Shown here: positions 1 through 64,000 of the stretch, piece after piece
How the letters are laid out: each line of letters begins with the position of its first letter
Numbering within the stretch: the first letter of the stretch is position 1
Assembly (NCBI RefSeq): GCF_905475395.1
Contig: NC_058337.1
Coordinates: 97,272,368-97,336,367 of the forward strand
Reading direction: 5' to 3'
Source of the DNA: Chrysoperla carnea
Lineage: Eukaryota; Arthropoda; Insecta; Neuroptera; Chrysopidae
Length of the DNA stretch: 64,000 bases
Translations under genes and position numbers: made by a program
Notes under the pieces: model-generated
Database searches by the model: none
The model's input: the letters and a program-made list of their open reading frames with translations, nothing else
Told to the model about the DNA's origin: nothing

Positions 1-839
1 TGTTTTGAACGAAAAAAGGATACTGAAAGGGGGAAACGTTACAAATCACCCCTAATCGTTGTTTGTCATTTTTGAAAAGTCGAAGTTATTTTTCTCTTAT
101 TACACTCAATGTTTTTTTTTTTTTGGTCGAAAGCAGATTCTATATTCTTAAACATTTTCAATTTTTGGGTTGGAGACCTTTTTTGTGTACAATTTTCTTT
201 TTTTTAGAGATTTTTGCGCGAATATTTGTTATGAGATTTGTATCCCAATGATTTTGCAGTTCCGTAACCTAAAATGTAGATTAAATGAAAGTTTTATATA
301 GTCTTCAAATTCACTAATTTAATTTAAAGTATTGTTTTGTAAATATTACTCTTTAAAATAATTCGTGTTAAATTCAATGAAACACTCAGGAGTTAATTTG
401 AATGAAACAGTTAGGTAGAAATACAAAGAATATTGAAATTTGTAAATATAATAAACATATATATGCCTTTATGAAATACTTTCATAAAATCCTTTCAATA
501 TAATATTCATTGCATATTGATTGGGTGTCATTTCGTAAAATATTTTTAAAATTTATTTCTCAAAAAATAAATAAATCTGTTTATAATTAAAATATTTTAA
601 TAAATTGTTAATGATTATAAAAACTAATAAATTGTTTAATTTTATGTTAAATAAAATATTTATAATTGTATCATTAATTTTTGGTTCTGTATAGGTAAGA
701 TACAAAGCAAAGAATATATGAGAAGGAAAGAGCGAAGTTAATTACTGAATGAAACCGCGGTTTCCTGTCTTGCTCCAGTGACGTAATAAATAATACTGGT
801 CATCAGATTTAATTGATTATCGTTGATCATCTGATGCTT

Positions 840-1250
840 TATTTTAAAAAAAATCTAAGAAACTGGAAAACTACCTATATCTTGAGAATAGTTTATTTTA
901 TCGAAAAAGTAATACATTTGTGAACCATTCTCTACTAATCTAGAATTCATAACGATCACATTCCGTTCCTAGATAAATGGAAAATTGCTCATATATTCAG
1001 AATAGTGAATTTTTCGAAAAAGTAATTAACATTTGATGAGTCGTTAAACATTTATCTATAGGTAATGTCATAGGCATTAATATGCATCAAAAATTTTTTC
1101 AAAAATTCGTAGGAAAATAGAAATTTTTTGACTATATCTGGAGATTTGTTGGTTTTATCGAAAACGTATTGAAAGTTTTGTTGGTCGTAGATCAGCTGTC
1201 ATAATGTTATAGCAGTTATGATAAAAATTGGGAGCTCAATAATATTCGCC
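840..1250. repeat. degenerate tandem repeat, about 115-130 bp period
   Basis: Three diverged units can be lined up, starting near 864, 979 and 1112. Each carries a block like ggaaaa...tatat..gagaatag followed by tcgaaaaagtaat, then an ACATTT-like block. Spacing is about 115 then 133 bp. No coding potential is visible. Confidence 0.45.
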
Positions 1251-2819
1251 AAAAATTCAGAAATGCATTCTAAACCAACTTTTCTTAAGAATATGATAAA
1301 ATTAAAATAAAACAAAGAATTAGGAAAATTTATAAATAAAAATCTTTTTTTTGATCGATTTGTTGGAAAGATATAAATATTAAAAGTTAATATTTAAAAA
1401 AAGTAACAGTCGTGTAGTGAGAGGCAGATGCAACAATTTGACAAGGAGATAATTTATTGTATAAATAAAAATTTATTATCAGATTTATCTTCATCATGAA
1501 ATAAATATATTAATCAATATAATTAGAGATTTTAATTTGTATTTAAATATTTATTTTTATACCACTTCAGTAGGTTTATGATTTACTGTAGCAGTGTCCA
1601 TGGACAGGGATGTCTAGCAAGTGAATATGTAACTATTATGTTTAAAATATAAATAGTATCTATATTTTTGTAAACTTGTTAGTTTTATGTACAGTACAGC
1701 AGCTATATGCCCGCTTCGCTGAGCAATTCCATCTTTAAAAACAAAGATTACCGCGTTATAGCCTTCACTTGTCCTTATTGATCCCCTTTTTGAAAATAAA
1801 ATAAAACAAAATAAGAACTACTGGGACATACCGTATAAATATGTATATGATACTTCTATAAGACATACGGTATTGGGATTCGTAGTGTTGTTACATTTAT
1901 TTTCGTTAAAAGTGTGATTGTATTAGTGTTTGTCTGTAAATAAAAGTTTTTATGTATCGTGTACAGTCTCGGCACAAATAAATTACTATTACTCTATCAT
2001 TCTATATTTTAAAGTTACTGATACAAATGAATCCATTAATTTAACCTGATCGGCAAAGCCCTCGAGAACTGAAGGTACATACTATAACTTTACTATTAAC
2101 AAGTTTTGTCACGGTGGTATCCCTTGCAGACAAGCGGAGTTTGGATTTTTACTTTAAGAAATAGTTTTTTACAAAATTCTTAAAAATCATACCTTATTTG
2201 GAAAAAAACAGATAAATCGAAAATCGTATATTTTAACAAACTTGAACACACAATAAAGCTCATAAAATAACAAAGTGAAGTGATTGGTATACCCCTTTCG
2301 TTTTTGTGAAGTCAATAGGAGGTTTGTGCCATTCAACATGGTTTTCAACTTTTTCGATAAAACTGTTTTTGAAGGTCAAAATCCACACCAACGAATTTCC
2401 CCGTGGCAACATTTTTAATAAAAGTAACGTTAGGGTATACTTTCAACTCATGAGAGCTTAATGCGACAGGTGGCGATGAAAAGATTGCTCTGATTTTTGC
2501 CAAAGTTAATTTCTTAATGTAGAGCGTTCCTCTATCTTTTATTTCTCATGATCATGAGTAAAAACTTTCTGAATGTGGTCCTGGATGTTATTATGATTAT
2601 TGGAATCAAATTTTATTAATTAAATAATTATTTTGAGGGTTGTGTAGAAATAATATATATTTTTGAGTAGGACTTCCCTATACAAACACTAAAAATGCTC
2701 ATTAATTTCTGCGAAATCCGCCTAAAAGCTGTTTATAAATATTGATTTACGAGTCACACGATAAATTCCATAGTTATTCCACGTTGCAAATCAAAGACAA
2801 ATAAATATAAAGAACAGTA

Positions 2820-3133
2820 CAGTAATATCTCGATAATTGGAATCGAAACATTTTTCTCCGCCCGTACTTCCTACACCGCTCTTTACCAATTACTCAAAAA
2901 TGGTATTGTTTGTTTGTGTATACGTGTATAATATGATTCATTGTTATGATTCTAAAAACACAAGTGCATTACAATAACACGTACCTAATGCTGTGGGTAC
3001 AATTTCGCTTAAATACATACATTCCAATGCTGTTTCTGCAATGCTTTATTTTATTTATAATGAATTTTTCCATACAATCGCAGTAATCGGAACACTCCTG
3101 GCTTTTATTGGTTCCCTATTGTTGAGACTACTG
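2820..3133. mobile_element. pogo/Tigger-like MITE with TA target duplication
   Basis: The element is 314 bp. The left end reads CAGTAATATCTCGATAATTG and the reverse complement of the right end reads CAGTAGTCTCAACAATAGG, so the imperfect terminal inverted repeats share a CAGTA start. Both ends are flanked by TA (2818-2819 and 3134-3135), the target duplication of Tc1/mariner/pogo elements. The CTCGATAATTNGAA-type end is typical of pogo-family MITEs. There is no transposase frame, so it is non-autonomous. Confidence 0.6.
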
Positions 3134-3929
3134 TAATATGGTTTATAACTCTATATACACTTACGATACACGTTGTATATTCTTCTCATGTATATCTGTA
3201 TAAAAAATCTTTCACCAGAATTCGATCAAAACAAATAAAGTATAAAGGAACCGTAAATTTTTTTAAAATGTGATTTCGTTATTATTATGTAATGGTCTAT
3301 AAATGAGACGTTTTATTGTCTTCAATTTTTTGTTCATCATTATTGTTTCAATATTCTTCTCAGGCGATGAATGTATTGTTCAATATCAATATTGGTTCAA
3401 TAATATTGACCATGCGAGGCAAGCCTAAATGAGGTAATGCAAAATAACCAAAAAAGTAAATATATCTAATAAGTTTAATTATATTGTATATAATTTATTA
3501 TTTTGTAATTAACTTACAAAAAAATTAAGTAAATTATGTTTAAAAAATTTATCATTATAGGTACATAAATATTATATAAAAATAAATAAAATATATATCT
3601 AAAATATTTATAAATAACATGAAAATAAATTACAGCTTACAAAGTTTTTCTACGTATTATTAAAAAATTATTGTTCTTTTATTTTTATTTAGTTTATTTT
3701 CTGCTACAATTTTTGCTTTTATTGATATTACTACTGAAAAGTTACATTCAACCTTGCAATTTTGGAAGGGCGTAATTTTCTTTGTATATGTGTTGATCAA
3801 TACCTCGAGGTATCCTGTGAGTTTAAACTCAGTTTTGGGGGTCATCGGCCACCTAATTTCGGTACTATCTTGAAAAAAGATATAGCTTTTTTGCTTATAT
3901 CTTCTATAGGGTGCGTTAAAAAATTGCAC

Positions 3930-4680
3930 AGAAGATAATTTTTCTAGAGAGCATTTTCATCGCAAATTGAGTAATTAAAAAGTTATGCACAAAAGAAGAA
4001 ACAAATTAGTGGAATGTTAACAGTACATCTAACAAAAAAATTATAGAGAGTTTTTTGTTTAACATTGAAAGATTACTAGAGCGATTTTTTGACGTAAAAT
4101 GGATAATTAAGAAGTTATTTAATAACAAGTGTAATAAATAATTGTATATTATGTTTATCTGTCATATACTCACACGACACAAACACGTGCGCGCAGTGCG
4201 TCATACCCACAAGTTAATAATACCTTGCTAACTCAAAAATTAACATCACTAGAACTTTGCGGATTTTAATAGCTTCTTTTGCCGTTAGACACGGATTAGT
4301 GTGATGCGTGCGTTGGTTTGAGACTTCTAATAACTGCCATTGGTCTTTAAGGCTCACGATGTTCGTCGCTGTAATCAGTGTCTGACAGCAAATTAAAAAG
4401 CTATTAAAATTTACATAACCCAGTTAACATACCGATTTTCAGCCCTCTAGCACAATTGGGAGACTCAAGTTCAAAGTCATAAAAACATTGAAAAAGGTGC
4501 TTTTTTCCTTGATGAATAAACAAGGAATTATTGATTCGTCGATCTGAGAAGCTCATGCATAATTATACGAAATTTAAACAAAAAACCTCTTCATACAGTT
4601 TTTTGGGTGAATCTTTACAGAGATATAGGTACATAAATTTTTAATTACTCTATATACAATGAAAATGCTCTCTAAATAAA
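3930..4680. mobile_element. divergent foldback repeat
   Basis: The outer arms match in inverted orientation: a block with agagagcattttcatcgc near 3950 followed by gagtaattaaaaagttatg, against the reverse complement of about 4632-4676. A second inner inverted pair lies at about 4266-4300 and 4380-4412 (ttaatagct...gacac.gatta). This looks like an old palindromic non-autonomous DNA transposon, possibly two nested. The boundaries are approximate. Confidence 0.45.
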
Positions 4681-5457
4681 TAATTTTGAACAAAGAATTT
4701 TACAATTGTTTTCTAAAACACCTCGGAATTTGTTTGTTTTTTCATATTTTATAATTTATTAAAAATAATGCAAGCACTGATATCAAACAATTTCTATACA
4801 GGGTATTCAACAATTAATTCAGTCAATTCTATCAAGTTTACATCACTTCAACATTTATTTTTATATTCAAAAATCCTACTATTATTAATTAGTAAATCGG
4901 CCATTTCCGAGTAATTAAACAAGTTTTCAGCTTCCGGTTTCAATCGTAAGTGGATCGATTATTCAGCCTCTTTCGTAGCTGTTAAGAGATGGATGCCACA
5001 CAGTTACTCCATTTGACTCCCTTAATAAGGCGGGAGTAAAGAGAGCACAGTAATCTTCAATCAGTAATATAAGCACCACAAACAACACATTCCATCGGGT
5101 TTCATTAAAACTCTGACGTATAATAAGCAATTTTATTGATTTTGATTCGTTAACTAGAGTAGGTATGTTTTGACGTACCTTACAAACCCTTTGAAAATTG
5201 ACTAGTTATTCTGATACATCCGGTATATAGCAGAAATTGAGTACATAAAATGCTTGAGAGTTTTACATTCAATTTCTGTCGAACGTGTGTTCGTTTTATA
5301 TAAGAATGTTTCAAACAAATATTTTTAGTTATGCTCTAAAGAATAACTTAATTAATGCGACCGTTTATCTCATAAGCCACTATTGATCCAGACTATTATT
5401 GGTTTATAACTAGGTTACCAAAAGCTGAAAACATGTCCAAACGATCCGATAGTATTT

Positions 5458-5463
5458 TTTATT
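5458..5463 (-). terminator. poly(A) signal candidate for the chitin-binding gene
   Basis: TTTATT on the plus strand is AATAAA on the minus strand, about 120 bp beyond the stop codon of the peritrophin-like gene. Confidence 0.4.
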
Positions 5464-5581
5464 GATAATCCTTCCACTGGACGTTCGCGTTTGGTTCTAA
5501 ATTCCGTTTTAACAAAGTTTCGCATTTACTAAGGCAGTGTAATATAAAAATTCTTCGTAAATTGTAACACACAATATTATT

Positions 5582-7257
5582 TTACCATTTAAGATCACCA
5601 CACCGTCTAAATCGATGACAACTCTCAGGACACTTATAAGTATTCTTACTAACACATACTTGACCATTAAATAATGTATCAGTTGGACATTTTAAATCTG
5701 TTCGACGCCCGTCTATACAAAAATAATATGAAGTACAATTTGAGTCTAAATCTAAAAAGAATCCTTCTTTATTGCATGTTTCTTTTGGTAACGTTTTCGT
5801 GCAATTATTATAAACACAACCATTTATACCATCAAAAACTTGATTATGTGGGCAAACAAATTCACGATATACTTTACCATTTTGACATTGTACGTATTTC
5901 TGGCATTTTGTGTTATCTTGTACATGAAAACCATTAATTTCCTTTTCACATACATTTAAGTACATTTCATCAGTAGGACAATTGTATAAGCTTTTATGTA
6001 TACATTTTTCACCATCAAAAGATTCGGTTGGCGGACATGCATAGTATGTAACTTGTCCCCTTGAACAATAATAATAGTTTGTACATTGAGAACTCGGTGA
6101 TGTATCAGTAAAATAACCCTCTTTTATCAAACATCCAATCCATTCTTTTGGACCTTCACAAAAGTACCATCCTCTGTCAACACAGGTAAAACCATTCCAA
6201 ATTTGATCTCCAGGGCAGGTTCCTTTCATGATAAGCTCATTATTGACACAATAAAAATATTCGTTACATTTTATATGATTTCGATGATAACCATCTTTTA
6301 AATTTAAACAAACTTTCATGTCATGTTCGAGAAGTAATGGACATTTATATGATTTTTCATCCACACATTTAATTCCATCATGCAGAGAATTCTCAGGGCA
6401 TGATTGCCTCCAAATTACTTTATTTTCCAAACAATAAAAATAATCTTGACATCCTGAATGTAAATCAGTGTAAATACCGTCTTCTAAATTCGAACATCCT
6501 TGATCCTTGCACTGATAATATTCTTGAAATACACATTCTTTCCCGTTGAATATGAAATCGTTTCCACAAGTTAAAGTTCCTAAATTAACATGAGATTTAC
6601 AAATAAAATATTCTTTGCAGTCAGAATTAGGCACAGTATAAACACCATCGTCCAAACGGGCACATATATTGCCACGTTGTTGAATTGGAAATGCAACAGC
6701 TGTTTCTTGTGGTAATTGGCATATATCATTAGATCGTTTTACGCATCGTCTTTGAGTTTCGGAAAATATTTCATCAAATTTACAATGTTCGATTGAAACA
6801 ATTTTTCCACCCGTACAATTGAAATTTCGAATACAACCTTGAGTTGTATCTGGATAATTACCATTTACTCTGCCAGTACATACTGGATCATAACATAATC
6901 CCTTTTTAACGCATGTCTGAAGTTCATAACTAAAAGACATATTTTCTGGACATATGTAATCTTTACGTTCTCCGTTTTTGAAACATTGATAGTACATTTT
7001 ACATTTGGTGTCAGGAATAGTGTAATAATTATTGATGGCAAATAAGGGGCATTTTATATCAATACATGATGTTTCGAATGCAGGAACACATATTTGTTTC
7101 AATGAACTAAATGCATAATCATTTTGGCAGGTCTGATTTTGAATTAATTTCTCATTTATGCAATAATAATAGTTTTGACAATTACTTTCTATTGTTGTGT
7201 GAAATCCGTCAATTTTATTCGTACATGGATCTTCAGAGTTTACAGATGAACACAATT
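5582..7257 (-). CDS. multi-domain chitin-binding (peritrophin-A/CBM14) protein, last exon, 5' incomplete
   Basis: This large terminal exon encodes about 557 residues with nine consecutive peritrophin-A (CBM14) domains. Each has the six-cysteine pattern with a central aromatic stretch such as CQDYFYC, CNEYFYC or CTNYYYC, and most end in an F/W-N-G-x-x-C-V turn. Domains begin near residues 11, 69, 126, 198, 254, 310, 363, 415 and 470. Such proteins bind chitin in the peritrophic matrix or cuticle, outside the cell. The exon opens at a good acceptor (ttttttttgcag, then AATTGTG), and its first two bases complete a split codon. The true start, with the expected signal peptide, must therefore lie in an upstream exon I could not identify; the TTG at 7255 is not the start. 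The protein ends ...RCGDLKW. No mucin linkers separate the domains. The domain call is sure; the exact role is not. Confidence 0.88.
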
Positions 7258-8397
7258 CTGCAAAAAAAATTTATTTTGAAATATAAACTGTATCAGCTGT
7301 TATCTCCTGGAAAAATCGCACATAAGTCTATCTTTTTTCTTGTTCAATTATCGTTTTAAAAAATTTCCAAAATTTACGGGAAAGTTCTGGAACTTTCAGA
7401 GCACTAACATGCGAAATTTAGTTTCCCAAAACTATAAGAAGTAGAAAGTTCTGATTTGGTTGAAGGGTTCAAATTATTCCTCAATAGTGTATAGTGAAGA
7501 GACTGAAAGAGGGAAGTTAATTTATAAATATATTTTCGAATCTAAATGATTTGAAAAAAATTTTTATAAATGTAGCTTTTGGTTAAAAATTCGAAACCGT
7601 GAATTCCAAAATTAAGAACATACAAAAAAGTGGTACAAGTTTCTGTGGAATCATTTGCAGTGATTTTTATGTCTTTTACAAGAATCGACAGTAAAAAATT
7701 AAGATTTCCATTTGAAATTGACCATCATAGGGCCCTTCCACCTCATTTTAAGGTCACACAAATATCATTTTTGACCCTTGAAACGTTTATTTGATACAAT
7801 TTTTAATACATGTTTCTCTGTAAAACTCTTGGGGAAGGAAGCCAAGTCTTAGACATTCTCATTACTTCTGTGACATCCTCATGATATATATATTAAGAAA
7901 TCATGTTCTTCAACCAGATATTATTTAAATAAATTTTATGATATTTTAATTTGTTACCTTACCTACCGGATCTAAAATGAAATAAATATTTATTGTAATT
8001 TTATTCCGTCGTGTTTATTTCTTAATAATTCTAAATCTGTTTAATATACTCAGTTTACCCAAGTATTAAGCAATTTTTATTGTAATGTACAAAAGGTAGG
8101 TACGTAAATTATAATTTTGGATAAATTATAATATATCAAATATTATTTTAGATAAAAAGAGGTCAAGAATTATAATTTCAAATGTTAACCTTTAATGAAG
8201 AGATAAAATAAAAATGATTCAGCTTATTTACTCATGGCAGAGATTTTATTCGAACTGAAAATAGGTTAAAACCGTCTTATTTGAATTTTTGTTTTATATA
8301 AATACGTATTTCGACTATCATGAAGTCTCATCATCACTATGAATTAGGTAATGATATTTGAAAAAGTTCATTTTTCCCTAAATTACTTTTGGTAAAA

Positions 8398-8552
8398 ATG
8401 GCTTTTTGGCCTCCCCGTTCACCGTGTGATGGCGTCCACTATGTGTGTGATCTACGGGGTTGGCGTCTACTTGTGATCTCATGGGATCGAATTAGCACGA
8501 GTCTGCGGGCTTTTTGTCCATTGCGTTCACCGTGTGATGGCGTACACCCCAT
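8398..8552 (+). repeat. two-copy direct repeat in a GC-richer island
   Basis: A block of about 40 bp (ggctttttg...ccg then gttcaccgtgtgatggcgt) occurs at about 8399-8438 and again at about 8509-8550, a spacing near 110 bp. Between the copies lies locally GC-richer sequence. A short open frame runs through both copies but has no recognisable protein signature. Origin unknown. Confidence 0.45.
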
Positions 8553-8691
8553 TTTATATATTATATATGCAAAATTGATCAAACGTGCGTTTTAAAAGGG
8601 TAACATTTACTATACAAATGACCGAGGCAATAATGGTGTGTTTCTGGTCATCATAAGTGTATATAGAGTTTAAATATTTTTTGATTAATAA

Positions 8692-8852
8692 CAGACCGGG
8701 ATAGCGCGAACGCAGTCCCGACTACCAAAAATTACGCGCCCGAGTTATCCACATTAGGGATAATCGCAAGGGTCAGCCTAACCGTAGTGCAATGGAAAAG
8801 CCTCGCCCTGGGGGAACCGCCTTGTTGATCACGGTAACCCCTACGCCAGGTA
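8692..8852. other. unassigned GC-rich segment
   Basis: About 160 bp with far higher GC than its surroundings, containing runs such as cagtcccgactacc, gcctcgccctgggggaacc and gtaacccctacgccagg. I compared it by eye with 5S rRNA, tRNA and snRNA signatures and could not match it. It may be a transposon or retroelement fragment. Confidence 0.35.
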
Positions 8853-9986
8853 AGTATGATTTGGTTAACTAAATTTCACTACTTATACCACAGATGACAA
8901 CATACCACTTGCGCGAGGAACGATAAGTTTTTACAATTTCATAACACATACCAAAATACAGCAGCTATCATTGTTTAGATTACTAGTATACATATTATGC
9001 AGGCAGAATTCCACATATAATACAAACATATAAAACTTTTATATACTGTTGAACAAGGACGGCTTATGACTACTTATATGTAAATCTAATGTGCTGGTCC
9101 TTGTTTATTAAAGGAAAATCTATACCGTGTATGTGTATATCTATTAAATGTATTTTCAACTTTCCTTACTGAGATGTGGGAAATATTTGATAATTTATTA
9201 TTTTTATTCGAATTTTTTCTTATGAAATTATTCTTCATCCAGATTATAATTTTGTAATTTATGGTCATATGATAGTCAGCAATGCAATTTTTAACATGAG
9301 TTTGGTGTATCAAAGCGTGATCAAAGTATAGTCAATTAAAAAAAGAACCACGAGTTTAGGTAATGGATATAATTATGAGGAAATTATCATATCTATTAGG
9401 GGATATGTAAGAATCAATCTGTGAGAAAACGCGATAGATTTTTTTAACATGCAGTTTTAAAAACTCTTTAAAAAAATTTAGAACTTATATAAAAACGGAA
9501 ATTATACCAAAAGTAGAGATTATCTTTTTTTCGTCTTCGTAAATATGCGAAGAATAAATTATTCAATTATTGATAAATTTTTCCGTGATAATGTACTAAT
9601 TAACTAAAATTATAATCAAAAAATAAATAAATCTAATTAACTCTAGTTTTTAGAAAACCATACTTTTTAGACTTTTTTAAATTTGCGTCTACCATTTTTC
9701 AAAGTCATTATTCATTTCAGTCATTATCAAAGTCGCAAAATCCCACATAGAATGGATGGTTTAGTATTAGCATCCGTTAGTCCTAAGGCCATAATTTCTA
9801 GTAAAATGAATTTCCATCTAACCTCCGTATATCTATACTCCCAAATTTGATTGCTAATCTAATGGAATCAAAGTGTGGACTTTTCTTTTTATTAGTCGGT
9901 ATTTTTTGTAAAAATTAATAATTTTATTTTTTATTATACAACCTTATTTAAATTATTTGACTTAATGTTGATTTTATTATATATTA

Positions 9987-10570
9987 TACCATGTATATAT
10001 GAAATATAAATAGTATATTAAGTTTATTCCAAAGTTTGTAACGCCTAAAAATATTCATGCTAGGAAAAAAATTTTGGTATAGGTGTTCATAGAATCACCT
10101 AATTAGTCCATTTCCGGTTGTCCGTCCGTCCGTCTGTGGACACGATAACTCAAAAACGAAAAGAGATATCAAGATGAAATTTTTATAGCGCACTCAGGAC
10201 CTAAAAACTGAGTTTAAGTTCGTAAATGAGCAATATGGGTCAATTGGGTCTTGGGTCCGTAGGACCCATCTTGTAAACCGTTAGAGATAGAACAAAAGTT
10301 TAAATGTAAAAAATGTGCTTTATAAAAAAATAAACAACTTTTGTTTGAAAATTTTTTTTGTAAACATCACTGTTTACCCACGAGGTCGCTTATTAGGTGC
10401 AAATTTTGTAGTATGCATTAATATGGGAATATCAGTGTGTGTGTAGCTATTTAAAAGTGGATATCTGTTTTTATTAACGTGACGTCAAAAAACAAACGAT
10501 TGCTTCATCAACACTGTCTATACATGGTATTTTTAACTCAGTCAATTGTTTGTTTTCACTTGTTTTTATT
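9987..10570 (+). repeat. interspersed repeat family 1, copy 1 (near full length)
   Basis: It starts taccatgtatatatgaaata and contains a family-defining core (ccatttccggttgtccgtcc, then acacgataactcaaaaacg). It ends cagtcaattgtttgttttca followed by cttgtt. The internal landmark accgttagagatagaacaaa is present. No coding potential. Probably a non-autonomous transposon, class uncertain. Confidence 0.75.
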
Positions 10571-11819
10571 AAGAATTTAAGAAAAAAAATTTTACCCGCT
10601 GTTTTATTTTAATTATTTCTATTAAATTATATAATATGTGACGTCACACCAAGTGGGAGAGGGCTTCAAAAATGTGACCATCTGTGACAAGGAGGAGGCG
10701 GGTGTTTAAAAATCGTAAAATTGGTAATTTATGGATGGCGCCCTATCCAACTGTCTCTTAACTCATTTAGTTTCTGAATTTACGCTTGTAAATATTTCAA
10801 AATGTTATATATTTATCCTTTAATAGTGCAAAAATCTAAATCGGACTGACATTATTAGACTGACTTGCACAGAAAGTGAGAGTAGGAAAGTTTTTAAAAA
10901 AATATAAAACTTAAATTTGATTCTATTTTGCTTGTAACCTGTTACCCGACTTTCTCATAAGGAGGGTAATGTTTTTCGACTGTATTTACTGTCTGCCTAC
11001 CAGAAGAATAATCAAACTTATGGATATTTTTTAGGCAGAGACTTACTCATAAAATATGTGACCAAATTTTTGAATCATCATTTTGTTGCCTTAGCTATCT
11101 ACACCTGTGTATCGAAGTCATGTGAGTGTTTCCAGGTTTTAATACTTATTAGAGTCAAAGAACTACGTACTTTATCTATTGTTCGATTTATCAACAATTT
11201 ATCTAAAACAAATACTTACCTACATAAATAAATAAATAAAAAGCCATAATTATGTAATAACATTTGTGAATTTTCACTATAAAATGAATAAATAATTCCG
11301 GCGTCATTATTGAATTAAAAATAGCGAGTCGTCAAATTGTCTCGCGCCACACCACACTCAAAACACAAAACACAAACACACCATTAATCTAAGAAAAAAA
11401 AATGTCCAAAAAATATGTTTATTTATATTTTTTAAATACACAAAAAAATTTTTAAATTCATAGTTGATGATGATACAAAGTATTCGATTAGAATAACATT
11501 TTTAAGGTGAATATATGAATAAAAAAAATTCATTGTATAATAATAATAATTATTATTTATATTGGGACCTATAAGTGTGTAAATATTGAACTGAAGGTAA
11601 GCTGCCGGAGGGTTATTTTTGCACGCTTTAGGTCCGGTTTGGTTGTAGTATTTCTTACTATATACATATTATAATATTAAAACTATTCATAATAATGAAT
11701 GTTTAAAAGAGACTATACCCGGATCTGTGATTTACAAATCTGTTTTATACTTATAAACTAAGAGCTGACATTGAATGAATTATTTTTTTATTTATGAAAA
11801 TATCAAATTTAATGCTCCC

Positions 11820-12035
11820 CAGGGCCGGATTTAGAATTCGGAGACCATGAGGACAACATGCGTGATTTATTTCAAACGTTTATTCGTAGCGTTTTTAGCA
11901 TCGAGCGAAAAATTTGAATGTGATATAAAAATCAAATGAAAACGATCACGCCATAGAATCTTTTAGTTAAAAAATTTTGTTTCTGTCTGATTATTTTCGA
12001 ATTGGTGAAGGCTCTTCGGCCTAAATCCGACCTTG
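11820..12035. mobile_element. hAT-like MITE, 216 bp, with 8-bp target duplication
   Basis: The ends are CAGGGCCGGATTTAG and, in reverse complement, CAAGGTCGGATTTAG. The flanks are ATGCTCCC (11812-11819) and ATGCACCC (12036-12043), seven of eight identical, as expected for a hAT target site duplication. There is no coding frame inside. Confidence 0.65.
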
Positions 12036-12689
12036 ATGCACCCTAATAATCTTCAAGTAAAGTCCGATATCCGTACAAGGACAACTTTTACAAATGCTCT
12101 CCTAATACTCAAGAAATAATTACTATTTTTATTACATGTTTTCCTAATATTAATTTAAGGACTTTTGATATTTTTCACCACTTTTCTACGAAATTAGGAT
12201 TGTTCTTTTTAGCCACGGGTACCGGATGTCCTCGAGTTATGGTAACTACGGGAGCGGGATTCCGCACGGTTCGAGCTAGTATTTAATATCAATAACGTAT
12301 AATTAACAATTATATAATTATAGGTGGGAGGGCTTTAATTAAATCGTTAAGTTAAAAACAAAAATATTTTAAAAAAAATTCATTTTAAGTTATCGGAATC
12401 TTAAAAGGTCCAAGAATTGAAATACAATATCATTTTAAGACGGTTTCATATAATACCTGTGAAATTAGACCATCCAGTTTAAAGTCAGCCTATGTCAGCT
12501 CTTAGTCTATTTCTATTATCTATCTACAAGTGTTGTTTTATTTACTATCTGATAGAACAAGCTGTAGTAGTGTACTACACCATGATAGGTACGCCAGTCT
12601 ACAATTTAATTAAATTTGCTGTGTGTATCAATTGGACTTGTTCACATGTTTGATATTTGATTAAAAAATGTTAACTTTAATAATTTTAA

Positions 12690-13195
12690 TAACTTCATCC
12701 CTTCACCCCCACCCACCCAACTTTGAAATTTCAAATGGAACTTCCCACTTTTTGATACCTCATTTGAAAAGGCATAAAATTTTCTTTTTACATATGATAA
12801 AAAAATGAAATCGATCGTTTGCGGTTCTTTCCCGTCGATACCTAAATCGACGTATTTTCACTCAAAACCATAATCACATCAGGTCAAGAGTTGATAAGGA
12901 TGGATACCTCCCATCTTCTGTGTAGTCGTATCTTGAGAAACAATCGCTCGATTCCAATTTTTTATTATTGTGAATAGAGAATTTTATGCCCTTTCAAATG
13001 ATGTATAACAAAGTAGGGGGTACTATTTGAAATTTCAAAGTTGGGGTGGGTAGGTACGAAGGGGTGAAAATTAAAATTCTCTAGATACTATTTTTGAACT
13101 TCCCCCTCGATATCTTAATCGACGTGTTTTCACTCAAAACAATCATCAGGGCAAGAGTTATTGAGGGTGGATACTTTTGAAATGATCACACTGTA
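12690..13195. mobile_element. foldback MITE family 2, copy 1
   Basis: Two inverted halves share the block ccacccacccaactttgaaa on the left and its complement near 13030, then a long match through the ACCTCATTTGAAAGGGCATAAAATT region. The right outer end (cttttgaaatgatcacactg, to about 13195) matches the ends of the copy at 40237-40794. The left outer end is eroded. Confidence 0.65.
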
Positions 13196-14997
13196 TAAGT
13201 AGATCATTCATTCATATTATTTTATCAATAATATTTATAAATAATATAAATAATACATTTTTTAAATAGTTTTAAACACATTTAATACCTTGATTAAATA
13301 GTACAATATATTATTTCGCTCTTGTCTGTTTTTTCCTGTCCACGCGAGATCTTCCTTATTCCTTTATCAAATTCCATAATATAGCCCTCATTTTCAAGCT
13401 TATCGTGCTCTGGCTACTGACGAAAAATATAAATGTATCGCTTAGGTCTATGAATGGATCGATTAGAAAAAAACAGACTAGAAAAATAATATTTAGATTT
13501 AATTTTGTTTATTATGAAATTTGTATATCATGTCTATAATAAAATTGCCTATAAATAATAAGAAAGTAAATTTTTGTACCAGTTATAAGTATATTATTCC
13601 TCTATAATTGACAAAAAATGAATAATATGATTTTAATCAGGAATTTATAAAATTACAAATAACAAATTAAAAGTGTACAAATATCCATATCTTTCGTTTA
13701 ACATTCATTATTCGATTGGAATTTCGAATTCAGTATTAAAATTTTAGAATAACTGAAATTTCTCCAATCCGATTACCAACCCAATATTCAAATGATTCGA
13801 ATCTAGTTCAATACTGAATTATTCGAAAAAAGTCGAACTCTTAGGAAGAGTTTTGCGTCAAGCTGCTACTATTTTTAATAACAGAATCAGCTAATAAAAT
13901 ACATAATATGTAGGATATTGGTCAAGACTAAAGGAGATTCCATGTTTTGAAAATTAATTATATAAATTGTTTGCGTCGTTCTTGGTGTGTATCCTTTTCT
14001 ATGCATATAAATTCTATACACAAGATGCTGCCTGCAATAACAATTAACTGGTAATAGATTAAAGTATATTTATCGATATTATTTTTGAAAATATCTATTT
14101 AAATTTTCTATTAAGGCTGTCCGGCTGTTGACTTAAAATTCGACGAAATTAATTCACTAACAGTATATTTTTTCATTCTTAAATCATTCGAAATCATTAA
14201 AACTTTTATATTATCATAATTTTTTTGATTTCTCTGTTAACAAATCTCATGAAGATACGCCCATTTTTCTCTTTTTATCTATTTATAAAAAATGAATGCA
14301 TACATGTCTGTTTGTGTTCTATGACTTCCTAAACCATTGATCAGATTTAAAATTTATTAACCAGAAATAATATTACAAGAAGTTTTTTTGAGGTGAACTA
14401 GTCTCCTGTACAACATTGCATGTTATACTCCTAAAGAAGTAAACTTTACTTGTACATAGGCTGGCTAACTTAAAACTAATGGAACTTTGATAAGGTCTTC
14501 TGAGGACGACCAGGAAGATTTCTAGTCTAAAAAATCTAAATATACATAAATTAAAAAAATTTGGAGCATGACTACACTCGACTTTAAGATACCCATCGGA
14601 AAATTAAATATCAAAAACTATTTTAATAAAACTACCACATGGACAATAGGGGATCGGACAAAATTTTTTTATCATTTTAAATGAAGAATTCTCACGTCAC
14701 GAATAGAAAAGTGAAGTTGGTTTTTAAAAATCTTTACTAGTATGCAAGATATGAACGTTTAAAATTCCTAATTAAACAAAGAGGAAGATACCCACTAGTG
14801 ACGTCATACGTACGTATCGCCATTGAGATTACATATAAAACTTTGTTTTGCTAAAAGGAGATGAGTAGCCTTTGAATGCAATCTTTGATTGCTTTTAGCT
14901 TCTTCGTTTTTTAATCAATTTCGATTTCACTTTCAAATTTTGTCATGATATCAAGTCTAACAAGTTATATTCTAGTAGAGTGAAATTACGCCTTGTG
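13196..14997. other. gene-free stretch
   Basis: AT-rich DNA with no convincing coding frame or splice structure. A weak inverted similarity around 13715-13840 (attcgattggaatttcgaat against a diverged partner) is the only structure noticed. Confidence 0.5.
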
Positions 14998-15953
14998 TAT
15001 GGATTAAAAGTTCGAGCAGCGAAACTTTGGGGTTTTTCTTTTCACATCAAAATAAGTATTTTTTGAAATTTTTTTACTTTGGTAGGTTTGTAGTCAATGT
15101 TAAGAACTACTCCTCATATTTTTTTGGGGGGGTTTCGTCCCTTCCCCTCCCAGTTATATATATATGTATACATACATATGGTAAAACAGTTCATTTGACT
15201 GTAACTTGAAAAATATTTGATTGATTTTAATGAAACTAATATCAATAGTAGGTTTCATTACTTACAACTTTCGGTTAAAATTTTAGCGAAATCCGTTACA
15301 TAGTTCGGCCAAAATTTCCAATTTAGTAAATTGTTTAAAATGGCTGCCATTTTATGCCATTTTGTCCTACGAGGTTAAATTTTTTTTTAAATTGTAGCAT
15401 TTTTTATTATCTTTCGATTTTAAGATTATCTTTTATAATAAGTGGCTTACCCGTAAAATAACTCCTTGATCCATATTTTTGCGAAAAACGGAAAATTTAA
15501 CACTTTCTGGCAATAATTGTTTGGCCGAACTATGTAACGGATTTCGCTAAAATTTTAACCGAAAGTTGTAAGTAATGAAACCTACTATTGATATTAGTTT
15601 CATTAAAATCAATCAAATATTTTTCAAGTTACAGTCAAATGAACTGTTTTACCATATGTATGTATACATATATATATAACTGGGAGGGGGAGGGACGAAA
15701 CCCCCCCAAAAAAATATGAGGAGTAGTTCTTAACATTGACTACAAACCTACCAAATTTGGATATCCACCGATGTCCCCTTTTGCGAATATAAAATAAAAA
15801 TGATAAAATTTCTGAAAAAAAATTCCATTTTTGACGCCATTTTGTTTTTTATACATGTTGCACCACTCCGGGAAAGTAAAAAATTTCAAAAAATACTTAT
15901 TTTGATGTGAAAAAAAAACCCCAAAGTTTCGCTGCTCGAACTTTTAATCCATA
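14998..15953. mobile_element. 956-bp palindromic (foldback) element
   Basis: The left arm (14998-15313) and right arm (15530-15953) are near-perfect reverse complements, from the outer end TATGGATTAAAAGTTCGAGC inward to the ttcggccaaa region. The right arm carries about 108 bp (15757-15867) with no counterpart on the left, at a short TTTGG/TTT microhomology; the left arm has probably lost it. The 216-bp spacer includes atggctgccattttatgcca. No transposase. Short open frames here are side-effects of the repeat. Confidence 0.8.
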
Positions 15954-17058
15954 TAACAGCCTTTTTTTGCTTAGATTTACTCCAGTATTCTAACTAACAA
16001 AATATAACAAGTTACATTTTTATGAGTAATATGGCCAATTCGACATTCGGATTATCCCCTATTGCATGTGTCGGGAATCCGTCTGATTTATTCGTGTATG
16101 TAACCAAACACTCTGTTAGGGTTCATAGTACTACTATGAACTGGAAAACTTTTTATTATTAACGATATCTCATTACAAATTTATTTTCTAAACAAGAATA
16201 ATTAATGTATTAAAAGAAAATTTGAGGAAGTCTTGGCTCAAGGAGGTAATAAGTGAGTAAAAAAAAACAATTTGTTATGAAGAATAGCCGTTCCGAAATA
16301 ATAAGAATACAGATTACTAATGTAGACCGTTTCATTTCAATTACTATTCGGGTGTTTTCAATTACGTTTCGGACAGTCAGTAATAAGTTGGACAAAGATA
16401 CAAGATATTTGTTACTCATTTTATCACATTAGTTTTTTGAAAAACTGTCCGAAACAAAAGGTAATCTTTTTTTAAATGAAAAGGTCTATAGAAACGTGTG
16501 CACAAATTAGTGTGCTTGTTCATTGGGGACTTGTACAGGAGAAAAAGATCGTTCGCATATTCTGTTAATTTTGCGCCTTTATATATTTTTCTGTAGCTAG
16601 TAAGAGATAGACAAAGTGTGAGGGTGCCAAATTCACAGGTAGAGCGGACTATTTTATCATATTTTTCTATTGTACAAACCCATTAACTTTAGTTGTTGTT
16701 CAATGGAATATGGAATGGAAATGCAATTATATTAAATTATGAGACGCTGCTTTATCAAGCATCGCGTATTTAATTTAATTTAATAAAATTTAACTAGTAA
16801 TGGAAATTGAAAAATATTGATTGTAAAATTAATAATTTTTTAGGAATATTTTATTTTAGCCCTAAATTATATTGTGTGGTTGGTAGATTGGTAATTGGTA
16901 ACAAAACAGTACATTAATGTCAACTTGTTTTTTCCTCCACGAAATGGTTTCGATTTTATTCAAAATGTGTTAATAATTAAGTATGTTATAAAAGTGTACA
17001 ATTATACATTTTAATTTGTAAATATTTTTAATTTATTATATAAGTAAAATATTATAAA
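15954..17058. other. gene-free stretch ahead of ARGLU1
   Basis: AT-rich DNA between the palindrome and the ARGLU1 start codon. The last few hundred bases should hold that gene's promoter and 5' UTR. I could not place a TATA box or initiator with any confidence. Confidence 0.45.
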
Positions 17059-20000
17059 ATGGGACACTCAAGATCGCGTAGTAAATCACCTAGAAAAAGT
17101 CATAAAAGTAAACATTCGCGAAAACGGAGTAAATCAAGAGATAGATCAGATCGATCACATTCACATAGTAGAAGGTCGAAATCTATAGGTGATAAAAATA
17201 AAGAACGGAGTATCAAATCAAGGTAAGATATTCGTGCTAATTAAAGTCATAATTTCATGGTTATTCATCAATAGATTACATTGGCAAACTGTAAACAAAA
17301 ACTACTTACTGGTTTCATTTGCTTAAGGTTGAAGTTTAACTACGAATATGGGTGGGCACCCCCGGATGTGAATTAAGGATAGATTCTTGTATACGTATAA
17401 ATTGAGGATTTTATGCAATACTTACCGACCAATTTGCCGAATTTGAAACATTTTGTTAGCACATTACATTTGCTGCTAAGGAGTACATTTTGCCAAATTT
17501 TTATTCTAGCTATAATATTTATTGCAGTATTTACTACATGCATACGTCGTTTTGGAACTAAATAAAAAATCACGAACAAGGACGTTTTTGCATACACTTA
17601 CAATTAATTAATAAAAGTTGTAAAGTAGCTTACATTAGAAAAAACACGAAATGTTTTTTTTTTAAACGCCGATAAGTTTTGCTGATTTTTTTATTTTTTT
17701 TTTAACACAATCTCTTCATGGCAAAAAATCTTCGATGAAGCTAATTTCTGAAACATAAAATTTCGAAGATGAATTTTGACGATTGGGCAATCATTTTGGG
17801 AGAAGATTTTTCATAAGAATTTCGACGTACTGAATCCAAATTCAAAATTGCGCCATGATATCACGTTTTCGAGATATTCAATATTAAATGGAGAAAAAAA
17901 CTTTTTTTTTTATAAGTACCATTCATTCCTCTTCAAGCGCCCAATGAATTTTTCGTATATATTCAAAATCGTTTATATAGGAAAGTTTTGAAGTTTCCCA
18001 ATACCTTTTTTTGTCTAAGAAATTGAATAATATAATATGTATTTGTTATTTATTAGATTTCTTGGTAAAATAAAGAGGCGTTGGAAAAAGGCAAAATGGC
18101 TTTCGAAAGAAGAATCACTGTAGGTTGCCGTAAAATAATTGAGGTCGATTTTATCGTACTTTATATTCTAAATTATGTAGGCTTTAAACGTTTTCGACGA
18201 TTATTAAGGAATCTTTTCTTATAAACTTATAAATATACAGTAAAATTTTTGGTTCCTGATTTTTTGATTTTTCTAGAAAACGATCTCATTCAATATCATC
18301 GACTAGTAGCACAGATGGATCAACAGAAACGCCTAGAAGACATAAAAAGTCTAGGTCACATCGAAAAATGGACGAGGTTGAACGATTAGCAGAAATGGAA
18401 CGTCAACGAAGACAACGTGAGGCTGAACAACGATTAGTCGAGGAAGAAACAGCAAAAAGAATTGAGGAACTTGTTAATAAACGTGTTGAAGAAGAATTAG
18501 AAAAACGTCGTGATGAAATTGAACGAGAAGTTGCAAAGCGTGTCGAAGAAGCGAAAGAAATAATGGAAAAACAAATGATGGCTGAAATGGAACGACGTCG
18601 ACAAAAGCAACTAGAAGAAGAAAAGAAACGTGAGGTAAGAACAATGCAGAGACGTTTTGGAGAATTTTAATGACTTATGGTGTTCATAAACATATATAAT
18701 CGACGATCTATTTTTGTCATTTATATTGTTCGTATTTTTGTGTAAAAAAAATTTCTTTTCTATATATTTTTCTAGTCTCTTTAGTTTTTTTTGAAAAATT
18801 TTTTTTTATATTTTTAACTTAGTGACTTCCAGAAAATGAATGACTAAAGTGTTATATTTTTCGATTTTAACTAAAAATAAATGTATTTAAAATTGAATTT
18901 ATTTTAATAATAAATGTTATTTATTTGTAAATTTTGTCGATATACATATAAAAAGAAACACCCATTTGAAAGTGGTTGCAATCATTATTACTATTCGGGT
19001 TGTAATTTTTTGTTATTCAAACTATTAAAATTTTTTATTTATTTGATTTAAAGATGTTATCAAACCAATTTGAAAATTGAATTATATGTATTAGTTTATC
19101 ATGAAAATTACAGAAATCTTAAAATCTAGATTAATTTTCATCTAAGTGCTGTAATAATTCATTGTTCTGGTTTCGTTTATTCGATAAGTATGCATACTCA
19201 AATTAAAGAATCTCAAAAAAAGGAAAGTAACTTTACTTTCGCGACTAAATCTAAGTTCTTTAGGCATATGCATTCCTAAATCGAAACCTGGTTCCGCGGG
19301 CATGTACACAGAATTTTTTTGGGAATTATTAAAATCTTTAGGATTATTTCCCACTCGATTGCCAAGTTTACACCTATTACATTTGGTAGTTACTACATAA
19401 TCAAAATGGCGGCTTAAGAATTTCTATTGTTTTTGGCACACCCATTTTCACCAAAAAGCAAATTTCTCTCACTTTGCAGGCGAAATATTCATTTTTGATC
19501 AATAGATCACTAGATCCAATTTGCAGAAAATAAGAAAAGCCAACTTCTTTTTGTATATAACGAACGATATAATATCTGACCAAGCTAGTGTGTTCAAAGA
19601 TCTGAAAACAAAATTATATTTTCATTCTTTTAGAGATTACTTTAAAATAATTAATTTAGTCCAAAGGTTTAAATTGTAAAATTAAAGAAAAGCAAGTAAA
19701 AATGAATATTTGACTGGATTAACTGTTGAAATACCTTATAAAGACAATTTTGAAAGTCAGTGGTTGTTTGATGTCAAATAATTAATATATAAAATGACGG
19801 CCTTCTGATCTTTAATGTATGTCAGCCACATCATAATAGCTTTATTTAATGTATAACTTAAGCCACCATTTTGATTACGTCAAAATCTTACGCGGAAATC
19901 TTACCAGGTATCAATTTGACATTCGAGTGTAAAGACCTCTTTAGAGTATCTTTTAGTCATTTCCGAAAAATAATTTTTTATACGTTAACATGCCCACAGA

Positions 20001-23000
20001 ACCGTTCCTAGATTCACAATTAATGAATTTTTATTATTTTTATTATGATGTATAATAGATCGAGGAAACCAAAAAAGTTCATTCATCTGTAGTAATTTTA
20101 CAAAATATTGTTCCACCGCGATATTTGTGACGAATATATTTTGTGAAAATGAGATTTCAATTTATTTTTGCAAACATATTTTAAGTAAAAATATGTTTTA
20201 AAGTACAATAGGCGAGACGATATTACATTTGATATCGATCACGACTATGATGTTCAAAAGTTTCTTCGATGTAACTGGTGACCAGGTCGACCTGGTTGTA
20301 TACCACATCTCCAGGATTATCTCTAAATTGTTATAAAATGCATGCAAAATAATAACTCGAGAGTTTTCGTAGTCGCTGATTCCGAATATGATGTCTAAAA
20401 TACTTCTCGGTTTACTTGGGGACCGGAGTACCCCGATTACAGAGCTCATCTCATTTCCAAAATTTGTCACGAGATGCTTCTAAAATCGGTACTCGGTGGT
20501 TTTCGAGACAGCTGATCACATTTATGACAGCAAATTCAAAAAAATTTGGCACTAGCATGCTTTAAAAACTTAAATTGATTCTTTTATATAATTATTTATC
20601 AGTTTGATTAATACAAAATATTTCATAACTTAGTTCATGCTTGATTTTAAGATCTGGTTCTTAAATAAGATAAAATTGATCTGAATTTTAAGTAAATAAG
20701 AAATTTAATAATAGGAAAACTTGAAGAATGGAATGTTTATTAGTTTCAATTGATAACATCTTGATCTGTATATTATTTTTAATTTTCTAATTAGGATCAT
20801 GGATAAATATTAATTATAATAATTAAAATTTATTTTTTGAATTGGTTTACCTAAAATATAATGTAGTTAGTGGAAATGTATTTTACACTATTTAACTTTA
20901 TTTGAAAAAGGTAGTTTGAACGAACAATTTTAATAGGAAATCGTTTTATGCGTTTTGTATTTGAAAAATTGGAGATTACAATGTTTTTTATATTTTGATC
21001 AAGAAATTTTTTTAATTTAAAAGAAACATTATGAAACGCTTAAAATAATATTTTCATATAACATCGTTCAAATTTTGGTTGTGTTTTATTGCCCGAGAAC
21101 ATTTTTTTTTGTTGAGTGTTGAATTTCCCGCCTATATAATAATAAAACAGCATTTAAAAACTTGTTAATTATAATTTAAAAATTAAACAAACTTGGTCTT
21201 AAAATAAAAATATACTATTCGCTGTTGGCGTTCAAACAGTGAAGTCAGAGCGTACGTAATCAGAGGGGCGTGTCGAAGAATGTTTTGTTATGAATCATGC
21301 ATTTCAAGCCTTTAATTCTAAAAGGCTTTTCAGTTCCGCTGCCGGACTCCTCCAACGAGCCAACGATTTATAAGGTATTATCCACCTTTTATTATTGTAA
21401 TAAACTACCATATCCAAGAAAATGGATCTATTTGTTATTTATTATTTAAAATATTAATTTAAAAAAATTTTATTGGTAAAAAATGAGACCACATTTACAT
21501 TTGATCGTTAAATTGTTTCGAGAATAAATCATTAATTTTAATTTTTTCATATAAAGAGACTAAAAGATAAATTCTGAAGATTCGATTTCGTATTGCGATT
21601 CAATCATGGCAATTTTACCCATTTTAAGTATATGAAATTATCATGCAAAAGCTTATTTGCAGTAGTTTTTTTCGAATAACATTAATTAACGCTATAACTG
21701 CACGAAAATCATCCACGGGAATACTTATACAATGCATCTTTGTTATATATAGTAAAAAATATCTATAATTTGTTTCCGGAAATGAGCGAGATGAATAATA
21801 TAAGCAAGGATAAAAATAATAGCAAATTTTTGAATTTGTTCCAAATGCGGTAATGGGTGCTGGGGTGGTCAATTTGATGGCACTTTCAATTCCATAAGTA
21901 ATACATTGCATGTATTTAGCTACAGTAATTTATTCATATGATTAATTCATTTACAAGTACCATTTTCGGTTTTTTTCCTATATGGCATATTGTCTTCTAT
22001 CTAAGGTTTCAAGAAACTTTAACCAAAAGCCAAATTCGATACTTTAGCCAATATTGTTATAGATAAAAATTTTACAAACATTCATTTTTGTGTATCAACT
22101 ATTTAAATTACGGGCTAAACACGCGCCTATACCAATAATCTGTTTATAATCAGGAAACATAAAAGACGCAAGAACTATCTTACATATTTTAAGTAAGATA
22201 ATTATCAGCAGGAAATTAGCATACGCTCAAGCAATATAGCTTATCGTTGTTGCTATCACTATATCATTCGATTTTCGCGTATCACTATCTTATTAACAAT
22301 AACTGATTAATTAAAAATCAACAAATCCGATAAAAATGACGCTTGTTTGAGCTGAAGAATAGATTTAGAATAATATTCTTGGCAACAATAATAGGTGTTT
22401 TACTAGCAATACTTAAAATTGCTAATTATTAAAGTCGTAACTTTAAAATTTAATTACTCGATATGTTTAGAGCAACTCGAATATATACTGAGAGTGAATC
22501 GCCATGATAGAGTCTCGAATTAATACTTAAGAATCGATTTTAAATGTAAACTGTAGCCTACTTTTTTATTTATAAAATTGTTTCTACAAAATAAGTTTTT
22601 TAACCAATTTGTACGAAATATTATTATATAGATCCTTTTTCTTTGAATGTAAACAAAAAATAAAATTTATTTCTGATGACAGGTGTTTTTTTTCAAATGT
22701 AGCAAAAAAAACTAGATATCAACCCTCGCACATACAAAATGTCTACATTCCGATGAAAAGCTTTTTTTGTGAAATTTAAAAACAATTCATAGATTTAAAA
22801 AAAATGATTATAATGTTGTGTTTATATTCTTAGTGTGTTTGATGAGTGTGTATGGAATATCTTAATTATGATTTGTAATCAATATTTGATTTTCTTATTT
22901 CTTAGAAATAGAAAGTCGATTGATTACAAACTTAATATTACGAATGTGACATTTGAATGACTACTTCATTTTTGATTTGTTTTTATTCAATTTACTATTA

Positions 23001-24233
23001 TTTCGCTGTTGACATTTTTGTTACCCTTATAGGAAGAGGAAAAACGAAAACGGGAAGAATTAGAACAAATCATGGCTGAAAACAACCGTAAAATTGAAGA
23101 AGCCCAAAAAAAATTGGTGAGTTAAAATTGTTTTTGATTAATCAAGTCGGAAAAGTATTATCTTTCCGAATGCGTTTCATATGACTGATACCCAATTGCT
23201 TATTGCATGAGCTAAACTTGTCGCATTCATTTAATAGTTACGTACGAAAAATAAATAGGGGCCTCCAAAACAGCTCGTTGTGTTTTTAGCTCGTACACTT
23301 GAATTTGAAGTTCAGCATAATAAAAGTTTTAGAGGTAGAAAACCAATTATACAGTTTGTTCATTTTCGTCCCTCATGAGAATCAATATTCAATATTATTA
23401 GTATTAAAATTTAGATTTAAAAAAACTATATTTTATATCACACGCGCTACGGATAGTGCGGGCTCGAAACTCTACCGTATACTGCATCAGAAAAACTGCA
23501 ATGTAAATAACATTCCCACTCTTAAATGTCATATAATTCACACAGCTTGTTTAAAAATGAATAGTGAAACATTGCATGTGTGTGTGGTATAAAAAATGAA
23601 TGCATGTGTATTTTTATACAGGGTTTAATACTAATAATATTTCAGATTGATTCTCCTAAGGGGTTTATGACAACTCATCAAAAAGTTTTACCATTTCCCA
23701 CCGATAGTAAAGTAATAAACACTATTTCAAATAATAAATTAAACTCCAACTGGTTCAGAGACGGTTTTAAGACAAGATAGTTATGAAATTACAAAAAAAA
23801 AGCTTTTAAATAGTCATTTCCCGCAAGCATCATTTTTTCTAGATTTGTATATAGGTGAACCATTTTAATCTATTATGGCTAATAGCTCGTTTTGTAGTTA
23901 ACCAATTAAAAAGTAACTTAAATAATCCATCCTGTATATTCAGCTGATAAAAAATCCTTTAATAAAATGGTTATGATCCTTTAATAAAATGATTATGATG
24001 GTTATGGTTCTTGTCCATGTTATTATTGAACATCCCAATTATTAATATAATTTTTTTATGAATTATAGGCGGAAGAAAGGCTGGCAATGGTTGAAGAACA
24101 ACGAAAAATAGATGAAGAACGTCAAAAATTGAAAAAAGAACAGGAGAAACGTGTGAAAGAAGAACAAAAGAAAATATTAGGAAAAAATAATTCACGACCA
24201 AAGTTATCATTCTCTTTAAAACCTGTTATTTAA
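17059..24233 (+). CDS. arginine and glutamate-rich protein 1 (ARGLU1) homologue
   Basis: Four exons join in frame: 17059-17222, 18277-18634, 23033-23116 and 24069-24233, giving 256 aa (human ARGLU1 is 273 aa). Residues 1 to about 85 are an RS-rich head ([20 protein letters not shown]...). The rest is one long charged helix of EER/KRE repeats, and the end ([12 protein letters not shown]) is the conserved C-terminal signature of the family. ARGLU1 is a nuclear protein that acts as a transcription coactivator with Mediator and as a modulator of alternative splicing. All donors are GTAAG or GTGAG, and the acceptors are ttttctag, cttatag and aattatag. The second intron is much the longest (4398 bp against about 1 kb for the others). 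Reading through its donor meets a stop after about 11 codons. No functional partner is visible nearby. Confidence 0.93.
20226..20530. repeat. degenerate satellite-like repeat in ARGLU1 intron 2
   Basis: Diverged units of about 136-139 bp recur. Landmarks are gatcacgactatgatgtt (about 20237), gctgattccgaatatgatgt (about 20375) and gctgatcacatttatgac (about 20511), each preceded in the last two by a tcgagagttttcg or tcggtggttttcgag block. Locally GC-richer than the intron. Confidence 0.5.
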
Positions 24234-24275
24234 AAAAATTTAAATAATCATGTTTTATATTTTGATAGGTATTTA

Positions 24276-24281
24276 AATAAA
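24276..24281 (+). terminator. poly(A) signal of ARGLU1
   Basis: A canonical AATAAA lies 43 bp after the TAA stop codon of ARGLU1. Confidence 0.55.
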
Positions 24282-25013
24282 ATTATGGATGAACATTTGA
24301 ATGTTTAAAGATAATCGTATATGATCGATTCTATTAATATATGTTCTAATTTTAAATCTATGCACAAATTAATGATAAAAACAATATAAAATAATTGTGT
24401 TTAATTATAAACCGATGGGTGATTAAATTTGAGTGGCTTGAGTGCGATAAAAAGTTTTAGAACCGTTCAAATTAAGAATTATGTATCAATTATGGAAGAA
24501 ATTCAATTTTGTACAGTTTTAATAGGTTAATTAAAATGTACTTTTTTTTTTTTTTAAATAATTGTTTATTGAATTTTTTCAGTTTTTAGCAGGAACTGCA
24601 TGTTTTGACGATGCTTTGCGAATTTATGACTTAGTGAATAGTAATATATGTAATAAAAATAAAAATAGTACCGATTATGAGTTGAACCTAGCTGTACGTG
24701 TGATGATTAAATCATAATAGGATGTTAAAGTTTTGAAACCATTTCAATCAGATTTTAATACTAAAAGTATTTAATCTAAGCATAGTATAAATACTTTCAA
24801 GAATTTAATCATATTCAGTAAAGGAAGGCTTTGATAAATAAACTATTGAATCTATACTTCGCTGCTGACTCACTGAGTTATTTTACACAGGTAAGTTGTT
24901 GTTGAATCAATGAAAATACAATAATAACAGGGAAAATTATCAATAAAAAACTATAAATACTTAGTAAACACAGAAAAATTAATAGATTTTGTACAATCTT
25001 ACATAATTAGGAC
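24282..25013. other. spacer between convergent ARGLU1 and TTLL3-A genes
   Basis: AT-rich DNA between two convergent 3' ends. I see no coding or RNA feature in it. Confidence 0.55.
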
Positions 25014-25019
25014 TTTATT
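25014..25019 (-). terminator. poly(A) signal candidate of TTLL3-A
   Basis: AATAAA on the minus strand, 63 bp beyond the stop codon of glycylase gene A. Confidence 0.5.
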
Positions 25020-25081
25020 AATTTTTTTTTGTAAATTTTATAAATTACTTAACTTGTTATTGGATAATAAGTTTACTTAAA

Positions 25082-28000
25082 TTATCTTGGAATAAAACAA
25101 GATTGATTTTTTTCATACAAACCTACAGTCAAAATTGTAATTATATTCGTCAAAGTTTTTGGTGAAAGAAGTGATTTATTTGTTAACAGCTTATTTTCAT
25201 CATTTAAATAATCAGGTGGCTTTATCGAACTCACATTTGATAATAATCTTCCTTTTGTCAATGATTCAATTGTGTTTTGTATATCTTCAATTGTATTTTC
25301 AATATCTTGCTCATTAATAATAGGTGCAAATTGTGTATTGTTTTGTGATTTATCTTCAATAGAACGTTTTAAACGTTCACGATTTAACAACTTCATTAAA
25401 TAAGTTAATATCGATCGCATATGTACAATTTTTCTCGTTATTTCAATTTGATCATCGATTGATGTAATGGGGTCACCACTATTGTTCGGTAAATGTATAG
25501 AACTCATTGTAATTAATTCTTGTTTTTCCATTGCGTTTGGTAAAGATTCAAATGTAAAATTATTTTTGTAGAATGCTGAATTTTTCCTATTTGTATTATC
25601 TGTTAACGTTAATGAATCATTACTGTCAGTTTTCTGAATAATTGAAGAAGTACGTGTTTTAATTGCTTCGTCAATTAAAGTATAATATTTTACTGGTAAC
25701 GGTGTACCATAAACATATAAATCATCCGGGGATTTTATTTCATTTTCTTTCTCTTCTTCTTCTTTATATATTAATTCAAATTTGCATTTGCTATTTGCAT
25801 CATTTTTACCTAACACAACTAAAGTAGAAGACAAAATTTGTAAATTAATTAAATATTTCGAATACATTAACAAGTTGAATTTAGATACTATCATTACCGT
25901 TCAGAACATTATCAATCACTTCTGGGCACATTCTAGCGGTAACTGATGTGGATGGACTCATCGCTGGGTGAGAATTAACTTCTATTAGCCACGGTTGAAA
26001 ATCCGATGTTATCATAAAGTCAGCACCATATAATTCAAAAGAATACTCTCTTTTTTCCATGTCATCTTTCGCTGATAATATAACAGCCATAATCGCTTGT
26101 TTCATTTTAGGGTAAATTATATTTTTCCAAGCTTCTGGGTGACCTGCAAATATTCAACATGAATGAACCTTCATCATATTTTTTTACTATATTCATTAGA
26201 ATCACAATTTCCTGATCGCTTTGGATATCGATTTTGTATATTTGATAGTAGACTAATATTTCTAAAGCCCCTGTTAGCATAAATAATTAAAATATGTAGA
26301 CGTTAAGACGTTAGACGTGGAATAATTACGACCTTATTTTTTCAACACATTGTCAAGGAATTCAATGTCTTCCTGTCAGTGGCAGATTTAAGGGGTGACA
26401 AGTGAGTAGTTGCCCACTGGGCCCTCGAAGTAGAGCACAAAGTGCATTTACGAACACTAAAAAAAAATGGGGAAAAAGACAAATTTGTAGGATAGGACAT
26501 CACCAAGTGGTCACCAAATTGACTAACGAAGACTAAAAAAACGGCCCTATTTACAGATTTTGCACACTGACACATTTTCCTTAAATCCGCCACTGTCCTG
26601 TTATAAATTATATCTTTCAACCTCCTATATTTTAATAAATCATACATTTGTTACAATAGATTCTGCCTGCGCACATATTAAAATTTAAAAAAAAATTGCA
26701 GGCCGGGTCATTGAAACTAATAATTTAAGATTTTTATACATACCAATTGATTTCAAATATGTATCAAATTTAATAGAGTCCCACATATTGTCCCGTGGTA
26801 AATTTTTATCACGCCCAGTGTTATTTTTGTAACGACATTGTACTGAATTATTCGTTAAATGTATGGATTCGTGACATTTTGTCAAGTCATATTGCTGTGA
26901 ACTGAATCTTAAATAACATTCTCTAAAAATTAAAAATGATTACAAAATGTTATGACCAAATAAATTCCCTCACAAGTCTTATGAAAAATGAAACTCAATC
27001 GAATTGACTAAAATAGTCTTTTTGAGATTTGGAAAAACGAAGACAGTGATGCTTGTTCATATTACTCAATTTGTTCTTGTATTTCTTAAAAAGTATCCAA
27101 AACAGATGGTTCAGATTCATGGCTTCAAAGAAATTTTTTTTATCGGGAGGAATATTTAGATAATTTTGGCATATTTGACTGGAAGCAGGTATATTCTATA
27201 AAAATATAAACTAATTTTTACAATTTAGGCACTATAAAAAAAAAAATAAAAGCATAGATTGGAAACAAAATTCCAAGCCTCAAGTTATAATGATACTATT
27301 TTTCATTCTTTTGGAATGCTAAACGATAAGTTGTAGAGTGGTAGAAAGCTTTGCCTCCACCACGGCTATATTAACTCACTAAAGAAGTAGCAGATTATAG
27401 AGATGGATTATTTAAAATAAATGATTAATTACTCATAAATCCACACAGTCAATGGAGTTGTTGATGAAATTAAAAACCATTGTCGAATGTCAAACTTGGT
27501 ATTATAAATAATTAGCGGATTTTCTATATACTTTTGAACCAAATAACGCAAATGTGAATTTTTATTAACCAATTCTTTAATTTGACTCAATTTTCGGCAC
27601 ACATGAATTCCTTGACCACGTGAATGTTGATCCGGTTTTAATATCCATACATTATAATTTCCTTCAAAATTTATTTCCGGACGATGAACACGAATGCGTG
27701 CTAATACTTCTGTAGCTTGCGTAATCATATCCGCAACATCATCAACTTCTGCACTATAAAAATTTTCATCTTTATATACGCATTGGTAGTAATGATCAAT
27801 GAAATTATTCCAAGTTTGGGCAGAATACGATATTCGAAATTCACAATCTTTGCAATGTTTAATATATCCAATGCATTGTAAGATGGCAAAGAAAAATGCA
27901 TCAATTGGTACTTTACCATCTCTTGTAACAATTGCTTTATTTAATTTCGATCGACTTACTGTCCATTTAAGTAATGCCATACATGCCGTAATACGGAAAT

Positions 28001-29315
28001 CATATATAAAATCATTCATTTCATTATCGGAAAAGATGTATGTACGTGGAAAATAAACATCGGCAAAACCAGGTCGATAATTCCATTTTAAATTGCGCAT
28101 ATGGCGACATAAACCAATTTTTGAACAAAAGTCGTATTGGCCACGTTTTCTAAAATGATTCACATATACGGGCTTTTTCATACTTTTTATTAAATTGTAC
28201 ATAGGTGGTTTTGGATCCCAAATTAAATCGCAAGGATTATTCCCTAATAGTTTTGATTTTAACATTCTATTATATAAATATCCATGGTTTGGATCATCAA
28301 TTAAATTGAACAATTGTATCAAAGTTTTTTTTTCTGCATTGATTACAATTTCTTGTGAGTTTTTACTAGTTATTATTTTTTCGACCCAACCACGATTCGT
28401 TAAAAATCGTCTTGGTATTCCATAGCTACATATCATAAATGTTTTTCGCTGGCGTATAGCAATTTCAACTGATTCTTTTATTTTTGAAAATCGTATTAAA
28501 CTTGCTCCTTGTAGATTTATTGATACTTCAACTGGAATGGAAATTATTGATTTTTTACTATCTTTTCCACTCACAGTTTTTAGTGATGTATTTCGTTCGT
28601 TTTTGATTGGTGATAAAGATTTGGTCGATTTAGAAGACTTTAAACTGTTTGGGTTACTACCCAGTAAATTAGTCTTAATGGTCGTTGAAAGATTACAGGA
28701 TGTATACGATTGAGTTGTAAATGGTGCTCCATTACATGCATTTGTTGAATTCATTGCTTCAGTAATAGCACTATAAATTGGTTTTAATTGATCATGTTGA
28801 ACTGCATTAAATTTTGGGATAGTATTTTCTATGCATTTTTCATTAATTTGTAACTGATCACCCTCTTTTGACTGCAATTTCCTTTCAATTTTATTTTTTA
28901 TTTCTTTTTTCGATTTTTTTGGATTTTTTACTATTTTGCTCTCTGTTAATGGAATTATGTTTATTTTTGAATGTTCAGTGTTATTATTTTGTATAATCAA
29001 AGAGTTTTTTCTTGCTATTTCATTTTTGGAATTAATAATACTGCGGCATGAATTTAAAAATTCTTGATTTATTAATAATAGTTTTAATTGTTTGTGCATT
29101 AATGATCTTGCTTCTTTCTTCAGTTCCTCTTTCGACAAAGTCTTTTTCTTTTCTTCTTTGAATTGAATCAGATATTGAACACAGTTTTCTTGTGCAGTTT
29201 TTAGCAATGAAGTTATTAATTGTTGTAGTTGCTTTTTGATATTATCGTCTTGTTTATCGTATTCACACTTGCCTAGAATTTCTGTAAACAGTTTAATATT
29301 ATCTGTTTTCGACAT
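25082..29315 (-). CDS. tubulin glycylase, TTLL3-like, tandem copy A
   Basis: Four exons join in frame: 29315-27433, 26922-26744, 26143-25898 and 25818-25082, giving 1014 aa. The enzyme should ligate glycine to glutamate side chains of tubulin tails using ATP, in axonemes. The first ~260 residues are a divergent, helix-rich, lysine-rich extension. At about 280-315 comes the TTLL3 block (IRQRKTFMICSYGIPRRF...NRGWVEKI). The ATP-grasp part follows: NVWILKPDQHSRGQGIHV, then QKYIENPLIIYNTKFDIRQW, ECYLRFSSQQY, HESIHLTNN and FELYGADFM, with the catalytic/metal E-x-N in PWLIEVNSHP (E about 742). After the TTLL fold comes VVLGKNDANSKCKFELIYK, aligning with the start of the TTLL3 C-terminal region, then a variable 240-aa tail. 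Unlike B and C, it has no intron after QKY(V/I) but has an extra one inside SIG-HPEAW. ATG 29315 is the first in-frame Met of the exon; upstream exons are not excluded. Confidence 0.9.
26377..26595. mobile_element. hAT-like MITE inside TTLL3-A intron
   Basis: The terminal inverted repeats are CAGTGGCAGATTTAAGG on the left and, in reverse complement, CAGTGGCGGATTTAAGG on the right. Both sides are flanked by TCCTGT (26371-26376 and 26596-26601), a 6-bp duplication. CAGTGGCGGATTTA-type ends are usual for non-autonomous hAT elements, which make 8-bp duplications, so the 6-bp match is slightly short. It lies wholly in the intron unique to copy A. Confidence 0.65.
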
Positions 29316-29387
29316 TTTTCAAAACCAGTTATTTAAATTACATGAAGGAACACATATTCTTGCATTAAAATTTTATTTTGCTGTTTT

Positions 29388-29776
29388 TTATAATGAATTT
29401 TCAAAACATATTTTTAAAACTTCATATACTTTATCAATCTGTCCATTTTCTGCTGACGATATATTAGTTAATGTTCTACCAATTTTCGTTCGGATAATTT
29501 TACGTATAACACGATTTATTATGCACGGAGTTGCATTTTTACAACGTTCTATATCAGATAGAATAATTTGCATAAAACGTGTAATACATTTATCTTGTGC
29601 TAATTTCCAAATTTGTATTAACTCATATAGAATTTTATTTTGCGTTTCTGGATCTGATTCAAAAAATGAACATAATTCCAATAAAGCTTGTAGTAATAAG
29701 TATTCATCTGGCATTAGTTTTTGTTTACGAGAATTTGGAATGATTCTTTTGCCTAATTTTATGTCAGATGAAATAC
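29388..29776 (-). CDS. unassigned exon-like reading frame between TTLL3-A and TTLL3-B
   Basis: An open frame of about 129 residues begins right after a good acceptor (ctaatttatttag, then GTATTTC) at 29776 and ends at a TAA at 29388. The longest Met-initiated part is 108 aa (from 29714). It is helical in character. The stretch KILYELIQIWKLAQDKCITR resembles the N-terminal part of TTLL3-A (QLQQLITSLLKTAQENCVQY). Its phase (needing one base from an upstream exon) fits the G-ending third exon of TTLL3-B, so it could be an alternative last exon of B. It could also be an orphaned 5' exon of a glycylase copy, or a duplicated N-terminal module of A. No Met-led first exon is visible. Confidence 0.4.
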
Positions 29777-29910
29777 CTAAATAAATTAGTTGTACAGTTT
29801 TATATCATTTGATTGTTTTTAGTGTTTTGATATAATTTCTATGACAATTTTTCTAAAAATTCATTTGCGTCCTCAAACAAAAATTTTCAATGGCTCAATT
29901 TATTCGGAAT

Positions 29911-30727
29911 GCTTAGAAAAAATCGGGAAAAAATTTTTGTTTCCGATTTCGATCAAACTCTGTATATAAGTTAATTTTGACCCACAAAATACAAAAATTG
30001 GGTTTATGTATCGATTAGATGTATGGTTTCTGAGAAAATCGCTCTTTTTGTCCAATTTTTAGTTATATCTCAAAAGCCAAGCATCCAGTCATCAAATAAA
30101 CCTTATTTTTGAATTTTTTGGATCAAAATTATCTTATATAATAAATTTTATCAATATCGAAGGCAAAAATATTTTTTCGATTTTTTGCAATTTTCTTAAG
30201 GGAAAACCCCTTAGAAAAAATCGGGAAAAAATTTTTGTTTCCGATTTCGACCAAACTCTGTATATAAGTTAATTTTGACCCACAAAATACAAAAATTGGG
30301 TTTATGTATCGATTAGATGTATGTTTTCTGAGAAAATCGCTCCTTATGTCCAATTTTTAGTTATATCTCAAAAGCCAAGCATCCAATCATTAAATAAACC
30401 TTATTTTTGAATTTTTTGGTTCAAAATTATCTTATATAATAAATTTTATCAATATCGAAGGCAAAAATATTTTTTCGATTTTTTACAATTTTCTTTTGTA
30501 CCCCTTAGAAAAAATCGGGAAAAAATTTTTGTTTTCGATTTCGATCAAACTCTGTACATAAGTTAATTTTGACCCAAAAAATACAAAAATCGGGTTTATG
30601 TATCGATTAGATGTATGGTTTCTGAGAAAATCGCTCTCTGTGTCCAATTTTTTATTATATATCAAAAACTTGGATGCGATCATTAAATAAACCCGATTTT
30701 TTAATTTTTCCATTCAAAATTATCTTA
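29911..30727. repeat. tandem array of about 296-bp units
   Basis: Nearly three units start at about 29912, 30210 and 30504 (spacing 298 and 294 bp). Each opens cttagaaaaaatcgggaaaa and continues through cgattagatgtatg, tgagaaaatcgctc and atatctcaaaag; the third is shorter. Units look about 90-95 percent alike by eye. The array sits between glycylase genes A and B. Confidence 0.8.
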
Positions 30728-30730
30728 TAT

Positions 30731-30782
30731 TCCGTGGGACTCATCTTGTCAACCGTTAGAGATAGAACAAAATGTTAAAAAT
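30731..30782 (+). repeat. fragment of interspersed repeat family 1
   Basis: The short piece ccgtgggactcatcttgtca then accgttagagatagaacaaa matches the middle of family 1. It abuts the tandem array. Confidence 0.5.
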
Positions 30783-31016
30783 TATCCTAGGTGGGTGTCG
30801 TCGTTTATATCTGGGGTAGTATTATTCGTTTACAAAATATCATTGATGTGTCTGATCCATAAGATATTTAATCGGCCAGTTCTTGGACTATATTGAAAAG
30901 TGTCAAATTTCAAGTAAACAAATTCTAGGTTTTTTTGTGTAATTTAAATAGGTCAATAATATGTTCAATGATTGTGTTAATGAATAAAATATATATTTAG
31001 TTACAATTTTTATTAT

Positions 31017-31022
31017 TTTATT
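31017..31022 (-). terminator. poly(A) signal candidate of TTLL3-B
   Basis: AATAAA on the minus strand, 77 bp beyond the stop codon of glycylase gene B. A second one lies at 31008-31013. Confidence 0.5.
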
Positions 31023-31098
31023 TAGTTGACATATACAATATGCTTGCTAATTTTTTTTAAACTTTTTGAAAATTTTATACAACAAAAATAATGATATC

Positions 31099-34000
31099 TC
31101 AATTAACAATGCCGTCAGGTTTTTGATAAAACAATTTCAGTTTATTTCGTCTAAGAGTAATAACATTTTGTTTTTTGATATTTTGATTTAACGTATGACC
31201 ATCAAAATTCACTTTTGTAATTGGAATTTCTTTATATAATTTTGGTGCATCAACTTGCTGATTGTTTTTTAATTGTAAAATATTTTTTAAGACACAATTC
31301 GCTCTACTTGTTGTCTTAGCAGTCTTTTTACTATCAATTGTTGGCTTAGGATGTTCGTTGACAATTTGAGAAGATGGCTCACTTTTTAATATATTTTGAT
31401 CGCCAGTACTGTTTGCATCCTGAGAACTCTTTAATTTAGAACTCTTTGATATTCGCTTTGTTTTATTTGTATTTTTCGCATGTAAATCCATTTTAGGGTT
31501 ACACAAATGTAATGGTAATTTCGACACATTAACTAAACTACGCTTGTTAATTATACTACGTATATTCTTTTTTGATGTGGGAAATGGTGATGGTAAATTC
31601 ATAGTTTCATTCTTAAAAATTAATTGCAATTGATTATTTTTCATGTCACTGTATATGTGTTGGGTCATTTCCATTACAGTTCTTGGTTCCAAGCCGTTAC
31701 TATCATTTTTTATTTTAAAAGTTTCTTGTGAACACATTAAATGTGCGGCTGTAATTTGATTTTTCAACAAACCGATCTGAAACGATGGTATTGGCTGCAA
31801 TTCAATCTTTCGTGATGGATCCTTATTTGTTAATTTTTTGACAACATTTGGTTCATAAATAAAATGTGCTGTTTTTTTTATGCGCCGTAAATGTGTGGCG
31901 TATTTTCCTTTAGTTGTTTTATTATTTACAACGTCTATTGATTTTATTGGTTTTAAACAGAGTCTATTTGTTGTAAAGTCTTCTAAACCTGGCAATATCA
32001 TTATGCCAGAATCAGTGAAAACATCGTTTGCTATCATATGTTTCTCAATTTGTATTCCTTTCCCGTCAATACGCAAATCAATTTGATCAGATGAATCTAT
32101 GTTATGAACTAATGATTCACTAAACACACATGCAAAATTTCCAGTAGATGCTGCTGGATTTTTTCGGGTATCAATGATTACTGTAAAATAATAAAGATAA
32201 TTACTTTAAAATTCGATCAAGTTCAAGTCGGAATCACGCAGAGAAGATTCTATCAACCTATTATTTATGAACCATGTTCCTGACTTCGAAATGATCATGC
32301 AATGTCTTATGCAGACCAACTTCAAAATTTCAATAAATGCTGAGTCCTTTGAGAAAAATTTGTTTATACAAGCTTGCAGAATATAAATACCTTTAATTAA
32401 ATCCTCCATGCATTTTGGCACTAAATTGGCAGTAACCTCTGTTGAATATGACATATCTGGATAAGAGTTAATTTCAATTAACCACGGTGAACATAATTTA
32501 TCCAATATAAAATCAGCACCATATAAGTGAAATGAATTTTCACGACGTTTTATATTTGATTCAATTGATAATATACATCCAATAATGCATTTAGACATTT
32601 TTGTCAGTATATTTTCGCAACATATACTGGAATATCCATTATCTTGTAAATATTCCTGAAATTTATCACTAGTCCACATATTGTTCTCTGGTAAATCAGT
32701 ATGAAAATAACAATTTTTATATTTCTTTTGTACAGAATAGTTTGTTAAATGTATGGACTCATGATAGTTAGATAAATTAAATGGTCGTGATGAAAAACGT
32801 AAATAATATTCCCTGAAATAAAATGTAAGTATTAATAAAAATTGTTGTTAGTACGGGTGATAGTCAACGATTACTGGCATCACTTTGCATTTCAATATAA
32901 ATATATAAAATACAAAACATGATTTTAAAGTGAAACTTGGCTAAGTTGTACCCCCATATAAACCGTTTCACTTTAAGATATTACTTTTACTTATCTATAA
33001 GTATTTTTGAAATGTTAACTATGACTTTTCTGGGTTCACAAAGGACTAAACGAGATCTCCAAGACTAAACTTGCGTATACTTTTAGGATTTTATATCGAT
33101 AATGTTTACCAAATAACTTTACTGTAATTTAAAATGCAAAGTGATATCGCTCATCGACTGCACTACTATAAAAATATAAACAAAATATTTCAAAAGAAAG
33201 TTAGCTTTATCGTTCGCGAATTAACGCTTAAAGGAAGGTGTTAATTACTTGAAGCAAAAAATAATATTTGATAAAAATTCAACATTATTAGACGGATTTT
33301 TTAACTTTGCTTTGATTGGTATCAAAAAGAAGAAATTTGCACACCCGTCAGATTTATTTCTTTCTTTTGGCTTCCCCTCCCTGTACCTTATCCGATATTT
33401 TATCGTCTATCATTTTGGTCTAATTTAGAAAACAAATTAACACACAATAATAAGGAAATACAAAAAAAAAAAATACATTCCATGATTGTTTGCTAAAAAC
33501 TTTATAAGTTTTAAAAGCATATAAATCGATCAAATTGATGTCCAGTTATGTTATCATTAATTTATGAATAACTGATGTTTATTAACCCCAACGTAATAAG
33601 GGCGTGTTATTAGATCGCTGCGTGTGTGTGTCTATGGCATCGTAGCTCCTAAACGGATGAACCGATTTTTGGTTTATTTGAAAGGTAATTAAATGGAGAG
33701 TGTTTTTAGTTATATTTCAAGAAAAGCGGGTCTATTTAGAGAGAGCTAGCTATAAGGAAAAAACTACATTTGTCGGGGATTTTTTTAATTTTGTAATTTT
33801 CAGTTAATTTATTCTTAAATTTTTCTTTAGTTATGTACTCTTAAATTGCATCCAAAATGTCGAACGATTAGACTTATGCTGTTAAAATAATTAGAGCTAA
33901 TCAAATTTTCTTTATCATCTCAAAGATTAGCTTTTTATAAACACCCCAAGATACTTTCCAATGGCGATAGACAGTCTGAATAGACCATTTCTAACTTTCT

Positions 34001-35910
34001 TGTCCTCCAAACTGGGGAAAAATGAAACTTGTTAGGATAGTTATGGCATGCTGAGATTGAAATGATAAAGAAATTATGATACATAAGGTGATTATTAATT
34101 TATTTACTTATACACCCATATTTCAAATGGCTTTGACTTTATAATAAACCAAATACGTATATCAAACTTGGTATTGTAAATGAGCAGAGGTTGTTCTAAA
34201 ACAAGAAAAATCAAATAAAAAAGAGCCACTCGTCTACATACTATATCAAACAAATTCATTAAACGCATCGCCCGACAAGTTTGATGAATTTGGCATAAGT
34301 CATCAAAACTAGTACGCTATATCAAATAAATTCTATAAATTGGTCACCAACTGAACCTCTTTGGTTTAAAAAAAAACGCAGTCGCCCATTCTGTAAATTT
34401 AGCACCCGTTGTAAATTTTTTCTTTGGTTAGAAAAATATAAGTAATGTATAGGAGTGCCAAATTTACAGGTTGACCACAAATTGAAAAAGTTCGCTAGGA
34501 ATGTTAATAGTCATTTAGAAATGTAGACCATTTATAGAACACATAATAAGGAAAACGGTTCAAGAAATTACTCCCGAGATATTAAGGAGTGATTTAAAAA
34601 TTTTGTAAAATAAAAATTTCGTGTGTGAAACGCGAAGGTGGATACGTTGAGACAAAAGGAACTGAAGATAACTGTTGTTACTTACGTCAACAATAGTAAT
34701 TGTATTTGTAAATGCAATGTGTGAAAAATTAATATTCCCTTTATTTTGTTTGATGTAAGAAATCTTTGGGAAACTTCAAAAACTTACCAACATATTTTTG
34801 AATGACCCATCGTGTACGTTGGTCTGGTTTTGTCACTAATCTATGTATATCTTTATAACTGGATAACACATGAATGTTATTGCCTCGCGAACCATATGCT
34901 GGTTTAACTAGCCACATATTAAGCATTCCATCTAAATGATATTGCGGCCAATATTTTTCCACAATATTTAATAAATCACGAATAATATTCAATAAACTAG
35001 ATATACTAAGTTTGAAGTGCTTATCAAATAATTTTCCACGATGAACAAATTGAAAACATTTCTCCAAAAACGAATCACAATTATCAAGATCCGTTAATGA
35101 ATTTGAATCATCAATTTTGTCAATATCTTCATGCTTTTTAAACTCTAAATATTCCATTAAATATTTAATCGCTGTTTCAATTACTTCCATGTCTAACGTT
35201 CCATTTTCGTCAAATATGCTACTCATGGAATGTTGTTCAATACGATATTGAAACGTTTTTAATAAGCTCATAGATGCTGTTAAACGAAAATTGTCCTTGA
35301 ATTCAACAAACTGCTCGGAGTAACATGATGCATAACTACGTGGATACTGTATATCAATCATTGGACTATTCCCTTTCGATAATTCAGACAAGTGTTGTGA
35401 GATGAATTCTTTATTTGTGAATGAAGAACCCACACGATTCACTATTGTACTTTCTGGCAGCATATTATTTTTAGTGAATGGAAGACAATTCCAACAAAAA
35501 CGTGGCACAACATTTGTTAATAAACTTGATAATATATCTGCTTGAACTCGTTCATAATATTCTTGATCGGTACGATCTTCAAAATGAAACTCAGCAAATA
35601 TAGTATCAAGTTTTGAAGTTAACGATGTGTACGAAATAACATTTGAAACATTCTTTTTATCATTTGCTGGACGTTTTTCTAGCCATCCTCGAAGTAATAA
35701 TGATCGGCGGATTGTGTTGCATGATCCACTCGCCATAAAAACTTTTCCACGTATTAATGCATTTTCAATTCGTTTCTTTAAATCATTCATACGTGGTGGA
35801 ATACGTTTCCCTTGAGTTACTATCGTTTGTCCGCCAGTGAGTTTGTTGATTGTTGTTATGTCCAATAAATTACTATAAAGTATATTTTCTGGATAAGATG
35901 TGGATACCAT
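31099..35910 (-). CDS. tubulin glycylase, TTLL3-like, tandem copy B
   Basis: Four exons join in frame: 35910-34788, 34195-34108, 32812-32391 and 32180-31099, giving 904 aa. Role as for copy A: ATP-dependent glycylation of tubulin tails. The TTLL3 block is at about residues 45-75 (KKRIENALIRGKVFMASGS, then RRSLLLRGWLEK). The ATP-grasp part has NMWLVKPAYGSRGNNIHVL, QKYVEQPLLIYNTKFDIRIW, EYYLRFSSRPF, HESIHLTNYSVQ, HLYGADFIL and PWLIEINSYP (E about 517). The last exon opens VIIDTRKNPAASTGNFAC, aligning with the other copies, and then runs as a long basic, low-conservation tail. B is the most divergent of the three in the core: in the nucleotide loop RGNN replaces RGQG, and TANLVPKC replaces TARMCP. 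It could have changed specificity. I see no frame break. Codons and splice phases match its neighbours. Confidence 0.9.
32850..33170. mobile_element. foldback MITE in TTLL3-B intron 2
   Basis: The outer arms share atcactttgcattt plus a diverged flank (gtcaacgatta on the left against gtcgatgagcgat on the right in reverse complement). Inner arms also pair around aagtgaaact and tttcacttta. About 320 bp, ends approximate, no coding frame. Confidence 0.45.
33601..33765 (+). repeat. interspersed repeat fragment in TTLL3-B intron 2
   Basis: It opens ggcgtgttattagatcgctg and contains tctatggcatcgtagctcct followed by aaacggatgaaccgattttt. This is a widespread insect repeat type, as far as I recall often linked to non-LTR retroelements. 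Single copy in this window. Confidence 0.4.
34478..34680 (+). repeat. fragment of foldback family 3 in TTLL3-B intron 1
   Basis: It matches one arm of the element at 49249-49743: ggaatgttaat, acggttcaagaaattactcc, cgagatatta and gtggatacgttgaga occur in the same order. Confidence 0.55.
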
Positions 35911-37293
35911 GTTTTTACGTTTTTTTAAAGTAATATCCCTGTTTCTGCCAATGTATTTTATTCAATCATTTCGTTGTTGCACTGATTACAGACATTTTTA
36001 CGTAAAATTTTGTTCTTTTTAATAAAAGATGTGTTGTCAAATGCTATTTCGTACACTTTGCTATTTTTTTGTTTGTTTTGAATCGTTAACATGGTTATGA
36101 TTTATTTTAATAAAATGAAGTGACATAAACCTCATTAGACCTTTTTCACATTTTTCCTCTTTTTTTTTAAATGAAAGTAAATGTCTTGATAAATGGGCTA
36201 ATTTTTTCCCCCGATTTTTTTGAAGCCATATGACCGAGAAAAACAGACAATGAAAATCTTTAAAATTCAAATTGGCGAAAACGATCCGGAAACACACGAT
36301 GTTACACGAAGGTTGATTTGACGTCATTTAAAGTTGATAATAGTGATATATTAATACAACTGTTGACACTGTTTTATTGTTATTGCTTGTCGGATTGACA
36401 TCACAGATTACGTGTGCGATGGAGCCAAAAAAAATCGTTTTAAAATATTTCAAATATTGTAAATACTTTTTAACAATTTTTTTCATAGTGTTTTTATTGT
36501 TAAAAATGCGTAATTTTTGAGTTACAGGCTCTACTCGACCTATATATATTTTCATACAAAATTATCAAAAAGCATTTCTGTTTTTCATGAAAAAGGTCTT
36601 TTGGAAGAAATTTATAATTTCAAGATATCGAGCCAGTGCTAAATAAGATCCTCATTCAAGTATAAAGGTAGTAGAAGTATAATTTTATATTTTGTAGATG
36701 ATTCACGAACTATGCAATTCTTAGCAAGTTTAAAATCAGAAATTTGTGTTTTCTAGTGCGCTGTAACTTTTTTTGATAATCCGGCACATGAATATTTCAA
36801 GTTCTGGTAGTTTTTGTTGAAATTTGAATTAGATCAAAAGTTTTAGTTCATTTTCCCTTAACTTCGATTCCATACCGTGTAAATAAGTATAATTTTTTTA
36901 ACTCTGACCACATTAGTAAGATAACAGCTCCATGCCATGTTAAAATTTTTTACACAAATCGCTCTTCTAGGTGTTTTTGTAGCTAGTTATTTTAATAAAG
37001 ACCCATAGATTTACAAATACATATTTCATTGGTGATTGAGGTGCATAGTTTTATTTTTACTTTCACCTTTGAGGCGGACTCAAGCTAACACACTGCATCA
37101 AAGAGAATAGACCAAAAGAGCTCAAAATTTTAAAATCAATTATTACACTGAATTAGCTTAATAAGTGACTGTAGTAGAGATGCGATGAATTTTGTATGTA
37201 GTTTTTTTTGGCCTGTTGTAGCTAAATTTAAATAAAATGTGCTTTGAATACACTAAATACCGTTAGCCACACTTAACATGCGCTGTTATGTGT
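35911..37293. other. intergenic spacer between TTLL3-B and TTLL3-C
   Basis: AT-rich DNA of about 1.4 kb that should include the promoter of gene B (near 35911) and the 3' end of gene C. No coding frame or recognisable repeat stands out, and I could not assign a promoter motif. Confidence 0.5.
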
Positions 37294-37299
37294 TTTATT
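37294..37299 (-). terminator. poly(A) signal candidate of TTLL3-C
   Basis: AATAAA on the minus strand, 65 bp beyond the stop codon of glycylase gene C. Confidence 0.5.
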
Positions 37300-37363
37300 T
37301 TCAAATTTGTATGTACAATACATTAATGCAATATACAAATGAAACAATGAATGATTTTACTGA

Positions 37364-40300
37364 TTAAGCTTTGACTTTTGAGTTCGGTCGTGTAGCTGCA
37401 GTTCCACTTACTCTTAAAGGGTTAATCACTCCTTTAGAATCAAAGTCTAATCCAACAGTTAAGAAATTATTCAAAAGACTTTTTGATAAATGTGTATGAT
37501 CATACATTGATCGTATTAATCTTGGGCATGTTGGCTTTTTAACTGTTTTCACTAAATCGTCTGTCGTTTTCGTATTGATTTCTAGATCTTTTTTAGTTAA
37601 AATTGATTTGGTGGTTGAATTATGGCCTCCGTTTATACTTTTTGATGACATATAACGATTAATTTTAATTGATTTTTTACTATCCGTTGCTTCAGAACAA
37701 TTCAATTTCTGCACATTGGACGTCTCCTGTGGTTTGGATGACATGGATCTTTTTAGGATGTTTTTTCTTGAGCTGTTAAATGAGAAAGGGTATTGGATGA
37801 ATGATTTTGATTTCATTGTTATTGTATTAATGGTAGGTTGAATATGGTGTACCGTTCGATTTTTTCGCACACAACTCAACATTTTCTTTCGACGATGAAT
37901 TGGTATTTTCTCTGAATCACATGCTTTTAGCATAGTTTTTGATTCTTCTTTCAGTTCTTCAATGAAATCGCCAATAATTGGACCTTGGTAATCCTGAACG
38001 CTTGGTGAAATTGATAGTTTTTCAAAGTTCTCATGAATTATGTTCACATTTTCTATGGGTCTTGAATTTTTAAATATTTTCTGGCGTGACATACGTTTAC
38101 CACGAATTGTAAGTTGCAGACCAAGATATGTTGGTGGTCGTGGACATTGTTGTTTATAAGCCAATTCGAATAATCCAGTATCTGCAGTTGGATCTTCTTT
38201 TCGATCAATTACAACTAAAAGACAACACAAACACAAAGAAGTTCTGTTAAACAAGTAATTAAATTATAGGAATAAATTATTATACCATGAGCACAAACAA
38301 AATAAAATGTGTTCATCGATGGAGTTAACAAGAGAACCAAGTTAATTTTTTTTTTTAAATTTTTCTCATCTATTTAAAATTAGAATAACTTTCTACAGTT
38401 AAATAATTTGATTTGATTTTTTAGTTGATTTCGATTTTTATCAAAAAAGATGGGATTTTCACCAACTGATACGAAATAAAGTCAAATTAACAGACAAGTT
38501 TGAACAATTTCATTGAAAATGAACTTTTCTGTTAATTTGACTTTATTTTGAGTCGATTGGAGAAAATCCCATCTTACTAGCATGTATAGAACAGAAAATC
38601 GTTATTTTTGGGTGGTTTTCGCACGCTTTCTTAACAATTAACAATCGAGCACTTAAAATGCAACTAGACCAAAAATTTTTGCGGGATATTGTTGAGTTAT
38701 ACTACAAATAAAAATTTTATACATATTCAAAATCTGATTTTTTCATACTTTTCTGAGGGGTAAAATTGTAAAAATCGCGTTTTTTCTAATTTTACGAACA
38801 TTTTTTGTTAATTTTGACACCAATTATATATAATACCCACCGACAATCTGCACTTTTACATTCAGGAGCATTTCTTAAACGAGATCCTGCAAAAATTTTC
38901 TATACGAAAATTATTCATGGATATTTTACCAGGTCTATTTGAACAAGTAGAACTTATTGGCTATGGTTATAAAAAAATCAAATTTATTTAGAGTACTTTT
39001 ATTTGTGTTCAGAGCATCAAAATAAAGCGTCCCACCAAAATGATGGTAATGGTTATAATTTTTTAGAAGTAAAACTATAAATTTGAAAATTCGAATTCTT
39101 TCAAGGTTCGAAATTCATGAAGCGATTCACTTGAAAATTGTATTAGCTATCAGGCTCAATGCTATAGTTAAGATACATTGAATTCAAAAAAGACGTACCT
39201 TTAACAACATCTTCCAGACATTGTGGACACATTCTTGCTGTAACTGAAGTTGAACTACTCATATCAGGACTAGAATTAATTTCAAGCAACCATGGCACTA
39301 AATCTTGCCCTAAAATAAAATCTGCACCATATAATTCAAAATAATTACCCTTGCGGTCCATATTATCTTGACTGGCCAACATTGCACCAACGATAGCTTC
39401 TTTCATAGCGGGATAAATAAAATTATCCCATTTTTCATACTGACCAATTTTTCTTAAGTACGCTTTGAATGTATAACAATCCCACATATTTTCATCGGGT
39501 AATTCTTTACTTCTTTGTTGATTATTTTGATTTTTATATCTTTTTTGAATCGCATTATTGGTTAAATGAATTGCTTCGTGAAAGTCGTTTAAAGAAAATA
39601 ATTGTGAGCTAAAGCGTAAATAACATTCTCTGAAACAAAAAATTTGATCATAAAATTTAAAATTCATAATTTAGGTATAAAACATCAAGATTGAAATTGC
39701 AGTTTAAAAACCCATTCTCACACTTAGATGGGAAAATCTTGCTTCTAACCTGGTCGTGTTGAAGTCAAAATAATCCACTTCCGTCAGAAACTTAAAGAGG
39801 CTACTTTTATTGACTATTTTTATAAAAAAATTCGCAAATCTCTTATTAACAAATTAATTAATTACTTAATTTGTTTAAACAGATTATATCATCTCATCAG
39901 TTTATAGCTGATGATAGCCAGAGAAACTTTCTTTATAATAATTCTGTAGGGATGGGGTTTTTAATTGCAATTGTACCATATATTTTCTTACGTGTACATC
40001 CACACAATTAATGGTTGGCCAGATGTTAGTAAAAACCATTGCCGTATGTCGAATTTTGTATCGTAAATGAGAAAAGGTCTTTCTAAAAATCATTAAAAAC
40101 TATTAAAATATTGTAAATTATTCCACACAATGTTTCTATTCTACATTTTCATTTATAAAACCCCTGGAAACGAAACTTGAAAAAACATTCGTTGAAAATT
40201 ATTAAATGTGGTTGGTATGAAATTATAGATTGCAGATATACATGGTGTTCATTTCAAAAATGTCCACTCTTGATAACTCTTGAGATGATGTGATTATTGT

Positions 40301-42700
40301 TTTGAGTGATAACACGTCGATTTAGATATCGACGGGTAAGTTAAAAAATGGTAGGTATAGAAAATTTTAGTGTTCATCTCTTCACCCCACCCACCCCAAC
40401 TTTGAAATTTAAAATGGTACCCTCTACCTTGTGATACCTCATTTGAAAGGGCATACAATTCTCTCTTCACCCATGATTAAAAAAATGAAATCAATTAATT
40501 GGTTCTTAAGATAGACAACTCAAAAGATGGAATTCATACCTCCAATCTTCTGTGTAGTCTATCTTAGAAACTAATGAGAATTGTATGTTCACAAGGCAGA
40601 TGGGTATCATTTGAAATTTCAAAGTTGAGGTGGCTAGTGGTTAAGAGGTGAAACCTAAAATTCTCTAGATAGGTACCATTTATGAACTTCACCCTCGATA
40701 TAGAAATCGACGACTTATTTCCACTCACAACAATAATCACATCAGGTTAAAAGTTATTAATGGTGAATACTTTTGAAATGAACACACTGTATACAGATCA
40801 ACATCTCGAGGCCACTATACCAACAAAACAACATTCTATATTTTATAGTTTCGTAGAAAATCTCTGGAAACTAAATTGAGCAATTTTGTTCCCTGAGGTT
40901 TTCAGTGCTTTTCTCCGAAATTGTAAGATATAGGTAGAAGGATATAATTTGATAAATAGATTGGTTTATTATATTCTTATTATCATACTAATCTGATCTG
41001 ATAATATTAAGAGGATGTGAAGGGGGTCAATGTTTTGTGAGAAATCGAATTTCGCTCTCTTTATATTATTAAATGGGTTTGGTATGCAAATCGGTTACTA
41101 TAGGCGGACAACTCATAGCTATATTTCAATTTTTAACCAGAGTTTTTTAACCAAAAAAATCCGAAGGCCCATGCTAGCTCGTTCCCATTACAGATATGAC
41201 CAAACAGTGTAACGCCTGCGTATTATAACCATAGAGTTCACTTAAGGCCAAAAAACTCACAGGCCCATGCTAAAGTGAACCTATTACAGGTATGGCCAAC
41301 TCATGTAATATCTGGGTATTTTAATTATAGCATTTTAGCAATATACAGGTAAAATTTTTTAAATAAAATTTAGGAAAACATGAAAACCAGCTGTATTTTA
41401 TTTTTGTTTTTCAATTATTTTAAAATTTCAACTCACCAACATATTTTTGAACTACATATCTGTGTTTTTTTGGATTGCAATTTAAAACTAATCCTAAAAT
41501 ACTTTGATATTTATCCATTATTATGATGCCTTGCCCTCGACATCTATTTCCAGGTTTAACTATCCAAACATTTCGCATCCCGTCTAAATTATATTGTGGC
41601 CAATATTGTATCATTTTTTTTAAAGCGTATGTAATTCGTTCCTTTAGCTCGTCGATACTTTCATCGCCAGTTCTATGTAAAAATCGCTTCTTTTGATTAA
41701 CAAATGCATCAAAAGACGCAAAAAAGTTTTCCCATTCATGATCCCAGACTTTACGATAATCAATATCTAAATCTTTATGTTCGGCTGTTGAAATGTACTC
41801 CAAACAACGATCAATTGCAAAATGTACTACGGATATCGGAAGACTACCCGCAATAGATCGTACTGCAATTTCACCATCATGGGTCACCGCAGCTAGAAAA
41901 TTTTTTAAAAGGCTCATACATGCTGTTAATCGGAAATCATCAATAAATGATACTAATTGGTCCGAATACGATAGATTATAGCATCTTGGAAAATTAATCA
42001 CAGCAACACCCGGCTCAGTAAACCAATGCATTTGTTGAAGAATTGCGCATAAGCCTTCTTTACTGGTAAAACGTACTTTTGGAAAACGATTTATCAATGC
42101 ATCACGAGGTATTGCATTTAACCAGGCTAATGATTCTTTTCGGATATTCCAATATAAATTTGCTGGATGCGATTGTAATAATCGTGCTTTTATAGCCATT
42201 TCACACTTTTTTAAATGTTGATCTAAGGATTCACCAGCTTGTTGGGTGGGTAAATTTTGAAATAAAGCATCATTCTCATTTCGACTGCTATCATCCAATT
42301 GAGTTGAGTCATTCGCTAATCTTGTTGGTGATTTTACTTGGATCTTCTCAATCCATCCACGTTTTAATAATGCACGTTTTACTGAGCGAAAATGTCCACA
42401 TAAATAAAATATTTTACGTTGTCGAATTGCCTCATCAACTTCTTTTTTTATGGCTGCAATACGTTCACTTGTTAAATAATTCCTATTCACTGATTGTTTA
42501 ATTTGTAATTTTGTATTTTCATTGCTATTTTCTTCTTTTTCATTGGAGGGTAAACTTGTTGTTTCACAAAATTTTGCAAATGGGAAAGCTTCTTGTAAAA
42601 TTAATTCGTCAGTAATTTTTTTGGTTTTTAGTCTTAATAATTTTAATTTGACATTATTATTTGTTGAAAAGTGTAATAATTCTCCCGTATTTTCCATCAT
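37364..42700 (-). CDS. tubulin glycylase, TTLL3-like, tandem copy C
   Basis: Four exons join in frame: 42700-41437, 40082-39992, 39629-39199 and 38214-37364, giving 878 aa. This copy is closest to the textbook TTLL3. The TTLL3 block is at about residues 85-120 (KKEVDEAIRQRKIFYLCGHF, RALLKRGWIEKI), then FTEPGVAVINFPRCYNLS and FIDDFRLTACMSLLK. The ATP-grasp part has YWPQYNLDGMRNVWIVKPGN then RCRGQGIIIM, QKYVERPFLIYDTKFDIRQW, ECYLRFSSQLF, HEAIHLTNNAIQKRY, FELYGADFIL and PWLLEINSSPDMS (E about 568). The last exon opens VVIDRKEDPTADTGLFELAY and carries the conserved ...GKRMSRQK stretch, then a basic tail ending RPNSKVKA. It should add glycine to tubulin tails in sperm or sensory cilia. Position and conservation suggest it may represent the ancestral member of the array. 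ATG 42700 follows in-frame upstream sequence lacking conserved residues. Confidence 0.92.
38447..38576. repeat. 130-bp inverted repeat in TTLL3-C intron 3
   Basis: The arm aagatgggattttcaccaac... plus ataaagtcaaattaacag is mirrored at 38528-38576 in reverse complement, with a short A/T-rich loop. A likely MITE or foldback remnant. Confidence 0.6.
40237..40794. mobile_element. foldback MITE family 2, copy 2 (near complete), in TTLL3-C intron 1
   Basis: The ends are tatacatggtgttcatttca and, in reverse complement, tatacagtgtgttcatttca. The inverted repeats then run inward through aataactctt-type and gatgtgattattgtt blocks, and again around ccacccaccccaactttgaa. About 558 bp, no coding frame. 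TATA-like flanks suggest a TA or TATA duplication, but the repeat ends make that ambiguous. Confidence 0.7.
41119..41330 (+). repeat. two-unit direct repeat in TTLL3-C intron 1
   Basis: Units near 41140-41236 and 41237-41330 share ggcccatgcta, a ttacagatatgacca-type block, and a ...tgtaa...ctg.gtatt.taa.tatag ending, about 97 bp apart. Confidence 0.5.
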
Positions 42701-44711
42701 AATCTAAATTTTTTCTTACTTAACATTTTTTACTATGAAAGTTATTAAAATATCTTTTTTTGATTATTTTTTACTCATACCTGCCTGACTCATTGTTATA
42801 AATAGGTATACATTTTTGTCTTGAAATTTTTATTAAAAATGTGCTTTTGAAATTCCACTTGTTACCACGCAACAGAACAACTAAAATCGAAATTTTATCA
42901 ACGAAATTTATTAAAAACTTTTATCATCACAAATAGTTATTTGTATAATATACACACACGGGCACAGGCTAGAAGTACCTATAAACTGTTGTTCGACGAC
43001 TGAACTGTAAAGTTATGAATGAGGAAAGTCTTACTTTCATTATAACAGTTGTAGAAATTCTATATCCTTTCGCATTATACATTTTGTTGCATGTGTTCTT
43101 AGATGAATTACTCTTTTAACCTAAATTTTCATGCACATCATGTCGTATAAAAATATTCCATTCCTTTTATTATTATACTGAATCAAAGTATTAAAGGAAA
43201 ATTTTACAGCTCTAGCGAATTTGATACTTTAGCTAATTTGAAAACTTGTATTTTCTAGTTTGGGAATAAATTACTCAAAAATTGGTTTCACCCCTTTGCA
43301 TGGAATGTAAAACTGGGTTTCACCCCTTTGCCGCTTTGCATGGAATATGATAAGGGTGAGAAATGTTATCACTAAATTTTACATAAAATTTAGAAGCGTA
43401 CAAAAATTTTCAAAATTAGCTTACAATAAACTTTTTAAGACCACTGGAAAACTTGTTTATTTTTCTTGAAAATGAGCTTAAAAAAGTTTCTGTAAGAGCT
43501 TTTTGAGATAAGATATTCGCTTTCCAAGCAAAATTGACACTTCTGTATTTAAAACCGGAAATAATCAACGCACGGCAATTTCTCTGATATTACTCAAAAA
43601 CTGAAACTTCCTTCTTATAAGCCCTTTTTCCATATTTTAGGCGTTTTTTCACCTGGCCCTCATTTTATGAAAATAGGCGTTATCTAAAATCTTATCGTGC
43701 TTATTAGAAAACTTGTAATTTCTAGTTTTGGAATCTATGGCTCAAAAATTTATATGACCCCTTGCCGCTTTGTACGGAGAGTTGGAAGGGTGACTAAGAA
43801 TGTTCTGCGGATTTGCTACTGTTATTTTAGAGAATTGCCTAGTTGACCAGCATGCGCATTGTGATCAACATCTTTTGGAGGGTAGAGAGAATATTATATT
43901 TTCGGCACCGTAATGTTGGGACATTCCGTCCCATACCAACTAACCATATGAGTATTACGATATATGGGTGAACTCAAACACAAAACATATTACACTGATA
44001 AACACAAGTTCTGTCCAAGAAGCATGAGTTTACTTTTTAAAAGGTTTATGACGTGCTGAATACAAATCCGAGCAGAAAATTACTTCAGCACAGGAAAAGA
44101 GAGGCTTCCAATTTCCATATGAGAAAATTATTACATAGTGGTATTACGGAATGTCGAATATAACCCAAAAACGGATTTTTCCCTTGTTGAGGTATAAATA
44201 TTTCGAAAACTTTATGTATTAGAGAAATTCTGAATGCGATTTCGAATCCAGCATCCAAAAAATTATAAGAAATGTTCATCAAAGTGACAAAAAAAAATCA
44301 AATTTTGTTGAACAGTGTCATTAGATGGTACACATATTTGCGACAATTGGTAAAAATAAGTAGTACTTTCGTATTTTCTGGAGACAGGTACCAACATATC
44401 ACCTTGTGTGCACTGCGTACAATAATCCCGGAAAATCGAATATTGTTATAAAGCATAAATGCAGAATGCCAAACAGTTTATGTATACATATTTTTAGTTT
44501 AACGACCGACCTAGTTTAATAACATTTATCCTAGTTTAATAACATAACCATATAAAATAATTAGGTATCTATAAACTATCTGAACAATTTTCAATAGTAA
44601 GAGATGCCTTTAACAACTTAAATGGTATCGTAGCGTAGGTAATTAATTGATAACAAAAGATAAGTTTTAATTTTCTATTTTGTAATAATTAATTTCACTC
44701 AAAAGTTTTTT
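42701..44711. other. gene-free stretch upstream of TTLL3-C
   Basis: It should hold the promoter of glycylase gene C near 42701-43000, but no motif is assignable. A diverged direct repeat lies at 43241-43820. No other coding or RNA feature seen. Confidence 0.5.
43241..43820 (+). repeat. diverged direct repeat, 468-bp spacing
   Basis: gaaaacttgtattttctagt at 43241 recurs as gaaaacttgtaatttctagt at 43709. In both places it is followed by a CTCAAAAA block, a CCCCTTGCCGCTTTG block and a GGGTGA...AATGTT block. Confidence 0.5.
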
Positions 44712-45245
44712 TATACCATGTATATATGAAATTTACATAGTATATTAAGTTTAGTCCAAAGTTTGTAACGCCTAAAAATATTGATGCTATGAAAAAAATT
44801 TTGGTATAGGTGTTCATAGAATCACCTAATTAGCCCATTTCCGGTTGTCCGTCCGTCTGCCCGTCTGTCTGTCAACACGATAACTCAAAAACGAAAAGAG
44901 ATATCAAGATGAAATTTTTATAGCGTACCCAGGACGTAAAAAGTGAGGTCGAGTTCGTAAATGAGCAACATAGGTCAATTGTAAAAATGTTCCTTTTAAA
45001 AAAATAAGCAACTTTTGTTTGAAACATTTTTTTGTAAACATCACTGTTTACCCACGAGGGTGCTTATTAGGTGCAAATTTTATAGTATGCATTAATATGG
45101 GAATATCAGTGTGTGTGTGTAGCTATTTAAAAGTGGATATCTTTTTTTCTTTACATGACGACAAAAAACAAACGATTGCTTCATCAACACAGTTTATACA
45201 TGGTATTTCAACAATTAACTCAGTCAATTGTTTGTTTTCACTTGT
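44712..45245 (+). repeat. interspersed repeat family 1, copy 2 (near full length)
   Basis: It starts ataccatgtatatatgaaat and ends cagtcaattgtttgttttca cttgtg. It has the ccggttgtccgtccgtctgc and acacgataactcaaaaacg core. Confidence 0.75.
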
Positions 45246-45404
45246 GTTTAATTGAGATTACGATTATGTTTATTCATTTTTAACATGCAAAATATTCATT
45301 AACATAATACATAATTCATAAATAAATACCTATAAATTATGCAATCAAAATTTATTCTTAATTTTGCTTTTCTTACCCAAATCACTTAAATTTGATCCCG
45401 CTTT

Positions 45405-45795
45405 TTATACAAGTATATGAAATATATCAAGGTATATTAGTCCCAAGTTTGTAACGCTTGAAAATATTGATGCTACCAACAAAATTTTGGTACAGGTGTT
45501 CATAAAATCATCTAATTAGTCCGTTTTCGGTTTCTGTCCGTCTGTCTGTCTACACGATAACTCAAAAACGGAAAGAGATATCAAGTTGAAATTTTATAGC
45601 GAATTTAGGACGTAAAAAGTATGGTCGAATTCGTAAATAAGCAACATAGGTCAATTGGGTCTTGTAAGCCATTAGAGATAGAACAAAAGTTTAAAAATAA
45701 AAAATGTTCCTTATAAAAAATCATCACTGTTTACCCATGCGTAAATGAGGAGCAAATTATATAGTATGTATTATATGGGCATATCGGTAATATTT
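45405..45795 (+). repeat. interspersed repeat family 1, copy 3 (3' truncated)
   Basis: It starts near tatacaagtatatgaaatat. It has the tctgtccgtctgtctgtctac and cgataactcaaaaacgg core and reaches atcactgtttacccatgc, then degrades. Confidence 0.7.
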
Positions 45796-46096
45796 GTATT
45801 TGCTAAAGGATTTCTTGGACATGCTGTATATTAAGGGAGGGCATACTTTAAAAACACATAAAAAATTATACTTTTACACATACAAAATTAAACTTGTACT
45901 CCAATGCGAGACTATATGTTCTACTTAATAGGTGCTCTGATCGGATACATTTCAGAGGAGGCTAAATTTTTTGCATTGACTCCCCAACCTTTAATTACTT
46001 ATCATTGTGAAAAAAGTTATTTTTATTTCAATTGAATTTACAGTACTAAACAAATAACCCTCCTTTGATACGAACATTTAAGTTAGATTAGATTAG

Positions 46097-46345
46097 TCAT
46101 CTGAAATTGTTATGATAAGTAAAATTGGCATTACATTCGGGAGACTCTCCTGTGGAAAACTTTTAAATCTTGAATGCCCCCGACTGTAATTTCGATTTTA
46201 CTTATCAAAACAATTTCAGATGAAATTATTTTCTTATGGTAAACCGTTAGCGATAGATTAAAAGTTTAAATGTTAAAATGTTACTTATAAAAAATAAACA
46301 ACTTTTGTTTGCAACAATTTTTCGTAAACATTATTGTTTTTTCGT
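46097..46345. repeat. 127-bp hairpin followed by a family 1 fragment
   Basis: 46097-46223 is an inverted repeat: tcatctgaaattgttatgat against the reverse complement of the right arm, catctgaaattgttttgata. It is followed directly, from about 46236, by a piece of family 1 (accgttagcgatagattaaa to aaacaacttttgtttgcaac) in plus orientation. Confidence 0.6.
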
Positions 46346-49248
46346 GAAAAAGCAAATTAGGGCAAAACTTTGGTGTCCATTTTCTACAAAAAAAAATAAA
46401 AGATAGAGATGAAAATTTGTAGGTAGCTTCAACTAGTGAGCCTTACGAAAAATTTGCAATTCTAACCTTTTTACAAAACTAGCCAAACCGAATTTTTTCA
46501 ATTTTTGCAGTTCAATTTAAAAACTATGAGCTTTTTACATTTGTTAAACTACTATCATTTTGAAAGTATAAGTATTATGAAACAATTGGGCATTGAGGCG
46601 AATTCGATACTTTACTAGGTAGGTTAAATGCTATTCATATTAATATTTCAATAAATAAACTTTTATCTTTTAATTAATGTGGCTTTTTAAACAGAAGAAT
46701 AAGTAACTAATATTAATCGTAGTTCAAGTTAAATTTTAGATGTTTTTAGCATATGTTCATTATGTTGACTTGTATATTTGAGGATATTGAATTTATCTTC
46801 GATAATAAGTTTTTCATTTGTATTAAAACAAATATAATAAATATAACTGAATATTAAAGACCGAAATCTTTTTATTTTGTAATGTTATACTGTAAATGTG
46901 TATTAAAATTCCCGGTCAAGTATGATATCATACAAATACTATATCGGTAAGTTAGTGATTGATAAATTTAGTTGATATGACAGTCAGCGCACCATTTACC
47001 AACAAAGCAAAATGGCTCCATACAATGTATTCATTTCAATGTTGTGTTTAAAAATTATGTAAAAATCATAAATACATATATTGTAAAAATATTTAAATTG
47101 GTATTTTCGTGTTGAAATAATTCAAATGAAATTGATATAAATGTGTTATTTTATACAATATTGTCAATTGATTTTGTATACTGACACCTGAGGAATGTTA
47201 ACTTTTAGCCTGATTTCTGATCGAATCAGGTGTTATTACAATGTGTGTATAAATATTGTGTTGTAAAAAAGTGTTAATTTTTTTAGTTTTATTTATTTGT
47301 TAAGTGTTATAAATTTTTTTTTCAAAGTCGTGTGTGTCATGTTCAATTTTCAAGTGACTCAATTCTTGTTATCTTTTTCATTTTACATTCTTTTTTAAGT
47401 TACAAAAAAACACTTGGGAAACTAGAACTACTATTTTTCTTGCCGGTTTATTCATTTAGAAGTATGGCCTTCAATGAGGTAAGATTTTATTTCCTATACA
47501 TAATATGTTTGATTTTTAACAGTTTTGTATTAAAAAAAAAACATAAGGCGTAATTGAAATAAGGTGGAATATTTTCTATATCTATACTAGATAAGGAACA
47601 TTTTTAATCTATTATTAGATGATTTCTATTTCTGAAGATATTTTAGTATTAGTAACTTTTATAGTATTAAATAATTGCTATGAAAATTTATGCCATATAT
47701 TTCTACAAAATATTAAAATTCAACAAAATTGAAAAGTCTTGAAAATTTGTCACTCGCTATCAGTTAGTATAAACAAATTACTTCTAAAGTCATTATAACC
47801 TATAAATGTAGAAATAGTAATGGAATTCTACTGTCAATGTTCAAATGTTTATAATAGGGTTGCCGGGAATATTTTTGTACGTATATTTTATAATTTACAA
47901 CCGATGAACATACAGTAAGACATATATACTTGATATTTAGGGCCGATATTTATAAAATAGCATGGAATTTTACGGGGAGCCAATTAACAATGAATTTAAT
48001 TTAAGTTCCCTTAACAGTAATCAATATGCTATAAAACGTGTTATTAAATAAACAGGTGAAAATAACAGTTTAACATAGGAATATGGTAAGTTTGACAGAT
48101 TAATAGACTAGTTGTAACTATACGGATTTCTGTACGAACTCCATCTAAAAGGTAAGTTACGTTTTCCCGTATAACTTTTTTGGAGCATTTGTTCGGTAAA
48201 TAACAAAAAGTACTTTTTATTTTATAGAAAATATTTTTTGTTTAAATGACTACCTCGTTGAAATTAATACAGGTTATAAAAAACCATATCTAATTTGAGA
48301 AATTTTGTTTGGCATTAGTATCTAAAGAATAAGGTTTTTAAAATTAACGAAACCCTAATACTTTGATCCATACATCGACTCACTCTCCGTTAATTTATCA
48401 TAATATACTTTTGGAAATTTGTTTGACTTGTGAAGGTGACTTTGAACCTTAGATGCATAGGATCAATATACCAATTTTCCACTTTTCTAAGCAATGTGAA
48501 AAGGGTTGCCGAACTTTCAATTGTTTTGTGTTTCTGATTATTAGATTAGTACACCATAGAGAATCCGAATGAATTAATCGCTAAATAGTCAGGGCAATCG
48601 GATAATAATTTTGGTTTATTATTTTCAGTTTTATAACTAGTCGGAACTTTCGGTAAATAGGTTTTTTTTCGATGAAAAATGACATTTAACTAGAGTTTGT
48701 ACTAGGTTTGGCTTGGGTATTGTATTTGATCATCGTCAATCCGGACATTAGTTGTTTAGCGAGCCCGTAACATCGTTGTATGCATGATTTTGTGTGAATG
48801 CTCTGCATTAACATTTGATTTTATTGTTAAAATATTTCAAACAGATGAAAATATTTTATTTAACATTTGATCATGTGTTAACTTCATACAGACGGACTTG
48901 TGTATACTGTGTATAGTTTACAACATTTAATACGTCTGGCGTTACTCGTAAACAGGTACATTTTGTAATATGATGTAACTGAGTTGTAAAAAATACCGCT
49001 AGTTATTGGTTTAACTTGCTTTACTTGAGCATAAGTATGTAAGATAAGTTACACACAGAGATGTGTGTATTTTATTCAATGAATATAAGAAAATAGGTAC
49101 TTTAGCTCTTTTGTGTATAATATATTCTCATTTCTTCATTGGTTAAGAAGATTAGTGTTCAATAAGCGATAACTATTCTTATTTTATATAGAGGAGTCTA
49201 AAATTAATTGTAAAAAATCAATTTTATTGTATTTATGAAACAAAAATA
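46346..49248. other. gene-free stretch with a weak first-exon candidate
   Basis: AT-rich. The only hint of a gene is an ATG at 47464 giving MAFNE and followed at once by a good donor (gaggtaagat). No partner exon could be linked to it. No other coding signal, and no further repeat recognised. Confidence 0.35.
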
Positions 49249-49743
49249 TACAGGGTTAATTATTATAAGGTTTACGAAAAAAAGTTATTCTTTATAAAAA
49301 TCTCTGCTTTCGAAAATATTAACATTCATCTATATTCACTTTTGACATCGAATGTACTGGGTGTATACAATTGAGAAAGTTCTATAGGAATGTTAATGAA
49401 CAGTGGAACAGATATTAAAGGAAACGGTTCAAGAAATCACTCCCGAGATATGTAATAGTATATTTAATCAATTTTGTAAAAAGACAATTACATGTATGGA
49501 ACACGAAAGTGGATACGTTGAGGCAAAAACTAACTAAACTAACTGAAAATCTTCTAAACGAGCATTAACATTCCTGTCAAATTTTTTCAATTTGTGGGAC
49601 ACCCAGTACATTCGATATCAACAGTGAATAGCTGAATGTTAATATTTTCGTAAGCTAAGATTTATGTAAACAATAACTTTTTTTTCGTAAACCTTATAAT
49701 AAAAAAGTTTTTCATATGTAGCCAGCTTAAGTACACCCTGTAT
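49249..49743. mobile_element. foldback MITE family 3
   Basis: Left arm tacagggttaattattataa then ggtttacgaaaaaaagttat. The right arm is its reverse complement at about 49670-49743, ending caccctgtata. Inner arms pair around aatattaacattca and acattcgatatcaacagtga, against ttcacttttgacatcgaatg. About 495 bp, no coding frame. Confidence 0.65.
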
Positions 49744-50862
49744 AAGTTTGTATATTTTTATGCTTTATTTTTTTTATTCTACGATATATTCAGTTTTATT
49801 AATACAGCTTCGGAAAAAAATTTGAAACCGAACAACTATGGTGGATATTATCTTAAGGAGACAGGTCAATACTTAATTATTCTATTTTATTTCATTTTTG
49901 TACCATAAATTGCATAATATTATCCGTGAAAGCTTCTTTAAAAGCTATGTCTATAATTATTCTGATTACAATGATTAAATTTAAAAAAAAATTCATAGAT
50001 TATAAACGTTTTATCGACACAGTTTGCCACGTTGGTGACGTAGTAAATTTATTGTAAAATACAAAGAATATACAGGCACTCCTAGCAGAAACGGATTAAG
50101 AAATTTTGCGCAAATTTTTTTAATTACTGAGTTATAAGGTCTTTATTTCTTAGAACCTGTAAAATCGCGTTGGTTGCTCGGAGCAGTTGTCCGATTCGAG
50201 CTGCCGTTGTTAAATAAGTACGTAGATACATTCTTCATAAAAGCACTTTTCTAAATCACCAGAATACATCGTTACTAACATTTGCTCTGTTTTGAACTTC
50301 TTCAGGTTTCAAGTTGATCAAATTGATTAAAAACGAAAATATACTGTACAATTTTTGCCTTTTTTGAAGTTCAAGCACAAGTCTGTCTATAATTCTATGT
50401 ACACTGCTATTCTGAATGTTTCCCGACCATGTAATAATGAAATAATGTCATTGGCGTTTATCTGAAATTTATGTAATGTTTTTGTGCCAGGAATAAGCTG
50501 TTACAGTGTTATTTATTTTAAATCACTCTGTATAAATTTGACCTGTTTATTAAAACGTGGTTTAAAAAAATTGACTGTTTTAAAATATTGCAACAACCGA
50601 TATTTATGATTGTAAACACAACAAAGTATATAAATTGTGTAATATTGATAATAATTTGGTTATAATTTGTACCATGGACCGAATGAATCAATACGTTATA
50701 ATAAATTGTGTGTTGTGTCGTGGTCGGTCGAAATCAAGTTGTCGGGATACGGATATAGTTTTAGTTTTAAATAGAAAGATTTTGAAGTAAATTAAACTTG
50801 ATTATGATCATGTCGGCAATGGCTCATTTTAAGTTGCTTATTTTACATAGACATCTACCATT
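49744..50862. other. gene-free stretch
   Basis: AT-rich DNA with no coding frame, RNA gene or recognised repeat that I can support. Confidence 0.45.
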
Positions 50863-51090
50863 TTTATACCCTGTATATATGAAATATATATCAAGGTATA
50901 ATAATTTTAGTCCCGAGTTTGTAACCGTTAGAAATATTGATGGCGTTTGTCCGTCAAACTCAAAAACGAAAAGAGATGTCAAGCAGAAAGTTTTATAGCA
51001 TGCTCAGGGCATACAAAGAGAGTTTGCGTTCGTAAATGAGCAATAAAGATCTTGTTGACCGTTAGAGATAGAATACAAAATTTGTAGTTA
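50863..51090 (+). repeat. interspersed repeat family 1, copy 4 (internally deleted)
   Basis: It starts ttataccctgtatatatgaa. A shortened core (tttgtccgtcaaactcaaaa) and the accgttagagatagaataca landmark are present. Confidence 0.65.
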
Positions 51091-51534
51091 AATCGATTTT
51101 TTGGTGTTAATTAGGTGAACAAATCGCATAAATCACAAATATTATACATTTGGCTGGTACATTTCAGAAATATCAAAAATATATAGTTGCCTTGCTTGTT
51201 CCCAGAATAGGCCAAAAAATCGAAGAAAATACATTTCAATGACAATTGCTGCAAATTTATTTAAAATAAAAACTGTTGATTTCAAAACGAGGAGGGATCT
51301 ACGTTTTTTGCGTATGCACTGAAGAGTAAGCGACAATCACGAGAAAACTAAACATCTTTAGATAATTTTGTGTATCTGTTAGTCTGATGAGCCGATGGAT
51401 ATTCATTTCAGCACAATATTTTTCAAAGTAAATAGAAAAACAGGCGCGTGTCTTGTAACCACCTGTATATATTAATTTATTGTTAGAATGTTCTTGGTGA
51501 TGCATACAGAGCCAAAACTATACATGGTATCTCA

Positions 51535-51965
51535 AAAGTATGGAATCTCCTAGAGATCTCTCGAAATTCAATGTTATCAAATGGCCTTGGATTTGACCTT
51601 GAACATAACCTAAAAGTTACAGAAAATTTTACACCTATGATCTTGAGCATGACCTAGGCCACGACCTATAGATAACAAAGTTAGTTTTGCAATGGTAACT
51701 CGACGAGGAATCCAATGGTGACATTGGATTTGACCTTGAACATAAACTTAAACTAAAGCTACAGCGAATCAAAAATCAATTTTCAAAAGGAAACTCCTAT
51801 TTTTTGCGAATTTGAAAAGAATAGAATTGTTTACGCTCAAACATGATTTTGACCATGACCTTCAAGATCATTCTAAGGCCAAATATCCTATTTCTTAAGA
51901 AACTTTAAGGCAAGAGGAATCCTGGTTTGATATTTTCATGTTTTTTCCCGCTGACTCTGTGAGAT
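51535..51965 (+). repeat. repeat with internal 138-bp duplication and TGACCT half-sites
   Basis: ggatttgaccttgaacataa occurs at about 51590 and again at about 51727. Further tgacct or gacctt half-sites follow at about 51651, 51663 and 51857. This type of gaccttga-rich interspersed repeat is common in insect genomes. No coding frame. Confidence 0.45.
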
Positions 51966-52044
51966 CTTCAGGGATTACCATACTTATCGAACTCCCTGTA
52001 TTAAAAATATTTTATGCATGTTAGGTATACTATAAATTTATTAT

Positions 52045-52665
52045 TATACCATGTATATATGAAATATACATAGTATTATAAGTTTAGTCCCAAGTTTGTA
52101 ACGCTTAAAAATAATGATGCTAGGAAAAAAATTTTGTCATAAGTGTTCATAGAATCACCTAATTAGTCCATTTCCGGTTGTCCGTCCGTCCGTCCGTCTG
52201 TGGACACGATAACTCAAAAACGAAAAAAGATATCGAGCTGAAATTTACAGCGTACTCAGGACGTAAAAAGTGAGGTCAAGTTCGTAAATGAGCATCATAG
52301 GTCAATTGGGTCTTGGGTCCGTAGGACCCATCTTATACACCGTTAGAGATAGAACAAAAGTTTAAATGTAAAAAATGTTCCTTATCAAAAATTAAACAAC
52401 TTTTGTTTGAAACATTTTTTCGTAAACATCACTGTTTACCCGTGAGGGCGCCAATTAGGCGGAAATTTTATAATATGTGTACAAACTATACACTAAATGT
52501 CGGTCGATAATGCAGAACACTATAAAGTCATTTACATATGTACTATACTTGATTATCAGTTATGTATGTGTCACATGTTTGTATGTGTAATAAAGAAATC
52601 AACACTGACTATGCATGGTATTTCAACAATTAACTCAGTCAATTGTTTGTTTTCACTTGTTCGAC
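52045..52665 (+). repeat. interspersed repeat family 1, copy 5 (near full length)
   Basis: It starts ataccatgtatatatgaaat and ends cagtcaattgtttgttttca cttgtt. It carries a tail variant, ataaagaaatcaacactgac, also present in the copy at 54592-55245. Confidence 0.75.
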
Positions 52666-52765
52666 ATATTTTTGATTTAAAAAAATATAATCGATTATTT
52701 TACGATAAACTATTACACTGTAAAACATTTTTTTGGTATTTTACCAAAAAATACTGGAAGCTATT

Positions 52766-53260
52766 TTTGAAACCCACTAATTTTGGGTAAGTCTTTTCAG
52801 CTGTGATGCCAGTTTTTCCGCTAGCTATCACTTATGTGCTTAATTCCGGGACCAGGACTACACATTCTTGAAACCTATGAGAGCTAGATTAATTTTGATC
52901 ACAAATTTGATAATAATCACCCAAATTTAGTAGGATTACATACTTGGTTTATCAAAATTGGATATAATTTTGATGTGATATAGCAAAATTAAATTTATTG
53001 GATTCTGATGACGTCACAAAGTAAAAAATTTCGATTTTGTTGATAACACAGGCAAATTGATTCGTTCTTATTGGACTTTTTTTGAAACCCACTATTTTTG
53101 GGTCTTTCTTTTCAGCTGCTATGTCATTTTTTCGCTGGCTATCACTTATGTGTTTAATTCCGGGACCAGGATTTCACATTCTTGAAACATATTCGAGCTA
53201 GGTTAATTTTGACTACAAATTTGAAAATAATGACCCAATTTTAGTAGGATTGCATGCTTG
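52766..53260 (+). repeat. direct duplication, about 317-bp spacing
   Basis: ttgaaacccactaattttgg at 52768 recurs as ttgaaacccactatttttgg at about 53085. Both continue through tcttttcagct, gctatcacttatgtg, taattccgggaccagga and cacattcttgaaac to the tagtaggatt block. Confidence 0.65.
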
Positions 53261-54098
53261 ATTAATCACCAATTTTGCCTTTACTCTATCAGTATACGAA
53301 TTTTCATCAAAATCATAGAGCCGATCCTGATCTATATAAGGCGCAACCTTAATACTTGTCGTCGGCGCTATCTATTTATTTTTTTAGCTATTTTATTTAT
53401 TTTTTAAGTCTTTCCAATTTACGATTTCAACAAAGTGTTCCTTCTTACCATACGTTTCCGATTGTACACTTGAGGTGACGAAACTTTCGTTGAAACGTTA
53501 TGACAAAAAATTGAAGTGGTGTCGAACTCTGACGACATTCCCCGATAGTAATAAATTAGCAAACAGGTGATGTATAAGTTGTTTCAGTTTATAATATTAC
53601 ACAACGGTAATTTGTGTTTTATTATAATTCTATTTATTAATATTTGATGAGTACTTTTATTTATTTATTTTGATGCTTTACTCAAACAAATTGAATAAAT
53701 CATCAAACAGACGGCGTTGCTTGAATTACATTTATGTATTAGACTTTGTGTATGTTAAGGTAGTTTGATCATTATTGCCAGATTCATAAAAACGTGCTTA
53801 CGTGCATTATTTGTGAAAACATTTATGTTACTGTATATCATACTTAGACGTGGTGTTTATAAATATACACAATATATACCACACATACACAACTACACTG
53901 AAAAAAATTTTTCTTAGCAACCGATATGAGGTTGTCTCAACTTCATCGCGAGATCAAATATGGCGAATGGGCCATCGAATGTGATACAACTACCGTACGG
54001 GGCTATTTGGTGAAGTTGACACAAACGCATGAGTTGTTTATATATATCAACAGTATATTTTAATTTAATCAAATTCTTAAGAAAAGTGTGTTTATGGC

Positions 54099-55484
54099 CA
54101 GGGTTCGAGGATATATATCAATGGATATATATCATGATATATATCCGATATATATCACGTGAATTTTTATGATATATATCAATACAAAAATGATTTTAAA
54201 AAATTTAATACTATTTAGTAATTTTTGGCGTTTGTTATCGTATTTCTACTTCCAAAATTTTGATGGCATTGGAGTAGAGTTAAAACCTACTAATACTAAG
54301 CTCAAATCGTGTCGTGTCAGAAAAAAATCGTTACTAAAGAGTAAGTTTAAGTAAGATTCAGAAACGGAAGATGATCTAGCTTTATCTTCCTTGCAGTCAA
54401 ACCAAGCACAATTATGAAATGACATTTTTTTATTTTTTATTTGATAAATAACAGCTTATTACGAATGACTGATGACTGATTTGATAATTAAAAGACTGAT
54501 TATACTCTAGAGTTATTATTTGTAATGTTTATTGTTTTGTTGCCTAAGTGTAGCTATGACCATTGGCTGATAACAATTTATAAAATTGTTTTTATACCAT
54601 GCATATATGAAATATACATAGTATATTAAGTTTAGTCCCAAGTTTGTAACGCTTAAAAATAATGATGCTAGGAAAAAAAATTTTGTCATAGCTGTTCATA
54701 AAATCACCTAATTAGTCCATTTCCGGTTGTCCGTCCGTCCGTCCGCCCGTCCGTCTGTGGACACGATAACTCAAAAACGAAAAAAGATATCGAGCTGAAA
54801 TTTTTACAGCGTACTCAGGATGTAAAAAGTGAGGTAATGAGCAACTTCGTAAATGAGCATCATAGGTCAATTGGGTCTTGGGTCCGTAGGACCCATCTTG
54901 TAAACCGTTAGAGATAGAACAAAAGTTTAAATGTAAAAAAATGTTCCTTATAAAAAAATAAAAAACTTTTGTTTGAAACATTTTTTTGTAAACACCACTG
55001 TTTACCCACGAGGGCGTTAATTAGGTGCAAATTTTATAGTATGTATTAATATAGGAATATCAGTTGTGTGTGTGTCTATTTAAAAGTGAATATCTTTTGT
55101 TATTTACGTGATGTCAAAAAAAAAAACGATTGCGCATCAACACTGTGTATACATTTTTGTATGTGTTATGTGATAAAGAAATCAACACTGACTATGCATG
55201 GTATTTCAACAATTAACTCAGTCAATTGTTTCTTTTCACTTGTTTGTTTTAAAGTTGATTTTTATTTATAAAAATTTTATTATTTTTAATTGATTTTGCC
55301 TCATCTAGAAGAATATTTTATGTTTTGGTTTCATTTGCCTGATTTGAAGTGCCTAAGTAAATAAAACCTTTAAAACATTTTAGTTTTTTTTTTAAATATC
55401 AAAATTTTGATATATATCATATATATATAAAAAATATCCGATATTTTGATATTTATAATAAATATCGGATATTTTCGTACCCTG
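54099..55484. mobile_element. hAT-like non-autonomous element with perfect 8-bp target duplication
   Basis: The ends are CAGGGTTCGAGGATAT and, in reverse complement, CAGGGTACGAAAATAT. TTTATGGC flanks it exactly on both sides (54091-54098 and 55485-55492). Subterminal gatatatatc-type repeats fill both ends. No transposase frame. A copy of repeat family 1 (54592-55245) is inserted inside, so about 730 bp belongs to the element itself. Confidence 0.78.
54592..55245 (+). repeat. interspersed repeat family 1, copy 6 (nested in the hAT-like element)
   Basis: It starts ataccatgcatatatgaaat and ends cagtcaattgtttcttttca cttgtt. The core and all internal landmarks are present. It is wholly within 54099-55484, so it is younger than that insertion. 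Confidence 0.75.
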
Positions 55485-56018
55485 TTTATGGCCAAACTAC
55501 CTTTAAGTATAAGTACCTCTACAGATCAATTTGAATTAACTTAAATTCATTGTTAGTTAGATTATACTCATTAATAGAATAATAAAAATAAAATTCAATT
55601 AAAATATTTTTACTTTCTCCTCTTTGTACGAACTGGAAGGTATAGGGTGTATCAGTTTTACTCTAGAAATAATCACAGATTTTTATATAAAACATATAAT
55701 TTTAATATCTATTTCCGTTTTTCAAAAACGAAAAATAGAAGCTACTGTAACCGAGTTAGAGAAAAAAATTTAACCCCCCCTCCCCTTTCCCACGAATTTT
55801 GAGCTTTTATGTTTCTAGATATATATATGTTCACCCCTTCGAGTAATAGACGCTATCAAGAGCTTATATCTGCCGTTATACACTTGAGAAAAAGGTTCAA
55901 TATTGTATTTTAAGATCTGTCTAACGAGACTTTTCATAGATAATTTGGTGAATTATAAATTTGATTTATATGTCAAATAATTAATTTCAATTAATTCTAA
56001 ATTAATTTACAAGAAATC

Positions 56019-56310
56019 ATTATAGCTTGTACATATGAAATATTAATAAAAGTATACTAATTTACCAAGTTTGTAATGCTTACAAATATTGACGATACGA
56101 ACAAAATTTTAGTGTGGATGTCCAAAAATTATCTAATTAGTCCATTTCCGTCTGTCCGGTTGAATTTGAATTCGTAAATGAGCAACGTAGTTCAATTGAG
56201 TCTTGGTCCGTAGCTTGTAAATCGTTAGATATAGAACAAAAGTTTAAATGTAAAAAAAATGAACAATTTTTTAACTCAGTCAATTGTTTGTTTTCACTTG
56301 TTTTTTTTAA
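56019..56310 (+). repeat. interspersed repeat family 1, copy 7 (deleted)
   Basis: It starts near tgtacatatgaaatattaat. The core is cut to ccatttccgtctgtccggtt, then it jumps to aaatgagcaacgtag and finally to cagtcaattgtttgttttca. Confidence 0.6.
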
Positions 56311-56716
56311 GTAAAATGGCATGATCCAATGGTAAAATTTAAATCACATTAATATCTTATACAGTTTTGCTTTTATTTCAAATTTAAAATGTATAATACC
56401 AATTTAATCAGCCTTATAAACTTCAGTAATTTTTGTCAAAATTTTGTATATAATATCGTTTCAAGATCACTCTGTATTACAAAAACGACTGCACTGATAT
56501 ATACAGATCGTGTTCAAAAGATTGCTAATAGAGAACTTACACACAAAAAGACGAAATAATATAACATATGTATCAAAATGTCTAACTTTTTATACAATTT
56601 CCTTTTTAAATTTCATTTGTGTAAAACTAACTAATCATAAATATTTTATCCTTTTCCTGAAAATAATAAAATGATGCGGAAGGTCCAACATAGATTGAGT
56701 TAGCTTTATGTATAGT

Positions 56717-57030
56717 TTTTAACCGACTTCAAACAAAAACGAAGGAGGTTATCAATTCGACTGTATTTTTTTTTTTTTTAATGTTTGTTACCTCAGAACT
56801 TTTGACTGGGTGAACCGATTTTGATGATTCTTTATCTGTTTGAAAGCTGGTGGTTTGGTCCCATTTCATTTTGGTCCAGTTCTGACAACGGCATCTACGA
56901 GAAAACCATAAAAGTCTTAAATTTGCATTAAGTATGCACGACAAGAGGACGAATAACTCAATATCACTTCGATGATTCTTTTTTTAGTGACAAGTTAGTG
57001 AGTGTACTTCAGATTCACTAAAAATCACAA
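56717..57030 (-). repeat. accgacttcaaa-type interspersed repeat
   Basis: It opens aaccgacttcaaacaaaaac then gaaggaggttatcaattcga and contains gggtgaaccgattttgatga and tctgacaacggcatctacga. This repeat type is widespread in arthropod genomes. Strand is nominal. Confidence 0.45.
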
Positions 57031-57033
57031 AAT

Positions 57034-57357
57034 AAAAAAAAAACTTTTAACAAAAAAAAAAACCGACTTCAAAAGGAAAACTTTTCCAAAATATATTAAA
57101 ACGCACTAAAAAATAAAAAAATAACGATAATATAATGTAGTTAAAATTATTGTTATTTTTGGAGTCGGTGTCAGCCAAGGAAACAACTCTCACAGAACAG
57201 TTTGCTACACTATCTTGACTGACACCGATTCCAAAAATAACAATAATTTTAATTACATTATATTATCGTTATTTTTTTACTTTTTAGTGCGTTTTAATAT
57301 ATTTTGGAAAAGTTTTCCTTTTGAAGTCGGTTTCCTTTTTGTTAAAATTTTTTTTTT
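57034..57357. mobile_element. 324-bp palindromic element with accgacttcaaa arms
   Basis: The left arm (aaccgacttcaaaaggaaaa..., then aacgcactaaaaaataaaa and gataatataatgta) is mirrored almost perfectly by the right arm up to ttttgaagtcggtt. Inner arms include gagtcggtgtcag and ctgacaccgattc, with a loop of about 50 bp. Confidence 0.75.
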
Positions 57358-58532
57358 TATATAGTAAATATTTCATTTATTTATTTATCATTCAGTCTCT
57401 ATTAGCAATGTTTTAGAACACAGTCTGTATATAACACTGCATGTATTTAAGAGCTATTGAACTATAAATTGCCTTTTTAAGAATAAACCGCTATCCAACT
57501 ACATTATATAGTTTTACCTGGAAACTTATAGTATAAGTTCATCGTTTGCTATTGATCAAATATATTTTCTCTTAGTGTCTGAACAAGAGAATACCACCAA
57601 TTGTAACTTATTATTGTACATGTATAAAATTTTTTATATTCTAATAAAGAAATTCGATATGGTATATATGTTTTTTTTTCTTCAGTTCTATCATTGCATT
57701 AATAATAATGAGAATAATAAAGTACCTTATCCAGATTAAATGAAAAAAATTTATCTTACATTAAATTTGTTTTATCTTTTATCTTATTCTTCCACCAATA
57801 ATAATTGTTTCTTGGTATTGAAGTGAACGTAATTGAAACTTAATGATCTCTTTTACATGTTTTTTATTTAATTGTTTGTAAACTTAAATAATTACATCCA
57901 TAGTTAGTGCTTCGTACTTAGGGCTCTTGGAAAATTCATTTTGCCATGTGATCAGTGCTGGTGCAAAATAGAACCTTGATGGCTTGATAGTTGATATTTA
58001 AAAGCAATGGCAATTTACAAACAAAAAAAAGTTATCAATGTCTGAAAGCCGCCGAGTAATTCCACAAAAATTCGCTTATTCTGTTATCATGTTCGTATGT
58101 AAAATATTCGTTACAGATAATCTAGGTTCAAAAAATGACCCTGTTTTAGTTATAGCTACGGAAAATATGTGGGACATCTTATGTAATGAACTTATTGCAC
58201 CAGGATTCTCTATACAGTATCCCTAATTTATATATCCCTAAGTCCCATATCCCCAAAAGTTATTGGTATGGCCCCAAAACGATATATTTATTTCGATATT
58301 TGTTATTTTAGAAACGTAATTTTTAATTTTTTACTATGCCGTCATAATTTTATCGTTTGTACGTACGTAGGAACGTAGCTACACAGAATGTATCCGAATT
58401 TGTTTTCAAACCCTAGCATTAGTATATTCAACTAAAAACTACTTACTACTGTGCTAGTGATTACGACAACTGACAATTATTCTACGATGACGACTCTATA
58501 ATAAGACTATTCGTTATGTGTGTACTTGTATA
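57358..58532. other. gene-free stretch
   Basis: AT-rich DNA. One 62-residue open frame near 58038 has no splice context or family signature, and I do not support it as a gene. Confidence 0.45.
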
Positions 58533-59051
58533 ATAGGTTGGCTGATAAGTCCCCGGTCTGACACATAAATGGCGTCGCTAGTATTAAATGCATATTATTT
58601 TTATATAGTACCAACCTTCAAATGATTCGTGTCAAAATTTGACGTCTGTAAGTCAATTAGTTTGTGAGATAGAGCGTCTTTTGTGAAGCAACTTTTGTTA
58701 TTGTGAAAAAAATGGAAAAAAAGGAATTTCGTGTTTTGATAAAATACTGTTTTCTGAAGGGAAAAAATACAGTGGAAGCAAAAACTTGGCTTGATAATGA
58801 GTTTCCGGACTCTGTATTTTTTCCCTTCAGAAAACAGTATTTTATCAAAACACGAAATTCCATTTTTTCCATTTTTTTCACAATAACAAAAGTTGCTTCA
58901 CAAAAGACGCTCTATCTCACAAACTAATTGACTTACAGACGTCAAATTTTGACACGAATCATTTGAAGGTTGGTACTATATAAAAATAATATGCATTTAA
59001 TACTAGCGACGCCATTTATGTGTCAGACCGGGGACTTATCAGCCAACCTGT
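58533..59051. mobile_element. palindromic Himar1-like mariner made of two 5' ends
   Basis: Two 240-bp arms (58533-58772 and 58812-59051) are near-perfect reverse complements around a 39-bp spacer. Each arm is the 5' end of a mariner: terminal repeat AGGTTGGCTGATAAGTCCCC then GGTCTGACAC, 5' UTR, and a transposase start MEKKEFRVLIKYCFLKGK. On the plus strand the frame continues through the spacer for about 16 more residues (...EFPDS). From memory this matches Himar1 of the irritans mariner group. Both sides are flanked by TA (58531-58532 and 59052-59053), the mariner target duplication, so the palindrome itself probably moved as a unit. The arms differ by about one base in the coding part (lysine in one, methionine in the other). 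It has no catalytic domain and cannot make active transposase. Confidence 0.9.
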
Positions 59052-59079
59052 TATTTATGTACCATACATAAACACTATA

Positions 59080-59606
59080 GGCGGGGAGCCGGTGACAGTA
59101 AAACTGCTCTTACAGAGATTTCGAAATTTCGCATATGAATAAAAACTATTTAAGCGTAGGTACAATATGGACTAGGCGTGAAGGGGTTTATATTGGCACA
59201 AATATTTTTTATAAATTCACAAGTATTTTGCACTTTCATGCAAATTAATTTGTAAGGGAACATTTTTTCCAAATTTCATCTATTTTCAGGAAAATTCCGC
59301 GGTAAGGGTAAAATTTGATTGGCTTTATAGATTAAAAATCGGTAACAGACTTGTCTGCCACCATAAGAGCTGTCACACCAAATTTTCCTGAAAATTGATG
59401 AAATTTTCAATAAAATGTTCCCCAACAAATTAATTTCTATGAAAGTGCAAAATACTTGTGATTATTTAAAATATAAAAAATATTTTTGCCATGATAAACC
59501 TCGACACGCCTAGTCTACATTGTTCCTACGCTTAAATAGTTTTGATTCATATGCGAAATTTCAAAATCCCTGTAAGTACAGTTTTACTGTCACCGGTTCT
59601 CGGGCT
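59080..59606. mobile_element. foldback element next to the mariner palindrome
   Basis: The outer arms are ccggtgacagtaaaactg on the left and its reverse complement at about 59577-59595. The pairing continues inward through gcatatgaat.aaaactattt, taagcgtaggtacaat and aaatttcatc...caggaaaatt. About 527 bp, with somewhat diverged arms and no coding frame. Confidence 0.7.
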
Positions 59607-60295
59607 ACCATGAGACAACATTTTATCCGTCTCAAGTGGTTGCCCCACCATAACCAGACGGAAGTTTTACTCCTGTCTCTAAATAAGTGTATTTAATATC
59701 TTATCTCTCATCCGTGAATGGGTACGATATGTCTAATTTACTGATAATAATTAAAAGAATACATATAATGCTGATGTTTAATTAAAAAATGATTGTGAAT
59801 GTTGTATTAGATTAGTACAGAAACTGACCTGGGACATGGTCTTGTCTTGCTTTTTGGCAGCCACTATTAAAAATTATTGTCACTTTATTTTTCAATCATG
59901 CTCAGTACATGCCGATGTGGGAGAGTTGTCGTCTTTCGCTGTAATATGAATTTTAAATTTTCCTTGTTTATCTACGAATTTGTGGGTAGGTCAGACGAAA
60001 GACGAAAGACGTCAAGCTTTAAAAAAAAAGAGATGGGATAAAACTACGACCAGACATTCGAGTATATACACATATACGAATTTTTTTATCTGTAGGTTTG
60101 AGGGTATTTTTGTAATCCCTCAGGAAAGCCTGAAATTTTAATCTCATTTATATATTTAATCACTCCCAATGTCGGGGAAGCCCTTTAGCTTAAAGTGACC
60201 TTCATGGAAGTTTTGTAAATAAGAGCAATGAAAGAGAAGTATCTTTTAGGCACCTTGAATTTGATCTTGATCTTTCGGGTCATTTAAAAGTCAAA
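59607..60295. other. gene-free stretch
   Basis: No coding frame or RNA gene seen. A small inverted motif (gtcgtctttcg at about 59929, cgaaagacgaaagac at about 59996) is the only structure noticed. Confidence 0.45.
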
Positions 60296-60661
60296 TATCT
60301 GGATGACCGAGCTTTGCTCGGTATTCTTAAAAAGACACAAATTTTATCACTAATATAAAACCGTTTTAAATGTCTCCACACAAATACTTTGAATGTCCCG
60401 GTAATGTATTTTATTTCATTAACTACGATATACACCAATAGATGTCAGGAAGAGTTATAATTTGCATTGCCGGTTTCAGTTTTTCATGAAAAGACGGATA
60501 AAACGACGTTTTTTAAAAATGAAACTAGTTGCTAGATCGACTTTTCGCCCCAAAAAACCCCTGCATACTCATTTTCATAAAAATCGTTGGAGCCATTTCC
60601 AAGATCGTTGATATATATATATATATATATACAAGAATTGCTCGTTTAAATATATAAGATT
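60296..60661. repeat. interspersed repeat with (AT)n tract
   Basis: It runs from a small perfect hairpin (accgagctttgctcggt, 60306) through a block with aaatcgttggagccatttcc then aagatcgttg, to an (AT)11 tract at about 60610-60632 and ttgctcgttta. The layout resembles insect SINE or truncated non-LTR repeat ends. Class uncertain. Confidence 0.45.
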
Positions 60662-60810
60662 AATTTATAACTGATAAGAAATAGAGAACACTTTGAATTA
60701 AAAAGTCGTTCGTCGTGGTCTATGATATGGACCCAACCACATTCATTAAGGTCATGCTTTGATTAAGGACTTCCATGACAAAATAGTAGAGGTGTTAAGT
60801 GAAAATAAGC

Positions 60811-61293
60811 ATCTTGTATACTATCTCTTTATATTATAAATGCGAAGTAAGCATGTTTGTTTGTTTGTTACGCTTTCACGCTAAAACTAGCGAATGGTTT
60901 TTAATGAAACTGTACAGCAATATAGCTGATATATTAGAATAACACATGAACTACAATTTATAAAGATAAATAAAAAAAATAAAAAAAATTTAATTTAATT
61001 TGTCATTTGACATTACAATAAATTACAGCTGTAAAAGTAGTAATTTGACATTACCATAAACATCAGATTTCTGTAAAAATAGTCAATATAAAATACTTCA
61101 CGGCCATCTTCTCTGATATACTCAATGAATAATTACTACTATACATTTAAAAAAATAGAAAACCATACATATATTTTACCTGTGTAAAACAATCCTTACC
61201 ATTATTTCGAGTGTTATAGAAAGAGGATAAGCGAGAGCAATCTTTATCAATCTTTACTTTTAAACCCAGCGAAGCGGGTGGGTATCACTCTAG
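60811..61293 (+). mobile_element. Helitron/Helentron-like non-autonomous element
   Basis: It opens near tatctctttatattataaat, then gcgaagtaagcatgtttgtt and ttacgctttcacgctaaaac, a 5' block I recognise from insect Helitron-like repeats. It ends cccagcgaagcgggtgggta tcactCTAG followed by T. A GC-rich hairpin-like motif about 10 bases before CTAG is the usual Helitron 3' end. There is no Rep/helicase frame. Left boundary approximate. Confidence 0.5.
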
Positions 61294-62042
61294 TACTATG
61301 ATAAATATAAATTTACATTTGAAGAAATCTAAAAAAGTAATGAACGCTTTTAGTTTTGGTTATTTATTTACGATAATTACGGGGGTCGAGTAACACAATA
61401 GACAATGTTATCTATGTGAAGAAAAGCAGAGGGTTAGATTTTTAATATATAAATTATAAATGCGTAAAATTTTTGGTAGCTGCTGTTATCTTAAATATCC
61501 TTTTATAAAATTTAAACGAAGGATAAAATTACATTTTTGAAGGGGTTAGTGTTATACTTTATTTTAGAGGGCTGATAGAATAAATAGTTTTATGCATAGT
61601 ATTATGCATTCTAACTAATTTGTGCACATGGTCGCTTTATTAAAGAATGTTATAAAATTCCCATGCAAAAGCAATTTTGTAGAAACAAATTTATAGATTA
61701 CAGTCTTTCCAAATGACTGAAATGTTTTAACTTGAACAACATAGAATAATCCACCAATGATCGAACTTATATCTTCGAAGAACTTATATCGATAATAAAG
61801 AGTCTTATCTGAATCTTTATTGTCTATTATCCAATGCATACGTATTGACAAGGAGCAAAATAAGTGAAAGGGACAGGTAAATCGACCACAGACCGTTTAT
61901 CTTCAATAATTTTCAATAAATGCTTATGACTATTTTTCAATTGTTTACATGTAAATGGTATAGTAAATGCTTAATTAAAATTATTGAAAAATAACAATTA
62001 ATTAAGTGAAAATAAGAAACGAAATTGCATAAACAATATTTT
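61294..62042. other. gene-free stretch
   Basis: AT-rich DNA with no supported coding frame, RNA gene or repeat. Confidence 0.45.
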
Positions 62043-62290
62043 TATAGCCTGTATATATGTTATATATCAAGGTATACTAAGTTCGGTCCTAAGTAAAATT
62101 ATCTAAAGAGTCTATTTCCGGTTGTCCGCCCGTTTGTCTGTCTGTGACAACGATAACTCAAAAACGAAAAGATATATCCAGCTCAAATTTTTATAGCGAG
62201 CTCTTATTGTAAACCGTTAGAGATAAAAGTTTAAATATAAAAAATGTTTCTTATAAAAAAATATAACATTTTTTCGTAAACTGTTTACCC
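62043..62290 (+). repeat. interspersed repeat family 1, copy 8 (deleted)
   Basis: It starts tatagcctgtatatatgtta. A shortened core (tatttccggttgtccgcccg, then cgataactcaaaaacgaaa), the accgttagagata landmark and tttacccataagaatgcaaa are present. Confidence 0.65.
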
Positions 62291-64000
62291 ATAAGAATGC
62301 AAATTAGGACAAAACTTTGCTATCCATTTTTTCCAAAACTATAAAAGATAGGAGGTAGTTGAAAATTGTGCAAGTAGCTTAAACTAGTGGTCTTATGAAC
62401 ATTCTCAAAAAAGGAAAAAAAATTAGAAAATACTTCCGAAAATCTTCAAAAACCAAATAAATGGCGGTCGATGGGCCAACATAATTTTTAAGAGCTGTTC
62501 TAATTTATAAAAATATGATATGTCCATTCATATAATTATTTTAATAAAGAAGTTAGTTTAATGTTTACTTCAAACACCATATTTAAGAATGAGTACTCGA
62601 TTTAAAACGAATTCGTTTTCTTTAGAGCCCTAACATTTTAGAGCCCTTTTACCATTCAATTTAAACTTCATATAAAAAACTATTTTCTCATTTCAAAATT
62701 TTTGTTATAAATTAAAAAAAATATTAACTGATTTTGTTTTGTTTCAGGTATGTTGTTTTCATAAAGAATAATTAATTAGAAGGTGTGTATTTAATCAACC
62801 CAATTTTCATTATTAGTATTTATTTAATATGAATGCATTGACAATGTTATTGCAATGGATGTTCTTTTGTTTATGTATAATGTGATCAAAAGAATATTAA
62901 ATATGAAAAAATTTCCGAACATAAAATTAAAAATTAAAATATTTAGTCTTGGTATCAGAAGAAAGATAATTTAATTACAAAAATAATGGTATTAGCTTGC
63001 TTGAAAAAAAACCTTTCATTGAAAAAATTGATTAAAATTAATTTAATAAAAAATAGTCATGAACACTTTTCGATAGAAAAACTATGATAGGAGTGTTAAA
63101 AAATTAATAAAATTTCATAAAAAATATGTCTAATCTGGCAACCAGATGGGTAAAAATCAACTTTATACCGTCTCTTGTACTAGTAAGAAAATTTACTTTT
63201 TCTACATTTATGTGATTTATATTTCATCCGTACGCGATTTGTCGTTCGCAAGATAAACAATTCTTTTACGATTATAAGATGATAGTCGTAAGTGTTCAAA
63301 AAGGTATACAACTCTTTAATCGCGTTTTACTCAGTTTTTGAGTAAAATTCTCTTTGAAATAATATCTTTTTTTGCAGCTTAAATATTTTCGAAGATATCT
63401 GATAGAAGATAGCCTGATCTGAACAGAACAGGCCCACAATTTTTATATTAGAAACCCACCCGAAATGTAAACTTTTGTTTATCTGTTTCTATTCATTAAA
63501 CAGTATATGTTACACAAAGTTTACTTTCTTTGAATTTTTTCGAAGGTGAAGCCCCAAGTTGCTTTTACTCTAATTTTTTATACTAAAAACATAAGGTTTT
63601 CTATCTTACACCATTTTAATTTATTGAGAGATAAATTTTACATAATTCTTGATTCTTCCAAGCCTCTGTATGCAATTCATTCCGTTGTACGCATTTGATC
63701 TTGTATGTAATTGTTCAATAATTCAATCTACAACTAAATAGAACAGGCCAAAACTCCCTTTCCGATTTTAAAAAGCTAATAACTACAATTTAATTTTTAT
63801 AATAACTGAAGTTTTGGTTTATTGCACGGTACATGCATATGAACTAAATACATACTTTGCAGTCAAATAATGTTATTTTTAGCTTTACAATGCCACGCAA
63901 CTACAAAAATATATAATATATTGTGTGCAAGTGCTGGTTATAAATTTGATAATATAGATATCGCTCTTCAATCATCAATACTCTAACCATAGTCGTCTCT
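62291..64000. other. gene-free right end
   Basis: AT-rich DNA. An acceptor-like site (gttttgtttcag at about 62747) is followed by no meaningful frame. Nothing else is supported. Confidence 0.45.

Follow-up and report, generated by a model that had tools for sequence, protein, structure and literature searches.

Tubulin glycylases belong to the ATP-grasp ligases and attach glycine to the gamma-carboxyl group of glutamate residues in the tails of tubulin. Most of this modification is found in sperm-tail and ciliary axonemes, and it matters for both sperm and cilia. In Drosophila, TTLL3A and TTLL3B are each described as both initiating and elongating glycine chains (PMC3925317), as an earlier note on the DNA analyzed here had stated, and TTLL3B is reported to be required for male fertility (PMC8132408). 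The related enzyme TTLL10 is described as elongating solely from pre-existing glycines (PMC12340829). We analyzed three tandem genes, designated A, B, and C, located in the window (the whole 64-kb stretch of lacewing DNA under study) of an assembly that already has RefSeq annotation (PMC10116181). With a probability of about 0.85, judged from sequence, these genes encode TTLL3-type tubulin glycylases.

Structure and assignment of the three genes

Table 1. Window coordinates of the predicted glycylase genes and of the exons encoding the second half of the ATP-grasp core
Feature	Coordinates	Strand	Exons	Content and basis
Gene A, predicted TTLL3-type, 878 aa	42700-37364	minus	42700-41437, 40082-39992, 39629-39199, 38214-37364	
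Gene B, predicted TTLL3-type, 904 aa	35910-31099	minus	35910-34788, 34195-34108, 32812-32391, 32180-31099	
Gene C, predicted TTLL3-type, 1014 aa	29315-25082	minus	29315-27433, 26922-26744, 26143-25898, 25818-25082	
Gene A, exon 3	39629-39199	minus		ATP-grasp core second half: HLTNN, LYGAD, LEINSSP (translation, alignment)
Gene B, exon 3	32812-32391	minus		ATP-grasp core second half: HLTNY, LYGAD, IEINSYP (translation, alignment)
Gene C, exons 2 and 3	26922-26744, 26143-25898	minus		HLTNN, LYGAD, IEVNSHP; same block as exon 3 of A and B

The earlier note had described three intact genes, and the spliced open frames agree with this, including the lengths it gave (Table 1). Each joined frame contained a single stop codon, located at its end, and all nine introns had GT-AG borders. 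Since stops made up a fraction of 0.0716 among 9980 non-coding triplets of the same stretch, the longest single exon of each gene could hardly have stayed open by chance (2.6e-14 for A, 8.4e-13 for B, and 5.7e-21 for C). The exon plans of A and B were identical, with intron phases 1, 2, 1 at corresponding residues. Gene C shared the last two of these introns, lacked the first one, so that exons 1 and 2 were fused, and carried an additional phase-1 intron of 600 bases splitting the third block. Thus, the matching exon plans claimed previously were exact for A and B but not for C. The region N-terminal to the core was long and basic in C, with 273 residues (46 K+R and 27 D+E), and shorter in A (77 residues) and B (38 residues).

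All three products matched the Pfam TTL profile PF03133 far above its cut-off of 20.1 bits (A, 262.3 bits, 6.7e-78; B, 222.9 bits, 6.9e-66; C, 247.8 bits, 1.7e-73). For each gene, 23 PDB sequences matched, and the top one was 5vlq, which we take to be Xenopus TTLL3, its database label reading LOC100158544 protein. It scored 385.6 bits with A, 240.9 with B, and 319.6 with C, while no other chain exceeded 79.1, 106.7, and 94.9 bits, respectively. The N-terminal block aligned separately within residues 14-227 of 5vlq (A, 78.4 bits; B, 30.0 bits; C, 48.3 bits). Core identity was 44-53% to 5vlq versus 25-35% to TTLL6, TTLL7, and TTL. In the alignment, A, B, and C kept the K of KP, QKY, KFDIR, LRFSS, HLTN, YGAD, and E-x-N, motifs to which we ascribe catalytic roles by assumption; in A and C, the nucleotide loop read RGQGI, and the other aligned ATP-grasp motifs were also present. 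The N-terminal TTLL3 block, ATP-grasp region, and E-x-N motif noticed earlier were therefore found in all three genes by PDB matches and alignment. The clade placement was made against TTL, TTLL6, and TTLL7, and within this set the TTLL3-type assignment is well supported. Judging by the open frames and motifs, A and C were rejected as pseudogenes, and pseudogene status is unlikely for B for the same reasons.

By analogy with the family, the products of A, B, and C would glycylate tubulin tails, mainly axonemal ones, and the genes are presumed to be expressed and their enzymes active. At the position of TTLL6 Q180, all three genes and 5vlq have arginine, while TTLL6 has Gln, TTLL7 Met, and TTL Lys (alignment). 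Arginine at this position is described as favoring chain initiation, a rule derived from glutamylases (PMC7970040, PMC12366701). Because of this residue, all three enzymes are predicted to initiate glycine chains. They may also elongate them, as in Drosophila, since no TTLL10 was recognized among the other TTL genes.

Other TTL genes of the genome and the age of the cluster

Searches with A, B, and C (tblastn) revealed no further copy or fragment within the window, and two genome searches, whose counts are lower bounds, found no further TTLL3-type copies genome-wide. The profile search detected at least 27 TTL pieces in the genome; the cluster accounts for 9 of them, and the remaining 18 are spread over six further places. 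At every one of these six, the highest score went to a TTLL6 or TTLL7 query core, with the glutamylase core ahead of the glycylase core by only 2.7 bits at the one on contig C4. The A core had 17 genome matches, of which 7 lay outside the window; none of these 7 started before query residue 285, and the N-terminal block was thus left uncovered. Since all six other places scored best with glutamylase cores, the trio appears to be the entire TTLL3-type set of the genome. We read the six places as TTLL1, TTLL2, TTLL4, TTLL5, TTLL6, and a membrane-anchored type, an assumption in which TTLL6 is the one supported name (85% identity over one 34-residue piece). The same profile search found nothing in 14 control genomes, which says little, and no relatives were encoded in the pattern-matched stretches (genome contigs, 39 and 19; viral contigs, 146 and 81). 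The loci of the trio are probably named already in the RefSeq annotation, and aphid papers reportedly name a "tubulin glycylase 3A-like."

The intron positions common to the copies ruled out a retrocopy origin, and the trio stems from duplication of intron-containing DNA. The earlier note had proposed a local expansion in this lineage, which the results did not demonstrate. The cores of A, B, and C were 47-56% identical to each other, about as little as the identity of each to 5vlq (44-53%), and the tree put 5vlq among the copies: A joined 5vlq (bootstrap 75), and B stood beside the outgroup (89) in 190 replicates, with FastTree returning the same topology. The three groupings that unite A, B, and C had AU p values of 0.032, 0.0496, and 0.117, two of them being below 0.05. 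These results would fit an old TTLL3 array that predates the lacewing lineage, a reading to which we give slightly less than even odds. Against it, the third grouping (AU p 0.117) was retained, the KH and SH tests rejected none of the three, and B may have been drawn to the outgroup by its speed. Moreover, the tree was built from seven sequences and 222 columns, has long branches, and is too small for dating the duplications, and 5vlq was the sole TTLL3 from outside in the comparison.

Divergence of gene B and of the tails

The nucleotide loop of gene B reads RGNNI, having lost the second glycine (fourth place), which is kept in all six other aligned cores; the remaining aligned ATP-grasp motifs are present. 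Of the columns common to the other three of A, B, C, and 5vlq, B kept 99 of 137; the corresponding figures were 99 of 115 (A) and 99 of 117 (C). Unique changes were more numerous in B than in A (82 vs 43, p 0.0006) and than in C (72 vs 45, p 0.016); no difference was seen between A and C (50 vs 62, p 0.30). Gene B is the fastest evolving of the trio, and gene A has stayed closest to the vertebrate enzyme.

The lost loop glycine, the smaller share of columns kept, and the excess of unique changes over both neighbors are what would be expected if A and C were active glycylases and B a pseudoenzyme, either regulatory or degenerating, able to bind tubulin or partners but poor at ATP turnover. We consider this unlikely, since all 904 codons of B are free of stops (6.5e-30 by chance), its splice sites are intact, its other aligned catalytic motifs are retained, and loss of a single loop glycine need not end activity. 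Three glycylases of the TTLL3 type, B included, remain our preferred reading.

The tails of A, B, and C showed no similarity to each other (lowest blastp E-value, 0.20), as the strong divergence reported before had suggested. The copies might have separate substrates, chain lengths, or tissues. Specifically, they could divide initiation and elongation between them, or each could serve a different class of axonemal tubule in the 9+9+2 sperm tail (doublet, accessory, or central), or act in sensory cilia. Besides the dissimilar tails, this would fit the 9+9+2 sperm axoneme described in Chrysopa pallens, which belongs to the same lacewing family (PMC10464168), and the polymodified tubulin of the Drosophila sperm tail, mentioned above all for its accessory and central tubules (PMC3925317). 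On the other hand, the initiation-type arginine is common to all three copies, and each Drosophila TTLL3 enzyme is described with both steps (PMC3925317), which makes such a division of labor somewhat doubtful. Improbable, in our opinion, is the bolder scheme in which the whole glycylation set is one 18-kb array of three specialized enzymes, the middle one, B, being a non-catalytic partner or one of changed specificity that tunes its neighbors, with the accessory tubules of the 9+9+2 sperm axoneme as one conceivable site.

The trio gives the impression of ordinary copies of a known enzyme that separated long ago, a useful comparative case and no surprise, since copy-number differences are expected in such a family. 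Three diverged, co-located insect TTLL3-type genes would make initiation, elongation, and axoneme targeting separable by single knockdowns.

Comparison with known tubulin ligases

The likeness to vertebrate TTLL3 (5vlq) consists in the N-terminal block and the TTL ATP-grasp core present in all three genes, the arginine ahead of the nucleotide-loop glycine, and the E-x-N motif, although the deposited chain reads Q-x-N. The trio differs from 5vlq in its mutually unrelated tails, the long N-terminal region of C, and the altered nucleotide loop of B. TTLL6, TTLL7, and TTL have the ATP-grasp core in common with the trio at 25-35% identity, but their PDB alignments to the three products do not extend beyond the core and score much lower. 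TTLL10, compared by description only, belongs to the same ligase family and uses the same donor amino acid. Drosophila TTLL3A and TTLL3B, likened to the trio by description, are insect TTLL3 glycylases too, but they are two genes, whereas three tandem genes are found here.

Gene structures, family identity and neighboring features

The minus strand of the window carries, from 42700 to 25082, three consecutive TTLL3-type genes, A, B, and C, separated by gaps of 1453 and 1783 bases. All nine introns have GT-AG boundaries, and splicing reproduced the lengths given in the earlier note (A, 878 residues; B, 904; C, 1014), all on the same strand, in frame throughout, and each with a single, terminal stop. 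Since stops made up a fraction of 0.0716 among 9980 non-coding triplets of the same stretch, frames of these lengths would be extremely improbable by chance alone (A, 4.5e-29; B, 6.5e-30; C, 1.8e-33). The matching exon plans also claimed there hold for A and B, whose introns lie at corresponding residues in phases 1, 2, and 1, but not for C, which has the last two of these introns, lacks the first, and contains an extra one inside the third block. The common intron positions show that the trio arose by duplication of genomic DNA and rule out the retrocopy origin. Pairwise identity over the aligned 550-570 residues is 36% (A-B), 39% (A-C), and 32% (B-C).

The Pfam domain TTL was found in all three proteins, far above the cut-off. 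Chain 5vlq, labeled 'LOC100158544 protein' in the search output and presumably Xenopus TTLL3, ranked first among 23 matched PDB sequences for A (385.6 bits), B (240.9 bits), and C (319.6 bits), and the runner-up, a TTL, scored 79.1, 106.7, and 94.9 bits. The TTLL3 N-terminal block, also listed in the earlier note, aligned to 5vlq as a separate stretch in each protein, most weakly in B (30.0 bits). Identity of the ATP-grasp core to 5vlq was 53% (A), 44% (B), and 49% (C), and 25-35% to TTL, TTLL6, and TTLL7. The observation, three tandem members of a known enzyme family, is of an ordinary kind and is correct.

For the 138-residue frame upstream of C, the Pfam hit to the HRI kinase helical domain was weak and below threshold (E 0.0012), and the PDB hits, to designed helical repeats, looked like chance; a genome search revealed no second copy.

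Features in the window
Feature	Position	Strand	Remarks
Gene A	42700-37364	-	
Gene B	35910-31099	-	
Gene C	29315-25082	-	
138-aa open frame, just upstream of C	29388-29804	-	possible splice acceptor near start; no early methionine
286-base unit, three tandem copies, between B and C	29912-30789		97% and 70% identical to first
Inverted repeat, A intron 1	40237-40793		83-base arms, 80% complementary, 391 bases apart; perhaps a small transposable element
562-aa open frame	5582-7270	-	nine matched stretches, chitin-binding peritrophin-A domain
Likely exon, ARGLU1-like (arginine and glutamate-rich 1) gene	18260-18670	+	

The TTLL3-type set and divergence of the copies

A TTL-profile search of the genome recovered at least 27 pieces; at least nine of them belong to the A/B/C cluster, and at least 18 are spread over six places elsewhere. 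At each of these six, the highest score among seven query cores went to TTLL6 or TTLL7, with the glutamylase core exceeding 5vlq by only 2.7 bits at one of them (L024). The core of A as a query gave at least 17 matches, 10 inside the window and 7 outside; all seven of the latter started at query residue 285 or later, leaving the TTLL3 N-terminal block uncovered. Given this and the best matches to TTLL6 or TTLL7, the genome seems to have no TTLL3-type genes besides A, B, and C. Judging from the translations, TTLL10 is probably not among the six others. One of these places (L025, C2:82499000-82508000) contains at 3726-4478 a TTL-family gene piece that probably has a membrane segment close to its start and reads KFDIGV in place of the KFD-x-R of the aligned cores; it is perhaps an atypical or inactive member.

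Core identity among the copies is 47-56%, and at the sequence level they are well diverged. In a small tree of seven cores (A, B, C, 5vlq, TTL, TTLL6, and TTLL7; 222 columns), A joined 5vlq (bootstrap 75) and B was placed beside the outgroup (89; 190 replicates); FastTree yielded an identical topology. For three arrangements uniting A, B, and C, the AU test gave p values of 0.032, 0.0496, and 0.117, two of them below 0.05, and the KH and SH tests rejected none. Over 476 gap-free columns, unique changes were more numerous in B than in A (82 vs 43, p 0.0006) or C (72 vs 45, p 0.016), with no difference between A and C (50 vs 62, p 0.30). B retains 99 of the 137 columns common to A, C, and 5vlq; of the equivalent columns, A retains 99 of 115 and C retains 99 of 117. 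The tree and AU outcome could be due to the speed of B and the remote outgroup. These results do not establish the lineage-local expansion proposed previously: within the core, the distances between copies are similar to their distances from 5vlq, and the small tree separates them, with one grouping of the three left standing by the AU test and all of them by KH and SH.

Active site, tails and proposed function

TTLL3 enzymes use ATP to attach glycine to glutamates in the tubulin tails of axonemes, and A, B, and C would perform the same ATP-driven reaction on axonemal tubulin. The lysine of KP, QKY, KFDIR, LRFSS, HLTN, YGAD, and E-x-N, motifs which we take to be catalytic, are kept in all three aligned cores, consistent with the ATP-grasp and E-x-N motifs of the earlier note, with an altered loop in B. 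The nucleotide loop of B is RGNNI, its second glycine being lost in B alone and kept in the six other aligned cores; from its sequence, B could be an active enzyme, an altered one, or a pseudoenzyme. Q180 of TTLL6 is described as the primary determinant of elongation versus initiation in that enzyme (PMC12366701, PMC7970040). This position is occupied by arginine in 5vlq, A, B, and C, which would suggest the initiation type for these glycylases if the rule is carried over from glutamylases.

The tails of the three proteins are unrelated to one another, in line with the strong divergence noted before. Those of A (48 K+R vs 21 D+E) and B (56 vs 29) are basic. C has a slightly acidic tail (27 vs 32), but the 273 residues before its core are basic (46 vs 27). 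As a guess, the tails and the N-terminal region of C might set microtubule binding or partners.

Worth keeping are the apparently whole TTLL3-type set, the fact that its members are well diverged, and the odd nucleotide loop of the middle gene, B. In Drosophila, according to a passage of PMC3925317 that matches the background given in the earlier note, TTLL3A and TTLL3B both initiate and elongate; other papers describe their action in testis (PMC5701211), the requirement of TTLL3B for male fertility (PMC8132408), and 9+9+2 sperm in a lacewing of the same family as Chrysoperla carnea (PMC10464168).
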